A DNA stretch of 64,000 bases, taken from contig NZ_CP015750.1 in assembly GCF_001742185.1 (NCBI RefSeq), forward strand, positions 2,914,001-2,978,000, in the 5' to 3' direction. This DNA comes from Pectobacterium wasabiae CFBP 3304. GTDB taxonomy: Bacteria > Pseudomonadota > Gammaproteobacteria > Enterobacterales > Enterobacteriaceae. A program made the position numbers and the translations under genes. The notes beneath the pieces are model-generated. The model saw nothing but the letters and a program-made list of their open reading frames with translations. It ran no database searches and was not told the DNA's origin. Position 1 is the stretch's first letter. Each line of letters opens with the position of its first letter. Positions 1 through 64,000 of this stretch are shown here, in pieces.

Positions 1-111
1 CGTAAAGTCGGTATACGGTGCCAAAAGGTGTATCTGTATCATCCTGACAATCCTGTGCTATGTTCTGCGCAATGAAACAAACGTTACAGCGCGCGCAATG
101 GACGAGAGACG

Positions 112-951
112 ATGATGCAAATAGATGAACGATTACGGGATCGCTATAGCGAGCTTTCACCGCAGGAACAGCGCGTCGCGGATTTCATCTTCGATCACTT
201 TGACGATCTGATCAGTTACAACAGCGCTGAGCTGGCGCGGTTGAGCGGCGTCTCGAAAGCGACCGTCAGCCGCTTGTTCAAACGACTGGGCTACCCCAGC
301 TACCGTGACATGCGCGATGAGCTAAGAACGTTGCGCCAGAGCGGGATGCCGCTGGCGGATAACCGTGATGCGGTGCAGGGCAATACGCTGCTGGCGCGGC
401 ATTACAAACAGGAAATGGCGAACCTGACGCAGTGGATAAACCAGATTGACCCCGTACAGTTTGGTGCGGTGATTCAGGCGCTGAAGCAGGCGCAGCGCCT
501 GTGTCTGATCGGGCTACGCAACAGCTATCCGGTCGCGCTGCACCTGCGGCAACAACTGCTTCAGATTCGCCAACAGGTCACACTGCTGACGCAGCCGGGG
601 CAGACGCTATCCGAAGAGCTGGTCGATCTCACGGCGCAGGATGTCGTGATTGTGGTGGCCTTTCGCCGTCGTCCACGGCTAATTCAGCCGCTGCTGGTGC
701 AACTGCAAAAACGCGGCGTGCCTGTACTGCTGCTCTGCGAACCGCAGGTGAGTGCGCTGATGCCGTTGGCAACCTGGTCGCTGTGTGTCCCGCTGGACAG
801 CGTATCGGCGTTTGACAGCTATTCATCCGCCATGAGTCTGGTGAACGTGATCAGCAATGCGTTATTGCATGAAATACTGCGTGATGGACGCCAGCGCATC
901 CACCAGATTGCGGATCTTTATGGTGAACTGGATGAGCTTGAACAACGCTGA
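112..951 (+). CDS. RpiR/MurR-family transcriptional regulator
   Basis: The 279-residue protein has an N-terminal RpiR-type helix-turn-helix (about residues 1-75, core AELARLSGVSKATVSRLF) followed by a SIS-like ligand domain (about 120-260). This is the standard RpiR/MurR architecture and length. It lies directly upstream of an ABC transporter and two ureide-catabolic enzymes on the same strand, so it probably controls them; the inducer is unknown. The ATG at 112 follows a purine-rich stretch (gacgagag). It is separated from the next gene by 587 bases that hold a sigma-54 promoter, so it is likely transcribed separately. Family is clear; target is inferred from position. Confidence 0.88.
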   Translation: MMQIDERLRDRYSELSPQEQRVADFIFDHFDDLISYNSAELARLSGVSKATVSRLFKRLGYPSYRDMRDELRTLRQSGMPLADNRDAVQGNTLLARHYKQEMANLTQWINQIDPVQFGAVIQALKQAQRLCLIGLRNSYPVALHLRQQLLQIRQQVTLLTQPGQTLSEELVDLTAQDVVIVVAFRRRPRLIQPLLVQLQKRGVPVLLLCEPQVSALMPLATWSLCVPLDSVSAFDSYSSAMSLVNVISNALLHEILRDGRQRIHQIADLYGELDELEQR

Positions 952-973
952 TGGTGCGTTAGCGTGGTGCTTT

Positions 974-990
974 TGCACTTTAATAGTGCA
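974..990. promoter_or_regulatory. candidate NtrC enhancer site
   Basis: TGCACTTTAATAGTGCA is a perfect inverted repeat of the form TGCACY-N5-RGTGCA, the known consensus of NtrC sites such as those of glnA. It lies about 480 bases upstream of the predicted start of the sigma-54 promoter at 1445-1460. That distance is long, but sigma-54 activators tolerate it. Nitrogen control would suit a ureide-scavenging operon. Confidence 0.6.
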
Positions 991-1059
991 TTCCGAACGG
1001 TTGTTATATAGCCATGCAGATCGTTTCGGGCGTGATAGCTCTGGATTATTTTTGTGACG

Positions 1060-1280
1060 CAACGCCACGCCCGACATAGGGCAGCTCAAACGCCGCTTGC
1101 CCTATGAACCCAGGCTTTTTTCGCGGAATCACGCCGCTTCGCGATACCTTCGGCGTTCATGCCCGCAATACGGACCGCCAGCGACGCGCTCCCTGCGCGG
1201 CGCTGACTTTCGCGGCGTCCATGCCGCTCATCCGGCGGTCATGCTCACCTCAGCGTAATTCTTTACGCTAATAAGGCATA
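1060..1280. other. structured non-coding stretch between regulator and ABC operon
   Basis: No convincing gene lies in 952-1538. Within it, 1075-1083 and 1098-1106 form a 9-bp inverted repeat (CATAGGGCA / TGCCCTATG), and 1252-1258 with 1263-1269 form a 7-bp one (AGCGTAA / TTACGCT). The GC-rich sequence between them contains several short GC palindromes. It looks like a mobile or repetitive intergenic sequence inserted between the NtrC-like site and the promoter, but repetition elsewhere in the genome cannot be seen from this window. Confidence 0.3.
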
Positions 1281-1444
1281 AAAAACACAAGACTCAGGCG
1301 TGGTGCATGAGTTGCATAAATGATCTCTCTTCAACCACGCCCGAAACTGTTCACCAATATTCCATATCCACAGCTATGCCATATTTCAGCACAATTTTCT
1401 GACCTTCTACGTTGTTCCTCATCGCCAAGAGTACGAATGGAATC

Positions 1445-1460
1445 TGGCACACTCCTTGCT
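1445..1460 (+). promoter_or_regulatory. sigma-54 (RpoN) promoter of the ureide operon
   Basis: TGGCAC-actcc-TTGCT has the invariant GG and GC of a -24/-12 promoter with exactly ten bases between them. The predicted start is near 1471, about 68 bases before the first gene at 1539. Together with the NtrC-like palindrome upstream it indicates induction under nitrogen limitation. Confidence 0.75.
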
Positions 1461-1538
1461 TAGTATTTGTAACGATAGTTTCAATATTTGTTTTTAAAGA
1501 ACCTTTCGTTTCAATTACACTAACCGGGGGCAGAGACG

Positions 1539-2345
1539 ATGTTGATCAATAAACTGGGCATCAAAAAAGGGTTACTGGCGGTGATGGGTGCGGCAATGTT
1601 ACTGGTTCAGGCCAGTAGCGCGATGGCCGATCAGTTACAGGATATCGAGAAGCGCGGTGTGCTGCGCGTTGCGGTGCCGCAGGATTTCCCACCGTTTGGA
1701 TCGGTTGGCACCGATCTGCAACCGCAGGGCTATGACATCGATATCGCCCGCTATCTGGCGAAAGAGATGAAACTAAAGTTGCAACTGGTTCCGGTAACCA
1801 GCGCCAACCGCGTGCCGTATCTGCAAACCAACAAGGTCGATCTGGTTATCTCCAGCCTGGGTAAAAATGCCGAGCGTGAAAAAGTGATCGATTTCAGCCG
1901 CGCTTATGCGCCGTTCTTTCTGGGGGTATTCGGCCCGAAAGACAGCGCGTTAGCCTCGTCAGAAGCGCTGGAAGGGAAGAGTATTGGCGTCACACGCGGT
2001 GCAGTAGAAGATATGGTCCTGACGGAAACGGCGCCGAAGGCCGCACAGATTAAGCGCTACGAAGATAACAACACCACGCTGTCGGCGTATCTGTCAGGAC
2101 AGGTGGAATTCGTCGCCACAGGGAATCTGGTGGTTGCCGCTATCGCCGAGCAGAACCCGACTAAAGCCCCCGTCGCGAAGTTTATGCTGAAAGATTCGCC
2201 GTGCTACATCGGGCTGAAGAAAGACGAGCCTGCGCTGAAAGCGAAAGTCGACGCGTTGATCGAACAGGCGTTGAAAGACGATACGCTCAATAGCCTATCG
2301 GAAAAGTGGCTGAAAGCACCGTTGCCAGCCAGCATCAAAGCGTAA
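1539..2345 (+). CDS. polar amino-acid-type ABC transporter substrate-binding protein
   Basis: This 268-residue periplasmic protein belongs to the family-3 solute-binding proteins (PF00497-type). It has a Sec signal peptide (about residues 1-30, cleavage after SSAMA) and a typical fold-start motif, GVLRVAVPQDFPPFG. It begins an operon with two permeases and an ATPase, then two ureide enzymes. The ligand is therefore likely to be a ureide or other purine breakdown product rather than a standard amino acid. An RBS-like gggggcagag precedes the ATG. The family is firm; the substrate is inferred. Confidence 0.88.
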   Translation: MLINKLGIKKGLLAVMGAAMLLVQASSAMADQLQDIEKRGVLRVAVPQDFPPFGSVGTDLQPQGYDIDIARYLAKEMKLKLQLVPVTSANRVPYLQTNKVDLVISSLGKNAEREKVIDFSRAYAPFFLGVFGPKDSALASSEALEGKSIGVTRGAVEDMVLTETAPKAAQIKRYEDNNTTLSAYLSGQVEFVATGNLVVAAIAEQNPTKAPVAKFMLKDSPCYIGLKKDEPALKAKVDALIEQALKDDTLNSLSEKWLKAPLPASIKA

Positions 2346-2357
2346 CAGGAGCGCGCC

Positions 2358-3026
2358 ATGACCTATCAGCTTAATTTTTCCGCACTGTTGCCGTTCTGGC
2401 CTGAGCTGCTGGCGGGGCTGTGGGTCACCATTGAGCTGACAGTAATGGCAACCCTCGGCGGCATCGCCATCGGTATCTGCGGTGCGGCCTTGCGTAGCGG
2501 CAAGCCTACCCTGCTGAGTCGGCTATGGGGGATCTACGTCGAGCTGATCCGCAATACGCCGTTTGTGGTTCAGTTGTTCTTTATCGTCTTTGGCTTGCCG
2601 AGTTTGGGTTGGAAGCTGACTGCCGGGCAGGCTGCGCTGTTGGCAATGTTGATTAATCTTGGCGCGTACAGCACCGAGATTATCCGCGCAGGGATTCAGG
2701 TGACGCCGAAAGGCCAGTGGGAAGCCGCTCGCGTGCTGGGGCTGACGCGGATGCAGACTTTTCTACGTGTGATCCTACCGCCTGCGCTCCAGCGAATTTA
2801 TCCGGCGCTGGTCAGCCAGTGCATTATCGTCATGCTGGGATCGTCGGTGGTGTCGCAGGTGTCTTACGAGGAACTGACCTTTGCCGCTAACCTGATTCAG
2901 TCCCGTACTTTTCTGAGCTTTGAAGTGTATCTGGCGACCACGCTGTGTTATCTCGTGCTGTCTGTTCTGATGCGGCAACTCTTACTGCTGGCGGGGCGGC
3001 GTTTCTTAGGGAGTCAGCAATCATGA
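2358..3026 (+). CDS. ABC transporter inner-membrane permease (HisM/GlnP type)
   Basis: The 222-residue integral membrane protein has about five hydrophobic segments. It carries the EAA loop that contacts the ATPase (EAARVLGLTRMQTFLRVILP), as in polar amino-acid permeases of this length. It starts 12 bases after the binding-protein gene. Its stop overlaps the next permease start in an ATGA junction, so the two are translationally coupled. It forms the membrane channel with the second permease. Confidence 0.9.
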   Translation: MTYQLNFSALLPFWPELLAGLWVTIELTVMATLGGIAIGICGAALRSGKPTLLSRLWGIYVELIRNTPFVVQLFFIVFGLPSLGWKLTAGQAALLAMLINLGAYSTEIIRAGIQVTPKGQWEAARVLGLTRMQTFLRVILPPALQRIYPALVSQCIIVMLGSSVVSQVSYEELTFAANLIQSRTFLSFEVYLATTLCYLVLSVLMRQLLLLAGRRFLGSQQS

Positions 3027-3676
3027 CATTTACCGATTGGGATATTGTGCGCAACCTGCTGCTGGCGGCGCGTTGGACGCTGCTATTGTCGCTGACGGCC
3101 TTCATTGGCGGTGCGCTGGTGACGTTTCCGCTCATGCTGCTGCGGTTGACCAAGCGTAAGTGGCCGACGCGATTTGTTCATCTGTATTCCGAGCTATTTC
3201 AGGGCACACCGCTGCTGATGCAGTTGTTTCTCGCATTTTTCGGGCTAGCACTGTTCGGTATTGATGTCAGCCCATGGACGGCGGCGGCACTGGCGCTGAC
3301 GCTGTTTACCAGCGCCTTTCTGGTAGATATCTGGTGCGGCAGCGTAGAAGCCTTGCCGAAAGGGCAGTGGGAAGCGTCGCGCTGTCTCGGGCTGGATTTC
3401 GGCCAGACGCTCTATCGGGTGATTGCGCCGCAGGCGATGCGTATCGCCATCGCGCCTACTGTTGGGTTCTCCGTGCAGGTAATTAAAGGCACCGCGCTGG
3501 CATCGATCATCGGGTTTATCGAACTGACCAAAGCGGGAACCATGTTGAATAACGTGACCTATCAACCGTTTAAAGTGTTCGGATTGGTGGCGCTAGGCTA
3601 TTTCCTGATGTGCTATCCGCTCTCTTACTACAGCCGCTATCTGGAGAAGAAATTCAATGCCGCTCATCACCATTAA
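3023..3676 (+). CDS. second ABC transporter inner-membrane permease
   Basis: This 217-residue permease is paralogous to the preceding one, with the EAA-loop motif EASRCLGLDFGQTLYRVIAP. The open frame extends further upstream, but the ATG at 3023 in the ATGA overlap with the previous stop gives the usual N-terminus (MTFTDWDIVRNLL). It overlaps the ATPase gene by 20 bases. The pair form a heterodimeric channel. Confidence 0.9.
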   Translation: MTFTDWDIVRNLLLAARWTLLLSLTAFIGGALVTFPLMLLRLTKRKWPTRFVHLYSELFQGTPLLMQLFLAFFGLALFGIDVSPWTAAALALTLFTSAFLVDIWCGSVEALPKGQWEASRCLGLDFGQTLYRVIAPQAMRIAIAPTVGFSVQVIKGTALASIIGFIELTKAGTMLNNVTYQPFKVFGLVALGYFLMCYPLSYYSRYLEKKFNAAHHH

Positions 3677-4400
3677 TCAGGTTCAAAAATATTACGGTCA
3701 GAACCATGTCCTGAAAGGCGTGGATCTGGATATCGAAATCGGTGAGGTCATTTCGATCATCGGGCGCAGCGGCTCCGGTAAAAGCACGCTACTGCGCTGC
3801 ATGAACGGTCTGGAAGGGTATCAGGATGGCAGCATCAAGCTGGGCGGGATGACCGTCACCGACAGGGATTCACAGGCGCGGGAAATTAGCCGCTCGGTCG
3901 GGATGGTGTTCCAGAATTTCAATCTGTTTCCGCACATGACGGCGCTGGAAAATGTGATGTTGGCACCGCGCCGCGTGCTGGGTAAAAGTGCGGCGGAGTG
4001 TCAGGCGTTAGGTGAACAGATGCTCAACAAGGTCGGGCTGGGCGAACGCCTTCATTATTATCCCGGCAATCTGTCGGGCGGTCAGCAGCAGCGCGTCGCC
4101 ATTGCCCGTGCATTGGCGATGAATCCAAAAGTCCTACTGTGTGACGAAATTACCTCGGCACTCGATCCTGAATTAGTCGGCGAAGTGCTGAAGGTGCTGG
4201 AACAGCTTGCCGCAGAAGGCATGACGTTGATTCTGGTTACGCATGAAATGAATTTTGCCCGTGAAGTGGGCGACCGCGTGGTGTTTATGCATCAGGGTAC
4301 GGTTTGGGAGCAGGGCGACAGTAAAACACTGTTCGCTAACCCGCAGACCCGCGAACTGAAACAGTTTATCGCCTCGGTTCGAGGATTATCGGAAGCGTAA
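3657..4400 (+). CDS. ABC transporter ATP-binding protein
   Basis: The 247-residue GlnQ-like ATPase has Walker A GRSGSGKST, the Q-loop region MVFQNFNLFPHMT, signature LSGGQQQRVAIARAL, Walker B VLLCDEITSALDP and H-loop LVTHEM. It energises uptake through the two permeases just upstream. Its start overlaps the permease end, as usual in such operons. Confidence 0.93.
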   Translation: MPLITINQVQKYYGQNHVLKGVDLDIEIGEVISIIGRSGSGKSTLLRCMNGLEGYQDGSIKLGGMTVTDRDSQAREISRSVGMVFQNFNLFPHMTALENVMLAPRRVLGKSAAECQALGEQMLNKVGLGERLHYYPGNLSGGQQQRVAIARALAMNPKVLLCDEITSALDPELVGEVLKVLEQLAAEGMTLILVTHEMNFAREVGDRVVFMHQGTVWEQGDSKTLFANPQTRELKQFIASVRGLSEA

Positions 4401-4449
4401 TGACGCTTTTCGAGTGTGTAAGTCGAAAAAAAAGTCTGGAGCAATAACC

Positions 4450-5694
4450 ATGAGCAGCGAACTGTACGCGCAAATTAATCCCCCTCATCGTTTACTGATG
4501 GGGCCGGGGCCGATCAATGCCGATCCGCGCGTATTACGGGCAATGGCCAGCCAGTTAGTTGGCCAGTATGACCCCGCGATGACCCATTATATGAATCAGG
4601 TCATGGCGCTCTATCGTCAGCTTTTCCACACGGAAAACCGCTGGACGATGCTGGTGGACGGTACCTCACGTGCGGGCATCGAAGCGATCCTGCTGTCGGC
4701 GATCCGCCCTGGCGATAAGGTGCTGGTGCCGGTATTTGGTCGTTTTGGTCATTTACTGTGTGAGATTGCCCGCCGCTGTCGTGCCGAGGTTCATATCATT
4801 GAAGTGCCATGGGGTGAGGTGTTCTCGCCTGACCAGATCGAAGAGGCGATCAAAGCGGTGCGTCCGCGCCTGTTGCTGACGGTGCAGGGCGATACGTCGA
4901 CCACGATGTTGCAGCCGCTGGAGGAACTGGGCGAGATTTGCCGCCGCCACGGCGTGCTGTTCTATACCGATGCCACGGCGTCTTTTGGCGGTAATCCGCT
5001 GGAAACCGATAAATGGGGTTTGGATGCCGTTTCCGCTGGATTGCAGAAGTGTCTGGGCGGGCCGTCTGGCAGCTCACCGATCACGTTAAGTCCGCAGATG
5101 GAAGCCGTGATCCGTCGTCGTAAATGCGTCGAGCAAGGGATCAGAACCGACGCGCATCAGGACGGTGACGACGAGATGATCTATTCCAATTATTTCGATC
5201 TGGGCATGGTGATGGATTACTGGGGGCCGGAGCGCCTGAATCACCATACCGAAGCGACAAGCATGTTGTTTGCTGCACGTGAGTGCGCGCGAGTGATCCT
5301 CGAAGAAGGGCTGGATCGCAGCATTGTCCGCCATGCGTTACATGGTAATGCGCTGGTAGCAGGGATTCAGGGGATGGGGCTGGAAACCTTTGGCGATCTC
5401 AGCCACAAAATGAATAACGTACTGGGCGTGGTGATTCCTGACGGTGTCCACGGCGAGCAGGTACGTAAGCTGCTGTTGGAGGATTTCGCGATTGAGATCG
5501 GCACCTCGTTTGGCCCGCTTCAGGGCAAAATCTGGCGCATTGGCACTATGGGTTACAACGCACGCAAAGACTGCGTGATGCAAACATTAACGGCGCTGGA
5601 GGCGGTGCTGAATCGTCTTGGCTTCCGCACCGTACAGGGCGAAGCCATGCAGGCCGCCTGGAACAGCTATGCGGCGAACGAGGAGCATGCATGA
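4450..5694 (+). CDS. hpxJ: class V aminotransferase, (S)-ureidoglycine-glyoxylate type
   Basis: This 414-residue PLP enzyme of the alanine-glyoxylate/PucG class has the N-terminal motif LLMGPGPINADPRVL and the probable PLP lysine in SAGLQKCLGGPSG. PucG/HpxJ-type enzymes transfer the amino group of ureidoglycine, the product of allantoate hydrolysis, to an acceptor. Placement immediately before allantoate amidohydrolase supports this role. ATG 4450 was chosen over the longer frame from 4414 because GGAG precedes it at the right distance and the protein then starts as family members do. The stop overlaps the next start by four bases. The symbol follows Klebsiella usage and is less certain than the function. 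Confidence 0.8.
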   Translation: MSSELYAQINPPHRLLMGPGPINADPRVLRAMASQLVGQYDPAMTHYMNQVMALYRQLFHTENRWTMLVDGTSRAGIEAILLSAIRPGDKVLVPVFGRFGHLLCEIARRCRAEVHIIEVPWGEVFSPDQIEEAIKAVRPRLLLTVQGDTSTTMLQPLEELGEICRRHGVLFYTDATASFGGNPLETDKWGLDAVSAGLQKCLGGPSGSSPITLSPQMEAVIRRRKCVEQGIRTDAHQDGDDEMIYSNYFDLGMVMDYWGPERLNHHTEATSMLFAARECARVILEEGLDRSIVRHALHGNALVAGIQGMGLETFGDLSHKMNNVLGVVIPDGVHGEQVRKLLLEDFAIEIGTSFGPLQGKIWRIGTMGYNARKDCVMQTLTALEAVLNRLGFRTVQGEAMQAAWNSYAANEEHA

Positions 5695-6980
5695 GTAAAA
5701 TTTTGATGTCGCCTTTTGCTGTACAGACTGCCGCTGAACTGATTATGTCGCGCTGCGATACGCTGGCTGAAATTAGCGAAACGTCCGGTCAACTGACCCG
5801 CGTTTACCTATCGCTGGAGCACCTACGTGCCAATAGGCTGGTGGGGGAGTGGATGCACGAAGCCGGGATGAACGTCTGGCAGGATAGCGTGGGCAATATT
5901 TGCGGCCGCTATGACGGACTGACGCCGGATGCACCGGCGCTGCTGTTGGGGTCGCATCTGGATACGGTACGCAATGCCGGACGCTATGACGGCATGCTGG
6001 GCGTATTAACCGCGATTGAAGTGGTACGCGCATTTCATCAACAGGGAATTCGGCTGCCCGTGGCGCTGGAAATTGTCGGTTTTGGCGATGAGGAAGGTAC
6101 GCGTTTTGGCATTACCCTGCTGGGCAGTCGCGGTTTGACGGGCACCTGGCCGGAAAACTGGCTGGCGTGTGAGGATGCCGAAGGCACCAGCGTGGCGCAG
6201 GCATTGACGATTGCGGGGCTTGATCCACTTCAGGTGGTGCAGGCCGCGCGCCCGGTCAGTGATATCGTCGCCTATCTGGAATTGCACATTGAGCAGGGGC
6301 CGTGTCTGGAACAGCAGGATCTGGCGCTGGGCGTGGTGACGGCGATTAACGGGGCGCGGCGGCTTAACTGCATGTTTCTCGGTCTGGCGGGGCACGCAGG
6401 AACGGTGCCGATGACGCAGCGGCAGGATGCGCTGGCGGCGGCCGCTGACTGGATGGCGCAGGCAGAACGGGTGACGCGAGAAAGCGATCCTCATCTGGTC
6501 GCAACGTTTGGCACGCTACAATGTTTACCGGGCGCGGCGAACGTCATCCCCGGTGAAGTGAAGCTGACGCTGGATATTCGCGGGCCGGAGGATACGCCGC
6601 TGGATGCGTTGCTGCAAAAACTCCTGACGTTGGCACAGGCTATCGCGCACCAGCGCGGCTGCCAGTTCAGCGCCGAAGAGTATTATCGTATTGCAGCAAC
6701 ACGCTGCGATCCCGCGTTGCAGTCGGCATTAAACGAGGCGGTGACGCAGGTACAGGGAAAAACGCTCATGCTGCCGAGCGGCGCAGGGCATGATGCCATC
6801 GCCATCGCCGAACGTTGGCCAGTAGCGATGCTCTTTGTCCGCTGTCGTAGCGGCATCAGCCACCATCCCGATGAGTCCGTTATTACGGCAGATGTGGCGC
6901 TGGCATTACGTGCGCTGGGAAATATGATATTAGCGTATAACGATAACGGTGATTTAGTTTCATCTTTCTCATCGAAATAA
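5691..6980 (+). CDS. hpxK: allantoate amidohydrolase (M20-type Zn enzyme)
   Basis: The 429-residue protein belongs to the M20 amidase/hydantoinase group. Metal-binding motifs are visible: GSHLDTV, a second Asp in RYDGMLG, the catalytic GDEEGTRF, LELHIEQGP, and a C-terminal HHPDE. It hydrolyses allantoate to ureidoglycine with release of ammonia, feeding the aminotransferase encoded just upstream. The genes share an ATGA overlap. The related enzymes ureidoglycolate hydrolase and N-carbamoyl-amino-acid hydrolase have the same fold; context favours allantoate. It is the last gene of the operon and converges with the aminotransferase at 7033. Confidence 0.85.
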   Translation: MSKILMSPFAVQTAAELIMSRCDTLAEISETSGQLTRVYLSLEHLRANRLVGEWMHEAGMNVWQDSVGNICGRYDGLTPDAPALLLGSHLDTVRNAGRYDGMLGVLTAIEVVRAFHQQGIRLPVALEIVGFGDEEGTRFGITLLGSRGLTGTWPENWLACEDAEGTSVAQALTIAGLDPLQVVQAARPVSDIVAYLELHIEQGPCLEQQDLALGVVTAINGARRLNCMFLGLAGHAGTVPMTQRQDALAAAADWMAQAERVTRESDPHLVATFGTLQCLPGAANVIPGEVKLTLDIRGPEDTPLDALLQKLLTLAQAIAHQRGCQFSAEEYYRIAATRCDPALQSALNEAVTQVQGKTLMLPSGAGHDAIAIAERWPVAMLFVRCRSGISHHPDESVITADVALALRALGNMILAYNDNGDLVSSFSSK

Positions 6981-7032
6981 GCCAATCGGTATTTTGAATA
7001 CAGTTTTCGGTATTCAATGCTTTGTCATTATT

Positions 7033-8370
7033 TCATTGGGCGATGCGTTCTTCGCTGAGCACCTCGCGGAGAATAGAGAAAAGATCGTCAATATAGGCAG
7101 GGGTCGACACCAGTATTGGGGCAACAATTAAGGTGTCGCCAGTAGATTTTAGGTGTAGCCCGCGTTCAAATAATTTTTTCTGTAACAGATAACCGCGCTG
7201 CCCTACCTTCTCTGTGGGGCGCAGATCGATACCACCTAACAGCCCAAATCCACGAATATCGCTAATAATCGGTAATTCTCGTAGTTCAAATAATTTATCA
7301 AGAAAATAAGGGGTTAGTTTTTCGCCGTTGGCAAAAACGTTCTCTCCCTGATACAAACGCAAAGTGGCGAGTGCTGCCGCGCAGGCTGCCGGGTGAGCAC
7401 TCCAGGTGTAACCGTGAAAAAATTCAATTTCCTGTTCGCCTGCGGCGTCAATAATTTGATCGTAAATACGACGATCGACGGCGACAGCGGCCATAGGCTG
7501 TGTGCCGTTGGTCAGCGCCTTGGCAAGGGTAATAATGTCTGGGCGGATAGAAAATGTTTGGCTGGCGAATGCCTTGCCGGTTCGTCCGAATCCGCAAATC
7601 ACTTCATCCATAATCAGCAGAATGTCATAGCGATCGCACAGTAGCCGGATACGTTCAAGATAGCCTTTGGGCGGAACCAATACGCCAGTAGAGCCCGCGA
7701 TAGGTTCGATCACGCAGGCCGCGATATTTTCAGCGCCATGTAATTCAATCAGACGTTGCAGATCGTCTGCCAGATAGTCGCCGTGTTCAGGTTGACCCCG
7801 TTGATAACGGTTCTCCTCCAGCCAGGTATGGCGTAGGTGAACAACCTGCGGCCAGCTACCTGCGAACTGTCGACGGTTGTTGGTTAGCCCGCTCAATGCG
7901 ACGCCACCAAAGTTGACGCCGTGATAAGCGCGTTCACGGGATATAAACAGCTTACGTGAACTCTGTTTACGGGCTCGCTGGTAGGCAAGTGCGACTTTCA
8001 GGGCGCTGTCGATCGCTTCTGAACCGGAATTTACAAAAAATAGGCGGTCAAGCTGTGGGGGAAGAATTTTCGCCAACTCGTTCGCGGTTTCAAATGCCAA
8101 AGGATGGCTGCGATAAAAGCTGGGACTGTAGTCCAGAGTCATAAATTGCTGATAAACCGCATCGGCAATTTCCTGGCGACGATGACCTAAGGCAGAAGTA
8201 AACAAACCAGAGACACCGTCTAGTATGCGATTCCCTATGTTGTCCTGATAATAAAACCCATCAGCTTGAGTAAATAATTTCGGGTCCTGGCGGAAATCTC
8301 CGTTTGGTGTAAAAGGAAGCCAGAAGTTGTCATTAATGATATTACGAAGATCTTTCCGTTGTTTAGTCAT
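7033..8370 (-). CDS. class III omega-aminotransferase
   Basis: This 445-residue PLP aminotransferase resembles beta-alanine/taurine-pyruvate aminotransferases. It has NSGSEAIDSALKVA for phosphate binding, the PLP-contacting Asp in LLIMDEVICGFGRTG, and the Schiff-base lysine in ITLAKALTNG. It is divergent from a sulfonate-type binding protein and a glycyl radical enzyme. An amine substrate such as taurine or a related omega-amine is therefore plausible, but this cannot be shown from sequence alone. The start is the ATG at 8370 after a weak AGG-like site. Confidence 0.85.
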   Translation of the reverse strand: MTKQRKDLRNIINDNFWLPFTPNGDFRQDPKLFTQADGFYYQDNIGNRILDGVSGLFTSALGHRRQEIADAVYQQFMTLDYSPSFYRSHPLAFETANELAKILPPQLDRLFFVNSGSEAIDSALKVALAYQRARKQSSRKLFISRERAYHGVNFGGVALSGLTNNRRQFAGSWPQVVHLRHTWLEENRYQRGQPEHGDYLADDLQRLIELHGAENIAACVIEPIAGSTGVLVPPKGYLERIRLLCDRYDILLIMDEVICGFGRTGKAFASQTFSIRPDIITLAKALTNGTQPMAAVAVDRRIYDQIIDAAGEQEIEFFHGYTWSAHPAACAAALATLRLYQGENVFANGEKLTPYFLDKLFELRELPIISDIRGFGLLGGIDLRPTEKVGQRGYLLQKKLFERGLHLKSTGDTLIVAPILVSTPAYIDDLFSILREVLSEERIAQ

Positions 8371-8776
8371 GGCGAGTTACCTGATAATGTTTGGGTATTT
8401 AGCTTTTTCGCAGGACTTACGGTGAGCCATTTTTTCGGATTAATACACGGAGTATTTCCTGAAAATAATATATTTCATAAATTTATTGCTAATGTAAAAG
8501 ATGATATTTTTCTTTTTTATTGCATATTTTTAATATGATAAATATAAAGTGTTTCAGCATGAGTGATTTAGGAGGAATACTATATATTTTGGTTTTTTAT
8601 TATATTTAATTTCTTTTGGTTAACTTGTTTTGGTGTTTTTTTTAACGTCTCATTAATAATTATTGCTGCGTGGCGCGTTAGACAAATAATCGATATTTTT
8701 ATCAATAACTGATATTTCATAACACCGTTAGATAAAGGCTAGGATGCATTATTCCTTCTGACTCTATGGTGTGTTT
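8371..8776. other. AT-rich divergent promoter region
   Basis: These 406 bases between the divergent aminotransferase and binding-protein genes are strongly AT-rich. I see no gene, no convincing -24/-12 element and no clear operator. Many AT-rich -10-like strings occur, so no single promoter can be named. Confidence 0.4.
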
Positions 8777-9715
8777 ATGATCGGTTTTTTTCGTTACAGC
8801 TTCATTTTCATTGCGTCGCTGGCACTTCCTGCGGTGGCCTATTCTGCCGATGTAGTACGGATCGGATATCAAAAGTCGGCGACAACGTTAGTATTACTAA
8901 AAGAAGAAGGTTCTCTGGAAAATAGGTTACGTTCACAAGGCGTTAAAGTGGAGTGGACACAGTTTCCCGGTGGACCTCAACTGCTGGAAGGGCTGAATAT
9001 TGGTGCGATTGATTTTGGCTTCACGGGAGAAACACCGCCAGTATTCGCTCAGGCGGCAAATGCTAATTTGGTTTATGTCGCCAATGAACCCGCTTCCCCG
9101 ACGGCGGAAGCGATCCTGGTACTTAAGGATTCGCCGCTGAACTCAGTGGCACAGCTAAAAGGGAAAAAAGTCGCCTTAAATAAAGGCTCTAACGTTCACT
9201 ACTTATTAGTACGGGCGTTGTATGAAGCTGGCCTGCAATATAGCGATATTACACCCGTTTATTTACCCCCCGCGGACGCGCGTGCTGCATTTGAAAATGG
9301 CAGCGTCGATGCCTGGGTTATCTGGGATCCTTTCAGTGCCGCGGCAGAAAAACAGATCCATGCTCGGGTGCTGCGCGATGGGCGTGGGATTGTTGATAAT
9401 TACCAGTTTTATCTGGCAAGGCGCGATTTTGCTGACAAGCATCCACATATCATCACTGCGCTAATCGAGGAGGTTCGTCTGATTGGCAAGAAAGCCGTCG
9501 ATTCTCCGGAAGAGGTTGCCCGTCAGATCGCCCCCTTGTTAGGGCTTCCGGCCAATATCGCCCAGCTTGCCGTTGAGAGGCAGGGCTATGATGCACAGTT
9601 TATTTCGCCTGAAGCGATTGCCAGCCAGCAGCGTATCGCCGATACCTTTGTTGGCCTGAAATTGATTCCGAAAAAGCTGGATATCAAGCAAGCGGTATGG
9701 ATTCCACCTCAATGA
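8777..9715 (+). CDS. sulfonate/taurine-type ABC substrate-binding protein
   Basis: The protein has a signal peptide (cleavage near AVAYSA) and the family opening DVVRIGYQKSATTLVLLK. The motifs NIGAIDFGFTGETPPVFAQA and VDAWVIWDPFSA identify it as an SsuA/TauA-type aliphatic sulfonate binding protein of about 312 residues. No cognate permease or ATPase lies nearby, so it may use one encoded elsewhere. A GTG at 8771 is in frame, but the ATG at 8777 gives a normal signal peptide. The Shine-Dalgarno is poor. Position before the glycyl radical enzyme suggests its ligand feeds that enzyme. Confidence 0.82.
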   Translation: MIGFFRYSFIFIASLALPAVAYSADVVRIGYQKSATTLVLLKEEGSLENRLRSQGVKVEWTQFPGGPQLLEGLNIGAIDFGFTGETPPVFAQAANANLVYVANEPASPTAEAILVLKDSPLNSVAQLKGKKVALNKGSNVHYLLVRALYEAGLQYSDITPVYLPPADARAAFENGSVDAWVIWDPFSAAAEKQIHARVLRDGRGIVDNYQFYLARRDFADKHPHIITALIEEVRLIGKKAVDSPEEVARQIAPLLGLPANIAQLAVERQGYDAQFISPEAIASQQRIADTFVGLKLIPKKLDIKQAVWIPPQ

Positions 9716-9867
9716 CGCATGGCTCTCTATAGACGTGATTACGGTCGGCTTTGGCACGGATGATCATCTTATGGCAAGGGAAGGCATGACCGGATTATTT
9801 TTTAATCGGCACGAGGTGCGTGTTGATCAAGATACTGATCTTGAAATAAATATTATGGGGTGCATGA

Positions 9868-12348
9868 ATGAGCCAGAGCGCAACGGTGTTGAGTCCGCAG
9901 GAGTCTCGTCTTCTGCAAAACGGTGATGTACCGCGGAATAAAAAGCTGAGTAGAACCGATACGATATTGGAACAAATTCAGCAGGGAAGACCCAGTATTG
10001 ACGTAGAGCGTGCTCGCTATTTCACCGAGTCGATGCGTGTGACTGAAGGGCAAATGCTGATCCTACGCTGGGCTAAGGCGATGTATCATATTGCCGAGAA
10101 CATTACGGTCTATATCGATGATCAACAACTGATCGTCGGGCGAGCAGGGAAGCAGGGACGTTACGGTATTCTGTATCCTGAGTTGGATGGCGATTTTCTT
10201 GATGCCGCTATCAGCCAGCTTCCCCTACGCCAGGAGTCCCCGTTTACTATTGATGAAAGGGACTGCGCCGTAATCCACGACGAGATTTCCCCCTATTGGC
10301 AGGGGAAAACGTACCATGAACATTTATCGCAGGCATTGCCGGAAGAAACGTTGCGCCTGACCTACGATCCAGCAGATCGCCAGACTTCGCGATTTATCGT
10401 CAATGAAACCTCTTCCTTTCGTTCATCTATACAATGGGTGCATGATTATGAAAAGGTCTTACAGCGAGGCTTTAAAGGGATTCGGCAGGACGCAGAGCAA
10501 CGTCTGGCAGAACTTGATCCGTTTAATCCTGTTGAAAGCATGGAGAAAGCGCCATTTTTACAGGCGATTATTATCGCCGCCGACGCGATCGTACTGTGGG
10601 CTAAACGCCATGCACAGCTTGCCAAAGAATTAGCGGAAAAAGAACGTAATCCCCAGCGACAGTTGGAGTTGTTGGATATTGCCGAGCGTTGTGAATGGGT
10701 GCCGGAAAATCCAGCGCGGGATTTCCGCGATGCGCTGCAAGCACAGTGGTTTACCCAACTTTTTTCTCGTCTGGAGCAGAAGACCGGTACGATTATTTCC
10801 AATGGTCGTATGGATCAATATCTCTTTCCTTACTATCAGCGGGATATTGAACGGGGCGTGCTGGACGACGAACAGGCATTGGAGTGGTTGTCCTGCATGT
10901 GGGTTGCGATGGCGCAGTTCGTCGACTTGTATATCTCACCCACAGGCGGTGCTTTTAATGAGGGCTACGCACACTGGGAAGCGGTGACAATCGGTGGGCA
11001 GACGCCGGAAGGGATGGATGCCACCAATGCTTTATCCCATCTGTTTCTACGCTCTAAGCGCGAGTTCCCTTTGCATTATCCCGATCTGGCAGCACGTATT
11101 CATAATCGGACTCCCGCACATTTCCTCCACGATATTGCGGAGACGATTAAAGAAGGCACAGGCTTTCCAAAATTGATTAATGATGAAGAAGTCGTTCCCT
11201 TGTTGTTGTCCAAGGGGGCCGATTTTTCTCAGGCCTATGATTATGCGGTTTCAGGTTGTGCCGAGTGCAGGATGCCAAACCTCGACACTTATACCAGCCC
11301 TTGTGCTTACATCAACTTTCCTGCCGCGTTAGAAATGACGCTTTATAACGGTAGGATGCAGCGTCACGGTACAGAGTTGCTTGGTTTGGAAACGGGCGAT
11401 CCGCGCGATTTCTCCTCATGGGACGATTTCTGGCAGGCATACATCAAACAGCATAATAATTTTCTCCGCCATGCGTTTATCCAGCAAAAGATCATTATCG
11501 ATTTGCGTGCTAAACATTTCGCCTGGCCGCTGGGATCGGCATTACATGATTTGTCGATGGCTGCCTGTAAAGATATTCACCAGCCAGTGATTGAAGGCGG
11601 GATTGATTTAGGCTATTTCGAGTTTATGGGTTATGGAACGGTCATTGATTCGCTGGCGGCCATTAAAAAATTGGTTTACGAAGATCGGCGTATCACTATG
11701 TCCCAGTTGTTAGAGGCGCTGGAAGATAATTTTACGCATCATCAGGTGTTGCGCGCGCTGCTGGCTAGTGCGCCAAAATATGGTAACAACGACCCTTATG
11801 CCGATGCGATTGGTAAGACCCTGGATAAAGTCTGCCTGGATTTTACCCGCAAATATTCAAAAACGCTTGGTGTACATCTTGACCTCAGATTGGTGCCTTT
11901 CACTTCCCATGTGCCGTTTGGCAAAGTGGTACATGCCACACCAAATGGTCGTAAAGCCTGGATGCCGCTGTCTGATGGGTCCTCTGCCTCGCAGGGATGT
12001 GATGCAAAAGGGCCGACGGCGGTGCTGCTGTCTAATTACCAGACCAAGAATTATCAGTTTAGCGAACGAGCGGCTCGTTTGCTGAATATCAAGTTCACGC
12101 CATCGATTGTTGCTGGCGAGGAAGGAACGCGTAAATTATGCGATCTAATCCGTTCCTGGTGCGACCTAAAATTATGGCATGTGCAGTTTAACGTGATTAA
12201 CCGAGAAACGCTGCTGGCTGCAAAAGCCGACCCTGAACGTTATCGTGGGTTGATTGTGCGTATCGCGGGTTACAGCGCTTATTTCACCGATCTGTCACCG
12301 GATCTACAGGATGATCTGATCGCCCGAACTGGGCATGAAATGTTTTAG
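9868..12348 (+). CDS. glycyl radical enzyme (dehydratase / C-X lyase group)
   Basis: The 826-residue enzyme has the glycyl-radical loop at its C-terminus (RIAGYSAYFTDLS) and the active-site Cys in SGCAEC. The GCxE pattern is that of dehydratases and C-C, C-N or C-S lyases, not of pyruvate formate-lyase, which has adjacent cysteines. Length and domain order (PFL domain, then Gly-radical domain) are normal. It acts anaerobically after activation by the radical-SAM enzyme encoded just downstream. The substrate is not determined. Neighbouring sulfonate-binding and omega-aminotransferase genes make an isethionate- or taurine-like C-S substrate a hypothesis. The ATG at 9868 follows gggg. Confidence 0.88.
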   Translation: MSQSATVLSPQESRLLQNGDVPRNKKLSRTDTILEQIQQGRPSIDVERARYFTESMRVTEGQMLILRWAKAMYHIAENITVYIDDQQLIVGRAGKQGRYGILYPELDGDFLDAAISQLPLRQESPFTIDERDCAVIHDEISPYWQGKTYHEHLSQALPEETLRLTYDPADRQTSRFIVNETSSFRSSIQWVHDYEKVLQRGFKGIRQDAEQRLAELDPFNPVESMEKAPFLQAIIIAADAIVLWAKRHAQLAKELAEKERNPQRQLELLDIAERCEWVPENPARDFRDALQAQWFTQLFSRLEQKTGTIISNGRMDQYLFPYYQRDIERGVLDDEQALEWLSCMWVAMAQFVDLYISPTGGAFNEGYAHWEAVTIGGQTPEGMDATNALSHLFLRSKREFPLHYPDLAARIHNRTPAHFLHDIAETIKEGTGFPKLINDEEVVPLLLSKGADFSQAYDYAVSGCAECRMPNLDTYTSPCAYINFPAALEMTLYNGRMQRHGTELLGLETGDPRDFSSWDDFWQAYIKQHNNFLRHAFIQQKIIIDLRAKHFAWPLGSALHDLSMAACKDIHQPVIEGGIDLGYFEFMGYGTVIDSLAAIKKLVYEDRRITMSQLLEALEDNFTHHQVLRALLASAPKYGNNDPYADAIGKTLDKVCLDFTRKYSKTLGVHLDLRLVPFTSHVPFGKVVHATPNGRKAWMPLSDGSSASQGCDAKGPTAVLLSNYQTKNYQFSERAARLLNIKFTPSIVAGEEGTRKLCDLIRSWCDLKLWHVQFNVINRETLLAAKADPERYRGLIVRIAGYSAYFTDLSPDLQDDLIARTGHEMF

Positions 12349-12397
12349 GCGGTGAGTGTTGAGGGGAAATAACTGCGGTGCTGTCGAATTAAGTGCG

Positions 12398-13348
12398 ATG
12401 AGTGAATCGCTACTTCATTCCGAAATACTGACGGGCTGGGTATTCAATACCCAGCGTTATTCTCTGCATGACGGTGTGGGTATCCGTACTGTGGTGTTTC
12501 TGAAAGGCTGCCCGCTACGCTGTGAGTGGTGCAGCAATCCAGAATCCCAGAGCGGCAAGCCAGAAATCGCTGTTGATGTTCGTAAATGTCTGGGCGGTAC
12601 GATCTGTGGTTTGTGTGAGTCCCAGTGCCAGACGGCGGCGCTTAGCTATACACCAACCGGAGAGATATGCCTCGATCGCCACCGCTGTTCCAACTGTCTG
12701 GCGTGCACAACCCACTGTCCAACGCAGGCTTTGCATGGTTTTGGCGAGCAGATGTCGGTGCGCCAGGTTCTGGATATCGTCGAGTCTGATAGCATTTTTT
12801 ATCGGCGTTCGGGTGGGGGATTAACGCTGAGCGGTGGCGAACCGTTGATGCAAGGGGCATTTACGCTGGCGCTATTGAAGGAGGCGAGAAGAAGGCGGGT
12901 CAATACGTTATTGGAAACCTGCGGTGATGGAAATTGGTCTGATTTATGTCAGATAGCCAATTACACTGACGCCATTTATTTCGATGTGAAGAGTTTGAAT
13001 GACGAGCAGCATCGACGGTTCACACGGCGTGGCAACCGGCGCATCCTGAATAATTTACAACAGTTACGGCAAGCGTTCCCTCACTTACCTATTCATGTTC
13101 GTACACCGCTGATCCCAAGGTTTAATGCTAACTGGGATGATATTCAAGCGATCCTTGATTTCGTTTTACCTCTGCCTCAGGTTAGTTACGAAATCTTGCC
13201 GTATCACCGTTTAGGTCGCGACAAATACCGTCTGCTGGGGCGAGACTATTTTCCAGCAGAACAACGGCTTTGTGACGAGGTGGGTGCCGATATTATTCAG
13301 CAAGCCAAAACTCGCTGCGGTGAGCGTTATGGTGCGCCGATGGCATGA
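12398..13348 (+). CDS. glycyl radical enzyme activase (radical SAM)
   Basis: This protein of about 316 residues has the radical-SAM motif CPLRCEWC after the family opening YSLHDGVGIRT. An inserted ferredoxin-like region with two Cys clusters follows (from CLGGTICGLC to CSNCLACTTHCP). That domain layout is typical of activases for GCxE-type glycyl radical enzymes. It generates the radical on the upstream partner using SAM. The start is uncertain: ATG 12398 gives the usual short N-terminus, while an in-frame GTG at 12356 lies just after the previous stop. A GC hairpin at 13365-13380 separates it from the convergent yafV. Confidence 0.88.
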   Translation: MSESLLHSEILTGWVFNTQRYSLHDGVGIRTVVFLKGCPLRCEWCSNPESQSGKPEIAVDVRKCLGGTICGLCESQCQTAALSYTPTGEICLDRHRCSNCLACTTHCPTQALHGFGEQMSVRQVLDIVESDSIFYRRSGGGLTLSGGEPLMQGAFTLALLKEARRRRVNTLLETCGDGNWSDLCQIANYTDAIYFDVKSLNDEQHRRFTRRGNRRILNNLQQLRQAFPHLPIHVRTPLIPRFNANWDDIQAILDFVLPLPQVSYEILPYHRLGRDKYRLLGRDYFPAEQRLCDEVGADIIQQAKTRCGERYGAPMA

Positions 13349-13396
13349 TGGTGTCGCCGAATACCGCCGCGTTAGCGGCGATCGTCAGGAAAATGC

Positions 13397-14164
13397 TTAC
13401 AGCGTAAACCGATCGGCATCGCGCCACGCAGGGAAGGATTCCCGATAGCTTTGCAGCGCTTCCAGCGATAGCTCAGCATCCAGACGGGCGGGCTGGTTGG
13501 GGGCGGCAGAAGCCAGAATTTCCCCTTGAGCGTTAATGATCAGGCTATCGCCACGGTAGCTGTGGCCGTTGCCGTCGGTGCCAACGCGGTTGCAGCCCGC
13601 AACATAGGCCTGATTCTCAATAGCGCGTGCCGCCAGCAGCGTCTGCCAGTGTGCTGCACGTGGAGCAGGCCAGTTGGCAACATACAGCGCCAGATCGTAG
13701 TCCTGCCGATTGCGCGACCACACGGGAAAACGCAGGTCGTAGCAGATCATTGGGCAGATGCGCCAGCCGCGCCACTCAAGGGTGAGCCGCTCCGTACCCG
13801 CCTGATAGTGCTGGTGTTCATCCGCCATGCGGAACAGGTGGCGTTTATCGTAGTGATGCACCTCGCCATGCGGATCGACCAGCAGGAAACGGTTCACCGC
13901 GCCTTTTGGCGTATTCACCGCGACGCTGCCGCCGATCAGCGCATTGGTCTTTTTCGCCCATTGGCGTAGCCACGCCTCGACGACTGATTGCTCCAGACTG
14001 CCTCTGGCGGCTTCCATCGCAAAGCCGGTGGTGAACATCTCTGGTAACACAATGACATCACGACCGCTCATCTCCTCCAATAAGGTATCGAAGTGGCGCA
14101 GGTTGGCTTCTCCATCGCGCCAGACGAGTGGCTGTTGCAGCAAGGTAATCTTTAAAGTCGACAT
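13397..14164 (-). CDS. yafV: omega-amidase YafV (nitrilase superfamily)
   Basis: The 255-residue protein has the nitrilase triad: Glu in VLPEMFTTGF, Lys in YDKRHLF, and Cys in PMICYDLRFP. YafV/Nit2-type enzymes hydrolyse omega-amides such as alpha-ketoglutaramate or alpha-ketosuccinamate. These are made when a glutamine- or asparagine-dependent transaminase forms methionine from its keto acid. It overlaps the ybdL stop by 13 bases and is co-transcribed with it, which fits that partnership. Length matches E. coli YafV. Confidence 0.9.
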   Translation of the reverse strand: MSTLKITLLQQPLVWRDGEANLRHFDTLLEEMSGRDVIVLPEMFTTGFAMEAARGSLEQSVVEAWLRQWAKKTNALIGGSVAVNTPKGAVNRFLLVDPHGEVHHYDKRHLFRMADEHQHYQAGTERLTLEWRGWRICPMICYDLRFPVWSRNRQDYDLALYVANWPAPRAAHWQTLLAARAIENQAYVAGCNRVGTDGNGHSYRGDSLIINAQGEILASAAPNQPARLDAELSLEALQSYRESFPAWRDADRFTL

Positions 14165-15309
14165 AAACGCTCCGCAGCGGCATCCAACGTTGCTTCCTGT
14201 TTAGCAAAGCATAGCCGAATCAACGTATGTGGGAACGGATCGGCGCAAAAGACGGAGAGCGGAATGGCGGCCACGCCAACGTGCTCGGTCAGCCAGCGGC
14301 AGAAACTGACATCATCCAGAGCGGAAATCGCCCGATAGTCCGCCAGCAGGAAGTAGGTTCCTTCACAGGGCAAAATCTCAAAACGGCTGCCCGCCAGCGC
14401 ATTGATGAAGCGATCGCGACGTGCGCGGTAAAAATCGGGTAGTTCGCGCCAGTGTTGCGGTTGCTCACGCAGCATATCGGCAATCGCAAACTGCGCGGGC
14501 GTGTTGACGGAGAACGTCAGATATTGGTGAACCTTACGGACTTCCGCGCTTAAGGCGGCTGGTGCGACGCAATAACCGACTTTCCAGCCGGTCATGTGGA
14601 ACGTTTTACCGAACGAGGAAACGGCAATCGCGCGTTGGCGCAGTGAGGGATGGGCCAGCACGCTGGCGTGCCCGTCGCTGTCGAAACAGATGTGTTCGTA
14701 GACTTCATCGCTCAGCACGAAGATGTTACGTGCGGCAATCGCCTGCCACAACTGCTCAAAATCTGCTTTCTGCCAGACGGTGGCAGACGGATTGTGCGGC
14801 GTGTTCAGAATCACCAGCCGCGTGCGATCGCTCAGTAGGTCGGCAAAATGTGACCAATCCACGCGAAACGTCGGTGGCTGCAAGGCGATGCGCTTGAGTA
14901 CGCCGCCAGCCAGCGTAACGGCTGGTGCGTAGCTGTCATAGCTGGGATCGAAACAAATCACTTCGTCGCCGGGGCGAACCAGTGCAGCAATAGCGGCAAA
15001 CAGCGCTTCAGTTGCCCCTGCGGTGACGGTCACCTCACTATCGGCATCCGGTCGCCAGCCGTACAGTTCTTCCGTTTTTTCGGCAATGGCCTGACGCAAC
15101 GGTGCAACGCCGGTCATTGGTGCGTATTGGTTTGCGCCCTGACTGACGTGATACGCCAGCCGCTGTTGTAAATAATCCGGGCCGTCAAAATCAGGGAAAC
15201 CTTGTGATAGATTGATGGCCTGATGCTGTTGGGCCAGCGCACTCATCTGGGTAAAGATGGTGGTGCCTAGTGAAGGCAGTTTACTGTCGGGGATCAGAGC
15301 GGCGCTCAT
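14152..15309 (-). CDS. ybdL: methionine aminotransferase YbdL (MtnE function)
   Basis: This 385-residue fold-type I aminotransferase has INLSQGFPDF at the N-terminus and the PLP lysine in SFGKTFHMTGWKVGY. YbdL-type enzymes transaminate 2-keto-4-methylthiobutyrate to methionine, the last step of the salvage pathway. The ATG at 15309 is preceded by CAGGAG and gives the E. coli length; a longer frame extends upstream but lacks family-like sequence. It is divergent from mtnBCD, with a MetJ operator between them. Confidence 0.9.
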   Translation of the reverse strand: MSAALIPDSKLPSLGTTIFTQMSALAQQHQAINLSQGFPDFDGPDYLQQRLAYHVSQGANQYAPMTGVAPLRQAIAEKTEELYGWRPDADSEVTVTAGATEALFAAIAALVRPGDEVICFDPSYDSYAPAVTLAGGVLKRIALQPPTFRVDWSHFADLLSDRTRLVILNTPHNPSATVWQKADFEQLWQAIAARNIFVLSDEVYEHICFDSDGHASVLAHPSLRQRAIAVSSFGKTFHMTGWKVGYCVAPAALSAEVRKVHQYLTFSVNTPAQFAIADMLREQPQHWRELPDFYRARRDRFINALAGSRFEILPCEGTYFLLADYRAISALDDVSFCRWLTEHVGVAAIPLSVFCADPFPHTLIRLCFAKQEATLDAAAERLCRL

Positions 15310-15375
15310 AGCGGGTAGGACTCCTGCAAGCCTGTATTGCTGGTAATATAACATGCTGTTAGTATTTGGCAATCA

Positions 15376-15407
15376 AGACGCTTGGACGTTTAAACGGCTA
15401 AATGCCT
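15376..15407. promoter_or_regulatory. MetJ operator (four tandem met boxes)
   Basis: Four contiguous 8-mers resemble the met box AGACGTCT: AGACGCTT, GGACGTTT, AAACGGCT and AAATGCCT, matching 6, 6, 6 and 5 of 8 positions. Tandem 8-bp phasing is the hallmark of MetJ binding. It sits between divergent ybdL-yafV and mtnBCD, so SAM-loaded MetJ likely represses both. Confidence 0.75.
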
Positions 15408-15494
15408 TTGTGTACTAAGACATAACGAAAGCATCTATGTTTCAAAAAAAGCCCCAAAAATTTCTAGAAAAACGGACCAAAAACGGGAAGCCTC

Positions 15495-16112
15495 ATGACT
15501 GAAAATCAACAATTGACGGCGCTGCTTGCGGCCTGCCACTGGATAGGTGAGAAGGGCTGGTGTCCGGCGACGGGCGGTAATATGTCCGTGCGGCTTGATG
15601 ACGCGCAGTGCCTGATTACTGAATCGGGTAAAGATAAAGGCAGCCTTCAGGCTGAGGATTTCCTGCTGGTGGAGATTGCTACAAACCATGTGCCGAGCGG
15701 CCGCACGCCATCGGCAGAAACGGGGCTGCACACGCTGCTGTACCGTCGTGAGCCAACCATTGGTGCGGTGCTGCATACCCACTCGGTGAACGCTACTGTG
15801 CTGTCTCGGGTAGAGAAGGGTGCTGAACTGGTGCTGCACGGCTACGAAATGCAAAAATCGCTGGCGGGGCAGACCACTCATTTGGATCGCGTGGCGATCC
15901 CGATTTTCGATAACGATCAGGATATTCCGGCGCTGGCGCAGCGAGTAACCGAGTACGCCAGCCACACGCCGCTACGCTACGGTTTTCTGGTGCGTGGCCA
16001 CGGCCTTTATTGCTGGGGCGCAACGGTGAAAGACGCGCGCCGTCATCTGGAAGGATTAGAGTTCCTGTTTCAGTGCGAATTGCAGCGCCGACTGCTGGAG
16101 GCGAAAGCATGA
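15495..16112 (+). CDS. mtnB: methylthioribulose-1-phosphate dehydratase
   Basis: The 205-residue aldolase-class II-like enzyme has zinc ligands visible in [11 protein letters not shown] and in the C-terminal RGHGLYCWG. It dehydrates 5-methylthioribulose-1-phosphate to the diketo intermediate used by MtnC. It begins the mtnBCD run and overlaps mtnC by ATGA. The start ATG follows gggaag at a good distance. Confidence 0.95.
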
Positions 16113-16798
16113 TTACCGCAATTGTGACGGATATTGAAGGCACGACCAGCGACATCCGTTTTGTTCACAGCGTGCTGTTTCCTTATGCCCGTGAGCGGTT
16201 GGCCGACACGGTGCGACAGTTCGGTAGCGATCCTGAGATTGCGCAGGCGTTGAACGCGCTGCGTCAGGAGTTGGGTCAGCCTGATGCAGATAGCGACACA
16301 CTGATTACCGCGCTGAACCAGTTTATGGATGAAGATCGTAAATCTACGGCACTGAAGCAGCTACAAGGCATTATCTGGCGCGCGGGCTATCGTAATGGTG
16401 ATTTTCAGGGGCATCTGTACCCTGAAGTGGCAGAACAGCTCGCCGCGTGGCAGCAGCAAGGTCTTCGCTTGTATGTTTACTCATCAGGCTCGGTAGAAGC
16501 GCAGCAACTGCTGTTCGGTTACAGCAACGCGGGTGACCTGCGACCGCTGTTTAGCGACTATTTTGATACTCGCGTCGGTGCGAAGCGAGAGACGGATTCT
16601 TATCGCACGATTGCGCAAGCCATTGGGTTGCCTACTGAGCAACTGTTGTTCCTATCGGACATTCGTCAGGAGCTGGATGCCGCGCAGGAAGCCGGTTGGC
16701 ATACCTGCCAGCTTATTCGTGATGATGCAGATAACGTAAGCCGTCACCGTCAGGTGGCACGTTTTGACCAGATCGACTTACCGGAGTACGCCCAATGA
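16109..16798 (+). CDS. mtnC: enolase-phosphatase E1
   Basis: This 229-residue HAD-superfamily enzyme has the motif [20 protein letters not shown] near its start and later HAD motifs [11 protein letters not shown] and [12 protein letters not shown]. It enolises and dephosphorylates the diketo intermediate to acireductone. The open frame is longer upstream, but ATG 16109, overlapping the mtnB stop, gives the family N-terminus. It overlaps mtnD by four bases. Confidence 0.95.
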
Positions 16799-17340
16799 GT
16801 GGATTAACCATTTTTAGCGACAGCGATGCAAGCCAGCCGATTTGGCAAAGTCAGGACGCCGAGGCGATTCAGAAACAGTTGAATGATATCGGCGTGCGTT
16901 TTGAGCGCTGGGAAGCTAGCCAGAAGCTGAGTGATGCGCCGTCGTCCGAGGAAGTGCTGGCAGTCTATCAGCATGAAATCGATAAGCTGGTGGCAGAAAA
17001 AGGCTATCAAAGCTGGGATGTGATCAGTATGCGTTCGGATAACCCGCAGCGTGTGGAGCTGCGCACCAAGTTTTTATCCGAGCATGTCCATCACGAAGAT
17101 GAAGTGCGCTTTTTTGTCGAAGGCGCGGGGCTGTTCTGCCTGCATTTGAACGGCAAGATTTACCAGATTCTGTGTGAGAAGAACGATCTGCTATCTGTGC
17201 CCGCAGGCACGGCGCACTGGTTTGATATGGGACCGAAACCGCACTTCACCGCCATCCGCCTGTTTGATAACCCGGAAGGCTGGGTCGCCCATTTTACTGG
17301 CGACAAGATCGCAGATGCGTATCCGAAGTTGGAGCGTTAA
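16795..17340 (+). CDS. mtnD: acireductone dioxygenase
   Basis: The 181-residue cupin has metal ligands [11 protein letters not shown] and a later His in [10 protein letters not shown]. It oxidises acireductone to 2-keto-4-methylthiobutyrate (Fe form), which YbdL then transaminates. It is the third gene of mtnBCD, joined by an ATGA overlap. The next salvage genes, mtnA and mtnK, are more than 10 kb away beyond a type VI cargo cluster. Confidence 0.95.
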
Positions 17341-17877
17341 TACGCAGGTGTTTGACCCCTTGTTAACGCAAAGACAACGAGTATGGCGAGTATCAGTTTG
17401 AGGACCGGGGATACCCTGTCCTCAGATGATGACGTTGCTTTTAATTCTCTGGCTAATTTATTTAAATTGAAATTATTTCATTGTTAATCAATGCGTTTGC
17501 TTGTTTTTAGGCCTTTTTTTGTGCTATTGCCCTTTTGATCATTTTGCTATCCTTTACCCGTACTTTCTTTCTCAAAAGGAATAGCGTCAAGGATGTCACA
17601 TGGAACGTTTTCATTATTCTGCCTACTGTCCCAGCCCCGCAACTTTCTTGTTTTCTACCGTGTGAACACGCCGAGTCTTTGCTCAACCTAAATTTTCTGC
17701 GCTTCTCTCCTGTGTGGCGTTTTATCAATGTGGTGTATTTATCAACGTGGATTGTGGTGTGGGTAGACGCAGACCACAATCCAACTATTTGATATTAAAC
17801 ATGACTACGGCGTGTCGCTCTGGGGATCCGGGGCGTGTGGTAGCCATGTCGGCGGAGAAGGATGAAGGAGAGGACGG
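17341..17877. other. vgrG upstream region with perfect inverted repeat
   Basis: No gene is supported here. A perfect 10-bp inverted repeat (GGATTGTGGT at 17749-17758, ACCACAATCC at 17773-17782) with a 14-base loop lies about 100 bases before vgrG. It has no T tract, so it is not a plain terminator. It could be an operator, an attenuator or the scar of island insertion. Confidence 0.4.
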
Positions 17878-19845
17878 ATGGCCAACAGTACAGGATTGCA
17901 GTTCACCGTGAAGGTCGGTGCGTTGCCGGAAAGCACCTTTGCGGTGGTGGGTTTTCAGCTCAGCGAGGCGCTTAACCGGCCTTTCAGCCTATCGCTGAGT
18001 CTGGCGAGCGCATCGTCGGATGTGGATTTTGGCGCGGTGCTGGACCAGCCGTGCGAGCTGATGATTTGGTATGAGGGCGAGCTAAAACGCCGGGTCAGTG
18101 GGATTATCAGTGGTTTCACACAGGGCGACACCGGTTTTCGCCGCACCCGCTATCAGGCGGAGGTGCGCCCGGAGCTGTGGCGGTTGGGATTACGCACCAA
18201 CGCCCGTATCTTTCAGGCCCAGAAACCGGAGGCGATTATCGGCACCCTGCTGGAAGAAGCCGGCATTACCGACTACGCCTTTTCGTTACGTCACGACCAT
18301 GCTCCGCGCGAATACTGCGTGCAGTACCGGGAAAGCGATTTGGCGTTTGTCACCCGACTGGCGGCAGAGGAAGGCTTGTACTTCTTCCACGAGTTTGAGG
18401 AAGGCAAACACCGTGTCGTCTTTGCCGACGATGCGGGAGCGCTGGCTAAGGGCCCTGAGCTGTTCTTCAATTTGGCGACGCAGGGGCTGAGTGAAGGCGA
18501 ATACATCCGGCGTTTCCACTATGCAGAGCGGGTGAGCACGGCAGAAGTGGAGTTGAAGGATTACAGCTTCAAGACACCGGCCTACGGGCTGTCACATAAG
18601 AAGATGAGTAGCGAATTGGATCACCAACGTGAAAGTTATCAGCATTACGACTATCCAGGACGTTATAAACAAGATCCGAGCGGCAAAGCGTTCAGCAACT
18701 ACCGGCTGGATGCGCTGCGCTCTGGAGCGGTGACGAGCGAAGGGGAATCTAACTGCGCTGGCCTGATGCCGGGCCGTCGCTTCACGTTAACTGAGCATCC
18801 GAATGCGACGCTGAATACGGTGTGGCAAACGGTGAGCGTGATGCATATCGGGCAGCAACCGCAGGCGCTGGAGGAGGAAAGCGGCGGTGAGCCGACGACC
18901 ATGAGCAACAGCTTTGCGGTTATCAGTGCGAAAAAAAACTGGCGGGCCGTCATGCCGTACAAACCGATGGTGGACGGCCCGCAGATTGCGAGGGTAGTGG
19001 GGCCGGCTGGCGAAGAAATCTACTGCGACAAGTACGGGAGAATCAAACTGCAATTCCCGTGGGACCGTTATGGGGCGAATAATGACCAGAGTTCCTGCTG
19101 GGTGCGGGTGAGTCAGGGCTGGGCGGGCGGCCAATACGGACTGATCGCTATCCCGCGTATCGGTCATGAAGTGATTGTTAGCTTCCTCGAAGGTGATCCT
19201 GATCAGCCGATTGTCACTGGACGTACCTTCCACGCGACAAATCCAGCGCCGTATCCGCTGCCAGCCAATAAAACACGTACCACGCTACGTTCAAAAACAC
19301 ACAAAGGAAAAGGCTTTAACGAACTCAGTTTTGAGGATGCGACCGATAACGAAGAGATCTTCCTTCATGCCCAGAAGAACATGGCAGTACGGGTACTGAA
19401 TTCTAAAGATGAGCGAGTGGACTATAACCGAACAACCAGTATTGGGCATGATGAGGCGCTGGTGGTCGCCAATGACCGTAAGATTACGGTGGAAGGTAAT
19501 CAGGATCACAAAATCACAGGCAACAATTTATCGCTGACGGAAGGCGATCGAGGCATACAGGTTAAGGGTGATTTGGCGCAGAAAATCAGCGGCGTGTTCA
19601 GCGTGGACAGCAATGGCGATCTGACGCTGCAAAGTGGCAGCAAACTGACACTCCGAGTTGGAGGCAGCTTTGTGGTTATCCACGCCGGAGGCGTTGACAT
19701 CAAAGGGCCTGCTATCAACCTGAACTCAGGCGGTAGTCCAGGCGACTTGGCACTACCCGCCGATCCGGCGATATTGAAAGCGGCAGCCGCGCAGGGAACG
19801 ATGTTTGTGGCGCACTGTCCGGCAAAGGAAAAAAAAGGTGAGTGA
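17878..19845 (+). CDS. vgrG: type VI secretion spike protein VgrG
   Basis: The 655-residue protein has the phage gp27-like N-terminal half (about 1-380), the gp5-like OB fold around [13 protein letters not shown] and [16 protein letters not shown], and then the repetitive beta-helix spike. No large toxic C-terminal extension is seen, so effector delivery probably uses the adaptor encoded next. The ATG follows an excellent RBS (aggagagg). It opens the cargo cluster; no T6SS structural genes are present in the window. Confidence 0.95.
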
Positions 19846-20650
19846 GATAACACGCTGGGCAATTGTAGATGCGGCAGCAGAACCTGAACTGTTCTCTATG
19901 TTGGAACAATTCGATCCACCCCATGCCAGTTTATACGCCGATCCGGTTCCCGAGAACATCGGGCGCTTGGCTCCGCATCTGGTGCGAGTTGACGACGCTA
20001 TTTTTCAATGGCTTGAACAACGAAAAACCCCTTGGGGGATATTGCTTGAAAGCAGGGCTGATATGAAAACCCTGCGTCAGCATTTACGCAAATATCTGCA
20101 TGTTCAGATCCCCAATGAAGAAAAACCGGTCTTCTTCCGTTTTTATGACCCGCGCAACATCTGGCCGCTGCTATCCGTACTTTCTGACTGGGAAAAGCAT
20201 ACCTTTCTCGGCCCCATTGAGGAGATAACGACGAACTGGCAAGGAACATCGCAGAGTGAAAGTTTTGCTACCCTGCGCGCAACGTTTCATGCAGGAAGTG
20301 CATCCCGGCGGAAAATAATGCGGATCTCGCCAGAGCAGATGGATGAATTAACGCTAATTTTTGAGCAACGCTATATCGAAGGTCTGGTGAGTAAAATTGA
20401 AAGTTGGGACGGAGAAAGCAGGCTGATTGATTTATCAAAAATTGGTGAAATATTTCGTTGGCTGAAACTACAGGGAATCACCGATGACAGGAGTATTCGC
20501 GGTTTATTCTCGCTGTTTCATTCCCGCGATTATCTGACACTGGAAGATATTCCTGCTGATTTTAAAAATGTCCTCTGTGCCGAAGGTAAAAAGGGCGTCT
20601 TTAAAGCAGAAGTGCTGTTACTCAGGGAATTGGGCTGTGTGCCCTTATAA
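19838..20650 (+). CDS. DUF4123 T6SS effector adaptor/chaperone
   Basis: The 270-residue protein opens with [19 protein letters not shown] and has [14 protein letters not shown], characteristic of DUF4123 (Tap/TEC) adaptors that load effectors on VgrG. GTG 19838 is chosen because it overlaps the vgrG stop and follows a purine-rich site; the longer upstream reading is in vgrG coding sequence. It sits between vgrG and the putative effector, the usual adaptor position. Confidence 0.85.
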
Positions 20651-20659
20651 GGAAAGGCT

Positions 20660-22273
20660 ATGGTAAGTTTGACGGCGGGGTCGCCATCGTGTAATTGCGA
20701 AAATCCAGATACCTGCATTCATTCATTTTCACTTAAAGTGAAATATTGGACACATGATTACACTCAGGATGATTTTATAACAACGGTAGAAACCATTGAT
20801 AAAACAGGAGAAGGTGTTCGGGTTTCATTCGGTCTGACAGGAAAGGGCTGTGTTTCACATAACCCACTGTGCCCTCATGGGATCATCTATGATTCTGAGC
20901 GCCGCCGTTCGCCCAAAGTTTTTAGTAGTGGCCTGACGAATTATGTGTGTGACTATGGGAAAGAAAAAACGGATATTTTTTCAACACATGATGCGATTGA
21001 TTTCCTGAGGGAGTATGTGTTTTCAAAAGGTATCAAGGCATTGTTACCTAAGGAAATATACACCTTGCGTGTAGGACAGTGTAACGATGAGCCCTTTGTC
21101 AGCGAGTCACTACATTTTCTTAATGATATATCACAGGTATTTAGCCTACCTTCCAGAGACGCGCTTCGCTCAGAAATTGTGATTTATCCAGCGTTTAGCT
21201 GGAATATCGATGTTGCTATTGGCACCGATAAGAAGGTTACCGAGTTTACTACGCGGCAGAAAATGAAACAGGCTCGAGAGCAAAATATTGCCAATGGGAA
21301 TCCGCAGCGTGGCGCTCGAGGATGGACGAGGCGGCCTAACTATGAAATAAGCGACTCTCTTGACATTGGCGGAACGTTTTCATACACGTTAGGCAGCGGT
21401 GAGCCAGAGAAGAAATATCAATCTTCAATGAAAAAAGATTTCAAGAAAAAAGGCAATACGCTTTCCTTTTTGAATAAATCGGTAAAAGCCATCGATTTTA
21501 TTAGCAAGGCGCTGTCTACGGCCGAAGGCGAGAATGACAAGATCAAATTGTTGGAAACAGACATCACCTATCCGGCAGTAGAGATTAGCGCCAAGGGTGA
21601 GTTAAAAGAAGATAGTCAATCGGGCGCGGTATATATTGAAAGAGAATTGTCGCTCCGGTTAGCCCCGCTGATCGGGATAACAATGACACTGGATCTGCTT
21701 CAGGCATTTGCCGCCTGGTATCGGGCGGATGTGTTATTAGCGGCCGTTCGTGAAAAACTGATGTCTCAGCAACAGGCCTACGAGGAAGGTGGTAACGCTG
21801 CGTATTTCGGGACCAAATTTTGGCTCGTTGCGGATGGGGATCTCAACTTCTCGCTGGTATTTAAATCAGACGCCAAAAATGAGTGGGAATGGCAGAAAGA
21901 CGAATCGGCAGAAGCCACACTAACATTGACTACGGAAGCCAATGTCCGTGCGGGGGTGCGTTTTTATATCGCCGAGGGGGCACTGGAAATTGGCGGAAAA
22001 GCTGTTGCAAAAGGATGCCTGGGGCTATATGCGCCGACAAAAGATCAACTGGATTTGGTACTTTACCACGAAGGAATCACGGCGAAGGTTTATGTGAATT
22101 ATACGGTAGGGATGTCTTCTCGCTCGAAAGGGGGGGGGAATGATGGTACTGATATGTCGGATAGAAATTCAACTAATAAAACCTCTGGCCAAAGTAAGCA
22201 GGCTGAAAAGGAGTGGGTAATTCATGACAAATTGGAAAAATATGAATCTAAACATCGGTTTAATCTTATTTAA
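20660..22273 (+). CDS. putative T6SS effector of unrecognised family
   Basis: I do not recognise this 537-residue protein. The N-terminal 80 residues are Cys-rich (CNCENPDTC; GKGCVSHNPLCPHG). The middle is charged, and about residues 325-355 form a hydrophobic stretch (LRLAPLIGITMTLDLLQAFA) that could insert in a membrane. The C-terminal tail is polar. Position after VgrG and its adaptor, and before exported paralogues that look like immunity proteins, makes it the cluster's effector. A periplasmic or inner-membrane target is inferred because the putative immunity proteins are exported. No catalytic motif was identified. Its end overlaps the first immunity gene by 50 bases. Confidence 0.65.
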   Translation: MVSLTAGSPSCNCENPDTCIHSFSLKVKYWTHDYTQDDFITTVETIDKTGEGVRVSFGLTGKGCVSHNPLCPHGIIYDSERRRSPKVFSSGLTNYVCDYGKEKTDIFSTHDAIDFLREYVFSKGIKALLPKEIYTLRVGQCNDEPFVSESLHFLNDISQVFSLPSRDALRSEIVIYPAFSWNIDVAIGTDKKVTEFTTRQKMKQAREQNIANGNPQRGARGWTRRPNYEISDSLDIGGTFSYTLGSGEPEKKYQSSMKKDFKKKGNTLSFLNKSVKAIDFISKALSTAEGENDKIKLLETDITYPAVEISAKGELKEDSQSGAVYIERELSLRLAPLIGITMTLDLLQAFAAWYRADVLLAAVREKLMSQQQAYEEGGNAAYFGTKFWLVADGDLNFSLVFKSDAKNEWEWQKDESAEATLTLTTEANVRAGVRFYIAEGALEIGGKAVAKGCLGLYAPTKDQLDLVLYHEGITAKVYVNYTVGMSSRSKGGGNDGTDMSDRNSTNKTSGQSKQAEKEWVIHDKLEKYESKHRFNLI

Positions 22274-23162
22274 TGTATGTGTTTTCTTTTTTCTATTAGT
22301 GACATATCCAGTTAGGGCTGATGAAATGAGTAGTGAAAAATATATTTTTTCTTTTAAAACATATAAAAGCACTTGCCTTCTTCGGGTAAATGATTTGCCT
22401 GCGATTGATAATACAGAAATGGATTCTGGAACTATATCGGCAGGATTTAACCTGACTGCATTTTTAGAAAATGGAAACAATGATATTGAACTGCTGATGG
22501 GACCACTGGATCATAAAGATCCTAAGACTCTGTATCCAGATTCATCTTGTCAGGTGATTATCACTAAAGATACGGAGACAACCAGTACCGAAATTGCCAA
22601 TTTTAAACTAACTGTAAATGAAAAAGGTGAAATTACGGCGAATGATTCTGCCATGACAGCGAATAGTTCGACAGTGTTTGAAGGCTATACCAAAAATGAA
22701 AAAGACTATGGCTTCTATAAAGTCAGAGGCAGTCTTAAGGCTGCTGGTTTGCCACGCTGGTCGTGGGTCAATGCCACCCCGGTTACAGAAAGTGACCTGC
22801 AAAAAATTAAAATAGCTTATACCGATATCTGGATGATGATGAAAGATCGTGATATTGAAGGCCTGAAAAAAGTTACACAGATCTCGAATCAGGAGATGGC
22901 CTTCGCGGAAGGATCTAATACGGGGATGATGTTTATTTCTACCGATTTTCCGCAGCACGTCATCGATAAAAAACTTACCCCTCTTCCAATTGATTGGAGT
23001 AAATATAAAATAATCAAGTATCGTGATGGGCGATTATTTCGTTTAGGTGTGGGTTTTTTCCAAAACTCGCCATTAAGATTTATAAATGAGGAAGGGAAGA
23101 TTGTTTTTGCTTACAGGCCTTATTTCTCAATAATAGATGGCAAGGTGACTTTGGTAAGGTGA
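22224..23162 (+). CDS. putative T6SS immunity protein, copy 1
   Basis: The 312-residue exported protein has a hydrophobic signal (about residues 8-30, ending TYPVRA) and a mature domain beginning DEMSSEKY. It is the first of five tandem paralogues. The central part (about 85-255, including SSTVFEGYTKNEKDYGF and AGLPRWSWVNATP) is almost identical in all. It overlaps the effector end, so the pair is translationally coupled. An AGGAG lies 12 bases before the ATG. Its C-terminus is closest to copy 5. The family is not recognised; the immunity role comes from position and export. Confidence 0.6.
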   Translation: MTNWKNMNLNIGLILFNVCVFFFLLVTYPVRADEMSSEKYIFSFKTYKSTCLLRVNDLPAIDNTEMDSGTISAGFNLTAFLENGNNDIELLMGPLDHKDPKTLYPDSSCQVIITKDTETTSTEIANFKLTVNEKGEITANDSAMTANSSTVFEGYTKNEKDYGFYKVRGSLKAAGLPRWSWVNATPVTESDLQKIKIAYTDIWMMMKDRDIEGLKKVTQISNQEMAFAEGSNTGMMFISTDFPQHVIDKKLTPLPIDWSKYKIIKYRDGRLFRLGVGFFQNSPLRFINEEGKIVFAYRPYFSIIDGKVTLVR

Positions 23163-23176
23163 TTTAGGTTAATTAT

Positions 23177-23203
23177 GTTGGAGTAAAAAATATTTACTCC
23201 AAC
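23177..23203. repeat. inter-copy hairpin 1
   Basis: GTTGGAGTAAA (23177-23187) and TTTACTCCAAC (23193-23203) form a perfect 11-bp stem 15 bases after copy 1. The same element recurs after copies 2, 3 and 4. The weak T tract makes it a terminator, attenuator or mRNA-stabilising hairpin. Confidence 0.7.
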
Positions 23204-23307
23204 GTGTTAATATACCCCGTAAAAGAATTGGCGGCTATTAGATGAAATCATAAAAATAAACACATTTTTATTATGTGCTAATGGATTAATTAACAGGGAG
23301 ACTTACC

Positions 23308-24243
23308 GTGATTTTTAGTAGAGCGTTTTATAATCCACCTCTATTCTTATTGAAGATGGCAGCGTTTTTGCTGTTAGTGTTAGTTTTTCCAGCCAAGGCT
23401 GATGAGATGAGTAACGAAAAATATCTGTTTTCTTTTAAAACCTATAAAAGCAACTGTATTTTAAGAGTCAACGATCTTCCCGCGGCTGATAATGCCTTGA
23501 TTCATTCCAAAACAATGTCGGCGGGATTTAATCTGACGGCGTTTTTAGAAAATGGAAAAAATGATATTGAGCTTCTGATGGGACCACAGAATCATAAAGA
23601 TCCCAAAACGCTGTACCCTGACTCATTCTGTCAGGTGATTATCACTAAAGATACGGAGACAACCAGTACAGAAATCGCCAACTTTAAATTAACTGTGAAT
23701 GAAAAAGGTGAAATTACAGCGAGTGATTCTGTCACGACAGCCAATAGTTCGACAGTATTTGAAGGCTATACCAAAAATGAAAAAGACTATGGCTTCTATA
23801 AAGTCAGAGGCAGTCTGAAGGTTGCTGGCTTGCCCCGTTGGTCGTGGGTCAATGCCACTCCAGTTACAGTAAATGACTTGCAAAAAATTAAAATAGCCTA
23901 TACCGATATTTGGATGATGATGAAAGATCGTGATATTGAAGGCCTGAAAAAAATCACACAGATCTCGAACGAAGAAATGGCTTTTGCGGAAGGTGCTACC
24001 ACGGGAATGATGTTTATTTCTACGGATTTCCCACAGCATGTGATTGATAAAAAACTTACTCCCGCTCCGATTGAGTGGAAGGATTATGAGCTAAAAACAT
24101 ATCGTGGAGGCCGCCTTTTCCGTTTGGGAGTTGGGTTCTTTCAACATTCACCACTGCAATTTAATGATTCTCAGGGTGATGCCGTTTTCAATTACAGCCC
24201 TTATTTCTCAATAATAGAGGGTAAGATGACGCTGGTGAGGTAA
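23308..24243 (+). CDS. putative T6SS immunity protein, copy 2
   Basis: This 311-residue paralogue has a signal peptide ending VFPAKA. It uses a GTG start preceded by GGGAG at seven bases, an arrangement shared by copies 2-5. Its signal-peptide region is nearly the same as copy 4, while its mature N-terminus (DEMSNEKY) is like copies 1 and 3. Its C-terminal 60 residues (EWKDYELKTYRGGR) are the most divergent of the set. That mosaic pattern suggests recombination between copies. Confidence 0.6.
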   Translation: MIFSRAFYNPPLFLLKMAAFLLLVLVFPAKADEMSNEKYLFSFKTYKSNCILRVNDLPAADNALIHSKTMSAGFNLTAFLENGKNDIELLMGPQNHKDPKTLYPDSFCQVIITKDTETTSTEIANFKLTVNEKGEITASDSVTTANSSTVFEGYTKNEKDYGFYKVRGSLKVAGLPRWSWVNATPVTVNDLQKIKIAYTDIWMMMKDRDIEGLKKITQISNEEMAFAEGATTGMMFISTDFPQHVIDKKLTPAPIEWKDYELKTYRGGRLFRLGVGFFQHSPLQFNDSQGDAVFNYSPYFSIIEGKMTLVR

Positions 24244-24265
24244 TGGTAATATAGGGTAATTATGC

Positions 24266-24290
24266 TGGAGTAAGCATTCTGTTTACTCCA
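24266..24290. repeat. inter-copy hairpin 2 (shortened)
   Basis: TGGAGTAA (24266-24273) pairs with TTACTCCA (24283-24290). It is a degenerate form of the 11-bp hairpin found after copies 1, 3 and 4. Confidence 0.6.
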
Positions 24291-24454
24291 ATCGGTTAAT
24301 CTATTTATTAAATTAATCATCCTGTTATTAACCGAAGTGCTAACAAATTTGGGGGTATAATTACCTGTTGTGTTGGCACTATTATAATCATTAAGTAACA
24401 GACGGGACTGATTTTTATCGTGCATTAATGATTTAATTAACAGGGAGGCTAGCA

Positions 24455-25387
24455 GTGCGTATTTCTGAAGCGGTTTACAATCCATCACTATTGTTGAGGA
24501 TACTTGCCTTTTCTTTGGTTGTGTTGGTTTTTCCAGCCAAAGCTGATGAGATGAGTAGTGAAAAATATCTGGTTTCCTTTAAAACCTATAAAAGCACCTG
24601 CCTTTTACGGGTTAACGATCTTCCGGCTGGTGACAATACAACTATTCCTTCTAAAACTATGTCGGCGGGATTTAATCTGACGGCATTTTTAGAAAATGGA
24701 AACAATGATATCGAACTGCTGATGGGGCCACAGGATTATGAGGATCCCAAAACGCTGTTTCCTGATTCATCTTGTCAGGTGATAGTCACCAAGGATACGG
24801 AGACAACCAGTACTGAAATTGCCAATTTTAAATTAACTGTAAATGAAAAAGGTGAAATTACGGCGAATGATTCTGCCATGACAGCGAATAGTTCGACAGT
24901 GTTTGAAGGCTATACCAAAAATGAAAAAGACTATGGCTTCTATAAAGTCAGAGGTCGTCTGAAGGCTGCTGGTTTGCCTCGTTGGTCGTGGGTCAATGCC
25001 ACTCCGGTTACAGAAAATGACCTGCAAAAAATTAAAGTAGCCTATACCGATATCTGGGTGATGATGAAAGATCGTGATATTGAAGGCCTGAAAAAAATCA
25101 CACAGATCTCGAATCAGGAGATGGCCTTTGCAGAAGGATCTAATACGGGGATGATGTTTATTTCTACCGATTTTCCGCAGCATGTGATTGACAAACAGCT
25201 TACACCGGTTCCTATTGAATGGGATAAATACAAAATCATTAAATACCGCGATGGGCGACTTTTTCGCCTTGCTATTGGATTCTTCCAGAATTCACCACTG
25301 AAATTCAAAAATGCTAACGGCGATGTTGTTTTTACTTATAACCCTTATTTCTCAATAATAGAGGGTAAGGTGACGCTGGTTAGATAA
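24455..25387 (+). CDS. putative T6SS immunity protein, copy 3
   Basis: This is the 310-residue third paralogue. It has a GTG start after gggagg and a signal peptide with a distinct core (LLRILAFSLVVLVFPAKA). The central block matches the other copies. The C-terminal part (EWDKYKIIKYRDGRLFRLAIGFF) mixes features of copies 1/5 and 4. Divergence in the two ends, with a conserved middle, suggests specificity is carried by the ends. Confidence 0.6.
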   Translation: MRISEAVYNPSLLLRILAFSLVVLVFPAKADEMSSEKYLVSFKTYKSTCLLRVNDLPAGDNTTIPSKTMSAGFNLTAFLENGNNDIELLMGPQDYEDPKTLFPDSSCQVIVTKDTETTSTEIANFKLTVNEKGEITANDSAMTANSSTVFEGYTKNEKDYGFYKVRGRLKAAGLPRWSWVNATPVTENDLQKIKVAYTDIWVMMKDRDIEGLKKITQISNQEMAFAEGSNTGMMFISTDFPQHVIDKQLTPVPIEWDKYKIIKYRDGRLFRLAIGFFQNSPLKFKNANGDVVFTYNPYFSIIEGKVTLVR

Positions 25388-25401
25388 TATAGGTTAGTCA
25401 T

Positions 25402-25427
25402 GTTGGAGTAAAAATATTTACTCCAAC
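25402..25427. repeat. inter-copy hairpin 3
   Basis: GTTGGAGTAAA (25402-25412) and TTTACTCCAAC (25417-25427) form a perfect 11-bp stem with a 4-base loop, 14 bases after copy 3. Confidence 0.7.
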
Positions 25428-25530
25428 GTGTTAATACACCTCATAAAATAATGGGGGCTATTAGACGAAATAATAAAAATAAACACATTTTCATTATGTG
25501 TTAATGGATTGATTAACAAGGAGGATTACC

Positions 25531-26466
25531 GTGATTTTTAGTAGAGCGTCTTATAATTCACCTCTATTCTTATTGAAGATGGCAGCGTTTTTGCTGTTAG
25601 TGTTAGTTTTTCCTGCCAGGGCTGAGGAAGGGATAAAAGAGAAATATATGTTTTCTTTTAAGTCATACAAGAGCTCTTGCCTTTTAAGAGTAAACGATTT
25701 TCCAGCAGTAGATACCGGACGAGCCAGGGAAGGAAACCTGTCCGCAGGGTTCAACCTGACGGCATTTTTAGAAAATGGAAACAATGATATCGAACTGCTG
25801 ATGGGGCCGCAGGATTATGAAGATCCCAAAACGCTGTTTCCTGATTCGTCTTGTCAGGTGATAGTCACAAAAGATACGGAGACAACCAGTACCGAAATCG
25901 CCAACTTTAAATTAAGCGTGAATGAAAAAGGTGAGATTACAGCGAGTGACTCTGCCACGACAGCCAATAGTTCGACTGTGTTTGAAGGTTATACCAAAAA
26001 TGAAAAAGACTATGGCTTTTATAAAGTCAGAGGCAGTCTGAAGGCTGCCGGTTTACCACGCTGGTCGTGGGTCAATGCGACTCCGGTTACAGAAAATGAT
26101 CTGCAAAAGATCAAGGTGGCCTATACCGATATCTGGATGATGATGAAAGATCGTGATATTGAAGGCCTGAAAAAAATCACACAGATCTCGAATCAGGAAA
26201 TGGCCTTCGCGGAAGGATCTAATACGGGGGTGATGTTTATTTCTACCGATTTTCCGCAGCACGTCATCGATAAACAATTCACCCCAATCCCGATTGAGTG
26301 GGACAAGTATAAATTAATACCATATCGTGGTGGACGACTTTTCCGATTAGGTGTGGGGTATTACCAACATTCTCCATTGAGATTTAAAAACCCTGATGGG
26401 AAGTTTGTTTTTGGTTACAATCCTTACTTTTCGATAATAGATGGAAAGGTGACACTGGTTAGATAG
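25531..26466 (+). CDS. putative T6SS immunity protein, copy 4
   Basis: This 311-residue paralogue has a GTG start after aaggagg. The signal peptide is almost that of copy 2, but the mature N-terminus (EEGIKEKY) is shared only with copy 5. The segment TGRAREGNLSAGFN is unique to it. The C-terminus (YKLIPYRGGRLFRLGVGYYQHSP) is partly like copy 2. It sits in the same tandem array and is presumed to be under the same transcription. Confidence 0.6.
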   Translation: MIFSRASYNSPLFLLKMAAFLLLVLVFPARAEEGIKEKYMFSFKSYKSSCLLRVNDFPAVDTGRAREGNLSAGFNLTAFLENGNNDIELLMGPQDYEDPKTLFPDSSCQVIVTKDTETTSTEIANFKLSVNEKGEITASDSATTANSSTVFEGYTKNEKDYGFYKVRGSLKAAGLPRWSWVNATPVTENDLQKIKVAYTDIWMMMKDRDIEGLKKITQISNQEMAFAEGSNTGVMFISTDFPQHVIDKQFTPIPIEWDKYKLIPYRGGRLFRLGVGYYQHSPLRFKNPDGKFVFGYNPYFSIIDGKVTLVR

Positions 26467-26480
26467 TTTAGGTTGATCAT

Positions 26481-26507
26481 GTTGGAGTGAAAAATATTTA
26501 CTCCAAC
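26481..26507. repeat. inter-copy hairpin 4
   Basis: GTTGGAGTgAA at 26481 pairs with TTTACTCCAAC ending at 26507, the same element as after copies 1 and 3 with one change in the left arm. Confidence 0.65.
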
Positions 26508-26611
26508 GTCTTAATATATCTCATGAACGAATGGTAATGCTATTAGATGAAATGGAAATACAAGCTTATTTTTATTATTTATTAATGAATTAATTAACAA
26601 GGAGACTCATC

Positions 26612-27547
26612 GTGAGTGTTAGTAGAGTGTCTTATAACCCAATTTTATTCTTATTGACAATGATGGTTTTTTCGCTGTTAGTGTTAGTTTTTCCGGCCAA
26701 GGCTGAGGAAGGGATAAAAGAGAAATATCTGTTTTCTTTTAAAACCTATAAAAGTACCTGTATTTTACGGGCCAACGATCTGCCTGCGATTGATAATACA
26801 GAAATGGATTCTGGAACCATATCAGCGGGATTTAATTTGACGGCGTTTTTAGAAAATGGAAACAATGATATTGAACTGCTGATGGGGCCACTGGATCATA
26901 AAAATCCCAAAACGCTGTATCCAGACTCATCCTGCCAGGTGATTGTCACCAAGGATACGGAGACAACCAGTACCGAAATCGCCAACTTTAAATTAACTGT
27001 GAATGAAAAAGGTGCAATTACAGCGAGTAACTCTGCCACGACAGCCAATAGTTCGACAGTGTTTGAAGGTTATACCAAAAATGAAAAAGACTATGGCTTC
27101 TATAAAGTCAGAGGTAGTCTGAGGGCCGTTGGCTTACCACGCTGGTCGTGGGTCAATGCCACCCCGGTGACAGAAGATGACCTGCAAAAAATCAAAGTGG
27201 CTTATACCGATATCTGGATGATGATGAAAGATCGTGATATTGAAGGTCTGAAAAAAATCACACAGATCTCGAATCAGGAAATGGCCTTTGCGGAAGGATC
27301 TAATACGGGGATGATGTTTATTTCTACCGATTTTCCGCAGCACGTCATCGATAAAAAACTTACTCCTCTTCCAATTGATTGGAGTAAATATAAAATAATT
27401 AAGTATCGTGATGGGCGGTTATTTCGTTTAGGTGTGGGTTTTTTCCAAAACTCGCCATTAAGATTTATAAATGAGGAAGGGAGGATTGTTTTTGCTTACA
27501 GGCCTTATTTCTCAATAATAGAGGGTAAGGTGACGCTGGTGAGATAA
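26612..27547 (+). CDS. putative T6SS immunity protein, copy 5
   Basis: This is the last 311-residue paralogue. It has a GTG start after aaggag and a signal ending VFPAKA. The mature start EEGIKEKY is as in copy 4. The block IDNTEMDSGTISAGFN and the C-terminal 60 residues match copy 1 almost exactly. The array's two ends therefore share sequence that the middle copies lack. It is followed by a short repeat remnant and the PAAR gene rather than the hairpin found after copies 1-4. Confidence 0.6.
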   Translation: MSVSRVSYNPILFLLTMMVFSLLVLVFPAKAEEGIKEKYLFSFKTYKSTCILRANDLPAIDNTEMDSGTISAGFNLTAFLENGNNDIELLMGPLDHKNPKTLYPDSSCQVIVTKDTETTSTEIANFKLTVNEKGAITASNSATTANSSTVFEGYTKNEKDYGFYKVRGSLRAVGLPRWSWVNATPVTEDDLQKIKVAYTDIWMMMKDRDIEGLKKITQISNQEMAFAEGSNTGMMFISTDFPQHVIDKKLTPLPIDWSKYKIIKYRDGRLFRLGVGFFQNSPLRFINEEGRIVFAYRPYFSIIEGKVTLVR

Positions 27548-27592
27548 CGTGGGATTAATGTCGAGTAACTAATTTTCTTACTTCGATATAGC

Positions 27593-27651
27593 CTAAATAA
27601 TTCGAGTAACGTAGCCAACGCACATGCAGCTTGAAATATGACGGGTATAGT
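27593..27651. repeat. shortened enterobacterial intergenic repeat
   Basis: The segment ctaaataattcgag...cgtagccaacgcacatgca..cttgaaatatgacg matches both ends of the fuller element at 34445-34561 but lacks about 60 internal bases. It resembles the repetitive intergenic elements of soft-rot and related enterobacteria. Confidence 0.65.
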
Positions 27652-27680
27652 GTAATGGATGGATTAAAAAAGGACTGATA

Positions 27681-27947
27681 ATGGGTAACGCAGTTAAATT
27701 AGGCGATAGTGACACTGGGCACGGTAGCCATCCACCGACACCGGTCTCTGCTGGTTCATCAACGGTTAAAGTTGATGGTCTGCCATTGGCCCGACAGGGC
27801 GATCCTCTGGCTCCTCATGGCCATAGCCGGAACATCATCGGTGGCTCATCCAGTGTGTTCGTTGATGGCAAACCCGTTGCGCGAACCGGAGATGGGGTGA
27901 GTTGCGGCGGTGTGGTGATTGGCGGAGGGACGGTAAACATTGGATGA
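27681..27947 (+). CDS. PAAR-repeat T6SS spike-tip protein
   Basis: The 88-residue protein is a stand-alone PAAR domain: GDSDTGHGSHPPTPVSAGS, VDGLPLARQGDPLAPHGH and VDGKPVARTGDGVSCGG show the repeated Gly/Pro-Ala-Arg pattern and metal-binding His/Cys. It caps the VgrG trimer. It ends the cargo cluster and has no toxin extension. AGGA precedes the ATG. Confidence 0.92.
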   Translation: MGNAVKLGDSDTGHGSHPPTPVSAGSSTVKVDGLPLARQGDPLAPHGHSRNIIGGSSSVFVDGKPVARTGDGVSCGGVVIGGGTVNIG

Positions 27948-27977
27948 GGATTTCGCCGCATCCGTGCGGCGTATCCT
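27947..27977. terminator. hairpin at the end of the PAAR gene
   Basis: AGGAT-tt-CGCCGCA-tccg-TGCGGCG-t-ATCCT forms a strong interrupted 12-bp stem that starts within the PAAR stop codon. There is no clear T tract. It probably separates this cluster from the convergent mtnA. Confidence 0.45.
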
Positions 27978-28006
27978 GATGTTCTTTGAAACACTTGGGT
28001 TTGTCG

Positions 28007-29035
28007 TCATTTCAACGCCGCCTGAAATATCCCTTCTTTGACGTCCTGTGGCGTGATTACGCCAGTGTCGAGTACCCAGCCGCTGATTAAGGCGGCGGGG
28101 GTGACGTCGAACGCTGGGTTGTAGATGGCAGCGTTCTGCGGTGCCCACTGACAGTGGCCGAAGCTGCCGGAAACGCCGGTGACTTCGGCGGCGGCGCGTT
28201 GTTCAATAGGAATGGCTCGGCCGTCCTGACACACAGGATCGTGCGTGGTGTGCGGTGCCGCGACGTAAAACGGAATTTGGTGATAGTGCGCGAGCACCGC
28301 GAGACTGTAGGTGCCAATCTTATTGGCGACATCGCCGTTGGCGGCAATGCGGTCTGCGCCGACCCAAATTGCATCGACCTGACCCTGCGCCATCAGGCTG
28401 GCGGCCATCGAATCACAGATTAGCCTATAGGGAATGCCCAGCTCGCCTAGCTCCCAAGCCGTGAGGCGTCCACCCTGCAAGAGCGGGCGGGTTTCATCGA
28501 CCCACACCTGCGCAACCTTCCCCTGTTGGTGCGCACGCAGCAGTACGCCGATAGCCGTGCCGATGCCTGCGGTTGCCAGCCCGCCGGTGTTGCAGTGGGT
28601 TAGCAAGCGGCTATTTGGTTTCACCAGTGCAGCACCACGATCGGCGATGCTTTCGCACAGTGCGCGATCTTCTTCTACCAAGCGAAGCGCTTCCTGCACC
28701 AGCGCAGCAACAAACTGTGGCTGTGCCAGCGCTAGCTTCATGCGATCCAGATTGTTCATCAGGTTGACGGCGGTGGGACGCGATGCACGTAGCGTCTCCA
28801 GCGCCTGCGCCAGTTCAGTCTGCGATAAGCCTTCCTCCGCCAGCAGCGCGAGCAGCAGACTGGCAGACAGGCCAATCAGCGGCGCGCCGCGTACTCGTAG
28901 CGTCTGGATATGTTTAACCAGTGACGTGACATCTGGGCAAGGACACCAGCGTTTCTCTTGCGGCAGTGCCTGCTGGTCGAGGATCCACAGTTGGTTATCA
29001 ACGATTTTCAGGCTGGTTGTGTTAAGTGTCTGCAT
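28007..29035 (-). CDS. mtnA: methylthioribose-1-phosphate isomerase
   Basis: The 342-residue eIF2B-like protein has [10 protein letters not shown], the catalytic Cys in [15 protein letters not shown] and the catalytic Asp in [19 protein letters not shown]. It converts 5-methylthioribose-1-phosphate to the ribulose form used by MtnB. It is divergent from mtnK with a MetJ operator between. Length is normal. Confidence 0.95.
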
Positions 29036-29088
29036 AGGTCGTTAAATCCATGTTGCATCGATATTCGTATTCTGCCAAGATGCCTGAT

Positions 29089-29120
29089 AGATGTATAGAC
29101 GTCCGAACGTTTTTATGTCC
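29089..29120. promoter_or_regulatory. MetJ operator between mtnA and mtnK
   Basis: Contiguous 8-mers AGATGTAT, AGACGTCC, GAACGTTT and TTATGTCC resemble the met box AGACGTCT (6, 7, 5 and weaker matches). The phasing and divergent position are those of MetJ sites. It mirrors the operator at 15376-15407, so both halves of the salvage pathway answer to the same repressor. Confidence 0.75.
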
Positions 29121-29153
29121 GTATCTTGAATTTAAGAATAGCGAGGAGTTGGA

Positions 29154-30356
29154 ATGTCACTTTACCGCACTTTTACGGCGGATGACGCTGTGGAATATGC
29201 CCGCCAGTACGGTGGTGTCAGTCAGCCGCAAACGCTGGTCGCCGCAGAAGAGATCGGTGATGGCAATCTGAATCTGGTGTTTAAAATTAAAGATGAAACG
29301 GGTATCAGCCGGGTGATTGTCAAACAGGCGCTGCCCTATGTGCGCTGCGTCGGGGAATCCTGGCCGCTGACGCTCGACCGCGCTCGTATTGAAGCAGAAA
29401 CGCTGCTGACGCACGCACGCTTTTGTCCGCAACACACCGTAACCGTGTTACATCACGATCCTGAGTTGGCGGTGATGGTGCAGGAAGATCTCTCCGATCA
29501 TCGTATCTGGCGCGGCGAGTTGGTGAACGGTGCGGATTATCCTCAGGCGGCAGCGCAGTTAGGGGAATATCTGGCACAAACGTTATTCCATACGTCTGAT
29601 TTCTATCAGCACCCGCATGAGAAGAAAGCGGCAGTAAGTCAGTTTACCAACCCTGAACTGTGCCAGATTACCGAAGATCTGTTTTTTACCGACCCCTATA
29701 TCGATCACGAAAGAAACCAGTTTGACGCAGCGCTGACGCCGGATGTGCAGGCATTGCGTGACGATCGGGCGCTGAAGCTGGCGGTCGCTGGGTTGAAGCA
29801 CCGTTTCCTGAGCAAAGCTGAGGCGCTACTGCATGGTGACATCCACAGCGGGTCGATCTTTGTGGCGGAAGGACGCCTGAAGGCGATTGATGCTGAGTTC
29901 GGTTTCTACGGACCGATGGGGTTTGACGTCGGCACCGCTGTCGGCAACCTGCTGCTGAATTATTGTGGCCTGCCGGGGCTGCTGGCTCCGCGTGAGGCGG
30001 CGGCAGGGCGTGAACGGCGTCTGGAAGATATCCGCACGCTGTGGCAGACCTTTTCCACCCGTTTCTTGGCATTAAGCGAAGATGATGGTCGCGATCCGGC
30101 ACTGGCGGAATCGGGCTATGCCGCGCTGTTTTTGCAGCAGGTTTGGCTGGATGCTATCGGTTACTGTGGAACTGAATTGATTCGCCGCACGATAGGGTTG
30201 GCACACGTCGCCGATCTGGACAGCATTCAGGAGACGGAAGCGCGTCTGGCGTGTCAGCGTCATGCTCTTTCGCTGGGCAGGACGTTGGTGCTGGCCGCTC
30301 CGCATATTGCTGATGTAGATGCGCTACTGGCGCGAGTACGGCAGAGCGGTGCTTAA
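29154..30356 (+). CDS. mtnK: 5-methylthioribose kinase
   Basis: The 400-residue kinase of the aminoglycoside phosphotransferase-like fold has [11 protein letters not shown] in the nucleotide-binding lobe, the catalytic [13 protein letters not shown] and the metal-binding [15 protein letters not shown]. It phosphorylates 5-methylthioribose at C1, committing it to salvage. GGAG precedes the ATG. Confidence 0.95.
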
Positions 30357-30405
30357 TTAGCCACGCAATATTGACCACACAATATCAGTTGCACAATTTC
30401 AAGAT

Positions 30406-30436
30406 CCGCTCCCGTCAACGAACCGGATGGGAGCGG
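30406..30436. terminator. hairpin between mtnK and yajD
   Basis: CCGCTCCC (30406-30413) and GGGAGCGG (30429-30436) make an 8-bp GC-rich stem between two convergent genes. No long T tract follows on either side. Confidence 0.45.
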
Positions 30437-30457
30437 CAATCCGATAATTTATTACCT

Positions 30458-30808
30458 CTATTTCTTCCCTTTATTCATCATGGCCTGTAAATCCGCGAAA
30501 GGGTTATGCGTGGCAACGCCAACATCCTTCTGCGCATCTTCACCGGCAACGACGGTCGAACCGTACATATCTGCATCGGTATATTTCGAATGCTCATGGT
30601 CGTGGCAGTAGAGACACAGCATTTCCCAGTTACTACCGTCTTCCGGGTTATTGCTGTGATCGTGATCGACGTGGTGAACGGTTAATTCACGCAGGTTGGA
30701 ATAGACGAATTCGCGTGAACAACGACCGCATACCCACGGGAAAAGTTTGAGCGCTTTTTCGCGGTAGCCGCTTTCAAGTCTGGCGTAGTTCTTGGGGATG
30801 TAAGCCAT
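30458..30808 (-). CDS. yajD: HNH nuclease family protein YajD
   Basis: The 116-residue protein has a zinc-type HNH fold with CGRCSREF, the catalytic VHHVDHDHSNNP and CLYCHDHEHSKY. The start at 30808 (MAYIPKNYARLE) gives the E. coli length; the frame is open for 59 more codons upstream without family sequence. The function in the cell is not established. Confidence 0.88.
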   Translation of the reverse strand: MAYIPKNYARLESGYREKALKLFPWVCGRCSREFVYSNLRELTVHHVDHDHSNNPEDGSNWEMLCLYCHDHEHSKYTDADMYGSTVVAGEDAQKDVGVATHNPFADLQAMMNKGKK

Positions 30809-31049
30809 GTGTCGGGTTTCATTCAGAAGGAAAGATGATGTGGATTTTACAACTGATGTGCCTTTAAAGGAAAGAACAGGCCGGTATAACCGAGCTGGGT
30901 TTACTGACAAAGCTTGTTGAGCGGTGATAATGGATAGATCGTAAAGACGCTGCGAGTACCTCCCTGTAAGCTCGAGCCGCGCCATCTATGACGCGGACGC
31001 TTTACTCTTCTATTCCATTATCACCGTTCCTATTTCGCAAATAAGGCTG

Positions 31050-33497
31050 TTATGCCACTTCGGTTTTTCTTTCAGGTTGCGGTACGGGCGCGGGCTTGTT
31101 GGCGGCCAGTGCGTCGAACGCAAAGTCATCCACGTTGATTGAACGTAAGCGGCTGGCTTCGGCTTTGGTCAGAATATTCGCTTCTTCTGCGGTAATCTGA
31201 CCCTCCACTAGCGCCTGTTCTGCCAACTGATCCAATCGCATGAATGACAGCGGTTTATCGCTGGCTTTTGACAGACGTTGGTAAATTGGCTCGGCGGCGA
31301 TGATATCCAGCAACGCTTCTTCCATCAGCCCGACGGGGTTGTGTTCGCTGGCAACCAGATATTGGCCGCGGCCCAGACGGCTGCGCGTTTCCGATGGTGT
31401 TTGCAAAATCTTGGCGACTTCATGGTCGAGTTGGTCAGACGGTGCAGCGCAACGCCGCCCCAGCGGGAAGATAATGAAGGACAATAACCCTGCGACGACA
31501 CGATTCGGGAAGTTACGCAGCAGATCGTCCAGCGCCTGTTCTGCCTGATGTAGACTGTCCTGCACGCCCCAGTGCACCAGCGGAAGGTCCGCTTTCTGAC
31601 GACCTTCATCCTCATAGCGTTTTAGCGTCGCAGAAGCTAAATAGAGCTGGCTGAGAATATCCCCCAGACGGGCCGAGATGCGCTCGCGACGTTTCAGGCT
31701 ACCGCCCAGTACCGCCATCGACACATCCGCCAGCAGTGCCATATTGGCGCTGAGTCGGTTGAGCTGTTGATAGTAGCGACGCGTTTTGTCGTTTACTGGC
31801 GCACGGCTTAGAAGGCCGTTGGTCAGGCCAAGCCAGAAGCTGCGGACCTTGTTACTGCCGACGTGACCAATGTGCCCAACCAGCGCACGGTCAAAGCGTG
31901 ACACATCGTTGGCCTGCGCGGCTGCCATCTCTTCCAGCACATAAGGATGACAGCGGATTGCGCCTTGCCCGAAGATAATCATGCTACGCGTCAGAATATT
32001 GGCCCCTTCCACGGTGATGGCAATCGGTGCGCCCTGATAGCTGCGTGCCAGAAAGTTAGATGGGCCGAGACAGATACCTTTACCGCCAGCGATATCCATC
32101 GCATCCAGCACGCTGCGCTGACCACGGTGGGTACAGTGATATTTGACGATAGCGGAAAGCACCGCCGGTTTTTCCCCCAGCATAATGCCGCTGGTAATCA
32201 ACGTCGCGGCGGCATCCATCACGTAAGCATTGCCCGCGATGCGTGCCAGCGGCTCTTCGATACCTTCCATCTTGCCGATAGAGATTTTGAACTGACGGCG
32301 GATGTGGGCGTAAGCACCGATACCGAGGGCAATCGACTTCAGGCCGCCGGTGGAGTTGGACGGCAGCGTAATGCCGCGCCCGACCGACAGGCACTCCATC
32401 AGCATACGCCAGCCCTGACCGGCCATCTTCGCCCCACCGATGATGTAATCCAGCGGAACAAAGATGTTCTCACCCTGCGTCGGTCCGTTCTGGAACGGAA
32501 CGTTCAGTGGGAAATGACGGCGGCCGATTTTAACGCCATCGGTATCCGTCGGAATTAACGCACAGGTAATCCCTACGTCGTCCTTATCACCTAACAGATG
32601 ATCGGGATCGTACAGCTTAAAAGCTAGCCCGAGCACGGTGGCGACTGGCGCGAGTGTGATATAGCGTTTATTCCAGGTCAGGCGCATGCCCACGACCTGT
32701 TCCCCGTGCCAGTTGCCGTAGCAGACAATGCCGGTATCGGGAATTGAGCCTGCATCAGACCCTGCTTCCGGGCTGGTCAGTGCAAAGCAGGGAACTTCCT
32801 GGCCGCGTGCCAGACGTGGCAGGTAGTGATCTTTTTGTGCCTCCGTCCCGTAGTGTTGCAGCAGCTCGCCGGGGCCAAGCGAGTTAGGAACGCCGACGGT
32901 GATCGCCACAATGCTGGAGACACCCGCCAGTTTTTGCAGCACCTGTGCCTGTGCATAGGCGGAGAATTCCAGCCCGCCGTACTGCTTCTTGATGATCATG
33001 GCGAAGAAGCGGTGTTCTTTTAAATATTCCCACAACTCTGGCGGGATATCGGCGCGTTCGTGGGTGATTTCAAAGTCGTTGGCCATTCGGCAGGCTTCTT
33101 CAACTGGCCCGTCGATAAACGCCTGCTCTTCGGCGGTCAACTGTGGACGCGGGTAGTGATGCAACTTTTTCCAGTCCGGCGCGCCGCGAAACAAATCGCC
33201 TTCCCACCAGGTTGTTCCGGCGTCGATTGCTTCTTTTTCTGTGTTCGACATCGGCGGCATGACCTTCTGGAACATGCGCAGCGCAGAAGCGGAAACCAGC
33301 TTTTGGCGCAGGGCAGGAACCGTGATCGGAATCAGCAGAATCACGAGCGGGATCATCAGCCAGACAGGCCACAGTAACATGGCGGACATCGCTGCAAAGT
33401 AGGCCAGCAGGATAGCGCTGCCGAATAGCAGGCTGAGCCGATGGTAAAACATCGCCCCGATGATAATCAGTAGGAGGAGGATACTGACAGCAACCAT
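31050..33497 (-). CDS. fadE: acyl-CoA dehydrogenase FadE
   Basis: The 815-residue protein has two or three N-terminal hydrophobic segments (residues 1-50) and then the acyl-CoA dehydrogenase domains. [13 protein letters not shown] and the C-terminal large-enterobacterial extension are visible. It performs the first oxidation step of fatty-acid beta-oxidation at the membrane. Length matches E. coli FadE. A FadR-like operator lies 120-135 bases upstream of its start. It is divergent from gmhA, as in E. coli. Confidence 0.96.
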
Positions 33498-33615
33498 AAC
33501 GTGTCTCCAGCATAGTGATTGAATTGAGATTTTTACCCCGCCAGCGCGTGTTGACGACAGTGGAAAGCGGGAACTATGTTCATCAGTGAAATAAGGCGTA
33601 ATAAGACAATGTTGT

Positions 33616-33632
33616 AAGAGGTCTGACCTGTT
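33616..33632. promoter_or_regulatory. FadR operator for fadE
   Basis: AAGAGGTCTGACCTGTT contains the palindromic core GGTCTGACC of the FadR consensus (fadL, fadB type sites). Its position upstream of fadE fits repression in the absence of long-chain acyl-CoA. The remainder of 33498-33845 shows no gene. Confidence 0.75.
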
Positions 33633-33845
33633 GCTTATGTTTGTTGTAGTTTATCTGCTTATTTTTATCAATTCGTTTACATCATAATTACAACTTACTT
33701 CACAAACCAAGCGGCCGTTGTGAGTTTTCTGACAGGCATCAGCGATCCTCTCGATCCCGTGATTACACGCTTCTCGCTGTTGGTACGATCCGCTACACTG
33801 CAACACAGAATAGAGTGCTGTCACCAGACAAAATGAGAGGGTTCC

Positions 33846-34427
33846 ATGTATCAGGATTTAATCCGTAGTGAGCTGAAAGAAGCGGCAGAAACATTGAATA
33901 ATTTCTTGAGCGATGATGCGAATATTCAGTCGATTCAAAACGCTGCGGTACTGTTGGCTAACGCGTTTAAAGCGGGTGGGAAAGTGATCTCCTGCGGTAA
34001 CGGTGGCTCGCACTGTGATGCGATGCACTTTGCTGAAGAATTGACGGGTCGCTACCGTGAAAATCGTCCAGGCTACCCTGCCATTGCGATTTCCGATCCA
34101 AGCCACCTGTCTTGTGTCAGCAATGATTTTGGCTACGATTTTGTCTTCTCCCGTTACGTCGAATCACTGGGACGTGAAGGCGATGTGCTGCTGGGGATTT
34201 CCACTTCCGGTAATTCTGGCAATATTATTAAAGCGATTGCGGCGGCAAAAGCGAAAGGCATGAAGGTCATTACGCTAACGGGGAAAGACGGCGGTAAAAT
34301 GGCAGGATCGGCCGATGTGGAAATCCGTGTTCCGCACTTCGGCTATGCTGACCGCATTCAGGAAATCCATATCAAAGCCATTCACATCCTGATTCAATTG
34401 ATTGAAAAAGAGATGGCAGATCAGTAA
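33846..34427 (+). CDS. gmhA: sedoheptulose-7-phosphate isomerase
   Basis: The 193-residue SIS-domain protein contains the substrate loop [21 protein letters not shown] and [11 protein letters not shown]. It makes D-glycero-D-manno-heptose-7-phosphate for the LPS inner core. GAGAGGG precedes the ATG. The order fadE-gmhA-yafJ-yafK is that of E. coli, where it is also called lpcA. Confidence 0.96.
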
Positions 34428-34444
34428 GCCACGTTAATAATAAA

Positions 34445-34561
34445 CTCTAAATAGTTCGAGTTTCAGGAAGGCGGCAAGGGAAGGAATCCCGATGAGCTTA
34501 CTCAGGTAAGTGATTCGGGTGAGTGAGCGTAGCCAACGCACATGCAACTTGAAATATGACG
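34445..34561. repeat. enterobacterial intergenic palindromic repeat
   Basis: This element of about 117 bases has complementary ends (taaatagttcgagtt and aacttgaaatatgacg) and an internal imperfect palindrome around gagcttactcaggtaagtgattc. It shares both ends with the deleted copy at 27593-27651. It is of the ERIC-like intergenic class; the exact family name is not certain. Confidence 0.7.
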
Positions 34562-34584
34562 AGAAGGGAAGGGTAGGAAGTCAG

Positions 34585-35352
34585 ATGTGTGAACTGCTGG
34601 GGATGAGCGCGAATGTACCGACGGATATCTGCTTTAGCTTTACCGGGCTGATACAACGCGGTGGGAACACCGGGCCGCACCGGGATGGCTGGGGGATTAC
34701 CTTTTATGAAGGGAACGGTTGTCGCACGTTCAAAGATCCGCTGCCAAGCTATAACTCACCGATTGCTCGGCTGGTGCAGGATTACCCGATAAAATCGTGC
34801 GCGGTAATTTCACACATCCGGCAGGCGAATCGTGGCGCGGTTGCGCTGGAAAATACCCACCCCTTCACCCGTGAGCTCTGGGGGCGAAACTGGACGTATG
34901 CCCACAACGGGCAACTGAAAGGTTATAGCACCCTGAAGACGGGGATGTTTCGCCCTGTCGGCCAAACGGACAGCGAATTTGCTTTCTGCTGGCTGCTGTC
35001 CCAACTGTCCGAGCGCTATCCGCGCACGCCGGGCAACTGGCCTGCGGTATTCCGCTATATCGCCAAACAGGCGGATGTTTTGCGGGAGAAAGGCGTGTTT
35101 AACATGCTGCTGTCGGACGGGCGCTTTGTGATGGGGTACTGCTCAACCAAACTCTACTGGATAACCCGCCGCGCGCCATTTGGTAAAGCAACGCTGTTGG
35201 ATCAGGATGTGGAGATTGATTTTCAGCAGCAGACGACACCCAATGATGTCGTCACCGTGCTGGCGACGCAGCCGCTAACGGGTAACGAAACCTGGCATCA
35301 GATCATGCCAGGTGAATTCGTTCTATTTTGTTTCGGCGAGCGCATACTTTAA
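34585..35352 (+). CDS. yafJ: class II glutamine amidotransferase YafJ
   Basis: The 255-residue protein begins MCELLGMSAN, where Cys2 is the Ntn-type nucleophile. NRGAVALENTHPF and WTYAHNGQLKG carry the glutaminase motifs. ATG 34585 is required to put Cys at position 2 and follows taggaag; the longer upstream frame is in the repeat element. The physiological acceptor is unknown. Its end overlaps the convergent yafK by 30 bases. Confidence 0.93.
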   Translation: MCELLGMSANVPTDICFSFTGLIQRGGNTGPHRDGWGITFYEGNGCRTFKDPLPSYNSPIARLVQDYPIKSCAVISHIRQANRGAVALENTHPFTRELWGRNWTYAHNGQLKGYSTLKTGMFRPVGQTDSEFAFCWLLSQLSERYPRTPGNWPAVFRYIAKQADVLREKGVFNMLLSDGRFVMGYCSTKLYWITRRAPFGKATLLDQDVEIDFQQQTTPNDVVTVLATQPLTGNETWHQIMPGEFVLFCFGERIL

Positions 35353-36057
35353 GGTCGGCTGGCTGGTCATCAGCGGTGGGTTAACGACATATTGTCCGTT
35401 AAAAACCGTGATGGCCGGTGGCTGATTGTGCTGATTAAAGTAAGCGTACCCCGGCTGAAGCTGTTTCCAGAAGCTGGCGTAGGTGGAATTGCGGTGGCGC
35501 TGCATGTTCTGTTCCGTCATGCGGAACGGATAGATGGCGATATCAATTTTCGCCTGCCCGTTGCGTAGCGCCGCTTCGGCATAGCGATAAATCTCATCCA
35601 TATAGGTGTTGGTCATGGCATAGCAGCCAACCGACACGCATTCGCCGTGGATCATTAAATAGCGGCCAGAATATCCCTGTGATTTATCATAGTCGTTAGG
35701 GAAACCGATATTGATCGCGCGGTAATAGTGGCTGTCAGGCTTGAGCTGGCGTAAGTCGACCTGATAGAAACCCTCTGGGCTTTTTAAATCGCCTTCAACG
35801 CGTTTTGGCCCTAATCCGCCCGAATATTTACAAATGGGATATTGTTCCAATAAACGATATTCGTTGCCGACTTTTGCATAAAGTTCGAATATTCGCTCTT
35901 CTTTAAAGATCTGAATATAGATCGGAGAGCCTAATAATTGCTGTTTTAATTCTTTTGCTATCGGCGCTAACGGCGGCGAAGTCTCGCTGGCGGCGCTGGT
36001 AACAACAAGAGAAGGCAAAAAAAACAACATCGCAAACGACAGCGCGATTTTTTGCAT
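35323..36057 (-). CDS. yafK: L,D-transpeptidase-fold protein YafK (DpaA/LdtF type)
   Basis: The 244-residue exported protein has a signal peptide (MQKIALSFAMLFFLPSLVV) and the YkuD catalytic motif MIHGECVSVGCYAMTN with the active-site Cys. In E. coli this protein acts on the peptidoglycan-Braun lipoprotein linkage. The start at 36057 follows AGGAA and gives a good signal peptide. It is convergent with yafJ. Confidence 0.93.
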   Translation of the reverse strand: MQKIALSFAMLFFLPSLVVTSAASETSPPLAPIAKELKQQLLGSPIYIQIFKEERIFELYAKVGNEYRLLEQYPICKYSGGLGPKRVEGDLKSPEGFYQVDLRQLKPDSHYYRAINIGFPNDYDKSQGYSGRYLMIHGECVSVGCYAMTNTYMDEIYRYAEAALRNGQAKIDIAIYPFRMTEQNMQRHRNSTYASFWKQLQPGYAYFNQHNQPPAITVFNGQYVVNPPLMTSQPTLKYALAETK

Positions 36058-36249
36058 TATGGTTCCTGATAATAAAATTGCTGTGCTATATGCGGTATCC
36101 CGCTGCACTACTGGTGTTATCGCGTAAATGTTGGGCGACCGTTATCGTTCTGTATTTCGTCGCTGAATAGATAACGACGAAAACGAAATCACATTATCAT
36201 TGGTTTCATATTAATCAAGCGTTGAAAAGCGCTAGGAAATAACATTTAC

Positions 36250-36277
36250 AAAAAACGGCCCGAAAGGATGCGGGCCG
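36250..36277 (-). terminator. rho-independent terminator of yafE
   Basis: CGGCCCG (36256-36262) and CGGGCCG (36271-36277) form the stem. On the minus strand it is followed by a run of T, the A run at 36251-36255 on the given strand. Confidence 0.8.
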
Positions 36278-36314
36278 CTCAGTTTGAGGTCTCCTCATTG
36301 CTGAGGAGAAGGCG

Positions 36315-37085
36315 TCAGGCGCGGGTGACTTCGATCATCATAATGTCGGTGGTAAAGGAACCGTCGGCCTGTACCTCAAAATGCTGCACCACCTCGTCCG
36401 CCAGCGTTTTTTGCAGTTCACGGATGGCGATAGCGAAATGTTCTGGCGTGCGCATACGTGCAATCCAACTGCTGAATTCCAGCGTCAACCTGTCGCTGGT
36501 GACGTTACGCACGATAAACCCTGCTTCTGTAAACAGGCTCAGCCATTCGCCCGGCGCATAATTACGCACGTGCGAGGTGTCGCGCAGTTTCTCAACCGTC
36601 TGCAAATAAATGTCCAATAACGGATGGCCGGGCGATACGACATCCATCATGATCACGCGCCCACCCGGTTTCAGGACGCGCCGCATTTCATGTAATGCCT
36701 GCCCGACATCATGCCAGTGGTGTGCGGAATAACGGCTGATGATGATGTCTGCACTGCCATTATCGAACGGTAAAGATTCGGCTACACCTTGTTGGACGCG
36801 GATATTATTCAGCCCTTTTTGCTCTGCGGCCTGACTCACCACGTCCAGCATTTGGGAGGACAGATCATAGGCGACAACCTCTGCGACGGTCTGTGCGGCG
36901 ACGAAGCTGGCATGCCCAGCACCACAGCCGACATCAATCACGCGTGCCTGTGAGAAAGGGGCTAATAAGGCGGCCAGTTGAGTTAAATCCTTGCCCTGCG
37001 CATGCACCGCGCTGGTCAGGTAGTTCTGCGCCTGTGAGCCGAACTGGTGTTCTACGCGATGATTATGATTCTGTTGCTCTTTCAT
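36315..37085 (-). CDS. yafE: SAM-dependent methyltransferase (YafE-like)
   Basis: The 256-residue class I methyltransferase has the SAM-binding motif VIDVGCGAGHASFVAA, the acidic motif VVAYDLSSQML and a later ADIIISRYSAHHW. It resembles UbiE/YafE-type enzymes; the substrate is unknown. The start at 37085 follows GAGAG, while the frame continues upstream into the promoter of the divergent regulator. It ends at a strong terminator. Confidence 0.85.
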   Translation of the reverse strand: MKEQQNHNHRVEHQFGSQAQNYLTSAVHAQGKDLTQLAALLAPFSQARVIDVGCGAGHASFVAAQTVAEVVAYDLSSQMLDVVSQAAEQKGLNNIRVQQGVAESLPFDNGSADIIISRYSAHHWHDVGQALHEMRRVLKPGGRVIMMDVVSPGHPLLDIYLQTVEKLRDTSHVRNYAPGEWLSLFTEAGFIVRNVTSDRLTLEFSSWIARMRTPEHFAIAIRELQKTLADEVVQHFEVQADGSFTTDIMMIEVTRA

Positions 37086-37299
37086 TATTGCTCTCACTTT
37101 CTCTGCATGGTTAAACGGCGGCGCGCCTGCCAATAAAGAAGACCTTGGTCTGAGAACACTATAATGAGAGAAAAATACGGGTACAATATGAGCATTTATA
37201 CGGGTATAAAATACTCCCTGTTTATTTAACTCGGTTTTTATTGATGCTGTTGTCACCGTAAGCTGCCTATACGAACGGGATGAAAAGGACGCCTGACTG

Positions 37300-38100
37300 A
37301 TGTCTGCAAATACGTTTATGTCTGCCAATTCACTGAGTGGTCCAAAAGCGCTGGGGGCTTTCTTACGGGCGCTGCGTGAGCGTACCACGCCGGAAATGGT
37401 CGGTCTGCCTGCCTCTGGGCGGCGGCGCACCAGTGGATTACGTCGCGAAGAATTGGCGCAAATCGCTCGAATCAGCACCACCTGGTATACCTGGATTGAA
37501 CAGGGGCGCGATGTGTCTGCTTCGGCATCCGCGTTGACTCGTTTATCGCAGGCGTTAAAACTGGAGCCCGCCGAGCGTGACTACCTTTTTAGCCTTGCGG
37601 GTGTGAATGATCCTCAGAAGCAGAATAGAGCCACGTCGCTGGATGAACAGGTTGCCGCCAGCCTGCACCACATCGCTTGCCCTGCATATCTTCTGGATGG
37701 TTGCTGGAATATGCTGGCGTGGAATGCGCCGTCGGAGCAGCTATTTACTGGATGGCTGGAAAGCGATCCAGAGCCGAATCTGCTGCGCTTCATGTTTCTT
37801 AATCCACTGGCACGATCGCTGGTGGTGGACTGGCCGGAACGAGCCAAGCGGGTGGTGGCTGAGTTTCGAGCGGAATCCAGTCATTACGCGCCTACCGAGT
37901 CCGTTCGGCAAATCGTGATGGCGCTGTGTGAAGAAAGTCGCGAGTTCAACCTCTGGTGGTTGCAGCAGGCCGTTACCGCCCGTGAAGGCGGCGAGCGACG
38001 TTTCCATCATCCTCTACTTGGTGATGTAGCCTACCATCAACAGACTTTTCATCCTGCCGGGCATGGGGAAGTTAAGCTGGTGATGCTCATCATGCAGTAA
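37300..38100 (+). CDS. XRE-type regulator with MmyB-like ligand domain
   Basis: The 266-residue protein has an N-terminal HTH_31-type helix-turn-helix (RRTSGLRREELAQIARIS, about 45-100). It is followed by a PAS-like MmyB domain (about 115-260). Such proteins commonly regulate an adjacent divergent gene, here yafE. The ligand is unknown. The ATG at 37300 precedes a second in-frame ATG at 37318. Confidence 0.88.
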   Translation: MSANTFMSANSLSGPKALGAFLRALRERTTPEMVGLPASGRRRTSGLRREELAQIARISTTWYTWIEQGRDVSASASALTRLSQALKLEPAERDYLFSLAGVNDPQKQNRATSLDEQVAASLHHIACPAYLLDGCWNMLAWNAPSEQLFTGWLESDPEPNLLRFMFLNPLARSLVVDWPERAKRVVAEFRAESSHYAPTESVRQIVMALCEESREFNLWWLQQAVTAREGGERRFHHPLLGDVAYHQQTFHPAGHGEVKLVMLIMQ

Positions 38101-38141
38101 ACGCGGCAAGTATCGCGCAACTTGTCTACACTGACTTTGAT

Positions 38142-38157
38142 CTGTATATTCATACAG
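38142..38157. promoter_or_regulatory. LexA (SOS) box upstream of dinB
   Basis: CTGTATATTCATACAG fits CTG-N10-CAG with the usual TA-rich core and lies 18 bases before the dinB start. It indicates SOS induction. Confidence 0.92.
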
Positions 38158-38175
38158 TATTGTCAGAGGGCCAGT

Positions 38176-39234
38176 ATGCGCAAAATCATTCATGTTGATA
38201 TGGACTGCTTCTACGCAGCAATTGAGATGCGTGATAACCCGCGCCTGCGCGATATTCCTCTGGCGATTGGTGGAAGCGCCGATCGACGTGGCGTTATTAG
38301 TACCGCTAACTATCCTGCCCGACGCTACGGCGTCCGTAGCGCGATGGCGACGGCAACCGCCCTGCGCCTGTGTCCGCACCTCACATTGTTACCGGGGCGC
38401 ATGGAGGTGTATAAGTCCACCTCGCGCCAAATCCGCGAAATCTTCGCCCGCTACACCCCGCTGATCGAACCACTTTCTCTGGATGAAGCCTATCTGGATG
38501 TCACTGACAGCCCGCACTGCAACGGTTCAGCGACGCGGATTGCCGAAGAAATCCGCCGAACGATTGCGAATGAACTGAATTTGACGGCCTCGGCAGGGAT
38601 TGCGCCGATTAAGTTTCTGGCGAAGGTCGCGTCTGAGTTAAATAAGCCGAATGGACAATATGTGATTACACCGGATCAGGTGGACGATTTCCTGCTCGTG
38701 CTGCCGCTGGAGAAGATCCCCGGCGTCGGGAAAGTGACGGCGAAACGCCTAGAGGAGCGTGGTTTGCATACCTGTGCCGATGTTCGAGGGTATGCGCTGG
38801 CGGATCTGCTCAAAGAATTCGGCAAGTTTGGTCGCGTGCTGTGGGAGCGATGTCAGGGGATCGACGATCGGCGGATTTCACCCGATCGGCTGAGGAAGTC
38901 GGTCGGGGTGGAGAAGACGCTGGCGCAGGATATCCACGACTGGGATCAGTGTGAAAACCTGATTGAACAGCTTTATCTGGAGCTGGAAGTTCGTTTGAAA
39001 CGCGTTAAACCCGATCTGCATATTGCGCGTCAGGGCGTCAAACTCAAGTTTGATGATTTTCAGCAAACGACACAGGAACATGTGTGGCCGATGTTGAATA
39101 AACAGGATCTGTTGAGGCTGGCGCAACAAACCTGGCAGGAGCGGCGTAAATCCCGAGGTGTTCGTCTGGTAGGGCTACATGTGACGCTGCTTGATCCACA
39201 AATTGAACGGCAACTAGTGTTTGATTGGGGATAG
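38176..39234 (+). CDS. dinB: DNA polymerase IV
   Basis: The 352-residue Y-family polymerase has catalytic acidic residues in [12 protein letters not shown] and [11 protein letters not shown], and helix-hairpin-helix [14 protein letters not shown]. It performs translesion synthesis. ATG 38176 ([10 protein letters not shown]) gives the family N-terminus, and a LexA box sits just before it. A perfect palindromic terminator follows. Confidence 0.96.
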
Positions 39235-39251
39235 TCGGGGCTAGCTGGGAA

Positions 39252-39287
39252 TAAAAAGGCGACGGATATCCGTCGCCTCGGTTTTTA
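39252..39287. terminator. bidirectional terminator between dinB and pepD
   Basis: A perfect 22-base palindrome at 39257-39278 (arms AGGCGACGGAT) is preceded by an A run and followed by cggttttta. It can end both convergent genes. Confidence 0.85.
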
Positions 39288-39298
39288 TAGCAATACGA

Positions 39299-40759
39299 TT
39301 AGGCGCGTGGCGGAATCGCTTTCAGCAATTCTGTCAGCAATTTCCAGTACAGATCCACGCTGCCGATGTGAACTTGTTCGTCCGGCGAGTGCGGTCCGGT
39401 GATGGTTGGCCCGATGGAGACCATATCCATGTCTGGATACGGTTTCTTGAACAGACCGCATTCCAGCCCTGCGTGGATCACCATGATGTTCGGCGTCTTG
39501 TTGAACAGCTTCTGATACGTTTCGCGCACCAGCGCCATGACCGGTGAATGCGCATCTGGCTGCCAGCCTGGATAGCCGCCTTTTGGTGACGTTTTTGCGC
39601 CAGCCAATTCGCCCAGCGCTGTCAGCGTACCGACTACGGCATCTTTACCGCTGTCGATCAGTGAACGAATCAGGCAGATAATTTCTGCATGGTCGTCTTC
39701 CATCGTAACAACGCCAAGGTTCAGTGAGGTTTCCACTACGCCTTTGACATCGTCGCTCATGCGGATCACGCCATTCGGCGTCGCGTTGAGCAGCGCCAGT
39801 AGACGGTCACAGCTATCCTGCGTCAGCGGGTGTTGATTGCTGTCGCTGGCTTCCACCAGCACCGTCAGGTTTTTCTCAACAGCGGATAGCTCATTCTTCA
39901 ACACGGTCAGATAGTCTTGGCTCCGTGCTTTCAACTGCTCGACGTTAGCGACAGGCAGTGAGAGCGTGGCGAAGGCTTCGCGCGGAATCGCGTTACGCAG
40001 TGTGCCACCGTTCAGATCGAGAATACGGATATCCAGCGCCTTCGCCTGCTCGAACAGGAAACGTGCCAGCAGCTTGTTGGCGTTGCCCAGTCCCAGATGG
40101 ATGTCGCAGCCGGAGTGGCCGCCTTTCAGCCCTTTAATCGTCAGTTTCAGCGTTTGGTAGCCAGCCGGCAGCACTTCGCGCACCAGCGGCTGGCGGGTAA
40201 TGAAATCAATACCACCCGCGCAACCCATGTAGATCTCGCCTTCTTCTTCTGAATCGGTATTGATCAGAATTTCGCCCTGAAGCCAGTTAGGTTGCAGGCC
40301 AAATGCACCATCCATACCGGCTTCTTCCGTCATGGTCAGCAGTACTTCCAGCGGGCCGTGCTCGACCGCTGGGGCGGCCAGTACCGCCAGCGCGGAGGCC
40401 ATACCGATGCCATTATCTGCGCCTAGCGTGGTGCCGCGCGCTTTCAGCCATTCGCCATCAACGTAAGGCTGGATCGGATCGGTGGTGAAATCGTGTACGG
40501 TGTCGTTGTTTTTCTGCGGCACCATGTCCAGATGCGCCTGCAACACGACAGGTTTGCGATTTTCCATGCCCGCGGTTGCTGCTTTGCGCAGCAGAATATT
40601 GCCAACCTGATCGCGCTCGGCATAGATGCCTTTCTCTTTAGCCCATTCCAGAATGTGCGCGGCCAGCGCTTCTTCATGATAAGAAGGGTGCGGGATAGAG
40701 CAGATTTTAGCGAAAATATCCCACAGAGGTTGGGGGGAAAGTTGAGACAATTCAGACAC
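39299..40759 (-). CDS. pepD: aminoacyl-histidine dipeptidase (peptidase D)
   Basis: The 486-residue M20-family cytosolic dipeptidase has metal ligands in LQAHLDMVPQKN, ADNGIGMA, TMTEEAGMDGAFG and the C-terminal HAGLECG. GTG 40759 is chosen: AAGGAG lies nine bases before it and the protein then opens VSELSQLSPQPLWDIF like E. coli PepD. An ATG nine codons upstream overlaps that RBS. Confidence 0.95.
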   Translation of the reverse strand: MSELSQLSPQPLWDIFAKICSIPHPSYHEEALAAHILEWAKEKGIYAERDQVGNILLRKAATAGMENRKPVVLQAHLDMVPQKNNDTVHDFTTDPIQPYVDGEWLKARGTTLGADNGIGMASALAVLAAPAVEHGPLEVLLTMTEEAGMDGAFGLQPNWLQGEILINTDSEEEGEIYMGCAGGIDFITRQPLVREVLPAGYQTLKLTIKGLKGGHSGCDIHLGLGNANKLLARFLFEQAKALDIRILDLNGGTLRNAIPREAFATLSLPVANVEQLKARSQDYLTVLKNELSAVEKNLTVLVEASDSNQHPLTQDSCDRLLALLNATPNGVIRMSDDVKGVVETSLNLGVVTMEDDHAEIICLIRSLIDSGKDAVVGTLTALGELAGAKTSPKGGYPGWQPDAHSPVMALVRETYQKLFNKTPNIMVIHAGLECGLFKKPYPDMDMVSIGPTITGPHSPDEQVHIGSVDLYWKLLTELLKAIPPRA

Positions 40760-41089
40760 TATTTCAGTCTCCTTGTTAGCGGCCAACCCTCGTGTTCTGG
40801 CGGGCAGGGCTATAGGTTAAAAGTTAATCGTGGTTAGCCACGTAACATGGCGTGTCGCAACAGAATATCATTTTCCGTCAAAGCAGGGGAAATTGCCGTC
40901 GTCCCTGCTTATTTTTCCCGCTGCAATATGCATCCGTAGGCTTGGCAGGGCGCAGGTTATCAGGAAAAACTCGGTTCTCACGTTGAGAAAAACTGGTTTT
41001 TATGTTGTTGGCTATCTATAATCTCGCGCAACCTTTTTCCCCCCTCAGACTCAACTTAAGCCGGTTTTTATTCGGCTGGGATATATTTT
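40760..41089. other. divergent pepD-gpt promoter region
   Basis: These 330 bases hold promoters for both genes. No reading frame, operator or repeat that I could support was found in them. Confidence 0.4.
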
Positions 41090-41548
41090 ATGAGCGAAAA
41101 GTACGTCGTAACCTGGGATATGTTGCAAATTCATGCCCGCAAACTGGCACAGCGTTTACTGCCAGCCGATCAATGGAAAGGCATTATTGCCGTCAGCCGT
41201 GGTGGTCTGGTTCCTGGCGCGCTGCTGGCGCGTGAGCTTGGCATTCGTCACGTTGATACCGTTTGCATCTCCAGTTATGACCATGACAATCAACGCGAAA
41301 TGAAAGTAATTAAGCGTGCCGAGGGAGATGGCGAAGGATTTATCGTGGTTGACGATCTGGTTGATACCGGCGGTACGGCAAAGGCGATTCGTGATATGTA
41401 TCCGAAGGCGCATTTTGTGACCATTTTCGCCAAACCTGCTGGCCAACCGCTGGTCGATGACTACGTGATTGATATCCCGCAGGACACCTGGATTGAACAG
41501 CCGTGGGATATGGGCGTGGTGTTTGTTCCGCCTTTGTCTGGCCGTTAA
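41090..41548 (+). CDS. gpt: xanthine-guanine phosphoribosyltransferase
   Basis: The 152-residue protein has the PRPP-binding motif [14 protein letters not shown] and the family opening [20 protein letters not shown]. It salvages guanine and xanthine to nucleotides at the inner membrane face. The order pepD-gpt-frsA-crl is that of E. coli. A terminator follows. Confidence 0.96.
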
Positions 41549-41575
41549 TCGCCAGGACGAATATCGATTCCCATC

Positions 41576-41606
41576 AATGCCCGGTTTAGCCGGGCATTGT
41601 TGTTTC
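41576..41606 (+). terminator. rho-independent terminator of gpt
   Basis: AATGCCCGG (41576-41584) and CCGGGCATT (41590-41598) form a 9-bp stem with a five-base loop, followed by gttgttt. Confidence 0.75.
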
Positions 41607-41792
41607 TGACAACCGTTATTTTTGGCTACCATCGTTTCTGATCTCTCGTGATTTCTGGCGCAGAGCTTGATCTGATCGTGTGTTTCCGTCGTTGGTATTT
41701 GTTTTCTCTGGCCTGAGTTCGTTACACTTTAGCAGGTGACGAATAAGTCGTCTGATGTCCGCTAACAGCGGTTTACATTAATGGAGGCTGCT

Positions 41793-43043
41793 GTGGCACA
41801 AGCTAACCTGTCTGAAACGCTATTCAAACCCTCTTTCAAACATCCAGAAACCTCGACGCTGGTCAGACGCACGCGGAATCGTCAGGACGTGCAGGGACTG
41901 CATTCTACGCTGGAAGGAGAAAAGACTCACAGTTGGTATCGGATGATTAACCGGCTGATGTGGATTTGGCGTGGTGTCGATCCGTGGGAAATCGAAGATG
42001 TGCTGTCACGTATTGCTGCCAGTAAAGCTGACAGAAGCAACGAGCAACTGCTCGATACGGTGATCGGCTACCGAGGCGGTAACTGGATTTATGAGTGGGC
42101 GAAGCAGGGGGCAGACTGGCAGCAGCGTGCGACCGAGAGTGAGAGTGACGCACAAACCGGGCAGTTCTGGCTGAATGCCGCGAACCTCTACAGTATTGCA
42201 GCCTATCCGCATATTAAAGGCGATGAGCTGGCTGAACAGGCACAAACGCTGGCAAACCGCGCTTATGAAGAAGCGGCAAAATACCTGCCTTATGAACTCA
42301 GAGAACTGACTTTCCCGATTGCTGGCGGTGGTACGCTGACCGGCTTCTTGCATATGCCATCGCAAGGAAAAGCCCCTTTCCCGACCGTCCTCATGTGCGG
42401 CAGCCTGGAAACGTTGCAAAGCGATTATCACCGCTTGTTTCAGGACTATTTTGCGCCGGCGGGCATGGCGATGCTGACGATTGATGTTCCCTCCGTTGGA
42501 TTTTCTTCCCGCTGGAAACTGACTCAGGATTCCAGTTTCCTGCATCAGCAGGTCTTGCGTGCGCTGCCGGATGTCCCGTGGGTCGATCACTGCCGCGTCG
42601 GTGCGTTTGGCTTCCGCTTTGGTGCCAATATTGCCGTTCGGCTGGCTTATCTGGAATCACAGCGCTTACGTGGCGTGGCCTGTCTCGGCCCGGTGGTGCA
42701 CCATCTGTTAAGCGATCCGACTCGCCAGCAGCAGGTGCCGGACATGTTTATGGATGTGCTGGCGAGCCGGTTGGGTATGCCGTACTCGACGGATGCGTCG
42801 CTGAAAACTGAACTGGGGCGCTACTCGCTGAAAACGCAGGGGCTGCTAGGACGCCGCTGCCCGACGCCGATGCTCGCAGGCTACTGGGATAACGATCTGC
42901 TATGCCCGAAAGAAGAAGCCAGCCTGATTGTGAATTCATCCGCGCAAGGAAAATTGCTGCCAGTTAATTTCTCGCCGGTATACCAGAACTTCGATCGTGC
43001 ATTACGGCAAATCAGCGGATGGTTGCAGGATAAAGTGTGCTGA
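41793..43043 (+). CDS. frsA: fermentation-respiration switch protein FrsA
   Basis: The 416-residue alpha/beta-hydrolase-fold protein opens [19 protein letters not shown] like E. coli FrsA. The hydrolase region includes [20 protein letters not shown] 41793 is preferred because TGGAGG lies seven bases upstream. FrsA is reported to bind unphosphorylated EIIA-Glc and to affect the switch between respiration and fermentation; enzymatic activity is disputed. Confidence 0.94.
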
Positions 43044-43114
43044 ACATGATTTATCAATGGCAGGCGTAGAACCTGCCAACTTTTTACTCGTTTGGGTGAT
43101 CGTTGAGGGATGCA

Positions 43115-45153
43115 ATGATGTGGGGAATAGGGTCTCGTCAGCGGCAAAGTCTGCATGACATCTGTTGTTCTGAATTACCGCTGGAAAAGAAAAAGCGACA
43201 AATTGACCGCTTTCTGGCACAGGGGGGCAGTATTAATGAAAGACAGCGCAATAGTGCTAATGTACTCGGTTTACTAACGGTAAGTACGGAAGCGCCGGAT
43301 ACGGAGTTGGTTCGTTACCTGCTGGATAAAGGGGCTTTTATTGAACAACCGGGGGATTTAGCTCATTGCATAATGCGATCGAGTTTTTCCATCTGGAACT
43401 TGCCGAGCTCTATCTTCAGCATGGTGCTGATGTGCATTACCTCAATTTCTTCAGCAATTCGTGGCTGAATTATCTGTATTGTCCTCAGGAACGCTATATC
43501 TACACCGATGAACAGCGTAAGCAAATGCTGGACCTGTTGTTACGCTACGGGTTGGATCTCAATCGTGAAACCATTTTCTGGACATCGCTGGAAATCAGCT
43601 TTCCGATTGACGTCATTGTGAGTGAAAAAGATGTGAGTCTGCTGGATCACATTTTTCAGCTCGATATTCCGATTCATTTCGCTGAAACCGGTATTTTTGA
43701 ACGTATCTTTAACTATAAAAGCGAGTGGCTTCCATTGCCGCTCTTTCAGCAGATCGTGAAACGGGCGGGTGGATCGGCTTATCGTGAGCCCGGCGTGATA
43801 CTTTCCGAAGACAAAAAAATCCGTACCGATGGATCGCTATTGGAAATGGCTATTTTTTACGGCGCGGACGAGCGGCTCTGTGAATGTTTGCTCGATACCT
43901 GTCCTGATATCCGCTGTGATGTGAACAACTATAGCTTTGTTTTAGATGCTTTACTTAATCTGTATTCGCCCGCGCTGGTGGAGCGGATTATGCAAAAAAC
44001 GGCGGATATCGACCGTCCTTATTCGCTGTTCATTCCTGCTGGTAATAAAAAGAAACCGGGATGGGAGGCTGATGCCTACCCAGATGTCGGCAGCACAACC
44101 ATGATGCAGTTTGTTTATCATCGGTGTGTTCGCGCGTTGCGGGAGCCGGAATATTACCGCTACTTCTACGACTGCGTGGCTCTGCTGTTAAAATACGGCG
44201 CATCGCCAAACGTGGATAAAATGAATGGCGGTCTCCATTATGAGATGCGCAACTGGTCAATGCTGAATTCTGTATGCATCGATATGGTTGTGGAAAATCG
44301 TTTTTGTCCCGATTTGCTGGATTTATTCGTCGCTCACGGCGCGGATTTCAACCTTAAAAAAAGCATGGTGGGTGAATCGCTTGGCATTACGCTGCTCCAA
44401 CGGGGCTATAGTTCGACACATGAAGATGTGCTGCTTCAGGTGATTAACTACCTCTACGGGCATGGTATGGATTTGCAGGAGACGAATGCTTATCTGATCA
44501 ATATGGTTGCTGCCGCAGGTATCGGTTCTCGACCGCGGATCATGCAATGGCTTATCGACCGTGGTGCGGGTATTCATATCCTGAGTGGGTTCGACAATTC
44601 CCCCATTCTGCATAAAACCATCAGCCTTTATAGCGCGGAAGAACTGACGCCGGAACGACGCGCTGAAACCGTTGCGGTACTGCTGGATAATGGCGCGAAT
44701 ATTGATGAGTTCTCGATTGATGAACAATTCACGCCATTGATGTGCGCGGCTTACTATGGCGAAGCGAAGTGTGCAGAAGTGTTACTGGTGCGCGGAGCCA
44801 ATCCGCTCGCCCGCAGTGCCAACGGCATGACGCCACTGCGCTGTGCGCTACACCGTGCCGATACAGCAGCGGCGCGAATTGTGACCCTGCTTCATCAGTA
44901 TGGGGTGACGATTGTACGAGTGGACGAAGAGGGGAACGATCTGCTGGTCGGCTGTATCCGCAATAAACATGAAGCGATGTTTAAAGCGCTATTGGAGATA
45001 CTTTCTCCTAGTTTGGATGACATACATCGGCTGCTGGACTGGCTGGCGCGGGGCAACCGCTACTGCTACTTCTCCGATCAGTTACGCCGACAGATTGCGC
45101 GGCTAAGTTCGGGCGAATCCTCACAATTTCCTCATCATCCGTTGCCGCTATAA
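43115..45153 (+). pseudogene. ankyrin-repeat protein gene with +/-1 frameshift
   Basis: Two overlapping frames encode one ankyrin protein. Frame one runs from 43115 to a stop at 43468 and matches the paralogue's N-terminus up to LDKGAFIEQPG. The continuation LHNAIEFFHLELAELYLQHGADV is in another frame from about 43357 to 45153. One extra G in the run GGGGG at 43351-43355 would restore a single frame reading EQPGGFSSLHNAIEF, of about 680 residues. Ankyrin units such as FTPLMCAAYYGEAKCAEVLLVRGANP are intact downstream. It may be a mutation, a sequencing slip or a phase-variable tract. Its role is unknown. Confidence 0.8.
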
Positions 45154-45164
45154 GGACGTAGTGT

Positions 45165-47306
45165 ATGTTTGGTTCATCTTCCAAAACGGATTCTTTAGAT
45201 ACGATTTGCTTCTCTGATGAATCCACAAGCAAGAAACGGAAACTTATCGATCGCTATCTGGCAGCGAAAGGTGACATCAACGCGCTGAGCGATGGGCAAA
45301 CCGTTCTGTATCAGTTGAGCCAGGATCGAGACACTGAGATCGACCTTGTCCGTTATTTACTGGCGAAAGGGGCGAGTGTCGAAACGCCTGAAGGCGAAAG
45401 TGCACTCTTTGCTGCCATCACGTCTTATTCTCCTGAGCTTGCGGCATTGCTTTTACAGCACGGTGCCCAACTGGATTTTTATGATAATCAGAGGCGCGGT
45501 TGGCTAAACTGCTTTTTTGATCTACCAGAAAGCGCGGTCTATACCCATGCTCAACGCGTTACGATGCTGGAGCGGTTGCTGGAAAATGGACTGGATATCA
45601 ACCAGCCCGTCCTGTTTCACCCTGAAGCTGAGAAACACCATCCGGTCGATATTTTGTTGGAAAAGCAGGATCGCTTCTTGTTAATGCGTCTGTTTCAGGC
45701 GGATAGTCGGGTACGCCTGACGGGGACGTCGATACTGGAAACGGTATTTCGGCATGCCGGATCATGGATGACGCTGGAAGTCTTTCAGTTGATTGTTGCA
45801 CAGGCCGAGCGGGAAGGGATGCGGGAGTCGGGTTTTATACTGTCGTTTGATCAAGCTCCGAAAAATCAAAGCACGATTACCTGGCTGGAGATGGCGCTGC
45901 ATTGTGGCATGCCTGCACCATTCTGTGCGTTCTTATTGAAAACATTCCCGGATATGCGCTGCGACGTGCCTTCGCACAGCGTCCTGCTGGACGCTCTGGA
46001 AAAGTCGTATCCTCCGGCACTGATTCGGCGTATTGCGGAACGGACTGCTGACCTCGATCGCCGCTATCCGCTGCGTTTTGATCAAAACGAACCTGACTAT
46101 GAGGAGGATGAGTATTACGCAGAGCATGAGCATTATGCCAGTCAGGGCACCGTGCTGGCGCAATATCTCGTGCTGCGTGCAAAGGTAGCGGTGACGGATA
46201 GTCGCGTTCATCGCGTGTTTTCTTCCACCCTCCAACATTTGTTGGAATCAGGCGCTTCCCCTAATATCGGCTATACGATTTGGGAGGATTGCGACGACAC
46301 GCCGACGACGTGGCCTGCACTTTATACGCTCTGCGAGGCGATGATCGCCACCGGACAATATCATGCCGATCTGATCGATCTGTTAATGGCACACGGCGTT
46401 GATTTCAATCAGCAACATGTACTGCAAGAACACGGAGCGCTCCCGCTGGGTATGGCGTTGCTCCTGTATTCACAATCAAGTCCGCATGAAAGTGCACTGT
46501 TGAATATCTTCCAGCATCTGCATGCCTGTGGGATGAACCTGCATAGTTTGGCACCAGACGGGATGAATATGGTCTATGCCGCCGCTGCTGGATGTCGTCC
46601 TCTGGTGCTGAATTGGCTGATTCAACAAGGTGTTAGCCTCAATGCGGAGTCCGCTAGCCACCTTTCTCCGCCGCCGTATCGCATTATTTATAATGTGGGC
46701 GTGACGTCCGAAAGACGTAAAGCAACGCTTGAAGTACTGCTGCAACACGGGATAGATAAAGACATCATGTGGGGCGAACACGCGATGACGCCGCTGATGC
46801 TGGCGGCGAAACAGGGCGCGCAGCATTGCCTTGAGGTGTTACTGCAATATGGTGCGAACCCGAATGCACGTGCCGCAGGCGGAATGACGCCCGCGCTGTT
46901 TGCGATAATGAGCCGACACTCTATTGATTTCCCGCCTCGCCCTGAGTCAGTGTCCGCCCGTATGCTGGCGATACTGCATGCCTATGGTGCGGATCTCTGC
47001 CAAGGGAATGACGACGGAATAACGCCGCTGTCGCTCAGCGTGCAGGACGAGCGGAAAGAGATCTTTGAAGCTTTGCTCAGGCTGACATCGTTTACCGAAG
47101 AACAACTGAGATGCTTGCTGGACGGTAAACGTCCGGTTCTCGCTTATTTTGCTGAACGACTGCAAACGCTGTTGGCATTACCTGCACCACACGCTGAAGC
47201 GGGGCTTTCACACTTTTTCGTACCGTGTAAACCCGCGGCATCGGGGCCCGTTAAGGGAGAGGCTGCAAAGTCAGATACTGGCAGTAACTTCATGCCAGGT
47301 GGTTGA
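45165..47306 (+). CDS. ankyrin-repeat protein
   Basis: The 713-residue protein is a full-length paralogue of the preceding frameshifted gene, 11 bases downstream. Ankyrin units are visible at both ends ([24 protein letters not shown] near residue 75; [26 protein letters not shown] near 545). No signal peptide, membrane segment or enzymatic domain was seen, so it is probably cytoplasmic and protein-binding. The two genes sit between frsA and crl, which are adjacent in E. coli, and so are a lineage-specific insertion. Confidence 0.85.
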
Positions 47307-47356
47307 TAAATTGCCATTCTCTGCTAAAAAGTAAGTTCAACCAAAGGAGATCGCAG

Positions 47357-47731
47357 ATGATGTTACCGAGTGGACACGCCAAAAGCCGACTGATGAAAAA
47401 TTTTACGGCGTTGGGGCCTTATATACGTGAAGCGCAGTGCGGGGATACCGCCTTCTTCTTTGATTGTCTGGCAGTCTGCGTCAACATCAAACCGGCACCG
47501 GAAGATCGTGAATTTTGGGGCTGGTGGCTGAATCTGGAAGATACGGGTAAAGCTTTTGCCTATAAGTATCACTATGGCCTGTTTGATAAGCAGGGCAACT
47601 GGCGTGAGGAAAAAATTAAAGACAAAGCCGTGATGGAACAGGTGGAAAATGCCAAACAGGCTTTTCATGTCCGACTGGAAAAACTGCTGCACTCGCTGGA
47701 ACCCGCCTGTACGCTTACCGCACGACCGTGA
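47357..47731 (+). CDS. crl: sigma factor-binding protein Crl
   Basis: The 124-residue protein has the Crl signatures [31 protein letters not shown] and [11 protein letters not shown]. Crl helps sigma-S capture core RNA polymerase. ATG 47357 follows aaaggag at the right spacing; the longer frame overlaps the ankyrin gene. In E. coli the order is frsA-crl-phoE-proB; phoE is absent here. Confidence 0.95.
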
Positions 47732-47854
47732 TGCTCCCTTGACGATCCCCGATTTATTCGCGGGTTTTCGCGTTGTGCCTGTTGGCATAACGCGTCTGTC
47801 CTGCTACAACGTTTTCCTTATTCTTATTTTTTGACATCTAACGGCAGAAAAATT

Positions 47855-48958
47855 ATGAGCGGCAGCCAGACTTTGGTTGTGAAACTGGGCACCAGCGTGC
47901 TAACTGGCGGTTCGCGCCGTCTTAACCGTGCCCATATTGTTGAACTGGTGCGCCAGTGTGCGCAGCAACATGCGGCAGGGCATCGGATTGTTATTGTTAC
48001 GTCGGGGGCGATTGCCGCCGGGCGCGAACATTTAGGTTACCCCGAACTCCCAGCCACGATTGCGACCAAACAACTGCTGGCCGCCGTGGGTCAAAGCCGC
48101 CTGATTCAACTGTGGGAACAGTTGTTTTCCATCTACGGTATCCACGTCGGACAAATGCTGCTGACGCGTGCGGATATGGAAGATCGTGAACGTTTCCTCA
48201 ATGCGCGCGATACCATGCGGGCGCTGCTGGATAACAACATCGTTCCAGTGATTAATGAAAACGACGCGGTTGCTACCGCTGAGATCAAGGTTGGTGACAA
48301 CGACAATCTGTCCGCGCTGGCGGCGATTTTGGCCGATGCGGATAAGCTGCTGTTGCTGACCGATCAGGCTGGGCTGTTTACCGCCGATCCGCGTAATAAT
48401 CCTGATGCTGAGCTGATCCGTGAAGTGACCGGTATTAACGATGCACTACGCAGCATTGCAGGGGATAGCGTGTCTGGCCTCGGAACGGGTGGGATGTCGA
48501 CCAAATTGCAGGCTGCCGATGTGGCCTGTCGCGCGGGTATCGATGTAGTGATTGCCGCAGGCAGCAAGCCCGGCGTGATCGGTGATGTGATTGCCGATAT
48601 TTCCGTTGGAACGCGTTTTCATGCACTCGATGCACCGCTGGAAAGCCGTAAACATTGGATTTTTGGTGCGCCTCCTGCGGGAGAAATCACCGTTGATGAC
48701 GGCGCACTCTCTGCGATCCTCGAACGCGGCAGCTCACTGTTGCCTAAAGGCATTCGTACCGTGGAAGGCAATTTCTCTCGTGGCGAAGTGATCCGCGTGC
48801 GCAGTCTGGCGGGCCGCGATGTGGCACATGCCGTGACGCGCTATAACAGCGATGCGCTGCGTATGATAGCCGGGCATCACTCTCAACAAATTGCCGATAT
48901 TCTTGGCTACGAATATGGTCCGGTGGCTATCCATCGTGACGACATGATTATCAATTAA
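47855..48958 (+). CDS. proB: glutamate 5-kinase
   Basis: The 367-residue enzyme has an amino-acid kinase domain ([32 protein letters not shown]) and a C-terminal PUA domain. It phosphorylates glutamate as the first step of proline synthesis and is feedback-inhibited by proline in relatives. ATG 47855 gives the E. coli length. proA starts ten bases after its stop. Confidence 0.96.
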
Positions 48959-48968
48959 GGAGTTCGCG

Positions 48969-50222
48969 ATGCTTGAACAAATGGGTAAAGCGGCAAAAGC
49001 GGCCTCTTATCAGCTAGCGGTCTTAAGCTCGGCGCAGAAAGATCGCGCGCTGCTGACGATTGCGGATCTGCTGGAAGCCGAGAGCGCGACGATTCTGGCG
49101 GCTAACGCACTGGATTTAGCCGATGCGCGCCAAAATGGCATGAGCGAGGCATTACTGGATCGCCTGCTCTTAACGCAGGAAAGGCTGAGTGCGATTGCCA
49201 GCGATGTGCGTCAGGTGTGCCGCCTAACCGATCCCGTGGGGCAGGTGATTGACGGTAACATGCTGGATAACGGGCTTAAGCTGGAGCGTCGCCGTGTGCC
49301 GTTGGGCGTGGTCGGTGTGATTTATGAAGCACGCCCGAACGTCACTATTGATGTAGCTTCCCTGTGCCTGAAAACCGGTAACGCGGTGATTCTACGCGGT
49401 GGCAAAGAGACGTACCGCACCAATGCGGCTACAGTAAAAGTTATTCAGCAGGCGCTGTCGCAGTGCGGTCTGCCTGCTGCTGCGGTGCAGGCGATTGAAA
49501 GCCCGGATCGCGAATTAGTCAATCAGTTGCTGAAATTAGATCGCTACGTGGATATGCTGATTCCGCGCGGTGGTGCTGGTTTGCATAAGCTGTGTCGTGA
49601 ACAATCGACAATTCCGGTGATCACCGGTGGGATCGGCGTGTGTCACATTTATGCTGATGACAGCATCGATTTCGACAAGGCACTGACGGTCATTGAAAGC
49701 GCCAAAGTCCAACGCCCTAGCGCCTGTAACAGCCTGGAAACGCTGTTGGTCAATCGAAGCATTGCCGACCGCTTCCTGCCAGAACTGAGCAAGAAAATGG
49801 CAGCGTCGGGCGTCACGTTACATGCCAGCCCTTCAGCGATGCCACACCTGACTCGCGGCCCGGCAAGTGTCGTTGCTGTGGAAGAAGCCAACTATAATGA
49901 CGAATGGCTCTCTAACGACCTGAACGTTACGCTAGTGGACGACCTGGATGCGGCGGTTGCGCATATTCGTGAGCATGGTACGCAGCACTCCGATGCCATT
50001 CTGACGCGCTCCCTGAGCAACGCGGAACGCTTCGTGCGTGAAGTAGATTCCTCGGCGGTGTATGTCAACGCCAGTACACGCTTCACCGACGGCGGCCAGT
50101 TTGGTTTGGGCGCGGAAGTGGCGGTCAGTACCCAGAAGCTGCACGCGCGTGGCCCGATGGGCTTGGAAGCGTTGACCACCTATAAATGGATTGGTTATGG
50201 CGACGATTTGATTCGTGCGTAA
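48969..50222 (+). CDS. proA: gamma-glutamyl phosphate reductase
   Basis: The 417-residue aldehyde-dehydrogenase-fold enzyme has the catalytic Cys in [13 protein letters not shown] and [15 protein letters not shown]. It reduces gamma-glutamyl phosphate to glutamate semialdehyde. It follows proB in one operon (AAGGAG before the ATG) and is followed by a GC-rich terminator. Confidence 0.96.
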
Positions 50223-50260
50223 TGTTGATTTTTCAGCCGTGAAGCTGGTTTAGTCGAAAG

Positions 50261-50297
50261 GGGCTCGCGATAAGTCAGGAAGACAAGCCGCGAGCCC
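50261..50297 (+). terminator. terminator after proA
   Basis: GGGCTCGCG (50261-50269) pairs with CGCGAGCCC (50289-50297); ttgtt follows. It separates proBA from the convergent oxidase gene. Confidence 0.65.
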
Positions 50298-50329
50298 TTG
50301 TTCGCAGTAGTTTATTGATAGGTTGCTTA

Positions 50330-52396
50330 TCAATGGTGGCCTTGTGCAATCCCTCCTGTACCATCTGGAAGCCCAATTGCTACATTTTGCATCATGCCCT
50401 GATCTTCATGATCCAGGATATGACAGTGCAGTACAAACTCGCCGATATAGCGTTCATAGCGTGTACGAATAGAAATTTTGTACGTGCCCTTTGGCGTATC
50501 AGTGGATTCCAATGCTCCATCTATATTGCTTTTTATCCATAGTGTGTCCTTCCACACGCCTTTCATACCGGCATATTGCGAGATACTGCCATCTGCTTCC
50601 TTTGCACCAGGCAAGCTTACGTCATTACCATCCGGATCGAGGACCTGAATAATTTCGAAGGGATTCACATGGATATGGAAAGGATGGCTGACAAAATAGG
50701 ATTGTAATTGCCATTCCTGAGCGGTTCCTAGCACTAATGGGCGATCTATCTGGGTCGGGGAATAGGGGGCAGCGCCCTTAGGACTGTAGGAGCCATCGCT
50801 ATTTTTTACCACAGAAAATGAGTTACCCACCTCAAACGTTGGGGGCTTTTTCGTGACATCAATGTAAAACACCAACTCCTGCGGCGGAACATGGCTGACT
50901 TCCTTATCTGTAATAGGCGGGTGGGGAATGAATTTGGTTAGTTTGAGCCCGTCTTCCAAGCTACTGACGATTTCTTTAGCCAGTTTGGCTGGCTGATAAG
51001 TTTTTTGTGCTTGTGTGATCAATTGCTGAGTGGTTGATGCGATGGGGTCTGCTATCGACTGCCCACCTTTAACTCTGACAAAACCTAAAACCGATCGTGT
51101 TTTGTCTTCGCGTGAGGCGTTATCTGCTGCTTTTACTGGCGGGTTGACAATACAATAGAGGCCGTCTTCGGGGAAATTGACCAGTAGATCGTTACGATAG
51201 CCGGGTTGTAGGGTGGTATTTGTTTGTACCTTCCCTTGAGGCATCGTTAGCCCGTCGGCTGCGATGACAGCATAAGGAACCGGTGAACCTGTGCAGATTT
51301 CGCGTACAAATCGATCCTGATTTTCTGTATCAAGTGTTTTCTCCCGAGAGCGAAAATCACGGGTATTGAGCTTGCGAAACTCTACTTTTATCGTCTCACG
51401 CACCCCGGCATGAACCAAGCGCCAGCGTTCAATCTGACCCGCTTTAGCATTGGCAAAAACAGGCCTTACCCGGCCGTTGACCGTAGTAAAACGCCCTGAG
51501 TCATCCCATGATCCTGGTTTGAATTGTTCGTAAGAAACGACCTCACCAACTTCTCCAGGGGCGCATGACCAGTCAATCGAATCATCTGATTTTTTCTTCA
51601 GCTTGCCATCTTTGAGACAGGCATAGGGAATTTGTTCAAAGACTAATAGGCGTTCAGGGAAGGGTTTGCCGTCCGCAGTCTTAAGCAACGTATCGATATC
51701 ACCGTTTGAGGCCTCGGTGGGCATGCGATCGCCCCGAATCACAAGCGCACCGGCCATACCACTGCCAACCTGAATTGCTGTTGAACCATGGTTGTGTGGG
51801 TGGTACCAAAATGTTCCGGCTGGATGATCGCTGGGGATATTATATTCATACTCGAACTTCACACCCGGATTAATCGATAACAAAACATTATCGCTATTTC
51901 CCGTTGGGCTGATCCAAAGCCCGTGGCCATGTAGATTGGTGCGGTTAAAGCAGTGTGGGACATTAATATCTTCCGATTTTGCGGCACATTCAGGCTCAGC
52001 GGGAAGTTGATTATCGAGCCTTATTCTGATGGTATCACCCGGCGTGGCTTCAATGGTTGGGGCTATGAAAGGGTGGTAGGGATCGACATTGGTGCCACTA
52101 TAACTGCGTAAGCGAACTTTATCTGGATGGCCTTGTGCTGGGTTACGAATGAGCCCCTCGGTATATTGCACTTTCAGATCTAACGTTCGCTCTCGGCCTA
52201 CATGAGTTGGCGCTGATTCGTTGATTTTTCTTTGGTAAAGCGTACCTGACGGCATTACTGACGACTCTGTCAGTACGGGGGGATTTATGAACGTGTTTGC
52301 TTGCTGTTCATTTTCTACCTCTTGCGCCTCGACGTGGGGAAAATAAAAACTGAATAGTAAAGCTGTTGCGCTGAGAAGTAATTTTTTATGCACCAT
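50330..52396 (-). CDS. exported multicopper oxidase
   Basis: The 688-residue protein has a Sec signal peptide (cleavage near PHVEAQ) and cupredoxin copper motifs: LHGHGLWIS, WYHPHNHGS, HPFHIHVNP and the type-1 site LHCHILDHEDQGMM. It is larger than CueO and resembles bilirubin oxidase/CotA-like laccases. The substrate is unknown; metal, phenolic or pigment oxidation are possible. There is no twin-arginine motif. It lies between proA and thrW, where E. coli has no such gene, so it is an accessory gene at an integration hotspot. Confidence 0.9.
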   Translation of the reverse strand: MVHKKLLLSATALLFSFYFPHVEAQEVENEQQANTFINPPVLTESSVMPSGTLYQRKINESAPTHVGRERTLDLKVQYTEGLIRNPAQGHPDKVRLRSYSGTNVDPYHPFIAPTIEATPGDTIRIRLDNQLPAEPECAAKSEDINVPHCFNRTNLHGHGLWISPTGNSDNVLLSINPGVKFEYEYNIPSDHPAGTFWYHPHNHGSTAIQVGSGMAGALVIRGDRMPTEASNGDIDTLLKTADGKPFPERLLVFEQIPYACLKDGKLKKKSDDSIDWSCAPGEVGEVVSYEQFKPGSWDDSGRFTTVNGRVRPVFANAKAGQIERWRLVHAGVRETIKVEFRKLNTRDFRSREKTLDTENQDRFVREICTGSPVPYAVIAADGLTMPQGKVQTNTTLQPGYRNDLLVNFPEDGLYCIVNPPVKAADNASREDKTRSVLGFVRVKGGQSIADPIASTTQQLITQAQKTYQPAKLAKEIVSSLEDGLKLTKFIPHPPITDKEVSHVPPQELVFYIDVTKKPPTFEVGNSFSVVKNSDGSYSPKGAAPYSPTQIDRPLVLGTAQEWQLQSYFVSHPFHIHVNPFEIIQVLDPDGNDVSLPGAKEADGSISQYAGMKGVWKDTLWIKSNIDGALESTDTPKGTYKISIRTRYERYIGEFVLHCHILDHEDQGMMQNVAIGLPDGTGGIAQGHH

Positions 52397-52925
52397 ATAC
52401 TCTCCATGCCTAAATATTTTAGTGTTATGTAATTTAATTGATTTGCTATGATCAGGTAGTCGGTTTTTATCTTGTTGTTTTTATTGTTTAATTAACAACA
52501 TTCACCCTGGATATACCGGGCGACTCATGGTTTTTTTAAACGATAATACCTCCTGATATTTATTGCGTAATTATTTAAGTAAAGTTAAAGAAATTAAAAT
52601 AGTAAACATAAAAATAAAGTAAATTTTGAAAAAATAACTTAATGTGATGAATAAATCGGGATGTTTATTTTTTATAATTGTTGGTTTTTTATTTATATTC
52701 TCGCTAATTGTTTTCTTTGGTGTACCCAATAATTTCTAATATGTAGATTTACGCACCTGAAAACGATTGCGATCTCGCGATGTTTGATAGGTGACCTTGT
52801 GTAACGCGATTCTAATGTGTTAAGCCTGAAAGTTATAAAATGTTTTGTTATTAGTTTGGTTAATTATTAAAAAATCTTTATTTTTCATCGAGCGACGATA
52901 AAACCAGCAGACGAACGCCAACCAC
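52397..52925. other. AT-rich non-coding region before thrW
   Basis: No gene is seen between the oxidase start and the tRNA promoter. The sequence is very AT-rich from 52430 to 52740. I found no convincing regulatory site beyond generic promoter-like strings. Confidence 0.4.
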
Positions 52926-52954
52926 TTGACTTGAGGTGCTGATTTCACTAGTTT
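52926..52954 (+). promoter_or_regulatory. sigma-70 promoter of thrW
   Basis: TTGACT (52926-52931) and TAGTTT (52949-52954) are spaced by 17 bases and are followed, after about seven bases, by a GC-rich stretch that could act as discriminator. The tRNA begins 46 bases after the -10. Confidence 0.6.
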
Positions 52955-53000
52955 GTCACCCCGTAGTTCACGTCAGGCTCTCGCCACGACGACTCCCAAA

Positions 53001-53076
53001 GCCGATATAGCTCAGTTGGTAGAGCAGCGCATTCGTAATGCGAAGGTCGTAGGTTCGACTCCTATTATCGGCACCA
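53001..53076 (+). tRNA. thrW: tRNA-Thr (CGT anticodon)
   Basis: The 76-base cloverleaf runs from GCCGATATAGCTCAG to TATCGGCACCA with encoded CCA. The acceptor stem pairs GCCGATA with TATCGGC. The anticodon CGT is at 53034-53036 in loop TTCGTAA, and the T loop is GGTTCGACTCC. It lies downstream of proA as in E. coli, where thrW is the attachment site of the CP4-6 prophage. Confidence 0.97.
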
Positions 53077-53158
53077 TCTTTCTTCATAAAATCATTAAAT
53101 TACAGTTTCATTGTTTTGCTTTGTTCAACACTAATGTGCGTTTATGAGCGTTGTAAGT

Positions 53159-53176
53159 GTGGCAAAATTGTGGCAA
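53159..53176. repeat. candidate integrase arm-type sites
   Basis: GTGGCAA occurs at 53159-53165 and again at 53170-53176, one helical turn apart (11 bases), 80-100 bases from the tRNA end. Short phased repeats beside an attachment site are typical of integrase arm sites; assignment is tentative. Confidence 0.45.
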
Positions 53177-53334
53177 CAAGAAATGTTTAACTTAGCACTA
53201 CAAAGTGAAACTAGTATCAGTTTGACTTCGTGTTATTATGAAATGACAACATCAAATAATTGTTTTTTATGGATTTTCTCATCATTACCACTTAATTATA
53301 TGAATTGAAATTTTGCGAAATAAAGCGTATGATG

Positions 53335-53560
53335 TAAACGCTCTTTAGCGTATTGTGGATTTACCATGTTTTTGGTCAAATCTAGTTGGGCGTTGCGCCG
53401 AACTCTAATTTATTGATTACATTTACAGTTGCGGAACAAACTTTTTGAGCCGCAATCCAGTAGGTTGCGGATCAAAAAGTTTGTTCCGCGGCTACAAGTA
53501 AAGAGCCTAGACCAAGGGATGGACAGGGAGGTAAGAACTCCTCGTTCATTCTTTGGTACT
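53335..53560 (+). ncRNA. retron msr-msd non-coding RNA
   Basis: The 230 bases before the reverse transcriptase contain several short hairpins (CGCT-cttt-AGCG; GGCG-ttg-CGCC) as expected for msr. They are followed by one very long hairpin at 53431-53489, in which an 18-bp perfect stem (GCGGAACAAACTTTTTGA with its complement) and, after a mismatch, a 6-bp stem close a nine-base loop. A long single hairpin of this kind is typical of msd, which the RT copies into DNA. The 5' and 3' limits and the priming G were not determined. Confidence 0.75.
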
Positions 53561-53592
53561 AGTTAATGACTGGTAAACGGAACAAGCTGGTA

Positions 53593-54555
53593 ATGAGCAT
53601 CGATATCGAAACGACACTTAAAAAAGCTTACCCTGATTTTGAAATACTTTTAAAATCAAGACCAGCTACGCATTACAAAGTATACAAAATCCCCAAGCGC
53701 ACGATCGGTTATCGTATCATAGCTCAGCCTACGCCACGAGTAAAAGCAATACAAAGTGATATAATAAAAATACTGAAAGAATATGTATATATTCACGATG
53801 CAGCTACAGCCTATGTTGATGGGAGGAATATATTAGATAACGCCAAAATACATCAGAATTCAGTTTTTTTATTGAAATTAGATTTAGTTAATTTCTTCAA
53901 TAGAATTACACCTGAAATTTTATTCAAGGCATTATCTAGACAGGGTTTACATATTTCAGATGACAATAAAAACATATTAAGACAATTTTGTTTTTGGAAT
54001 CGGTCAAAGAGAAAAAATGGTGCCTTGGTTTTAAGTGTAGGAGCACCTAGCTCACCTTTTATTTCGAATGTTGTTATGAAAAGCTTCGATGAAGAGTTAA
54101 CTTCTTTTTGTGAATCAAATAAAATTAACTACTCAAGATATGCAGATGACTTAACTTTCTCGACAAATGAGAGGGATGTGTTAGGGTTGGCTCATCAAAA
54201 GGTAAAAACAACACTGAGTCATTTTTTTGGCACCAGAATTATTATTAATAACAACAAAATTGTATATTCATCCAAAGCACATAATCGTCACGTTACAGGA
54301 GTGACTTTAACCAATGATAATAAGCTATCAATAGGAAGGGAAAGGAAAAGATATATATCTTCTTTAGTGTTTAAATTTAAAGAAGGCAAGCTTTCGGGTG
54401 ATGATATCAACCATCTTAAAGGCTTGATTGGTTTTTCTTTTAATATTGAGCCATTGTTCATTGGAAGACTTGAAAAAAAATATGGAAAATCAACCATTAA
54501 GTCTATCAAAAAATATTCAGAAGGAGGGGTAAATGGAACAGATCTTACCGAGTAG
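53593..54555 (+). CDS. retron reverse transcriptase
   Basis: The 320-residue RT has the polymerase motif YSRYADDLTFS, the retron-specific NAxxH-type motif DNAKIHQ and the VTG motif HNRHVTGVTL in the thumb region. LSVGAPSSPFISN is also retron-like. It makes msDNA from the upstream ncRNA. The start at 53593 (MSIDIETTLKKAYPDF) is preferred over an in-frame ATG at 53566, which lacks an RBS; neither has a strong one. Its stop overlaps the ATPase gene by 23 bases. Gene content matches the Ec78/Eco7-type retron with PtuA-PtuB effectors. Confidence 0.92.
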   Translation: MSIDIETTLKKAYPDFEILLKSRPATHYKVYKIPKRTIGYRIIAQPTPRVKAIQSDIIKILKEYVYIHDAATAYVDGRNILDNAKIHQNSVFLLKLDLVNFFNRITPEILFKALSRQGLHISDDNKNILRQFCFWNRSKRKNGALVLSVGAPSSPFISNVVMKSFDEELTSFCESNKINYSRYADDLTFSTNERDVLGLAHQKVKTTLSHFFGTRIIINNNKIVYSSKAHNRHVTGVTLTNDNKLSIGRERKRYISSLVFKFKEGKLSGDDINHLKGLIGFSFNIEPLFIGRLEKKYGKSTIKSIKKYSEGGVNGTDLTE

Positions 54556-56158
54556 GATAATCAAATTAATAAAAAAATCGGAAAGCGGCGATTTTGCTTC
54601 CTCTTACCAACTTTTTAAAATATTTGGCTCAGATGAGTACGGAGTTGATCCAGATGAAAAAATGTCTAGCCATTATAAAGAATTATCAGCCAAGCAACTC
54701 GAAGGTGGTCAACTAAGGGTTGCGGATATCCATTTGGAAAACTATAAAGGATTTGAGTCCCTGATTATGGATTTTTCCATGAAAAAAGGCTCTACAATTT
54801 TAGTAGGAAATAATGGTTGTGGAAAGTCGACGATTCTCGATGCAATCCAAAAGGGACTGACACATCTCTCCTCAAGGCTATCTACTCGCTCACATAATGG
54901 CGATGGTATCGAAAAGCATGAGCTAAAAACAGGTAAAAATTATGCATCGATAGCTATCAATTACGACTTTATGGGAGTTCGTTTTCCTATGATCATAGCT
55001 ATGACTGAACCTGGTTATGAGGATAGTGCTAAAAGCAACTATAGCGGAATTAATGAGTTAGGGAATATTTTCAAAACAGCCCATTCAATCAATCCAAATG
55101 CATCTTTTCCTTTAATTGCAATGTATACAGTTGAAAGAGCGAATGACGTTTCTACTAAAGATATTGAGAATTCTGACGAAATCAAAGAAGCTCAAATCTG
55201 GGACAAATTCAAAGCATATAATAAAAGTCTTACAGGAAAAGCTGATTTTAAACTATTTTTTAGATGGTTTAAAGAATTAATAGAAATTGAAAACTCTGAT
55301 AATGCTGAAATTAAAGCATTAAGAGCAGAGATTCGAGCTAAAGAAAAAGACTTAGATAATCCATTACTAAAGGCTCTCCTGGCAGAGAATAAGAATTCTG
55401 ATACTACTAAAAAATTGTTAGAAGATCATGAAAATTCCCTGAAATTTTTAAGAAGTAAATTAAATAACTATTATTCAATTAATAGTAAAACATTACACAC
55501 TGTTGAAGATGCAATTTATTCTTTTCTGCCCGGATTCAATAATCTTAAACTTCAAAGGGCACCTCTTGATCTCATAGTGGATAAAGATAATGTGTCTTTA
55601 AGCGTTCTGCAATTATCACAGGGTGAGAAAACCATTTTAGCATTAATTGCCGATATTGCTCGTAGATTGACATTATTAAACCCTAACAATGAAAAGCCTT
55701 TGGAAGGCACCGGAATTATCTTGGTTGATGAAATAGACCTGCATCTGCATCCGTCATGGCAGCAAAATATTATTCCACGGCTTGAAAAAACTTTTAAGAA
55801 TATTCAGTTTATAGTTACAACTCATAGCCCACAAGTTTGTCATACTATTGATAGTCAAAATATATGGTTATTAAAGAATGGCCAAAAGTTTAAGGCTCCT
55901 AAAGGAGTTAGGGGGGCAATATCTTCTTGGGTATTAGAAAATTTGTTTGAAGTTGCTCAACGACCGCCAGAAGATAAGTATACAAAGCTTTTGCAGGAAT
56001 ATAAGAGTTTAGTGTTTTCAGAAAAATATTCTAGTGAAGAAGCAAAAAAGCTAGGCACTACTTTATCCCGACATTTCGGTCCGGATGATGAAACCTTAGT
56101 AGAGTTAAAGCTTGAAATTGAAAAAAGAGATTGGGAGGATGATTTTGAAAAGGATTAA
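54533..56158 (+). CDS. ptuA: PtuA-like SMC/RecF-type ATPase, retron effector subunit
   Basis: The 541-residue AAA/ABC-type ATPase has Walker A VGNNGCGKST, a coiled-coil region around residues 255-330, signature LSLSQGEK-like LQLSQGEKTILAL, Walker B GIILVDEIDLHLHPSW and H-loop VTTHSPQV. Residues 17-55 look like a Sel1-type helical repeat seen in such retron ATPases. With the HNH protein it forms the Septu-like effector held inactive by msDNA. AGGAGG precedes the ATG; it overlaps the genes on both sides, so the three are coupled. Confidence 0.9.
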   Translation: MEQILPSRIIKLIKKSESGDFASSYQLFKIFGSDEYGVDPDEKMSSHYKELSAKQLEGGQLRVADIHLENYKGFESLIMDFSMKKGSTILVGNNGCGKSTILDAIQKGLTHLSSRLSTRSHNGDGIEKHELKTGKNYASIAINYDFMGVRFPMIIAMTEPGYEDSAKSNYSGINELGNIFKTAHSINPNASFPLIAMYTVERANDVSTKDIENSDEIKEAQIWDKFKAYNKSLTGKADFKLFFRWFKELIEIENSDNAEIKALRAEIRAKEKDLDNPLLKALLAENKNSDTTKKLLEDHENSLKFLRSKLNNYYSINSKTLHTVEDAIYSFLPGFNNLKLQRAPLDLIVDKDNVSLSVLQLSQGEKTILALIADIARRLTLLNPNNEKPLEGTGIILVDEIDLHLHPSWQQNIIPRLEKTFKNIQFIVTTHSPQVCHTIDSQNIWLLKNGQKFKAPKGVRGAISSWVLENLFEVAQRPPEDKYTKLLQEYKSLVFSEKYSSEEAKKLGTTLSRHFGPDDETLVELKLEIEKRDWEDDFEKD

Positions 56159-56921
56159 TAAAACAGGAGAAGACCAATTCTTTATTGATTTTAAAACGCA
56201 GAATCCAAATGGAACTTGGGACGAATTTAGAAATCATGAAAAAAGCGTTTTGTATAAGAGGCTCAAACAACACATTTGCAATGACCAGATGTACCTTTGT
56301 GCATATTGTGAGATAGATTTAGATCGTAAAAATGAACATCAAATAAAAATAGAGCATTTCAAATCTAAATCTGGCTCGCTCCCCGGTGGAAGTAACTGGC
56401 ATTTAGAATGGTCTAATCTCTTAGGTGTATGTCTTGGTGGTACAAATACAGGTGATAATTATGAATTACCAGCTAACTTAAGTTGCGATTCATATAAGTC
56501 ACACTATGAAGATAAAAATAAAATTACTGACAAAGACTGGACAGGTAAAATTCTCCTTCCTCTCACGCTTCCGAATGCGCACAATTTATTTAACTTTGAC
56601 AAGGTCACAGGTAAGTTGCTACCTAATGAATCGTACTGTAATAGCATAAGTATAGATGGTAAACCTGCGGTAGAAACACTAGGTATTGTTACAAAAACAA
56701 TAGAAGTTTTAAATTTAAATTGTAGCAGGCTAAATAACGCCAGAATGAAGTTGCTGTTTCACTTCAACAGTTGCGCACGAGAAAGAGATTTGAGGAAAAT
56801 TCATAATTTATTGATGCAATGGAGTCAAGGTGAACCAAAATTTTTTCAGACGACACGAGATATAATAATTCGAGAAAGTAGAATTTGCCGAGGATTGCTG
56901 GATGGAACAATAAAGTATTAG
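56145..56921 (+). CDS. ptuB: PtuB-like HNH nuclease, retron effector subunit
   Basis: The protein of about 258 residues has a zinc/HNH core: LCAYCEIDLDR, catalytic IKIEHFKSKSG and WSNLLGVCLGG. It is the nuclease half of the PtuAB effector. The related Eco7 system is reported to cut host tRNA-Tyr when phage removes msDNA. The start is unusual: GGGAGG at 56133-56138 touches the in-frame ATG at 56139, while the TTG at 56145 has normal six-base spacing, so TTG is preferred. The frame also opens at 56112. It overlaps ptuA by 14 bases. Confidence 0.88.
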   Translation: MKRINKTGEDQFFIDFKTQNPNGTWDEFRNHEKSVLYKRLKQHICNDQMYLCAYCEIDLDRKNEHQIKIEHFKSKSGSLPGGSNWHLEWSNLLGVCLGGTNTGDNYELPANLSCDSYKSHYEDKNKITDKDWTGKILLPLTLPNAHNLFNFDKVTGKLLPNESYCNSISIDGKPAVETLGIVTKTIEVLNLNCSRLNNARMKLLFHFNSCARERDLRKIHNLLMQWSQGEPKFFQTTRDIIIRESRICRGLLDGTIKY

Positions 56922-56995
56922 AATGTGTTAAATATGCGCAGCAGAGCAGAAAGTATTTTTCTATCACACTAAGTGATAGGTTGATAATATTCTGC

Positions 56996-57277
56996 TCATG
57001 GATTTTTTTTTCGTAAATGCATAGTTTGAAAATCACTCCAATTCTTATGATGCTCTTGTAGATTCAGCCAAAAATAAGCATCGGTGTTTAATATATTCGA
57101 AAGAGCTAAACTTTCGGATTCTTTTATTATAGATTTATTTTTTAATATATCCATTGTTCTATTATAAGAAATGCCCATTCTGTTGGCTAACTCATATACC
57201 GACATTTTCAATGGTTTCAAAAACTCCTCCGACAGCATCTCTCCCACTGTAGTCGGCTCAGCACCTTCTGTCCTCAT
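56996..57277 (-). CDS. HigA-like XRE antitoxin, apparently orphan
   Basis: The 93-residue protein matches HigA-family antitoxins: PTTVGEMLSEEFLKPL, VYELANRMGISYNRTMDIL and DAYFWLNLQ. HigA is usually preceded by its toxin HigB, but no HigB-like frame exists on this strand within 300 bases upstream. The start at 57277 follows AAGGA by eight bases; an ATG at 57295 is also in frame. It lies between the retron and the plasmid-like region, transcribed toward the retron. It could be a regulator or stability remnant. Confidence 0.75.
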   Translation of the reverse strand: MRTEGAEPTTVGEMLSEEFLKPLKMSVYELANRMGISYNRTMDILKNKSIIKESESLALSNILNTDAYFWLNLQEHHKNWSDFQTMHLRKKNP

Positions 57278-57616
57278 ATCTAATTCCTTTGTCATCTATC
57301 CAGAAACAACTTTATCATCAGTAAAGGCTTTATTCAAATAACTGTCTGAATAGTATTTACTGGATGATTCGATTTAGAGTTTTCTTTTGGTATGGAAACT
57401 CTACGCCATCTAGAGTATTGCCAGACCTGGCTAGCTGGACTCGAGTGCCCTTACCTAAAGCAAATCGTCAGTTGTTGCTATATCCATGCGATCTGCGTAA
57501 CTAAGAGTATTCATTCTTCAATCACATTTTCAGTTGTGGTTATTATTCGCTTTTCATCTAAAAATTATCGCATTTTGCTGCTTATATAGGGTGGGGATAT
57601 ATCAGAAAATTAATTT

Positions 57617-57628
57617 GTTTAGCTAAAC
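57617..57628. promoter_or_regulatory. KorA operator 1 (IncP type)
   Basis: GTTTAGCTAAAC is the exact 12-bp KorA operator of RK2/RP4 and is embedded in a 22-base perfect palindrome (57612-57633). No korA gene is visible in the window, so the repressor would have to come from elsewhere. Confidence 0.75.
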
Positions 57629-57783
57629 AAATTTTTTATTTAGGGCCTAAAAGTAGTAAAATTTCGATATATCCATTGCTAATAGCGGCACATGTATTGC
57701 TATTTGAATTTAGCTGGGTTTATAAAATACTCACTCTTATTTTAGTTGCTTACATTTTGTTTCATTTTATTTATTGCTATTTT

Positions 57784-57795
57784 GTTTAGCTAAAC
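57784..57795. promoter_or_regulatory. KorA operator 2 (IncP type)
   Basis: This is a second exact GTTTAGCTAAAC, within a 16-base perfect palindrome (57782-57797), 167 bases from the first and about 90 bases before the iterons. Two exact copies close together argue against chance. Confidence 0.75.
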
Positions 57796-57819
57796 AACTT
57801 CTATTTCAAGTGTATATCT

Positions 57820-58015
57820 TGTGGATTTATCCACAAATTCTGTTAATAAGAATGTGAGTAACTTGTGATCTATTTACTGCGTTTATGACATATGAGGTGC
57901 GCTTTCATGACATATGAGGGGCACTTTCATGACATATGAGGTACGCTGTTTTTTTTAAACTCATTATATAACAATGAATTAACTATTATTTTTTTGTTCT
58001 CTAACCAGATCTTTA
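57820..58015. other. IncP-like iteron replication origin (oriV)
   Basis: Three identical 13-mers ATGACATATGAGG start at 57885, 57907 and 57929, an exact 22-base period. They continue as TGC, GGC and TAC. RK2 iterons are of the form TGACA-NT-TGAGGGGC at 22-23 base spacing. Upstream, 57827-57835 is a perfect DnaA box (TTATCCACA) within an inverted repeat. Downstream, 57948-58015 is almost pure AT. DnaA box, iterons, AT tract is the RK2 oriV order. No replication initiator gene is present; the rest of 57296-58254 has no supported gene. Confidence 0.75.
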
Positions 58016-58207
58016 ACCATATATAACCATAAAAACAAAAAGAATTATTAAAATCTTATTGGCGCTCAAAAAACGACCAAAAAACAAATAAATTTCAGTG
58101 AGATTTATTTCTAAGGATTTGATGTATGTTGACAGATGTATTTCAGGTGTTAATTTTGCGGTATTCTCAATTCATAACGTTTGTTTGCAAATTTTAGCAT
58201 CTAAGAT

Positions 58208-58220
58208 TTTAGCCGCTAAA
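58208..58220. promoter_or_regulatory. KorB operator 1 (IncP type)
   Basis: TTTAGCCGCTAAA is an exact match to the 13-bp KorB operator (TTTAGC-S-GCTAAA). It lies 35 bases before the HTH gene at 58255, so KorB would be placed to control that gene's promoter. A degraded half-copy (TTTAGCATCTAAG) lies just upstream. Confidence 0.78.
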
Positions 58221-58254
58221 ATATCATAATATCTGCTGAGAGAAGAGTTCTTCG

Positions 58255-58533
58255 ATGAAATCAGTTATGCCCGAACTTATAACCGTTGAAGAGTTGGCTT
58301 TTGCGTTAAAGAAAACTGTAAAAAGTATCCGCAGTGATGCAACGCGAAATCCTAAATGTCTTCCACCCAGATGTCGTCTTCCTGGGAATAAACGCCTTTT
58401 ATGGCGTAGAGAAGATGTTAAAGACTGGATAGATAACTCCGTTGAGTTAAGGGGAGAAAATTGCGATATAGCGAAAGACGTAAATAGTCTTCAAAAAAAA
58501 CGAGGCAGGCCACCAAAGAAGAAACCTAAGTAA
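58255..58533 (+). CDS. HTH protein, AlpA/excisionase-like, with AT-hook tail
   Basis: The 92-residue basic protein has a MerR/AlpA-like winged helix (LITVEELAFALKKTVKSI through RLLWRREDVKDWID) and ends in an AT-hook-like KKRGRPPKKKPK. It could be an excisionase/recombination directionality factor or a regulator. The KorB operator just upstream puts it under plasmid-type control. A second ATG five codons in is an alternative start; gagagaagag precedes the first. Confidence 0.75.
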   Translation: MKSVMPELITVEELAFALKKTVKSIRSDATRNPKCLPPRCRLPGNKRLLWRREDVKDWIDNSVELRGENCDIAKDVNSLQKKRGRPPKKKPK

Positions 58534-58576
58534 TAATAATTTTCTCGTGGTGATATTTAAACAAGTTTCCTTTCAG

Positions 58577-58675
58577 AAAACACATGCTCTGCACATAAAT
58601 ACTCGAGTAAGTCTGTATAAATACATTAAGAAAACACATCGTGTACACAGGAATACACATTTCGTGCACAGATAT
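58577..58675. repeat. three direct repeats beside oriT
   Basis: Three related 24-mers of pattern AANACACATNNNNTGNACA start at 58577, 58631 and 58652. They lie on the side of nic opposite traJ, where RP4 has its TraK-binding region. They may bind an accessory relaxosome protein; no such gene is seen here. Confidence 0.5.
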
Positions 58676-58690
58676 ACAACGGCAACTGTA

Positions 58691-58800
58691 GGGCAGGACA
58701 TGTGAAGTAGGCCCACCGCTTACGCGATGGACCTCTTCACTTCCCTTATTCGCAGCCGGGGGCTGCTCAACGGGATTCCTGCTCTGCGAGGTTGATCGGC
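58691..58800 (-). other. RP4/IncP-like origin of transfer (oriT)
   Basis: On the minus strand this reads CCTCGCAGAGCAGG, TCCCGTTGAGCA, TGCGAATAAGGGA, AGTGAAGA, GTGGGCCTACTTCAC and GTCCTGCCC, in the order and nearly the spacing of RP4 oriT. The nic region is TCCTGCCC at 58691-58698. The TraJ-type inverted repeat pairs GTGAAG (58702-58707) with CTTCAC (58735-58740). As in RP4, traJ starts just beyond the far side. Nicking would need a MOBP relaxase, which is not encoded in the window. Confidence 0.88.
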
Positions 58801-58822
58801 TGCCGCCTTCTGGAGAGTTCGG

Positions 58823-59176
58823 ATGACTGATATCCCAAACAGAAAAAACTCAACACCAATCAAAGTGTATTGCCTTCCCGAAGAGAAGGCGCAAATCCAG
58901 GCTAATGCAGAAGCATCAGGGTTAAGTACTGCTAGTTTTATTCGAAATATTGCAATGGGTTATCAGGTTGAATCCATAGTGGATATAAAGCAGGTTTTGG
59001 AGCTTAGTCGAGTAAATGGAGATCTTGGCCGACTTGGCGGATTGCTAAAATTGTGGCTGGCAAATGATCCGAGGACCGCAAATTTTTCACCATCATTGAT
59101 AAAAACATTGTTGAGAAAAATAGAATCAACTCAGCAAGAGCTGAGGAATATTATGGAGAAAATACTGGATAGATAA
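58823..59176 (+). CDS. traJ: TraJ-like oriT-recognition relaxosome protein
   Basis: The 117-residue protein is very like RP4 TraJ: TPIKVYCLPEEKAQIQ, and then NGDLGRLGGLLKLWLANDPRT. It has a ribbon-helix-helix-type N-terminal half. TraJ binds the inverted repeat next to nic and recruits the TraI relaxase. In RP4 traJ is followed by overlapping traI; here a trbJ-like gene follows instead, so the relaxase is missing. The ATG follows ctggagag. Confidence 0.92.
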   Translation: MTDIPNRKNSTPIKVYCLPEEKAQIQANAEASGLSTASFIRNIAMGYQVESIVDIKQVLELSRVNGDLGRLGGLLKLWLANDPRTANFSPSLIKTLLRKIESTQQELRNIMEKILDR

Positions 59177-59234
59177 ATTATGAGATCAACATTACTCAGA
59201 GCGCTAACTAAAAAGTTAATTTTGAGGTGACGAA

Positions 59235-60029
59235 ATGAAGAAATCACTGCGGGCTGTCAAACTACTAAGAACAATTTTAGCCGCTAAAAAGGCGTTGCTG
59301 GCTTCCCTCGTAGCGTCAATCATGACTTTACCGGCGCTAGCCGGTATTCCCGTCATTGATGGTACTAACGTGGTCCAAACCACCATCAGCGCGGTCAACA
59401 ACGTTCAGGCCGTTGCCAAACAAATTCAGCAGTACCAGACGCAGCTGCAGCAATATGAAAATATGCTGCAGAACACCGTAGCGCCTGCGGCCTATATCTG
59501 GGACCAGGCGAACTCCACAATTAATAGGATCCTGCAGGCGCAGGACACGCTGAACTACTACAAGAATCAGGCTGGTAGTCTGGATTCTTATCTTAAGCGC
59601 TATCAGGACATCAGTTATTACCGTTCTTCTCCCTGCTTTAACAGTAATATTGAATGCACTGCTGACGAGATCAATGCAATACGCAGTGCTCAACAGGACA
59701 GCTCAGAAGCACGTAAGAAGGCGAATGATGCTGTCTTTAAAGTCATTGACCAGCAGCAAGATACTTTACAAGCTGATGCAGATAACCTCGCAGATCTCCA
59801 GACTCAGGCAAGCGGCGCAACGGGCCAAATGAAGGCTATTCAGGCAGCAAATCAACTTGCCAGTGCTCAGGCTAACCAGCTTCTGCAGATTCGTTCAATT
59901 TTGGTGGCTCAGCAAAATGCAGCGGCTACAGTAGCTCAGGTACAAGCAGACAGAGAAGCGCAGCAAACAGTAGCTGATGAAAAAACTTTATCTGGTGTAA
60001 ATACGCCTAGCCCTAAAAGAATCTGGTGA
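59235..60029 (+). CDS. trbJ: P-type T4SS protein TrbJ (VirB5-like)
   Basis: The 264-residue exported protein has a long basic signal region (cleavage near LPALAG). It is followed by IPVIDGTNVVQTTISAVNNVQAVAKQ-type sequence and a Gln/Ala-rich helical body, as in TrbJ. TrbJ/VirB5 proteins sit at the pilus tip or are periplasmic adhesin-like T4SS components. GAGGTGA precedes the ATG. A KorB operator lies inside its first 20 codons. The C-terminus NTPSPKRIW recurs in the next gene. The other trb genes (B-I) are absent. Confidence 0.88.
   Translation: MKKSLRAVKLLRTILAAKKALLASLVASIMTLPALAGIPVIDGTNVVQTTISAVNNVQAVAKQIQQYQTQLQQYENMLQNTVAPAAYIWDQANSTINRILQAQDTLNYYKNQAGSLDSYLKRYQDISYYRSSPCFNSNIECTADEINAIRSAQQDSSEARKKANDAVFKVIDQQQDTLQADADNLADLQTQASGATGQMKAIQAANQLASAQANQLLQIRSILVAQQNAAATVAQVQADREAQQTVADEKTLSGVNTPSPKRIW
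59276..59288. promoter_or_regulatory. KorB operator 2, inside trbJ coding sequence
   Basis: This is a second exact TTTAGCCGCTAAA, at codons 14-18 of trbJ (residues IlaAAK region). The coding location does not prevent KorB binding; RK2 also has intragenic KorB operators. Confidence 0.7.
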
Positions 60030-60040
60030 AGGAAGGTTTT

Positions 60041-60211
60041 ATGCTAAATAAAATTGCGATCTATTTTATTGTGGTCAGTACATTAATTTTATGTTCTTGT
60101 GAGCAAAATGATAATAATTGTTCATCACTAGACAATAAGGGTGGTAGTTATAAATATGATAATTGTGCTTTACATAATAACAATACTCCAAGCCCAAAAA
60201 AAGAGTGGTAA
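60041..60211 (+). CDS. trbK: small lipoprotein, TrbK-like entry exclusion candidate
   Basis: This is a 56-residue protein with signal peptide and lipobox (LILCSC), and a short Asn-rich mature part ending NTPSPKKEW. In IncP plasmids the small lipoprotein TrbK lies between trbJ and trbL and blocks entry of related plasmids; position and type match although sequence is short. ATG 60041 follows gaagg. It is very AT-rich. The assignment is positional. Confidence 0.7.
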   Translation: MLNKIAIYFIVVSTLILCSCEQNDNNCSSLDNKGGSYKYDNCALHNNNTPSPKKEW

Positions 60212-60213
60212 AT

Positions 60214-61560
60214 ATGAAATCAATCAATAAATTATCGTTTTTATTCGTGATGCTTATTTTTTCTATGAATGCTAATGCAAATCAGTTAAATAGCAGCGGA
60301 TTACTTGATAACTTGTTGGATAAATATCAGCAGGTTGCTAGTACTTGGACTACGGTACTTAGTGATTATGCCAATTGGTTATTTTGGGGACTAGTCCTAA
60401 TAAGCATGGCATGGACTTTTGGCATGATCGCTATGAAAGGGGGAGGGGTTCAGGATTTACTCGCAGAAGTCGTAAGGTTCTTCGCTATCAATGGTTTCTT
60501 TTATTTTATTTTAAAAAATGGTCCGGCCATATCAAAATCCATAATTGATTCATTGAGGGAACTTGCTGGTAATGCTTTAGGTACAGGGAATGGAATCTCT
60601 CCATCAAGTATAGTAGACATGGCTTTCGTTATATTAACAAAGGTTAGTTCGGCTGCTTCTATCTGGTCTCCTATGATTTCCACTATTATGATCACTGTTG
60701 CAATAATAGTTTTAGTGGTAATGTCCCTTATAGCAGTCAATATGCTGATAATGTTAGTGTCTGCATGGGTGATGTGTTACGCAGGAATAATATTGCTGGG
60801 GTTCGGTGGTTCAAAATGGACTTCTGATATAACTATAAATTATCTGCGAACGGTACTGTCCGTTGGAATTCAATTATTTACAATGACATTAATTATTGGA
60901 ATTGGGCAATCATTTATAGATCAGTACTTTTATGTTATTAAAGACGATGTGCCGGATCTTAATAGCCTTATAGTTCTGCTCTTGGCATCAATTATTCTCT
61001 TAGTGTTAACTAACAAATTGCCACAGTTACTATCAGGTATAGTCGGTGGCGCATCCTTACAAGGAATGGGCGGTTTCGGAGCTGGGATGATTGCTGGAGC
61101 TGCCACCACTGCAATCAGCAGCGCTGGAGCAATGGCAATGAGCGCTACAACTCAAGTCAGTGGTGGGGCTTCTGCATTAAAAGCAGCATTTGAATCTGCA
61201 CAAGCTGCCATGGCCGATGAATCTAATTCTGGCGGTAGTTCTGGTGGTGGTGAAGATACCGGTTCTGTAGATGCCTCAGGAGGACAGCCATTAGGATCAG
61301 ATGGTTCCGGCGGGGGAAGCAAGGGTTTTGCGGCCTCGTTCTCTCATGCTGGCCGTATGGCTAGTTACATGGGAAGCAGGCTGGCTAAAGGGGCTATGGA
61401 TTATCAGACTATGAAGCGAAGTGCTAATTCTACCCGGGTACAACAGACCGTTGGCGGGGAGCTGGCGAACCAGATCCGTAAACAAACAGCTGCTCGTCGT
61501 GAAAGCAGCGAACATGATGAATTTGACGGTGATAGTTTAACTGGCAGTAAAAAATCTTGA
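60214..61560 (+). CDS. trbL: P-type T4SS inner-membrane protein TrbL (VirB6-like)
   Basis: The 448-residue protein has a signal-like N-terminus and six or more hydrophobic segments between residues 45 and 280. A Gly/Ala/Ser-rich stretch (MGGFGAGMIAGAATTAI) and a polar low-complexity C-terminal tail follow. This is the TrbL/VirB6 layout, somewhat shorter than RP4 TrbL. It forms part of the T4SS inner-membrane channel and contacts entry exclusion proteins in related systems. The start ATG lies two bases after the previous stop. No further trb genes follow. Confidence 0.88.
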   Translation: MKSINKLSFLFVMLIFSMNANANQLNSSGLLDNLLDKYQQVASTWTTVLSDYANWLFWGLVLISMAWTFGMIAMKGGGVQDLLAEVVRFFAINGFFYFILKNGPAISKSIIDSLRELAGNALGTGNGISPSSIVDMAFVILTKVSSAASIWSPMISTIMITVAIIVLVVMSLIAVNMLIMLVSAWVMCYAGIILLGFGGSKWTSDITINYLRTVLSVGIQLFTMTLIIGIGQSFIDQYFYVIKDDVPDLNSLIVLLLASIILLVLTNKLPQLLSGIVGGASLQGMGGFGAGMIAGAATTAISSAGAMAMSATTQVSGGASALKAAFESAQAAMADESNSGGSSGGGEDTGSVDASGGQPLGSDGSGGGSKGFAASFSHAGRMASYMGSRLAKGAMDYQTMKRSANSTRVQQTVGGELANQIRKQTAARRESSEHDEFDGDSLTGSKKS

Positions 61561-61567
61561 ATTAGGT

Positions 61568-61599
61568 GCGTCAGTTAGCGCGGTAACGTTAACTGACGC
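61568..61599. terminator. inverted repeat after trbL
   Basis: GCGTCAGTTA (61568-61577) and TAACTGACGC (61590-61599) form a perfect 10-bp stem with a 12-base loop. There is no T tract; it may attenuate rather than end transcription, since a gene with a strong RBS follows. Confidence 0.5.
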
Positions 61600-61629
61600 T
61601 TCCACTGAACACCTGTAAGGAGGTGAATA

Positions 61630-61842
61630 ATGGTCGATTATAGTAGCTTTGTTTTGGAAGGAATAAAAATTATTTTTGCCGATAATAAAAAGGGGTTTTT
61701 TAATGACATTTATGATCCGTTGATAAATATCCTATGTATAGAAAACTATTACTATGCTACTGGTATTTATAAATCTGACGACGCCAATGAACAAATGGAA
61801 TTGCTAAAAAAAGCAATAATTGACTATAGAATGGCTCACTAA
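61630..61842 (+). CDS. hypothetical 70-residue protein
   Basis: I do not recognise it. The protein is acidic and aromatic-rich (IENYYYATGIY), without membrane segment or signal. A near-perfect Shine-Dalgarno AAGGAGGTGA ends five bases before the ATG, and a strong terminator follows, which supports a real gene. It is the last rightward gene of the plasmid-like block. Confidence 0.65.
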   Translation: MVDYSSFVLEGIKIIFADNKKGFFNDIYDPLINILCIENYYYATGIYKSDDANEQMELLKKAIIDYRMAH

Positions 61843-61847
61843 AGCGG

Positions 61848-61872
61848 AAAGGCTAACTAAATGTTAGCCTTT
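61848..61872. terminator. bidirectional terminator
   Basis: AAAGGCTAAC-taaat-GTTAGCCTTT is a perfect 10-bp stem flanked by A and T runs. It separates the rightward plasmid-like block from the leftward genes and overlaps the last codons of the small gene at 61857. Confidence 0.85.
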
Positions 61873-62090
61873 TTATTTTGTTTTTCCGATTGTTCAATGT
61901 GATGCTTTAATACTTCTCTCTTTGCCTCTTCATAGGTTAGCTCTCCATTGATTACTTTATTTTTTATTTCATTATAAAATGGTGAGCTTTTGGGGTCCTT
62001 ACCGGATAAAAAAAGACTGGCTTCAGCTTTCCGAAAAGCTTCTTTCCTTGCCTCTGTAGAATATGAATTAGAAGAGTTATTTTTGCTCAT
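61857..62090 (-). CDS. small protein with VbhA-antitoxin-like region
   Basis: This is a 77-residue, highly charged protein. The stretch EARKEAFRKAEASLFLSGKDP followed by NGELTYEEAKREVLKHH resembles VbhA-type antitoxins of Fic toxins. No Fic-domain protein is visible in the window, so it is orphan or has another role. Its start overlaps the end of the membrane protein gene by 14 bases, suggesting an operon. Assignment is by eye and weak. Confidence 0.55.
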   Translation of the reverse strand: MSKNNSSNSYSTEARKEAFRKAEASLFLSGKDPKSSPFYNEIKNKVINGELTYEEAKREVLKHHIEQSEKQNKKANI

Positions 62091-62967
62091 AAATGGAAGT
62101 CCCCTTGTTGTTTATATTCGAGCTGTTTTTATCTACAAGAGTTAGTCTTAACTCCGAGAATTTTTTGCCTGAAACTTTATAACACTGACTTTCATTTTTT
62201 TGAATATAAAGAACTTGGTTTTCTGAGTTACCACATGTCGTAGATATTCTTGTATCGAGAAATAAGAACTTTTCTTGGAATCTTTCAATATATTTCATTG
62301 CTGTTATGCTAATAATAAAAAGAGCAACTGACACAGCAAAAAGGGATAAGCCTGAGATTAATCGATTAAAATTAAATTTCTTTCTAAAAAATAACGAACT
62401 GGCTAGATTGACAATGTTATAGGGGACCATAATGATGAGTCCTATTACTATTGTTTTTTCAGCTAGATTATTCATCTGTATATAAAGTTGAGCCAAGGTT
62501 CCAATATATACTGAAAGTATAGATGATATTACTATCTTTGCTGGGGATACATCTCGCAAGAATATGTATATATAGACTACAATTGCACAAATCATTGCTC
62601 CTATTGGAAATGAGAGCATAAAAGCATAAGCTAATGTCGAGTAATTAAGGTTTTCTGGGTCTATTCCATAAGCAATGTTAAGCTTAAAATTCGCGATCCA
62701 TAAGCATACTGAATATGTAAATCCAGTCACCCCCCATTTAACCACTGTATTATTGAAGACTTTATTTAATAAATCACGATATCCTATGTATACACTGGTT
62801 AATAAAGCTATTGATGATAGAAAAACAGGGGCTGCAATGTATATGTTTTCTAGCCATAATGGGTTTTCTACAATCAAGTATCCAAAAGGTATTAAGTATA
62901 TTATAGCCAAAGTTTGAGGATTATTTAATTTAAGCAAGACATCGGCTAACTTATCTTTATAATTCAT
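62077..62967 (-). CDS. multi-pass membrane protein of unknown function
   Basis: The 296-residue protein has about seven or eight hydrophobic segments between residues 17 and 230, then a soluble C-terminal tail with two Cys (TTCGNSENQ; NESQCYK) that may lie in the periplasm. I do not recognise the family. It is AT-rich, starts ten bases after the integrase stop and overlaps the small charged protein. It could be an exclusion, abortive-infection or accessory island protein. Confidence 0.65.
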   Translation of the reverse strand: MNYKDKLADVLLKLNNPQTLAIIYLIPFGYLIVENPLWLENIYIAAPVFLSSIALLTSVYIGYRDLLNKVFNNTVVKWGVTGFTYSVCLWIANFKLNIAYGIDPENLNYSTLAYAFMLSFPIGAMICAIVVYIYIFLRDVSPAKIVISSILSVYIGTLAQLYIQMNNLAEKTIVIGLIIMVPYNIVNLASSLFFRKKFNFNRLISGLSLFAVSVALFIISITAMKYIERFQEKFLFLDTRISTTCGNSENQVLYIQKNESQCYKVSGKKFSELRLTLVDKNSSNINNKGTSIYEQK

Positions 62968-62976
62968 ACAACATCC

Positions 62977-64000
62977 TTATTTCAATTTTAACGCCAAATT
63001 TTCAGCTTTGGGGTGATAGTATCGCATTAGCATTCTTGGATCTTTATGTCCTGTAATTTTGGTTAGCTCATGCATAGGGAAAATTTCAGCAAGTCGAGAA
63101 GTTGCTTCATGTCGAAGGTCATGAAACCTTAAATTTTTAAGGAAAGATTCATTGCATAATGAGTTTGCTTTCTCGTACCTTTCTCTGGCACGTTTTACAG
63201 CTCGGTCAAAAGCTCTGGTAATCGCGTCTGCACGCATATTGAAAACCTTATCAGCAGTTTGCTCAGAATGTTCCTTAAGACTGGACAGTATCGTAATAGC
63301 TTTGGTTGATAAAGGGACATCGCGGGCATTGCCATTCTTAGTATCTGGCAGATGTGCAACTCGCCTATCAAGATCGATAAAGCGCCATCGGAGTTCTGCA
63401 ATTTCGCTACGGCGCATGGCTGTTTCTAACGCCAGAAGAACGATTGCTGGCAATACTGATGAATGTGTTGCCGCAATGATATGGTCTATCTCCGTGGTTA
63501 TTTCTTTCTTTGGCGTCACAACGGTTTTATCTGGTGACACCGGCAGCGTTTCCAGGCGTCTGGTTCTTGCATTCTTCGGCTGGGGTTTACGGATGACTTC
63601 TACAGGGTTCAGCAGGCTCTCCATGCCCCATTCTTTACGCGAAACATTGAAAACATGAGACAGTAACGCCAACCGCCTTAAAACGGTTGCAGGAGCATAG
63701 ATTTTCAACCATTCATCCCTCAGCTTGGCGACATCAGCACTCCTGATGCTGGCCATATAGTTTTTCGCCAACTGAGTGCCTTTTAGTATCCGCACCAAAG
63801 ATCGGTCTTGCACTGCCCCTTTTTTGTCGGGAACAATCTCTTTTTCATAGCGCGTTAGGGCTTCATACAATGTTGTAGATTCCGCTTCGCTGCGGCTAAG
63901 CCAAACACCTCTCGCCATTTCTGACTCGATCATTTTGGCCCAAGCTTCTGCTTCCACTTTGGTGTTAAAGGTTTTGGTTTGAGAGGGAAAACCACGTTTG
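62977..64000 (-). CDS. tyrosine-type site-specific integrase (5' end outside window)
   Basis: The frame is open to the window edge: upstream of the first Met the reading KRGFPSQTKTFNTKVEAEAW continues, which is the usual integrase N-terminus. The gene is therefore partial here. Catalytic residues are visible: Arg in ALETAMRRSEIAELRW, the His-x-x-Arg in FHDLRHEATSRL, a later His in ITGHKDPRM and the Tyr nucleophile in LMRYYHP. It catalyses integration and excision. It lies 11 kb from thrW, not beside it. Confidence 0.92.
   Translation of the reverse strand, partial: KRGFPSQTKTFNTKVEAEAWAKMIESEMARGVWLSRSEAESTTLYEALTRYEKEIVPDKKGAVQDRSLVRILKGTQLAKNYMASIRSADVAKLRDEWLKIYAPATVLRRLALLSHVFNVSRKEWGMESLLNPVEVIRKPQPKNARTRRLETLPVSPDKTVVTPKKEITTEIDHIIAATHSSVLPAIVLLALETAMRRSEIAELRWRFIDLDRRVAHLPDTKNGNARDVPLSTKAITILSSLKEHSEQTADKVFNMRADAITRAFDRAVKRARERYEKANSLCNESFLKNLRFHDLRHEATSRLAEIFPMHELTKITGHKDPRMLMRYYHPKAENLALKLK

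Follow-up and report, generated by a model that had tools for sequence, protein, structure and literature searches.

GIsul2, a relaxase-less element with TrbJ, TrbK and TrbL, was earlier proposed to ride IncP plasmids as a parasite (PMC5704250). The gene set of StmGI_0323, the thrW island of S. Typhimurium, is likewise already in print (PMC5575072), and a survey of E. coli defence hotspots marked non-canonical integrative mobilisable elements (IMEs) by VirB5 and VirB6 (PMC10121019). For SGI1, partition by IncC ParB has been shown (PMC10954446). Here we analyse a stretch of 64,000 nucleotides from Pectobacterium wasabiae CFBP 3304 (the window), in which an initial annotation had proposed an element dependent on an IncP helper. 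Our results support that reading: the main transfer and replication genes are missing from the island, the relatives are conserved and the sites match IncP-type plasmids. We consider it probable that the island is a satellite, predicted to be replicated, partitioned and transferred by a resident IncP-1 plasmid.

A tRNA-Thr island with IncP-type sites

Judged by its sequence, the 4-kb segment to which attention was first drawn belongs, as its core, to a complete 11.1-kb chromosomal island at a tRNA-Thr gene. The coordinates first assigned to the element, 57612..61560, were too small; the att repeats delimit it at 53028-64189 (Table 1). A proA-like gene lies upstream of the target tRNA gene. In the organism's own genome the integrase gene runs on to 64080, attR (the second copy of the 51-bp repeat) lies beyond the window at 64139-64189, and the remaining sequence to about 70000 holds two further integrases and a replicase. 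The integrase, the att repeats and a helper-type oriT are all present, which are the features of a relaxase-less integrative mobilisable element, and we assign the element to this class with helper-mediated transfer as a prediction.

The two exact KorA and two exact KorB operators, the RK2-type iterons and the DnaA box claimed for this segment were all recovered as exact matches, and a stretch at 57999-58018 is also found in the AT-rich region of IncP oriVs. When the window was shuffled 100 times at constant dinucleotide composition, the KorA and KorB operators occurred 0 times and the iterons on average 0.01 times. The KorB operator at 58208 is preceded by a tandem partner that is degenerate in the window and exact in several relatives. 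Silencing by helper KorA/KorB would be just one possible role of the Kor sites, with partition by KorB being another.

The RP4-like oriT, TraJ, TrbJ and TrbL were likewise confirmed, the three proteins scoring above the NCBIfam cut-offs. The ORF list places the TrbL start at a GTG at 60205. The 56-aa protein encoded between trbJ and trbL matched no Pfam or NCBIfam model; it is called a TrbK-like lipoprotein for its position, for a lipobox-like LILCSC noted on visual inspection and for its resemblance (26-28% identity) to two proteins that plasmids encode at the trbK position. The match list of the 92-aa AlpA-like protein is topped by excisionases and BldC with weak scores. Its profile detected matches in 5 of 394 Enterobacterales genomes, two of them marginal, and a third (54% identical) comes from a 6-kb contig that yielded neither TraJ nor Trb genes; the genome-contig scan with the AlpA-like alignment yielded just 2 loci because it relied on two short patterns. 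The cargo is a retron of the Ec78/PtuAB type, predicted to act against phage. Its PtuB-like HNH protein scores 143 bits against NF041761, below the cut-off of 150, and the listed open frame of this protein opens at 56112.

Table 1. Features of the island and its insertion site, in window positions
Feature	Position	Strand	Evidence
tRNA-Thr (CGT), insertion target	53001..53076	+	ARAGORN, Rfam
attL, 51-bp repeat of tRNA 3' end	53028..53078		repeat comparison
Retron msr RNA (cargo)	53340..53421	+	Rfam RF00170, 62.5 bits
Retron reverse transcriptase (cargo)	53566..54555	+	NCBIfam St85, 295 bits; PADLOC RT_I-A, 420 bits
PtuA ATPase (cargo)	54533..56158	+	NF041760, 518 bits; PADLOC, 801 bits
PtuB-like HNH protein (cargo)	56151..56921	+	TIGR02646, 75 bits (above cut-off); PADLOC, 325 bits
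HigA-family protein	56996..57295	-	TIGR02607, 66 bits
KorA operator 1, GTTTAGCTAAAC	57617..57628		exact match
KorA operator 2, GTTTAGCTAAAC	57784..57795		exact match
DnaA box, TTATCCACA	57827..57835	+	exact match
Three RK2-type iterons, TGACATATGAGGNNC (starts 57886, 57908, 57930; 22-bp period)	57886..57944	+	exact match
CTCTAACCAGATCTTTAACC, common to AT-rich part of IncP oriV	57999..58018	+	aligned to the oriVs of two IncP-type plasmids
Degenerate first KorB operator of tandem pair	58193..58205		comparison with relatives
KorB operator, TTTAGCCGCTAAA, overlapping promoter-like hexamers of AlpA-like gene	58208..58220		exact match
AlpA-like winged-helix protein, AT-hook-like C-terminus, candidate excisionase/regulator	58255..58533	+	comparisons
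oriT (nic region 58691-58703, followed by TraJ inverted repeat)	58691..58793	+	Rfam traJ-II, 85.5 bits
Exchanged cassette	about 58691-58890		sequence comparison with islands and plasmids
TraJ	58823..59176	+	NF010451, 163 bits (above cut-off)
TrbJ (VirB5)	59235..60029	+	NF010452, 377 bits (above cut-off)
KorB operator, TTTAGCCGCTAAA, inside trbJ	59276..59288		exact match
TrbK-like lipoprotein, 56 aa	60041..60211	+	position, lipobox-like motif
TrbL (VirB6)	60214..61560	+	TIGR02783, 267 bits (above cut-off)
70-aa conserved island protein	61630..61842	+	no Pfam family
77-aa protein	61857..62090	-	weak VbhA similarity, below cut-off
296-aa predicted membrane protein	62077..62967	-	weak family match only
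Tyrosine integrase	62977..64000	-	PF00589, 88 bits

Conservation of the core and absence of the remaining machinery

The main question raised by such a segment is whether its sites and genes are leftovers of an integrated IncP-1 plasmid that has lost most of its backbone. Most core parts do have IncP homologues, and the KorB operator within trbJ is also found in the trbJ of plasmid pGABEEC10_3. However, no trace of the remaining tra/trb genes, trfA or kor genes was found in the 6 kb past 64000, no relaxase was present among the island ORFs and no rep family (repA/C) among the island proteins scanned. Domain scans of the organism's own genome, in which a control plasmid gave a signal for each marker, detected neither TrfA nor the middle domain of IncP TraI nor KorB_C, three markers expected of an integrated IncP-1 plasmid. 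TrfA, as a sign of a helper, was found in 0 of 25 genomes of the same genus, with the control plasmid pDS1 giving a signal.

Of 5426 complete E. coli genomes, 129 contain relatives of the island, in every case on the chromosome. Across a comparison set of 14 loci from three genera the same reduced core recurs, with a KorA operator kept in 13, and a KorB operator and three or four RK2-type iterons in all 14; the DnaA box is exact in 8, and KorA operator 2 is invariant across 10 non-redundant islands (column statistics were computed without L010, L055, L060 and L062). The island genes are under purifying selection, as indicated by low dN/dS computed without the same four loci; L059 was additionally left out for trbL, trbK and the AlpA-like gene, and L061 for trbL and trbK. 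One trbK pair, formed by the window and L003, has a dN/dS of 1.1 at low divergence. Thus, the random decay in close relatives that a degenerating plasmid would display was not seen in these loci. Repeats corresponding to att were present in 7 of the 14, the other 7 being cut, rearranged or lacking a second copy within the stretch fetched. In the TrbL tree, eight islands and two GIsul2-like loci formed a single clade (100/100) separated by a branch of 0.55 from five plasmids. TrbL searches recovered proteins in 35 of 394 Enterobacterales genomes, many of these being distant VirB6-like proteins, and the organism's own genome has a single TrbL.

Some copies do appear degraded: 34 of the 129 E. 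coli matches had less than 80% query coverage, and in 5 of 11 fetched E. coli loci the core carried an internal stop or an inserted IS element or transposon. Damaged copies are over-represented in this sample because the 11 loci were chosen from the 129 for spread and odd coverage, and the lesions seem to have struck an otherwise intact type recently. The persistence of the sites and the purifying selection on the genes sit badly with a decaying plasmid; given this conservation, the TrbL tree and the dedicated integrase with its boundaries, we reject this origin as very improbable.

Exchange with plasmids and the predicted mode of life

The oriT arm and the TraJ N-terminus fall into two matching classes, each common to islands and IncP plasmids (L010 was left out of the oriT table). 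The 200-bp cassette of the window is 93.5% identical to that of plasmid pDS1 and only 61% identical to that of the sister island L003, whereas the adjoining traJ-trbL stretch, solely downstream of the cassette, is 97% identical between the window and L003. Moreover, the oriV of the E. coli island L056 is up to 99.4% identical to those of conjugative IncP-type plasmids, the comparison plasmids being IncP-type plasmids other than RK2 and R751. Therefore, the helper-facing sites recombine with plasmids, and the case for helper dependence is strengthened because the oriT/TraJ cassettes and an oriV match particular IncP-type plasmids.

The weight to be placed on the origin region is less clear-cut. 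A mobilisable island might use only an IncP-type oriT, TraJ and TrbJKL, with its iterons and Kor sites serving to disturb the helper through iteron and centromere incompatibility, or to silence the island, rather than in replication or partition. The DnaA box, iterons and AT-rich 13-mers of an RK2-type oriV are all represented, but with just three iterons and fewer 13-mers, as such a role would allow, and the parS mimics of SGI1 destabilise its IncC helper (PMC10954446). The placement of KorB operators on promoter-like hexamers points the same way, though this is a weak indication because promoter-like matches are rarer than in shuffles. Against it, five E. coli chromosomal places are 90–100% identical to the L056-type oriV (three of them inside the island matches listed), and together with the capture by L056 this suggests, though not decisively, that an origin function beyond incompatibility is under selection. 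We regard this restricted role as somewhat unlikely.

Cargo varies between islands, the predicted defence systems being retron, Hachiman, Lamassu and IetAS (PADLOC) and CBASS by annotation. This variety would also suit a defence island that has lost mobility and whose conjugation module now serves the host, for example through a TrbK exclusion lipoprotein directed against IncP plasmids; in RP4, exclusion requires no more than TrbK in the recipient (PMC8923210). However, a conserved oriT of a helper-matching class serves no exclusion role, and continuing mobility would account both for the recurrence of the 11.1 kb at 99.6% identity in Pectobacterium versatile and for the differing cargo at one site. 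Hence, a purely host-serving island seems quite improbable.

For the satellite that we favour, the integrase would release a circle, with the AlpA-like protein the likely excisionase. Helper TraI would then nick the island oriT, guided by the island's own TraJ, and the DNA would pass through the helper Trb channel, with island TrbJ and TrbL substituting for those of the helper and, together with TrbK, altering entry exclusion in the way that SGI1 alters that of IncC. The three iterons may be bound by helper TrfA and the KorB sites by KorB/IncC, such that the circle persists temporarily or competes with the helper. KorA/KorB might repress the AlpA-like gene after the helper has become established. 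Our confidence declines from the nicking step through to this final repression. Evenly balanced, in our estimation, is the broader proposition that such islands are full plasmid satellites, which would live on the origin, partition protein, repressors, relaxase and channel of the helper, keep pace with changing helpers by taking oriT/TraJ cassettes and origins over from IncP-1 plasmids, retain a private TrbK/TrbL pair against exclusion and repay hosts with exchangeable anti-phage systems. If true, a parasite on the IncP-1 origin, Kor proteins and channel would influence how many copies of the plasmid there are, how stable it is and how it excludes others, and would account for the movement of some of the defence islands found at an E. 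coli tRNA site. The cassette exchanges record in sequence which helpers were used, and standard RP4-type laboratory plasmids make the system open to testing.

Comparison with described elements

SGI1 shares the same logic, in that it is integrated, uses a helper transfer apparatus, replaces helper T4SS subunits and carries parS mimics. It differs in its helper and proteins, in having its own RepA, and in being switched on by the helper activator AcaCD (PMC10954446, PMC7826253), whereas the IncP regulators implied by the window's sites are repressors; the family also occupies trmE rather than tRNA-Thr. The E. coli hotspot IMEs resemble the window's element in defence cargo and in lacking a relaxase, and the available passages of the survey name neither IncP control sites nor thrW (PMC10121019). 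The Burkholderia/Brucella IncP island has TraJ, TrbJ, TrbL and a proposed IncP helper but, unlike the window's element, encodes its own MobP relaxase (PMC5704250); loci L048 and L050 are of this kind, with a relaxase and RepC or RepA_C.

GIsul2 shares TrbJ, TrbK, TrbL, an AlpA-type protein and an integrase without a relaxase. It inserts at the guaA 3' end and has its own rep genes (repA/C) (PMC5704250, PMC9376610), whereas the window's element lies at a tRNA-Thr gene and, in place of rep genes, has an IncP oriV with KorA sites. The island TrbLs group with, and not apart from, the GIsul2-like loci L045 and L046, of which L045 has RepA_C and KorB sites without iterons. StmGI_0323 agrees in layout, as judged by gene order and sizes rather than sequence: it has the same kind of insertion site and the same list of HigA, 97-aa, TraJ, TrbJ, 57-aa, TrbL and 70-aa proteins, followed, as in the window, by a hypothetical protein, a membrane protein and a recombinase (PMC5575072). 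The E. coli locus L059 resembles it even in cargo layout. It was described simply as an island of plasmid origin, and the genomic-islands section of that report mentions no oriT, oriV, Kor operators or helper (PMC5575072).

Among the papers listed by a literature search of titles and abstract openings, with subscription papers outside its reach, none described KorA/KorB operators or an IncP oriV in such islands. As far as the available text of these reports goes, relaxase-less TrbJ/K/L elements with an IncP helper were already proposed for GIsul2 and the gene set is known from StmGI_0323; what is new here is the predicted helper-type origin without an initiator, the Kor sites and the cassette exchange.

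Boundaries and gene content of the island

The initial annotation placed the element at 57612-61560; this core is real, but the whole element is larger and is bounded by copies of an att repeat (table). Its cargo side carries a retron msr RNA, a reverse transcriptase, PtuA and PtuB, and the remaining genes comprise a HigA-family protein, the control/origin region, an AlpA-like gene, oriT-traJ, trbJ, a TrbK-like gene and trbL, the right part ending in three small or membrane proteins and then an integrase. An island copy in Pectobacterium versatile is 99.6% identical across 11.1 kb. Immediately to the right of the second att copy lie two other integrase genes and a replicase-family gene (PF03090), which are tandem elements at the tRNA-Thr site. 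Elsewhere in the window we noted a match to Yersinia sRNA 224 and a low-GC stretch that is perhaps another island.

Coordinates of features in the window and in related loci
Feature	Coordinates	Remarks
att repeat, left copy	53028-53078	51 bp; own genome; tRNA-Thr 3' end
att repeat, right copy	64139-64189	51 bp; own genome; tRNA-Thr 3' end
AlpA-like gene	58255-58533 (+)	
Perfect 7-bp inverted repeat	57819-57836	one arm overlapped by DnaA box
Integrase and replicase-family genes	L002:11874-16476	own-genome stretch reaching beyond 64000
Rfam Ysr224	30897-31003	71.8 bits
Low-GC stretch	22000-27000	37-40% GC vs mostly 50-55% background
VbhA-like + HigA-like stretches	L045:4857-5291	144-aa ORF

The KorA and KorB operators, RK2-type iterons and other sites were recovered as exact matches at or near the positions first proposed, and their chance occurrence is not expected, with no KorA or KorB operator match in 100 shuffles of the window and a mean of 0.01 for iterons. 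TraJ, TrbJ and TrbL all score above curated cut-offs, and the RP4-like oriT was independently called as Rfam traJ-II. According to the initial annotation, tra and trb genes past 64000 would favor a simple integrated plasmid; the 6 kb read there contain none. Genome-wide searches covering TrfA, the IncP TraI middle domain, KorB_C and TrbL detected a single TrbL and none of the other three domains, all of which were searched with the plasmid pDS1 as a control that rings.

A family with a conserved control region

The island belongs to a family. Its core (57300-61700) finds matches in 129 of 5426 complete E. coli genomes, all of them chromosomal, with coverage of at least 80% of the query in 95 and less in 34, while 72,556 plasmid records gave partial matches only. 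We compared 14 loci from three genera, namely that of the window, 11 of the 129 from E. coli and two from other species. The core is constant and the cargo varies, including retron, Hachiman, Lamassu and IetAS systems (by profile) and CBASS and ABC-three-component genes (by annotation). Of the 11 E. coli loci, 5 have a core disrupted by IS elements, a transposon or an internal stop; in islands L004 and L005, the IS elements lie outside the core genes. Purifying selection acts on the island genes.

The control region is conserved across the islands. All 14 loci have one or more exact KorB operators upstream of the AlpA-like gene, and with a relaxed pattern each shows three iterons, except for one locus with four. 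An exact KorA operator is present in 13, its spot being occupied by IS1 in the exception, and an exact DnaA box in 8. The KorA operator has 12 invariant columns in 10 non-redundant rows against a background column mean of 0.80, a modest statistic, as equal conservation occurs in 3 of 482 windows of its size (16 of 481 for KorB). No such control sites were found in about 114 kb of flanks. Two IncP-type plasmids have an oriV that aligns with the island origin along the iterons and a CTCTAACCAGATCTTTAACC stretch. Adjoining this AT-rich origin, the AlpA-like protein may have its role at the origin and not in excision; among its relatives, one has an AT-hook match below cut-off and several have HTH_17, one above cut-off. 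Its own C-terminus, KKRGRPPK, is an AT-hook-like motif.

Exchange of cassettes with plasmids

The oriT provides the strongest line of evidence. TraJ of RP4 binds an inverted repeat beside nic, as stated in PMC7314908. Across 13 islands and 4 plasmids, two classes can be told apart by eye both in the oriT repeat arm and in the TraJ N-terminus, and the two assignments are always concordant: one with the window, the L004 group of islands, pDS1 and p14EC001a, and the other with the L003 group, pGABEEC10_3 and p5_3214. In the former class, the window has a repeat and loop like those of pDS1, and the L004 group has ones like those of p14EC001a, although its TraJ N-terminus is equally near both plasmids. 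Across 58685-61560, DNA identity between the window and L003 is 61.1% within 58691-58890 and 96.8% outside, whereas identity to pDS1 is 93.5% within this segment and 65.8% in the remainder of 58685-59176. Given this reversal, a cassette of ~200 bp was exchanged with a pDS1-like plasmid, in either direction. Its right edge is visible in both comparisons and its left edge only against pDS1, because upstream of 58690 the window and L003 share only 66-86% identity.

In island L056, identity to L004 (8100-12050) is 97.9% outside oriV and 67.7% within it. This oriV reaches 99.4% identity with conjugative plasmids, 5 of 7 of which also carry an IncP-type traJ, and occurs at 90-100% identity in five E. 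coli chromosomal places, three inside listed island matches. The trbJ of L056 is exchanged too, since it shows 93.6% DNA identity to that of p14EC001a. In seven islands, protein identity to the best of four plasmids is 83-93% for TrbJ; TrbL (54-59%) and TrbK (26-42%) are not close, but as the two plasmids compared differ similarly from each other in TrbL and TrbK (54% and 40%), this divergence alone is no proof of an exclusion role.

Predicted helper dependence and relation to known elements

We propose that TraI and the Trb channel of an IncP-1 helper plasmid would mobilize the island via its own oriT and TraJ, which is the best supported step. The island TrbJ and TrbL would replace helper subunits, after proposals for SGI1 and GIsul2 in PMC5704250. 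Partition could proceed through the KorB sites, with a demonstrated parallel in SGI1, whose parS mimics, per PMC10954446, bind IncC ParB and stabilize SGI1 at the expense of the helper. Replication of the island origin by helper TrfA is plausible, though this origin is reduced. KorA/KorB could repress the AlpA-like gene, in keeping with the layout, yet this does not explain quiescence of the island without a helper.

Among the papers listed in searches of the open literature, no title or abstract opening describes Kor sites, a helper origin or cassette exchange in such islands. An earlier survey of E. coli defense hotspots flagged relaxase-less IMEs by VirB5/VirB6 (PMC10121019). In the TrbL tree, the islands and two GIsul2-like loci form one clade (100/100) without separating from each other, and the program flagged a single long branch in the IncP-island rows; the TrbJ tree gives the same grouping with weaker support (80/99). 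A GIsul2-like island from the same genus as the window has VbhA-like and HigA-like stretches that are apparently fused (table). Five IncP-island-like loci from other Enterobacterales (L048-L052) contain KorB operators but no exact KorA operator, along with RK2-type iterons numbering one to three, most of them close to traJ; a relaxase was confirmed in L048 and L050.

The gene set of the island equals in order and size that of StmGI_0323 of S. Typhimurium, as described in PMC5575072. Unlike the window's island, GIsul2 (its kind represented by L045) has rep genes, and IncP islands (L048, L050) have both rep genes and a relaxase. The window's type is the most reduced of the three, with helper sites kept and the initiator absent.
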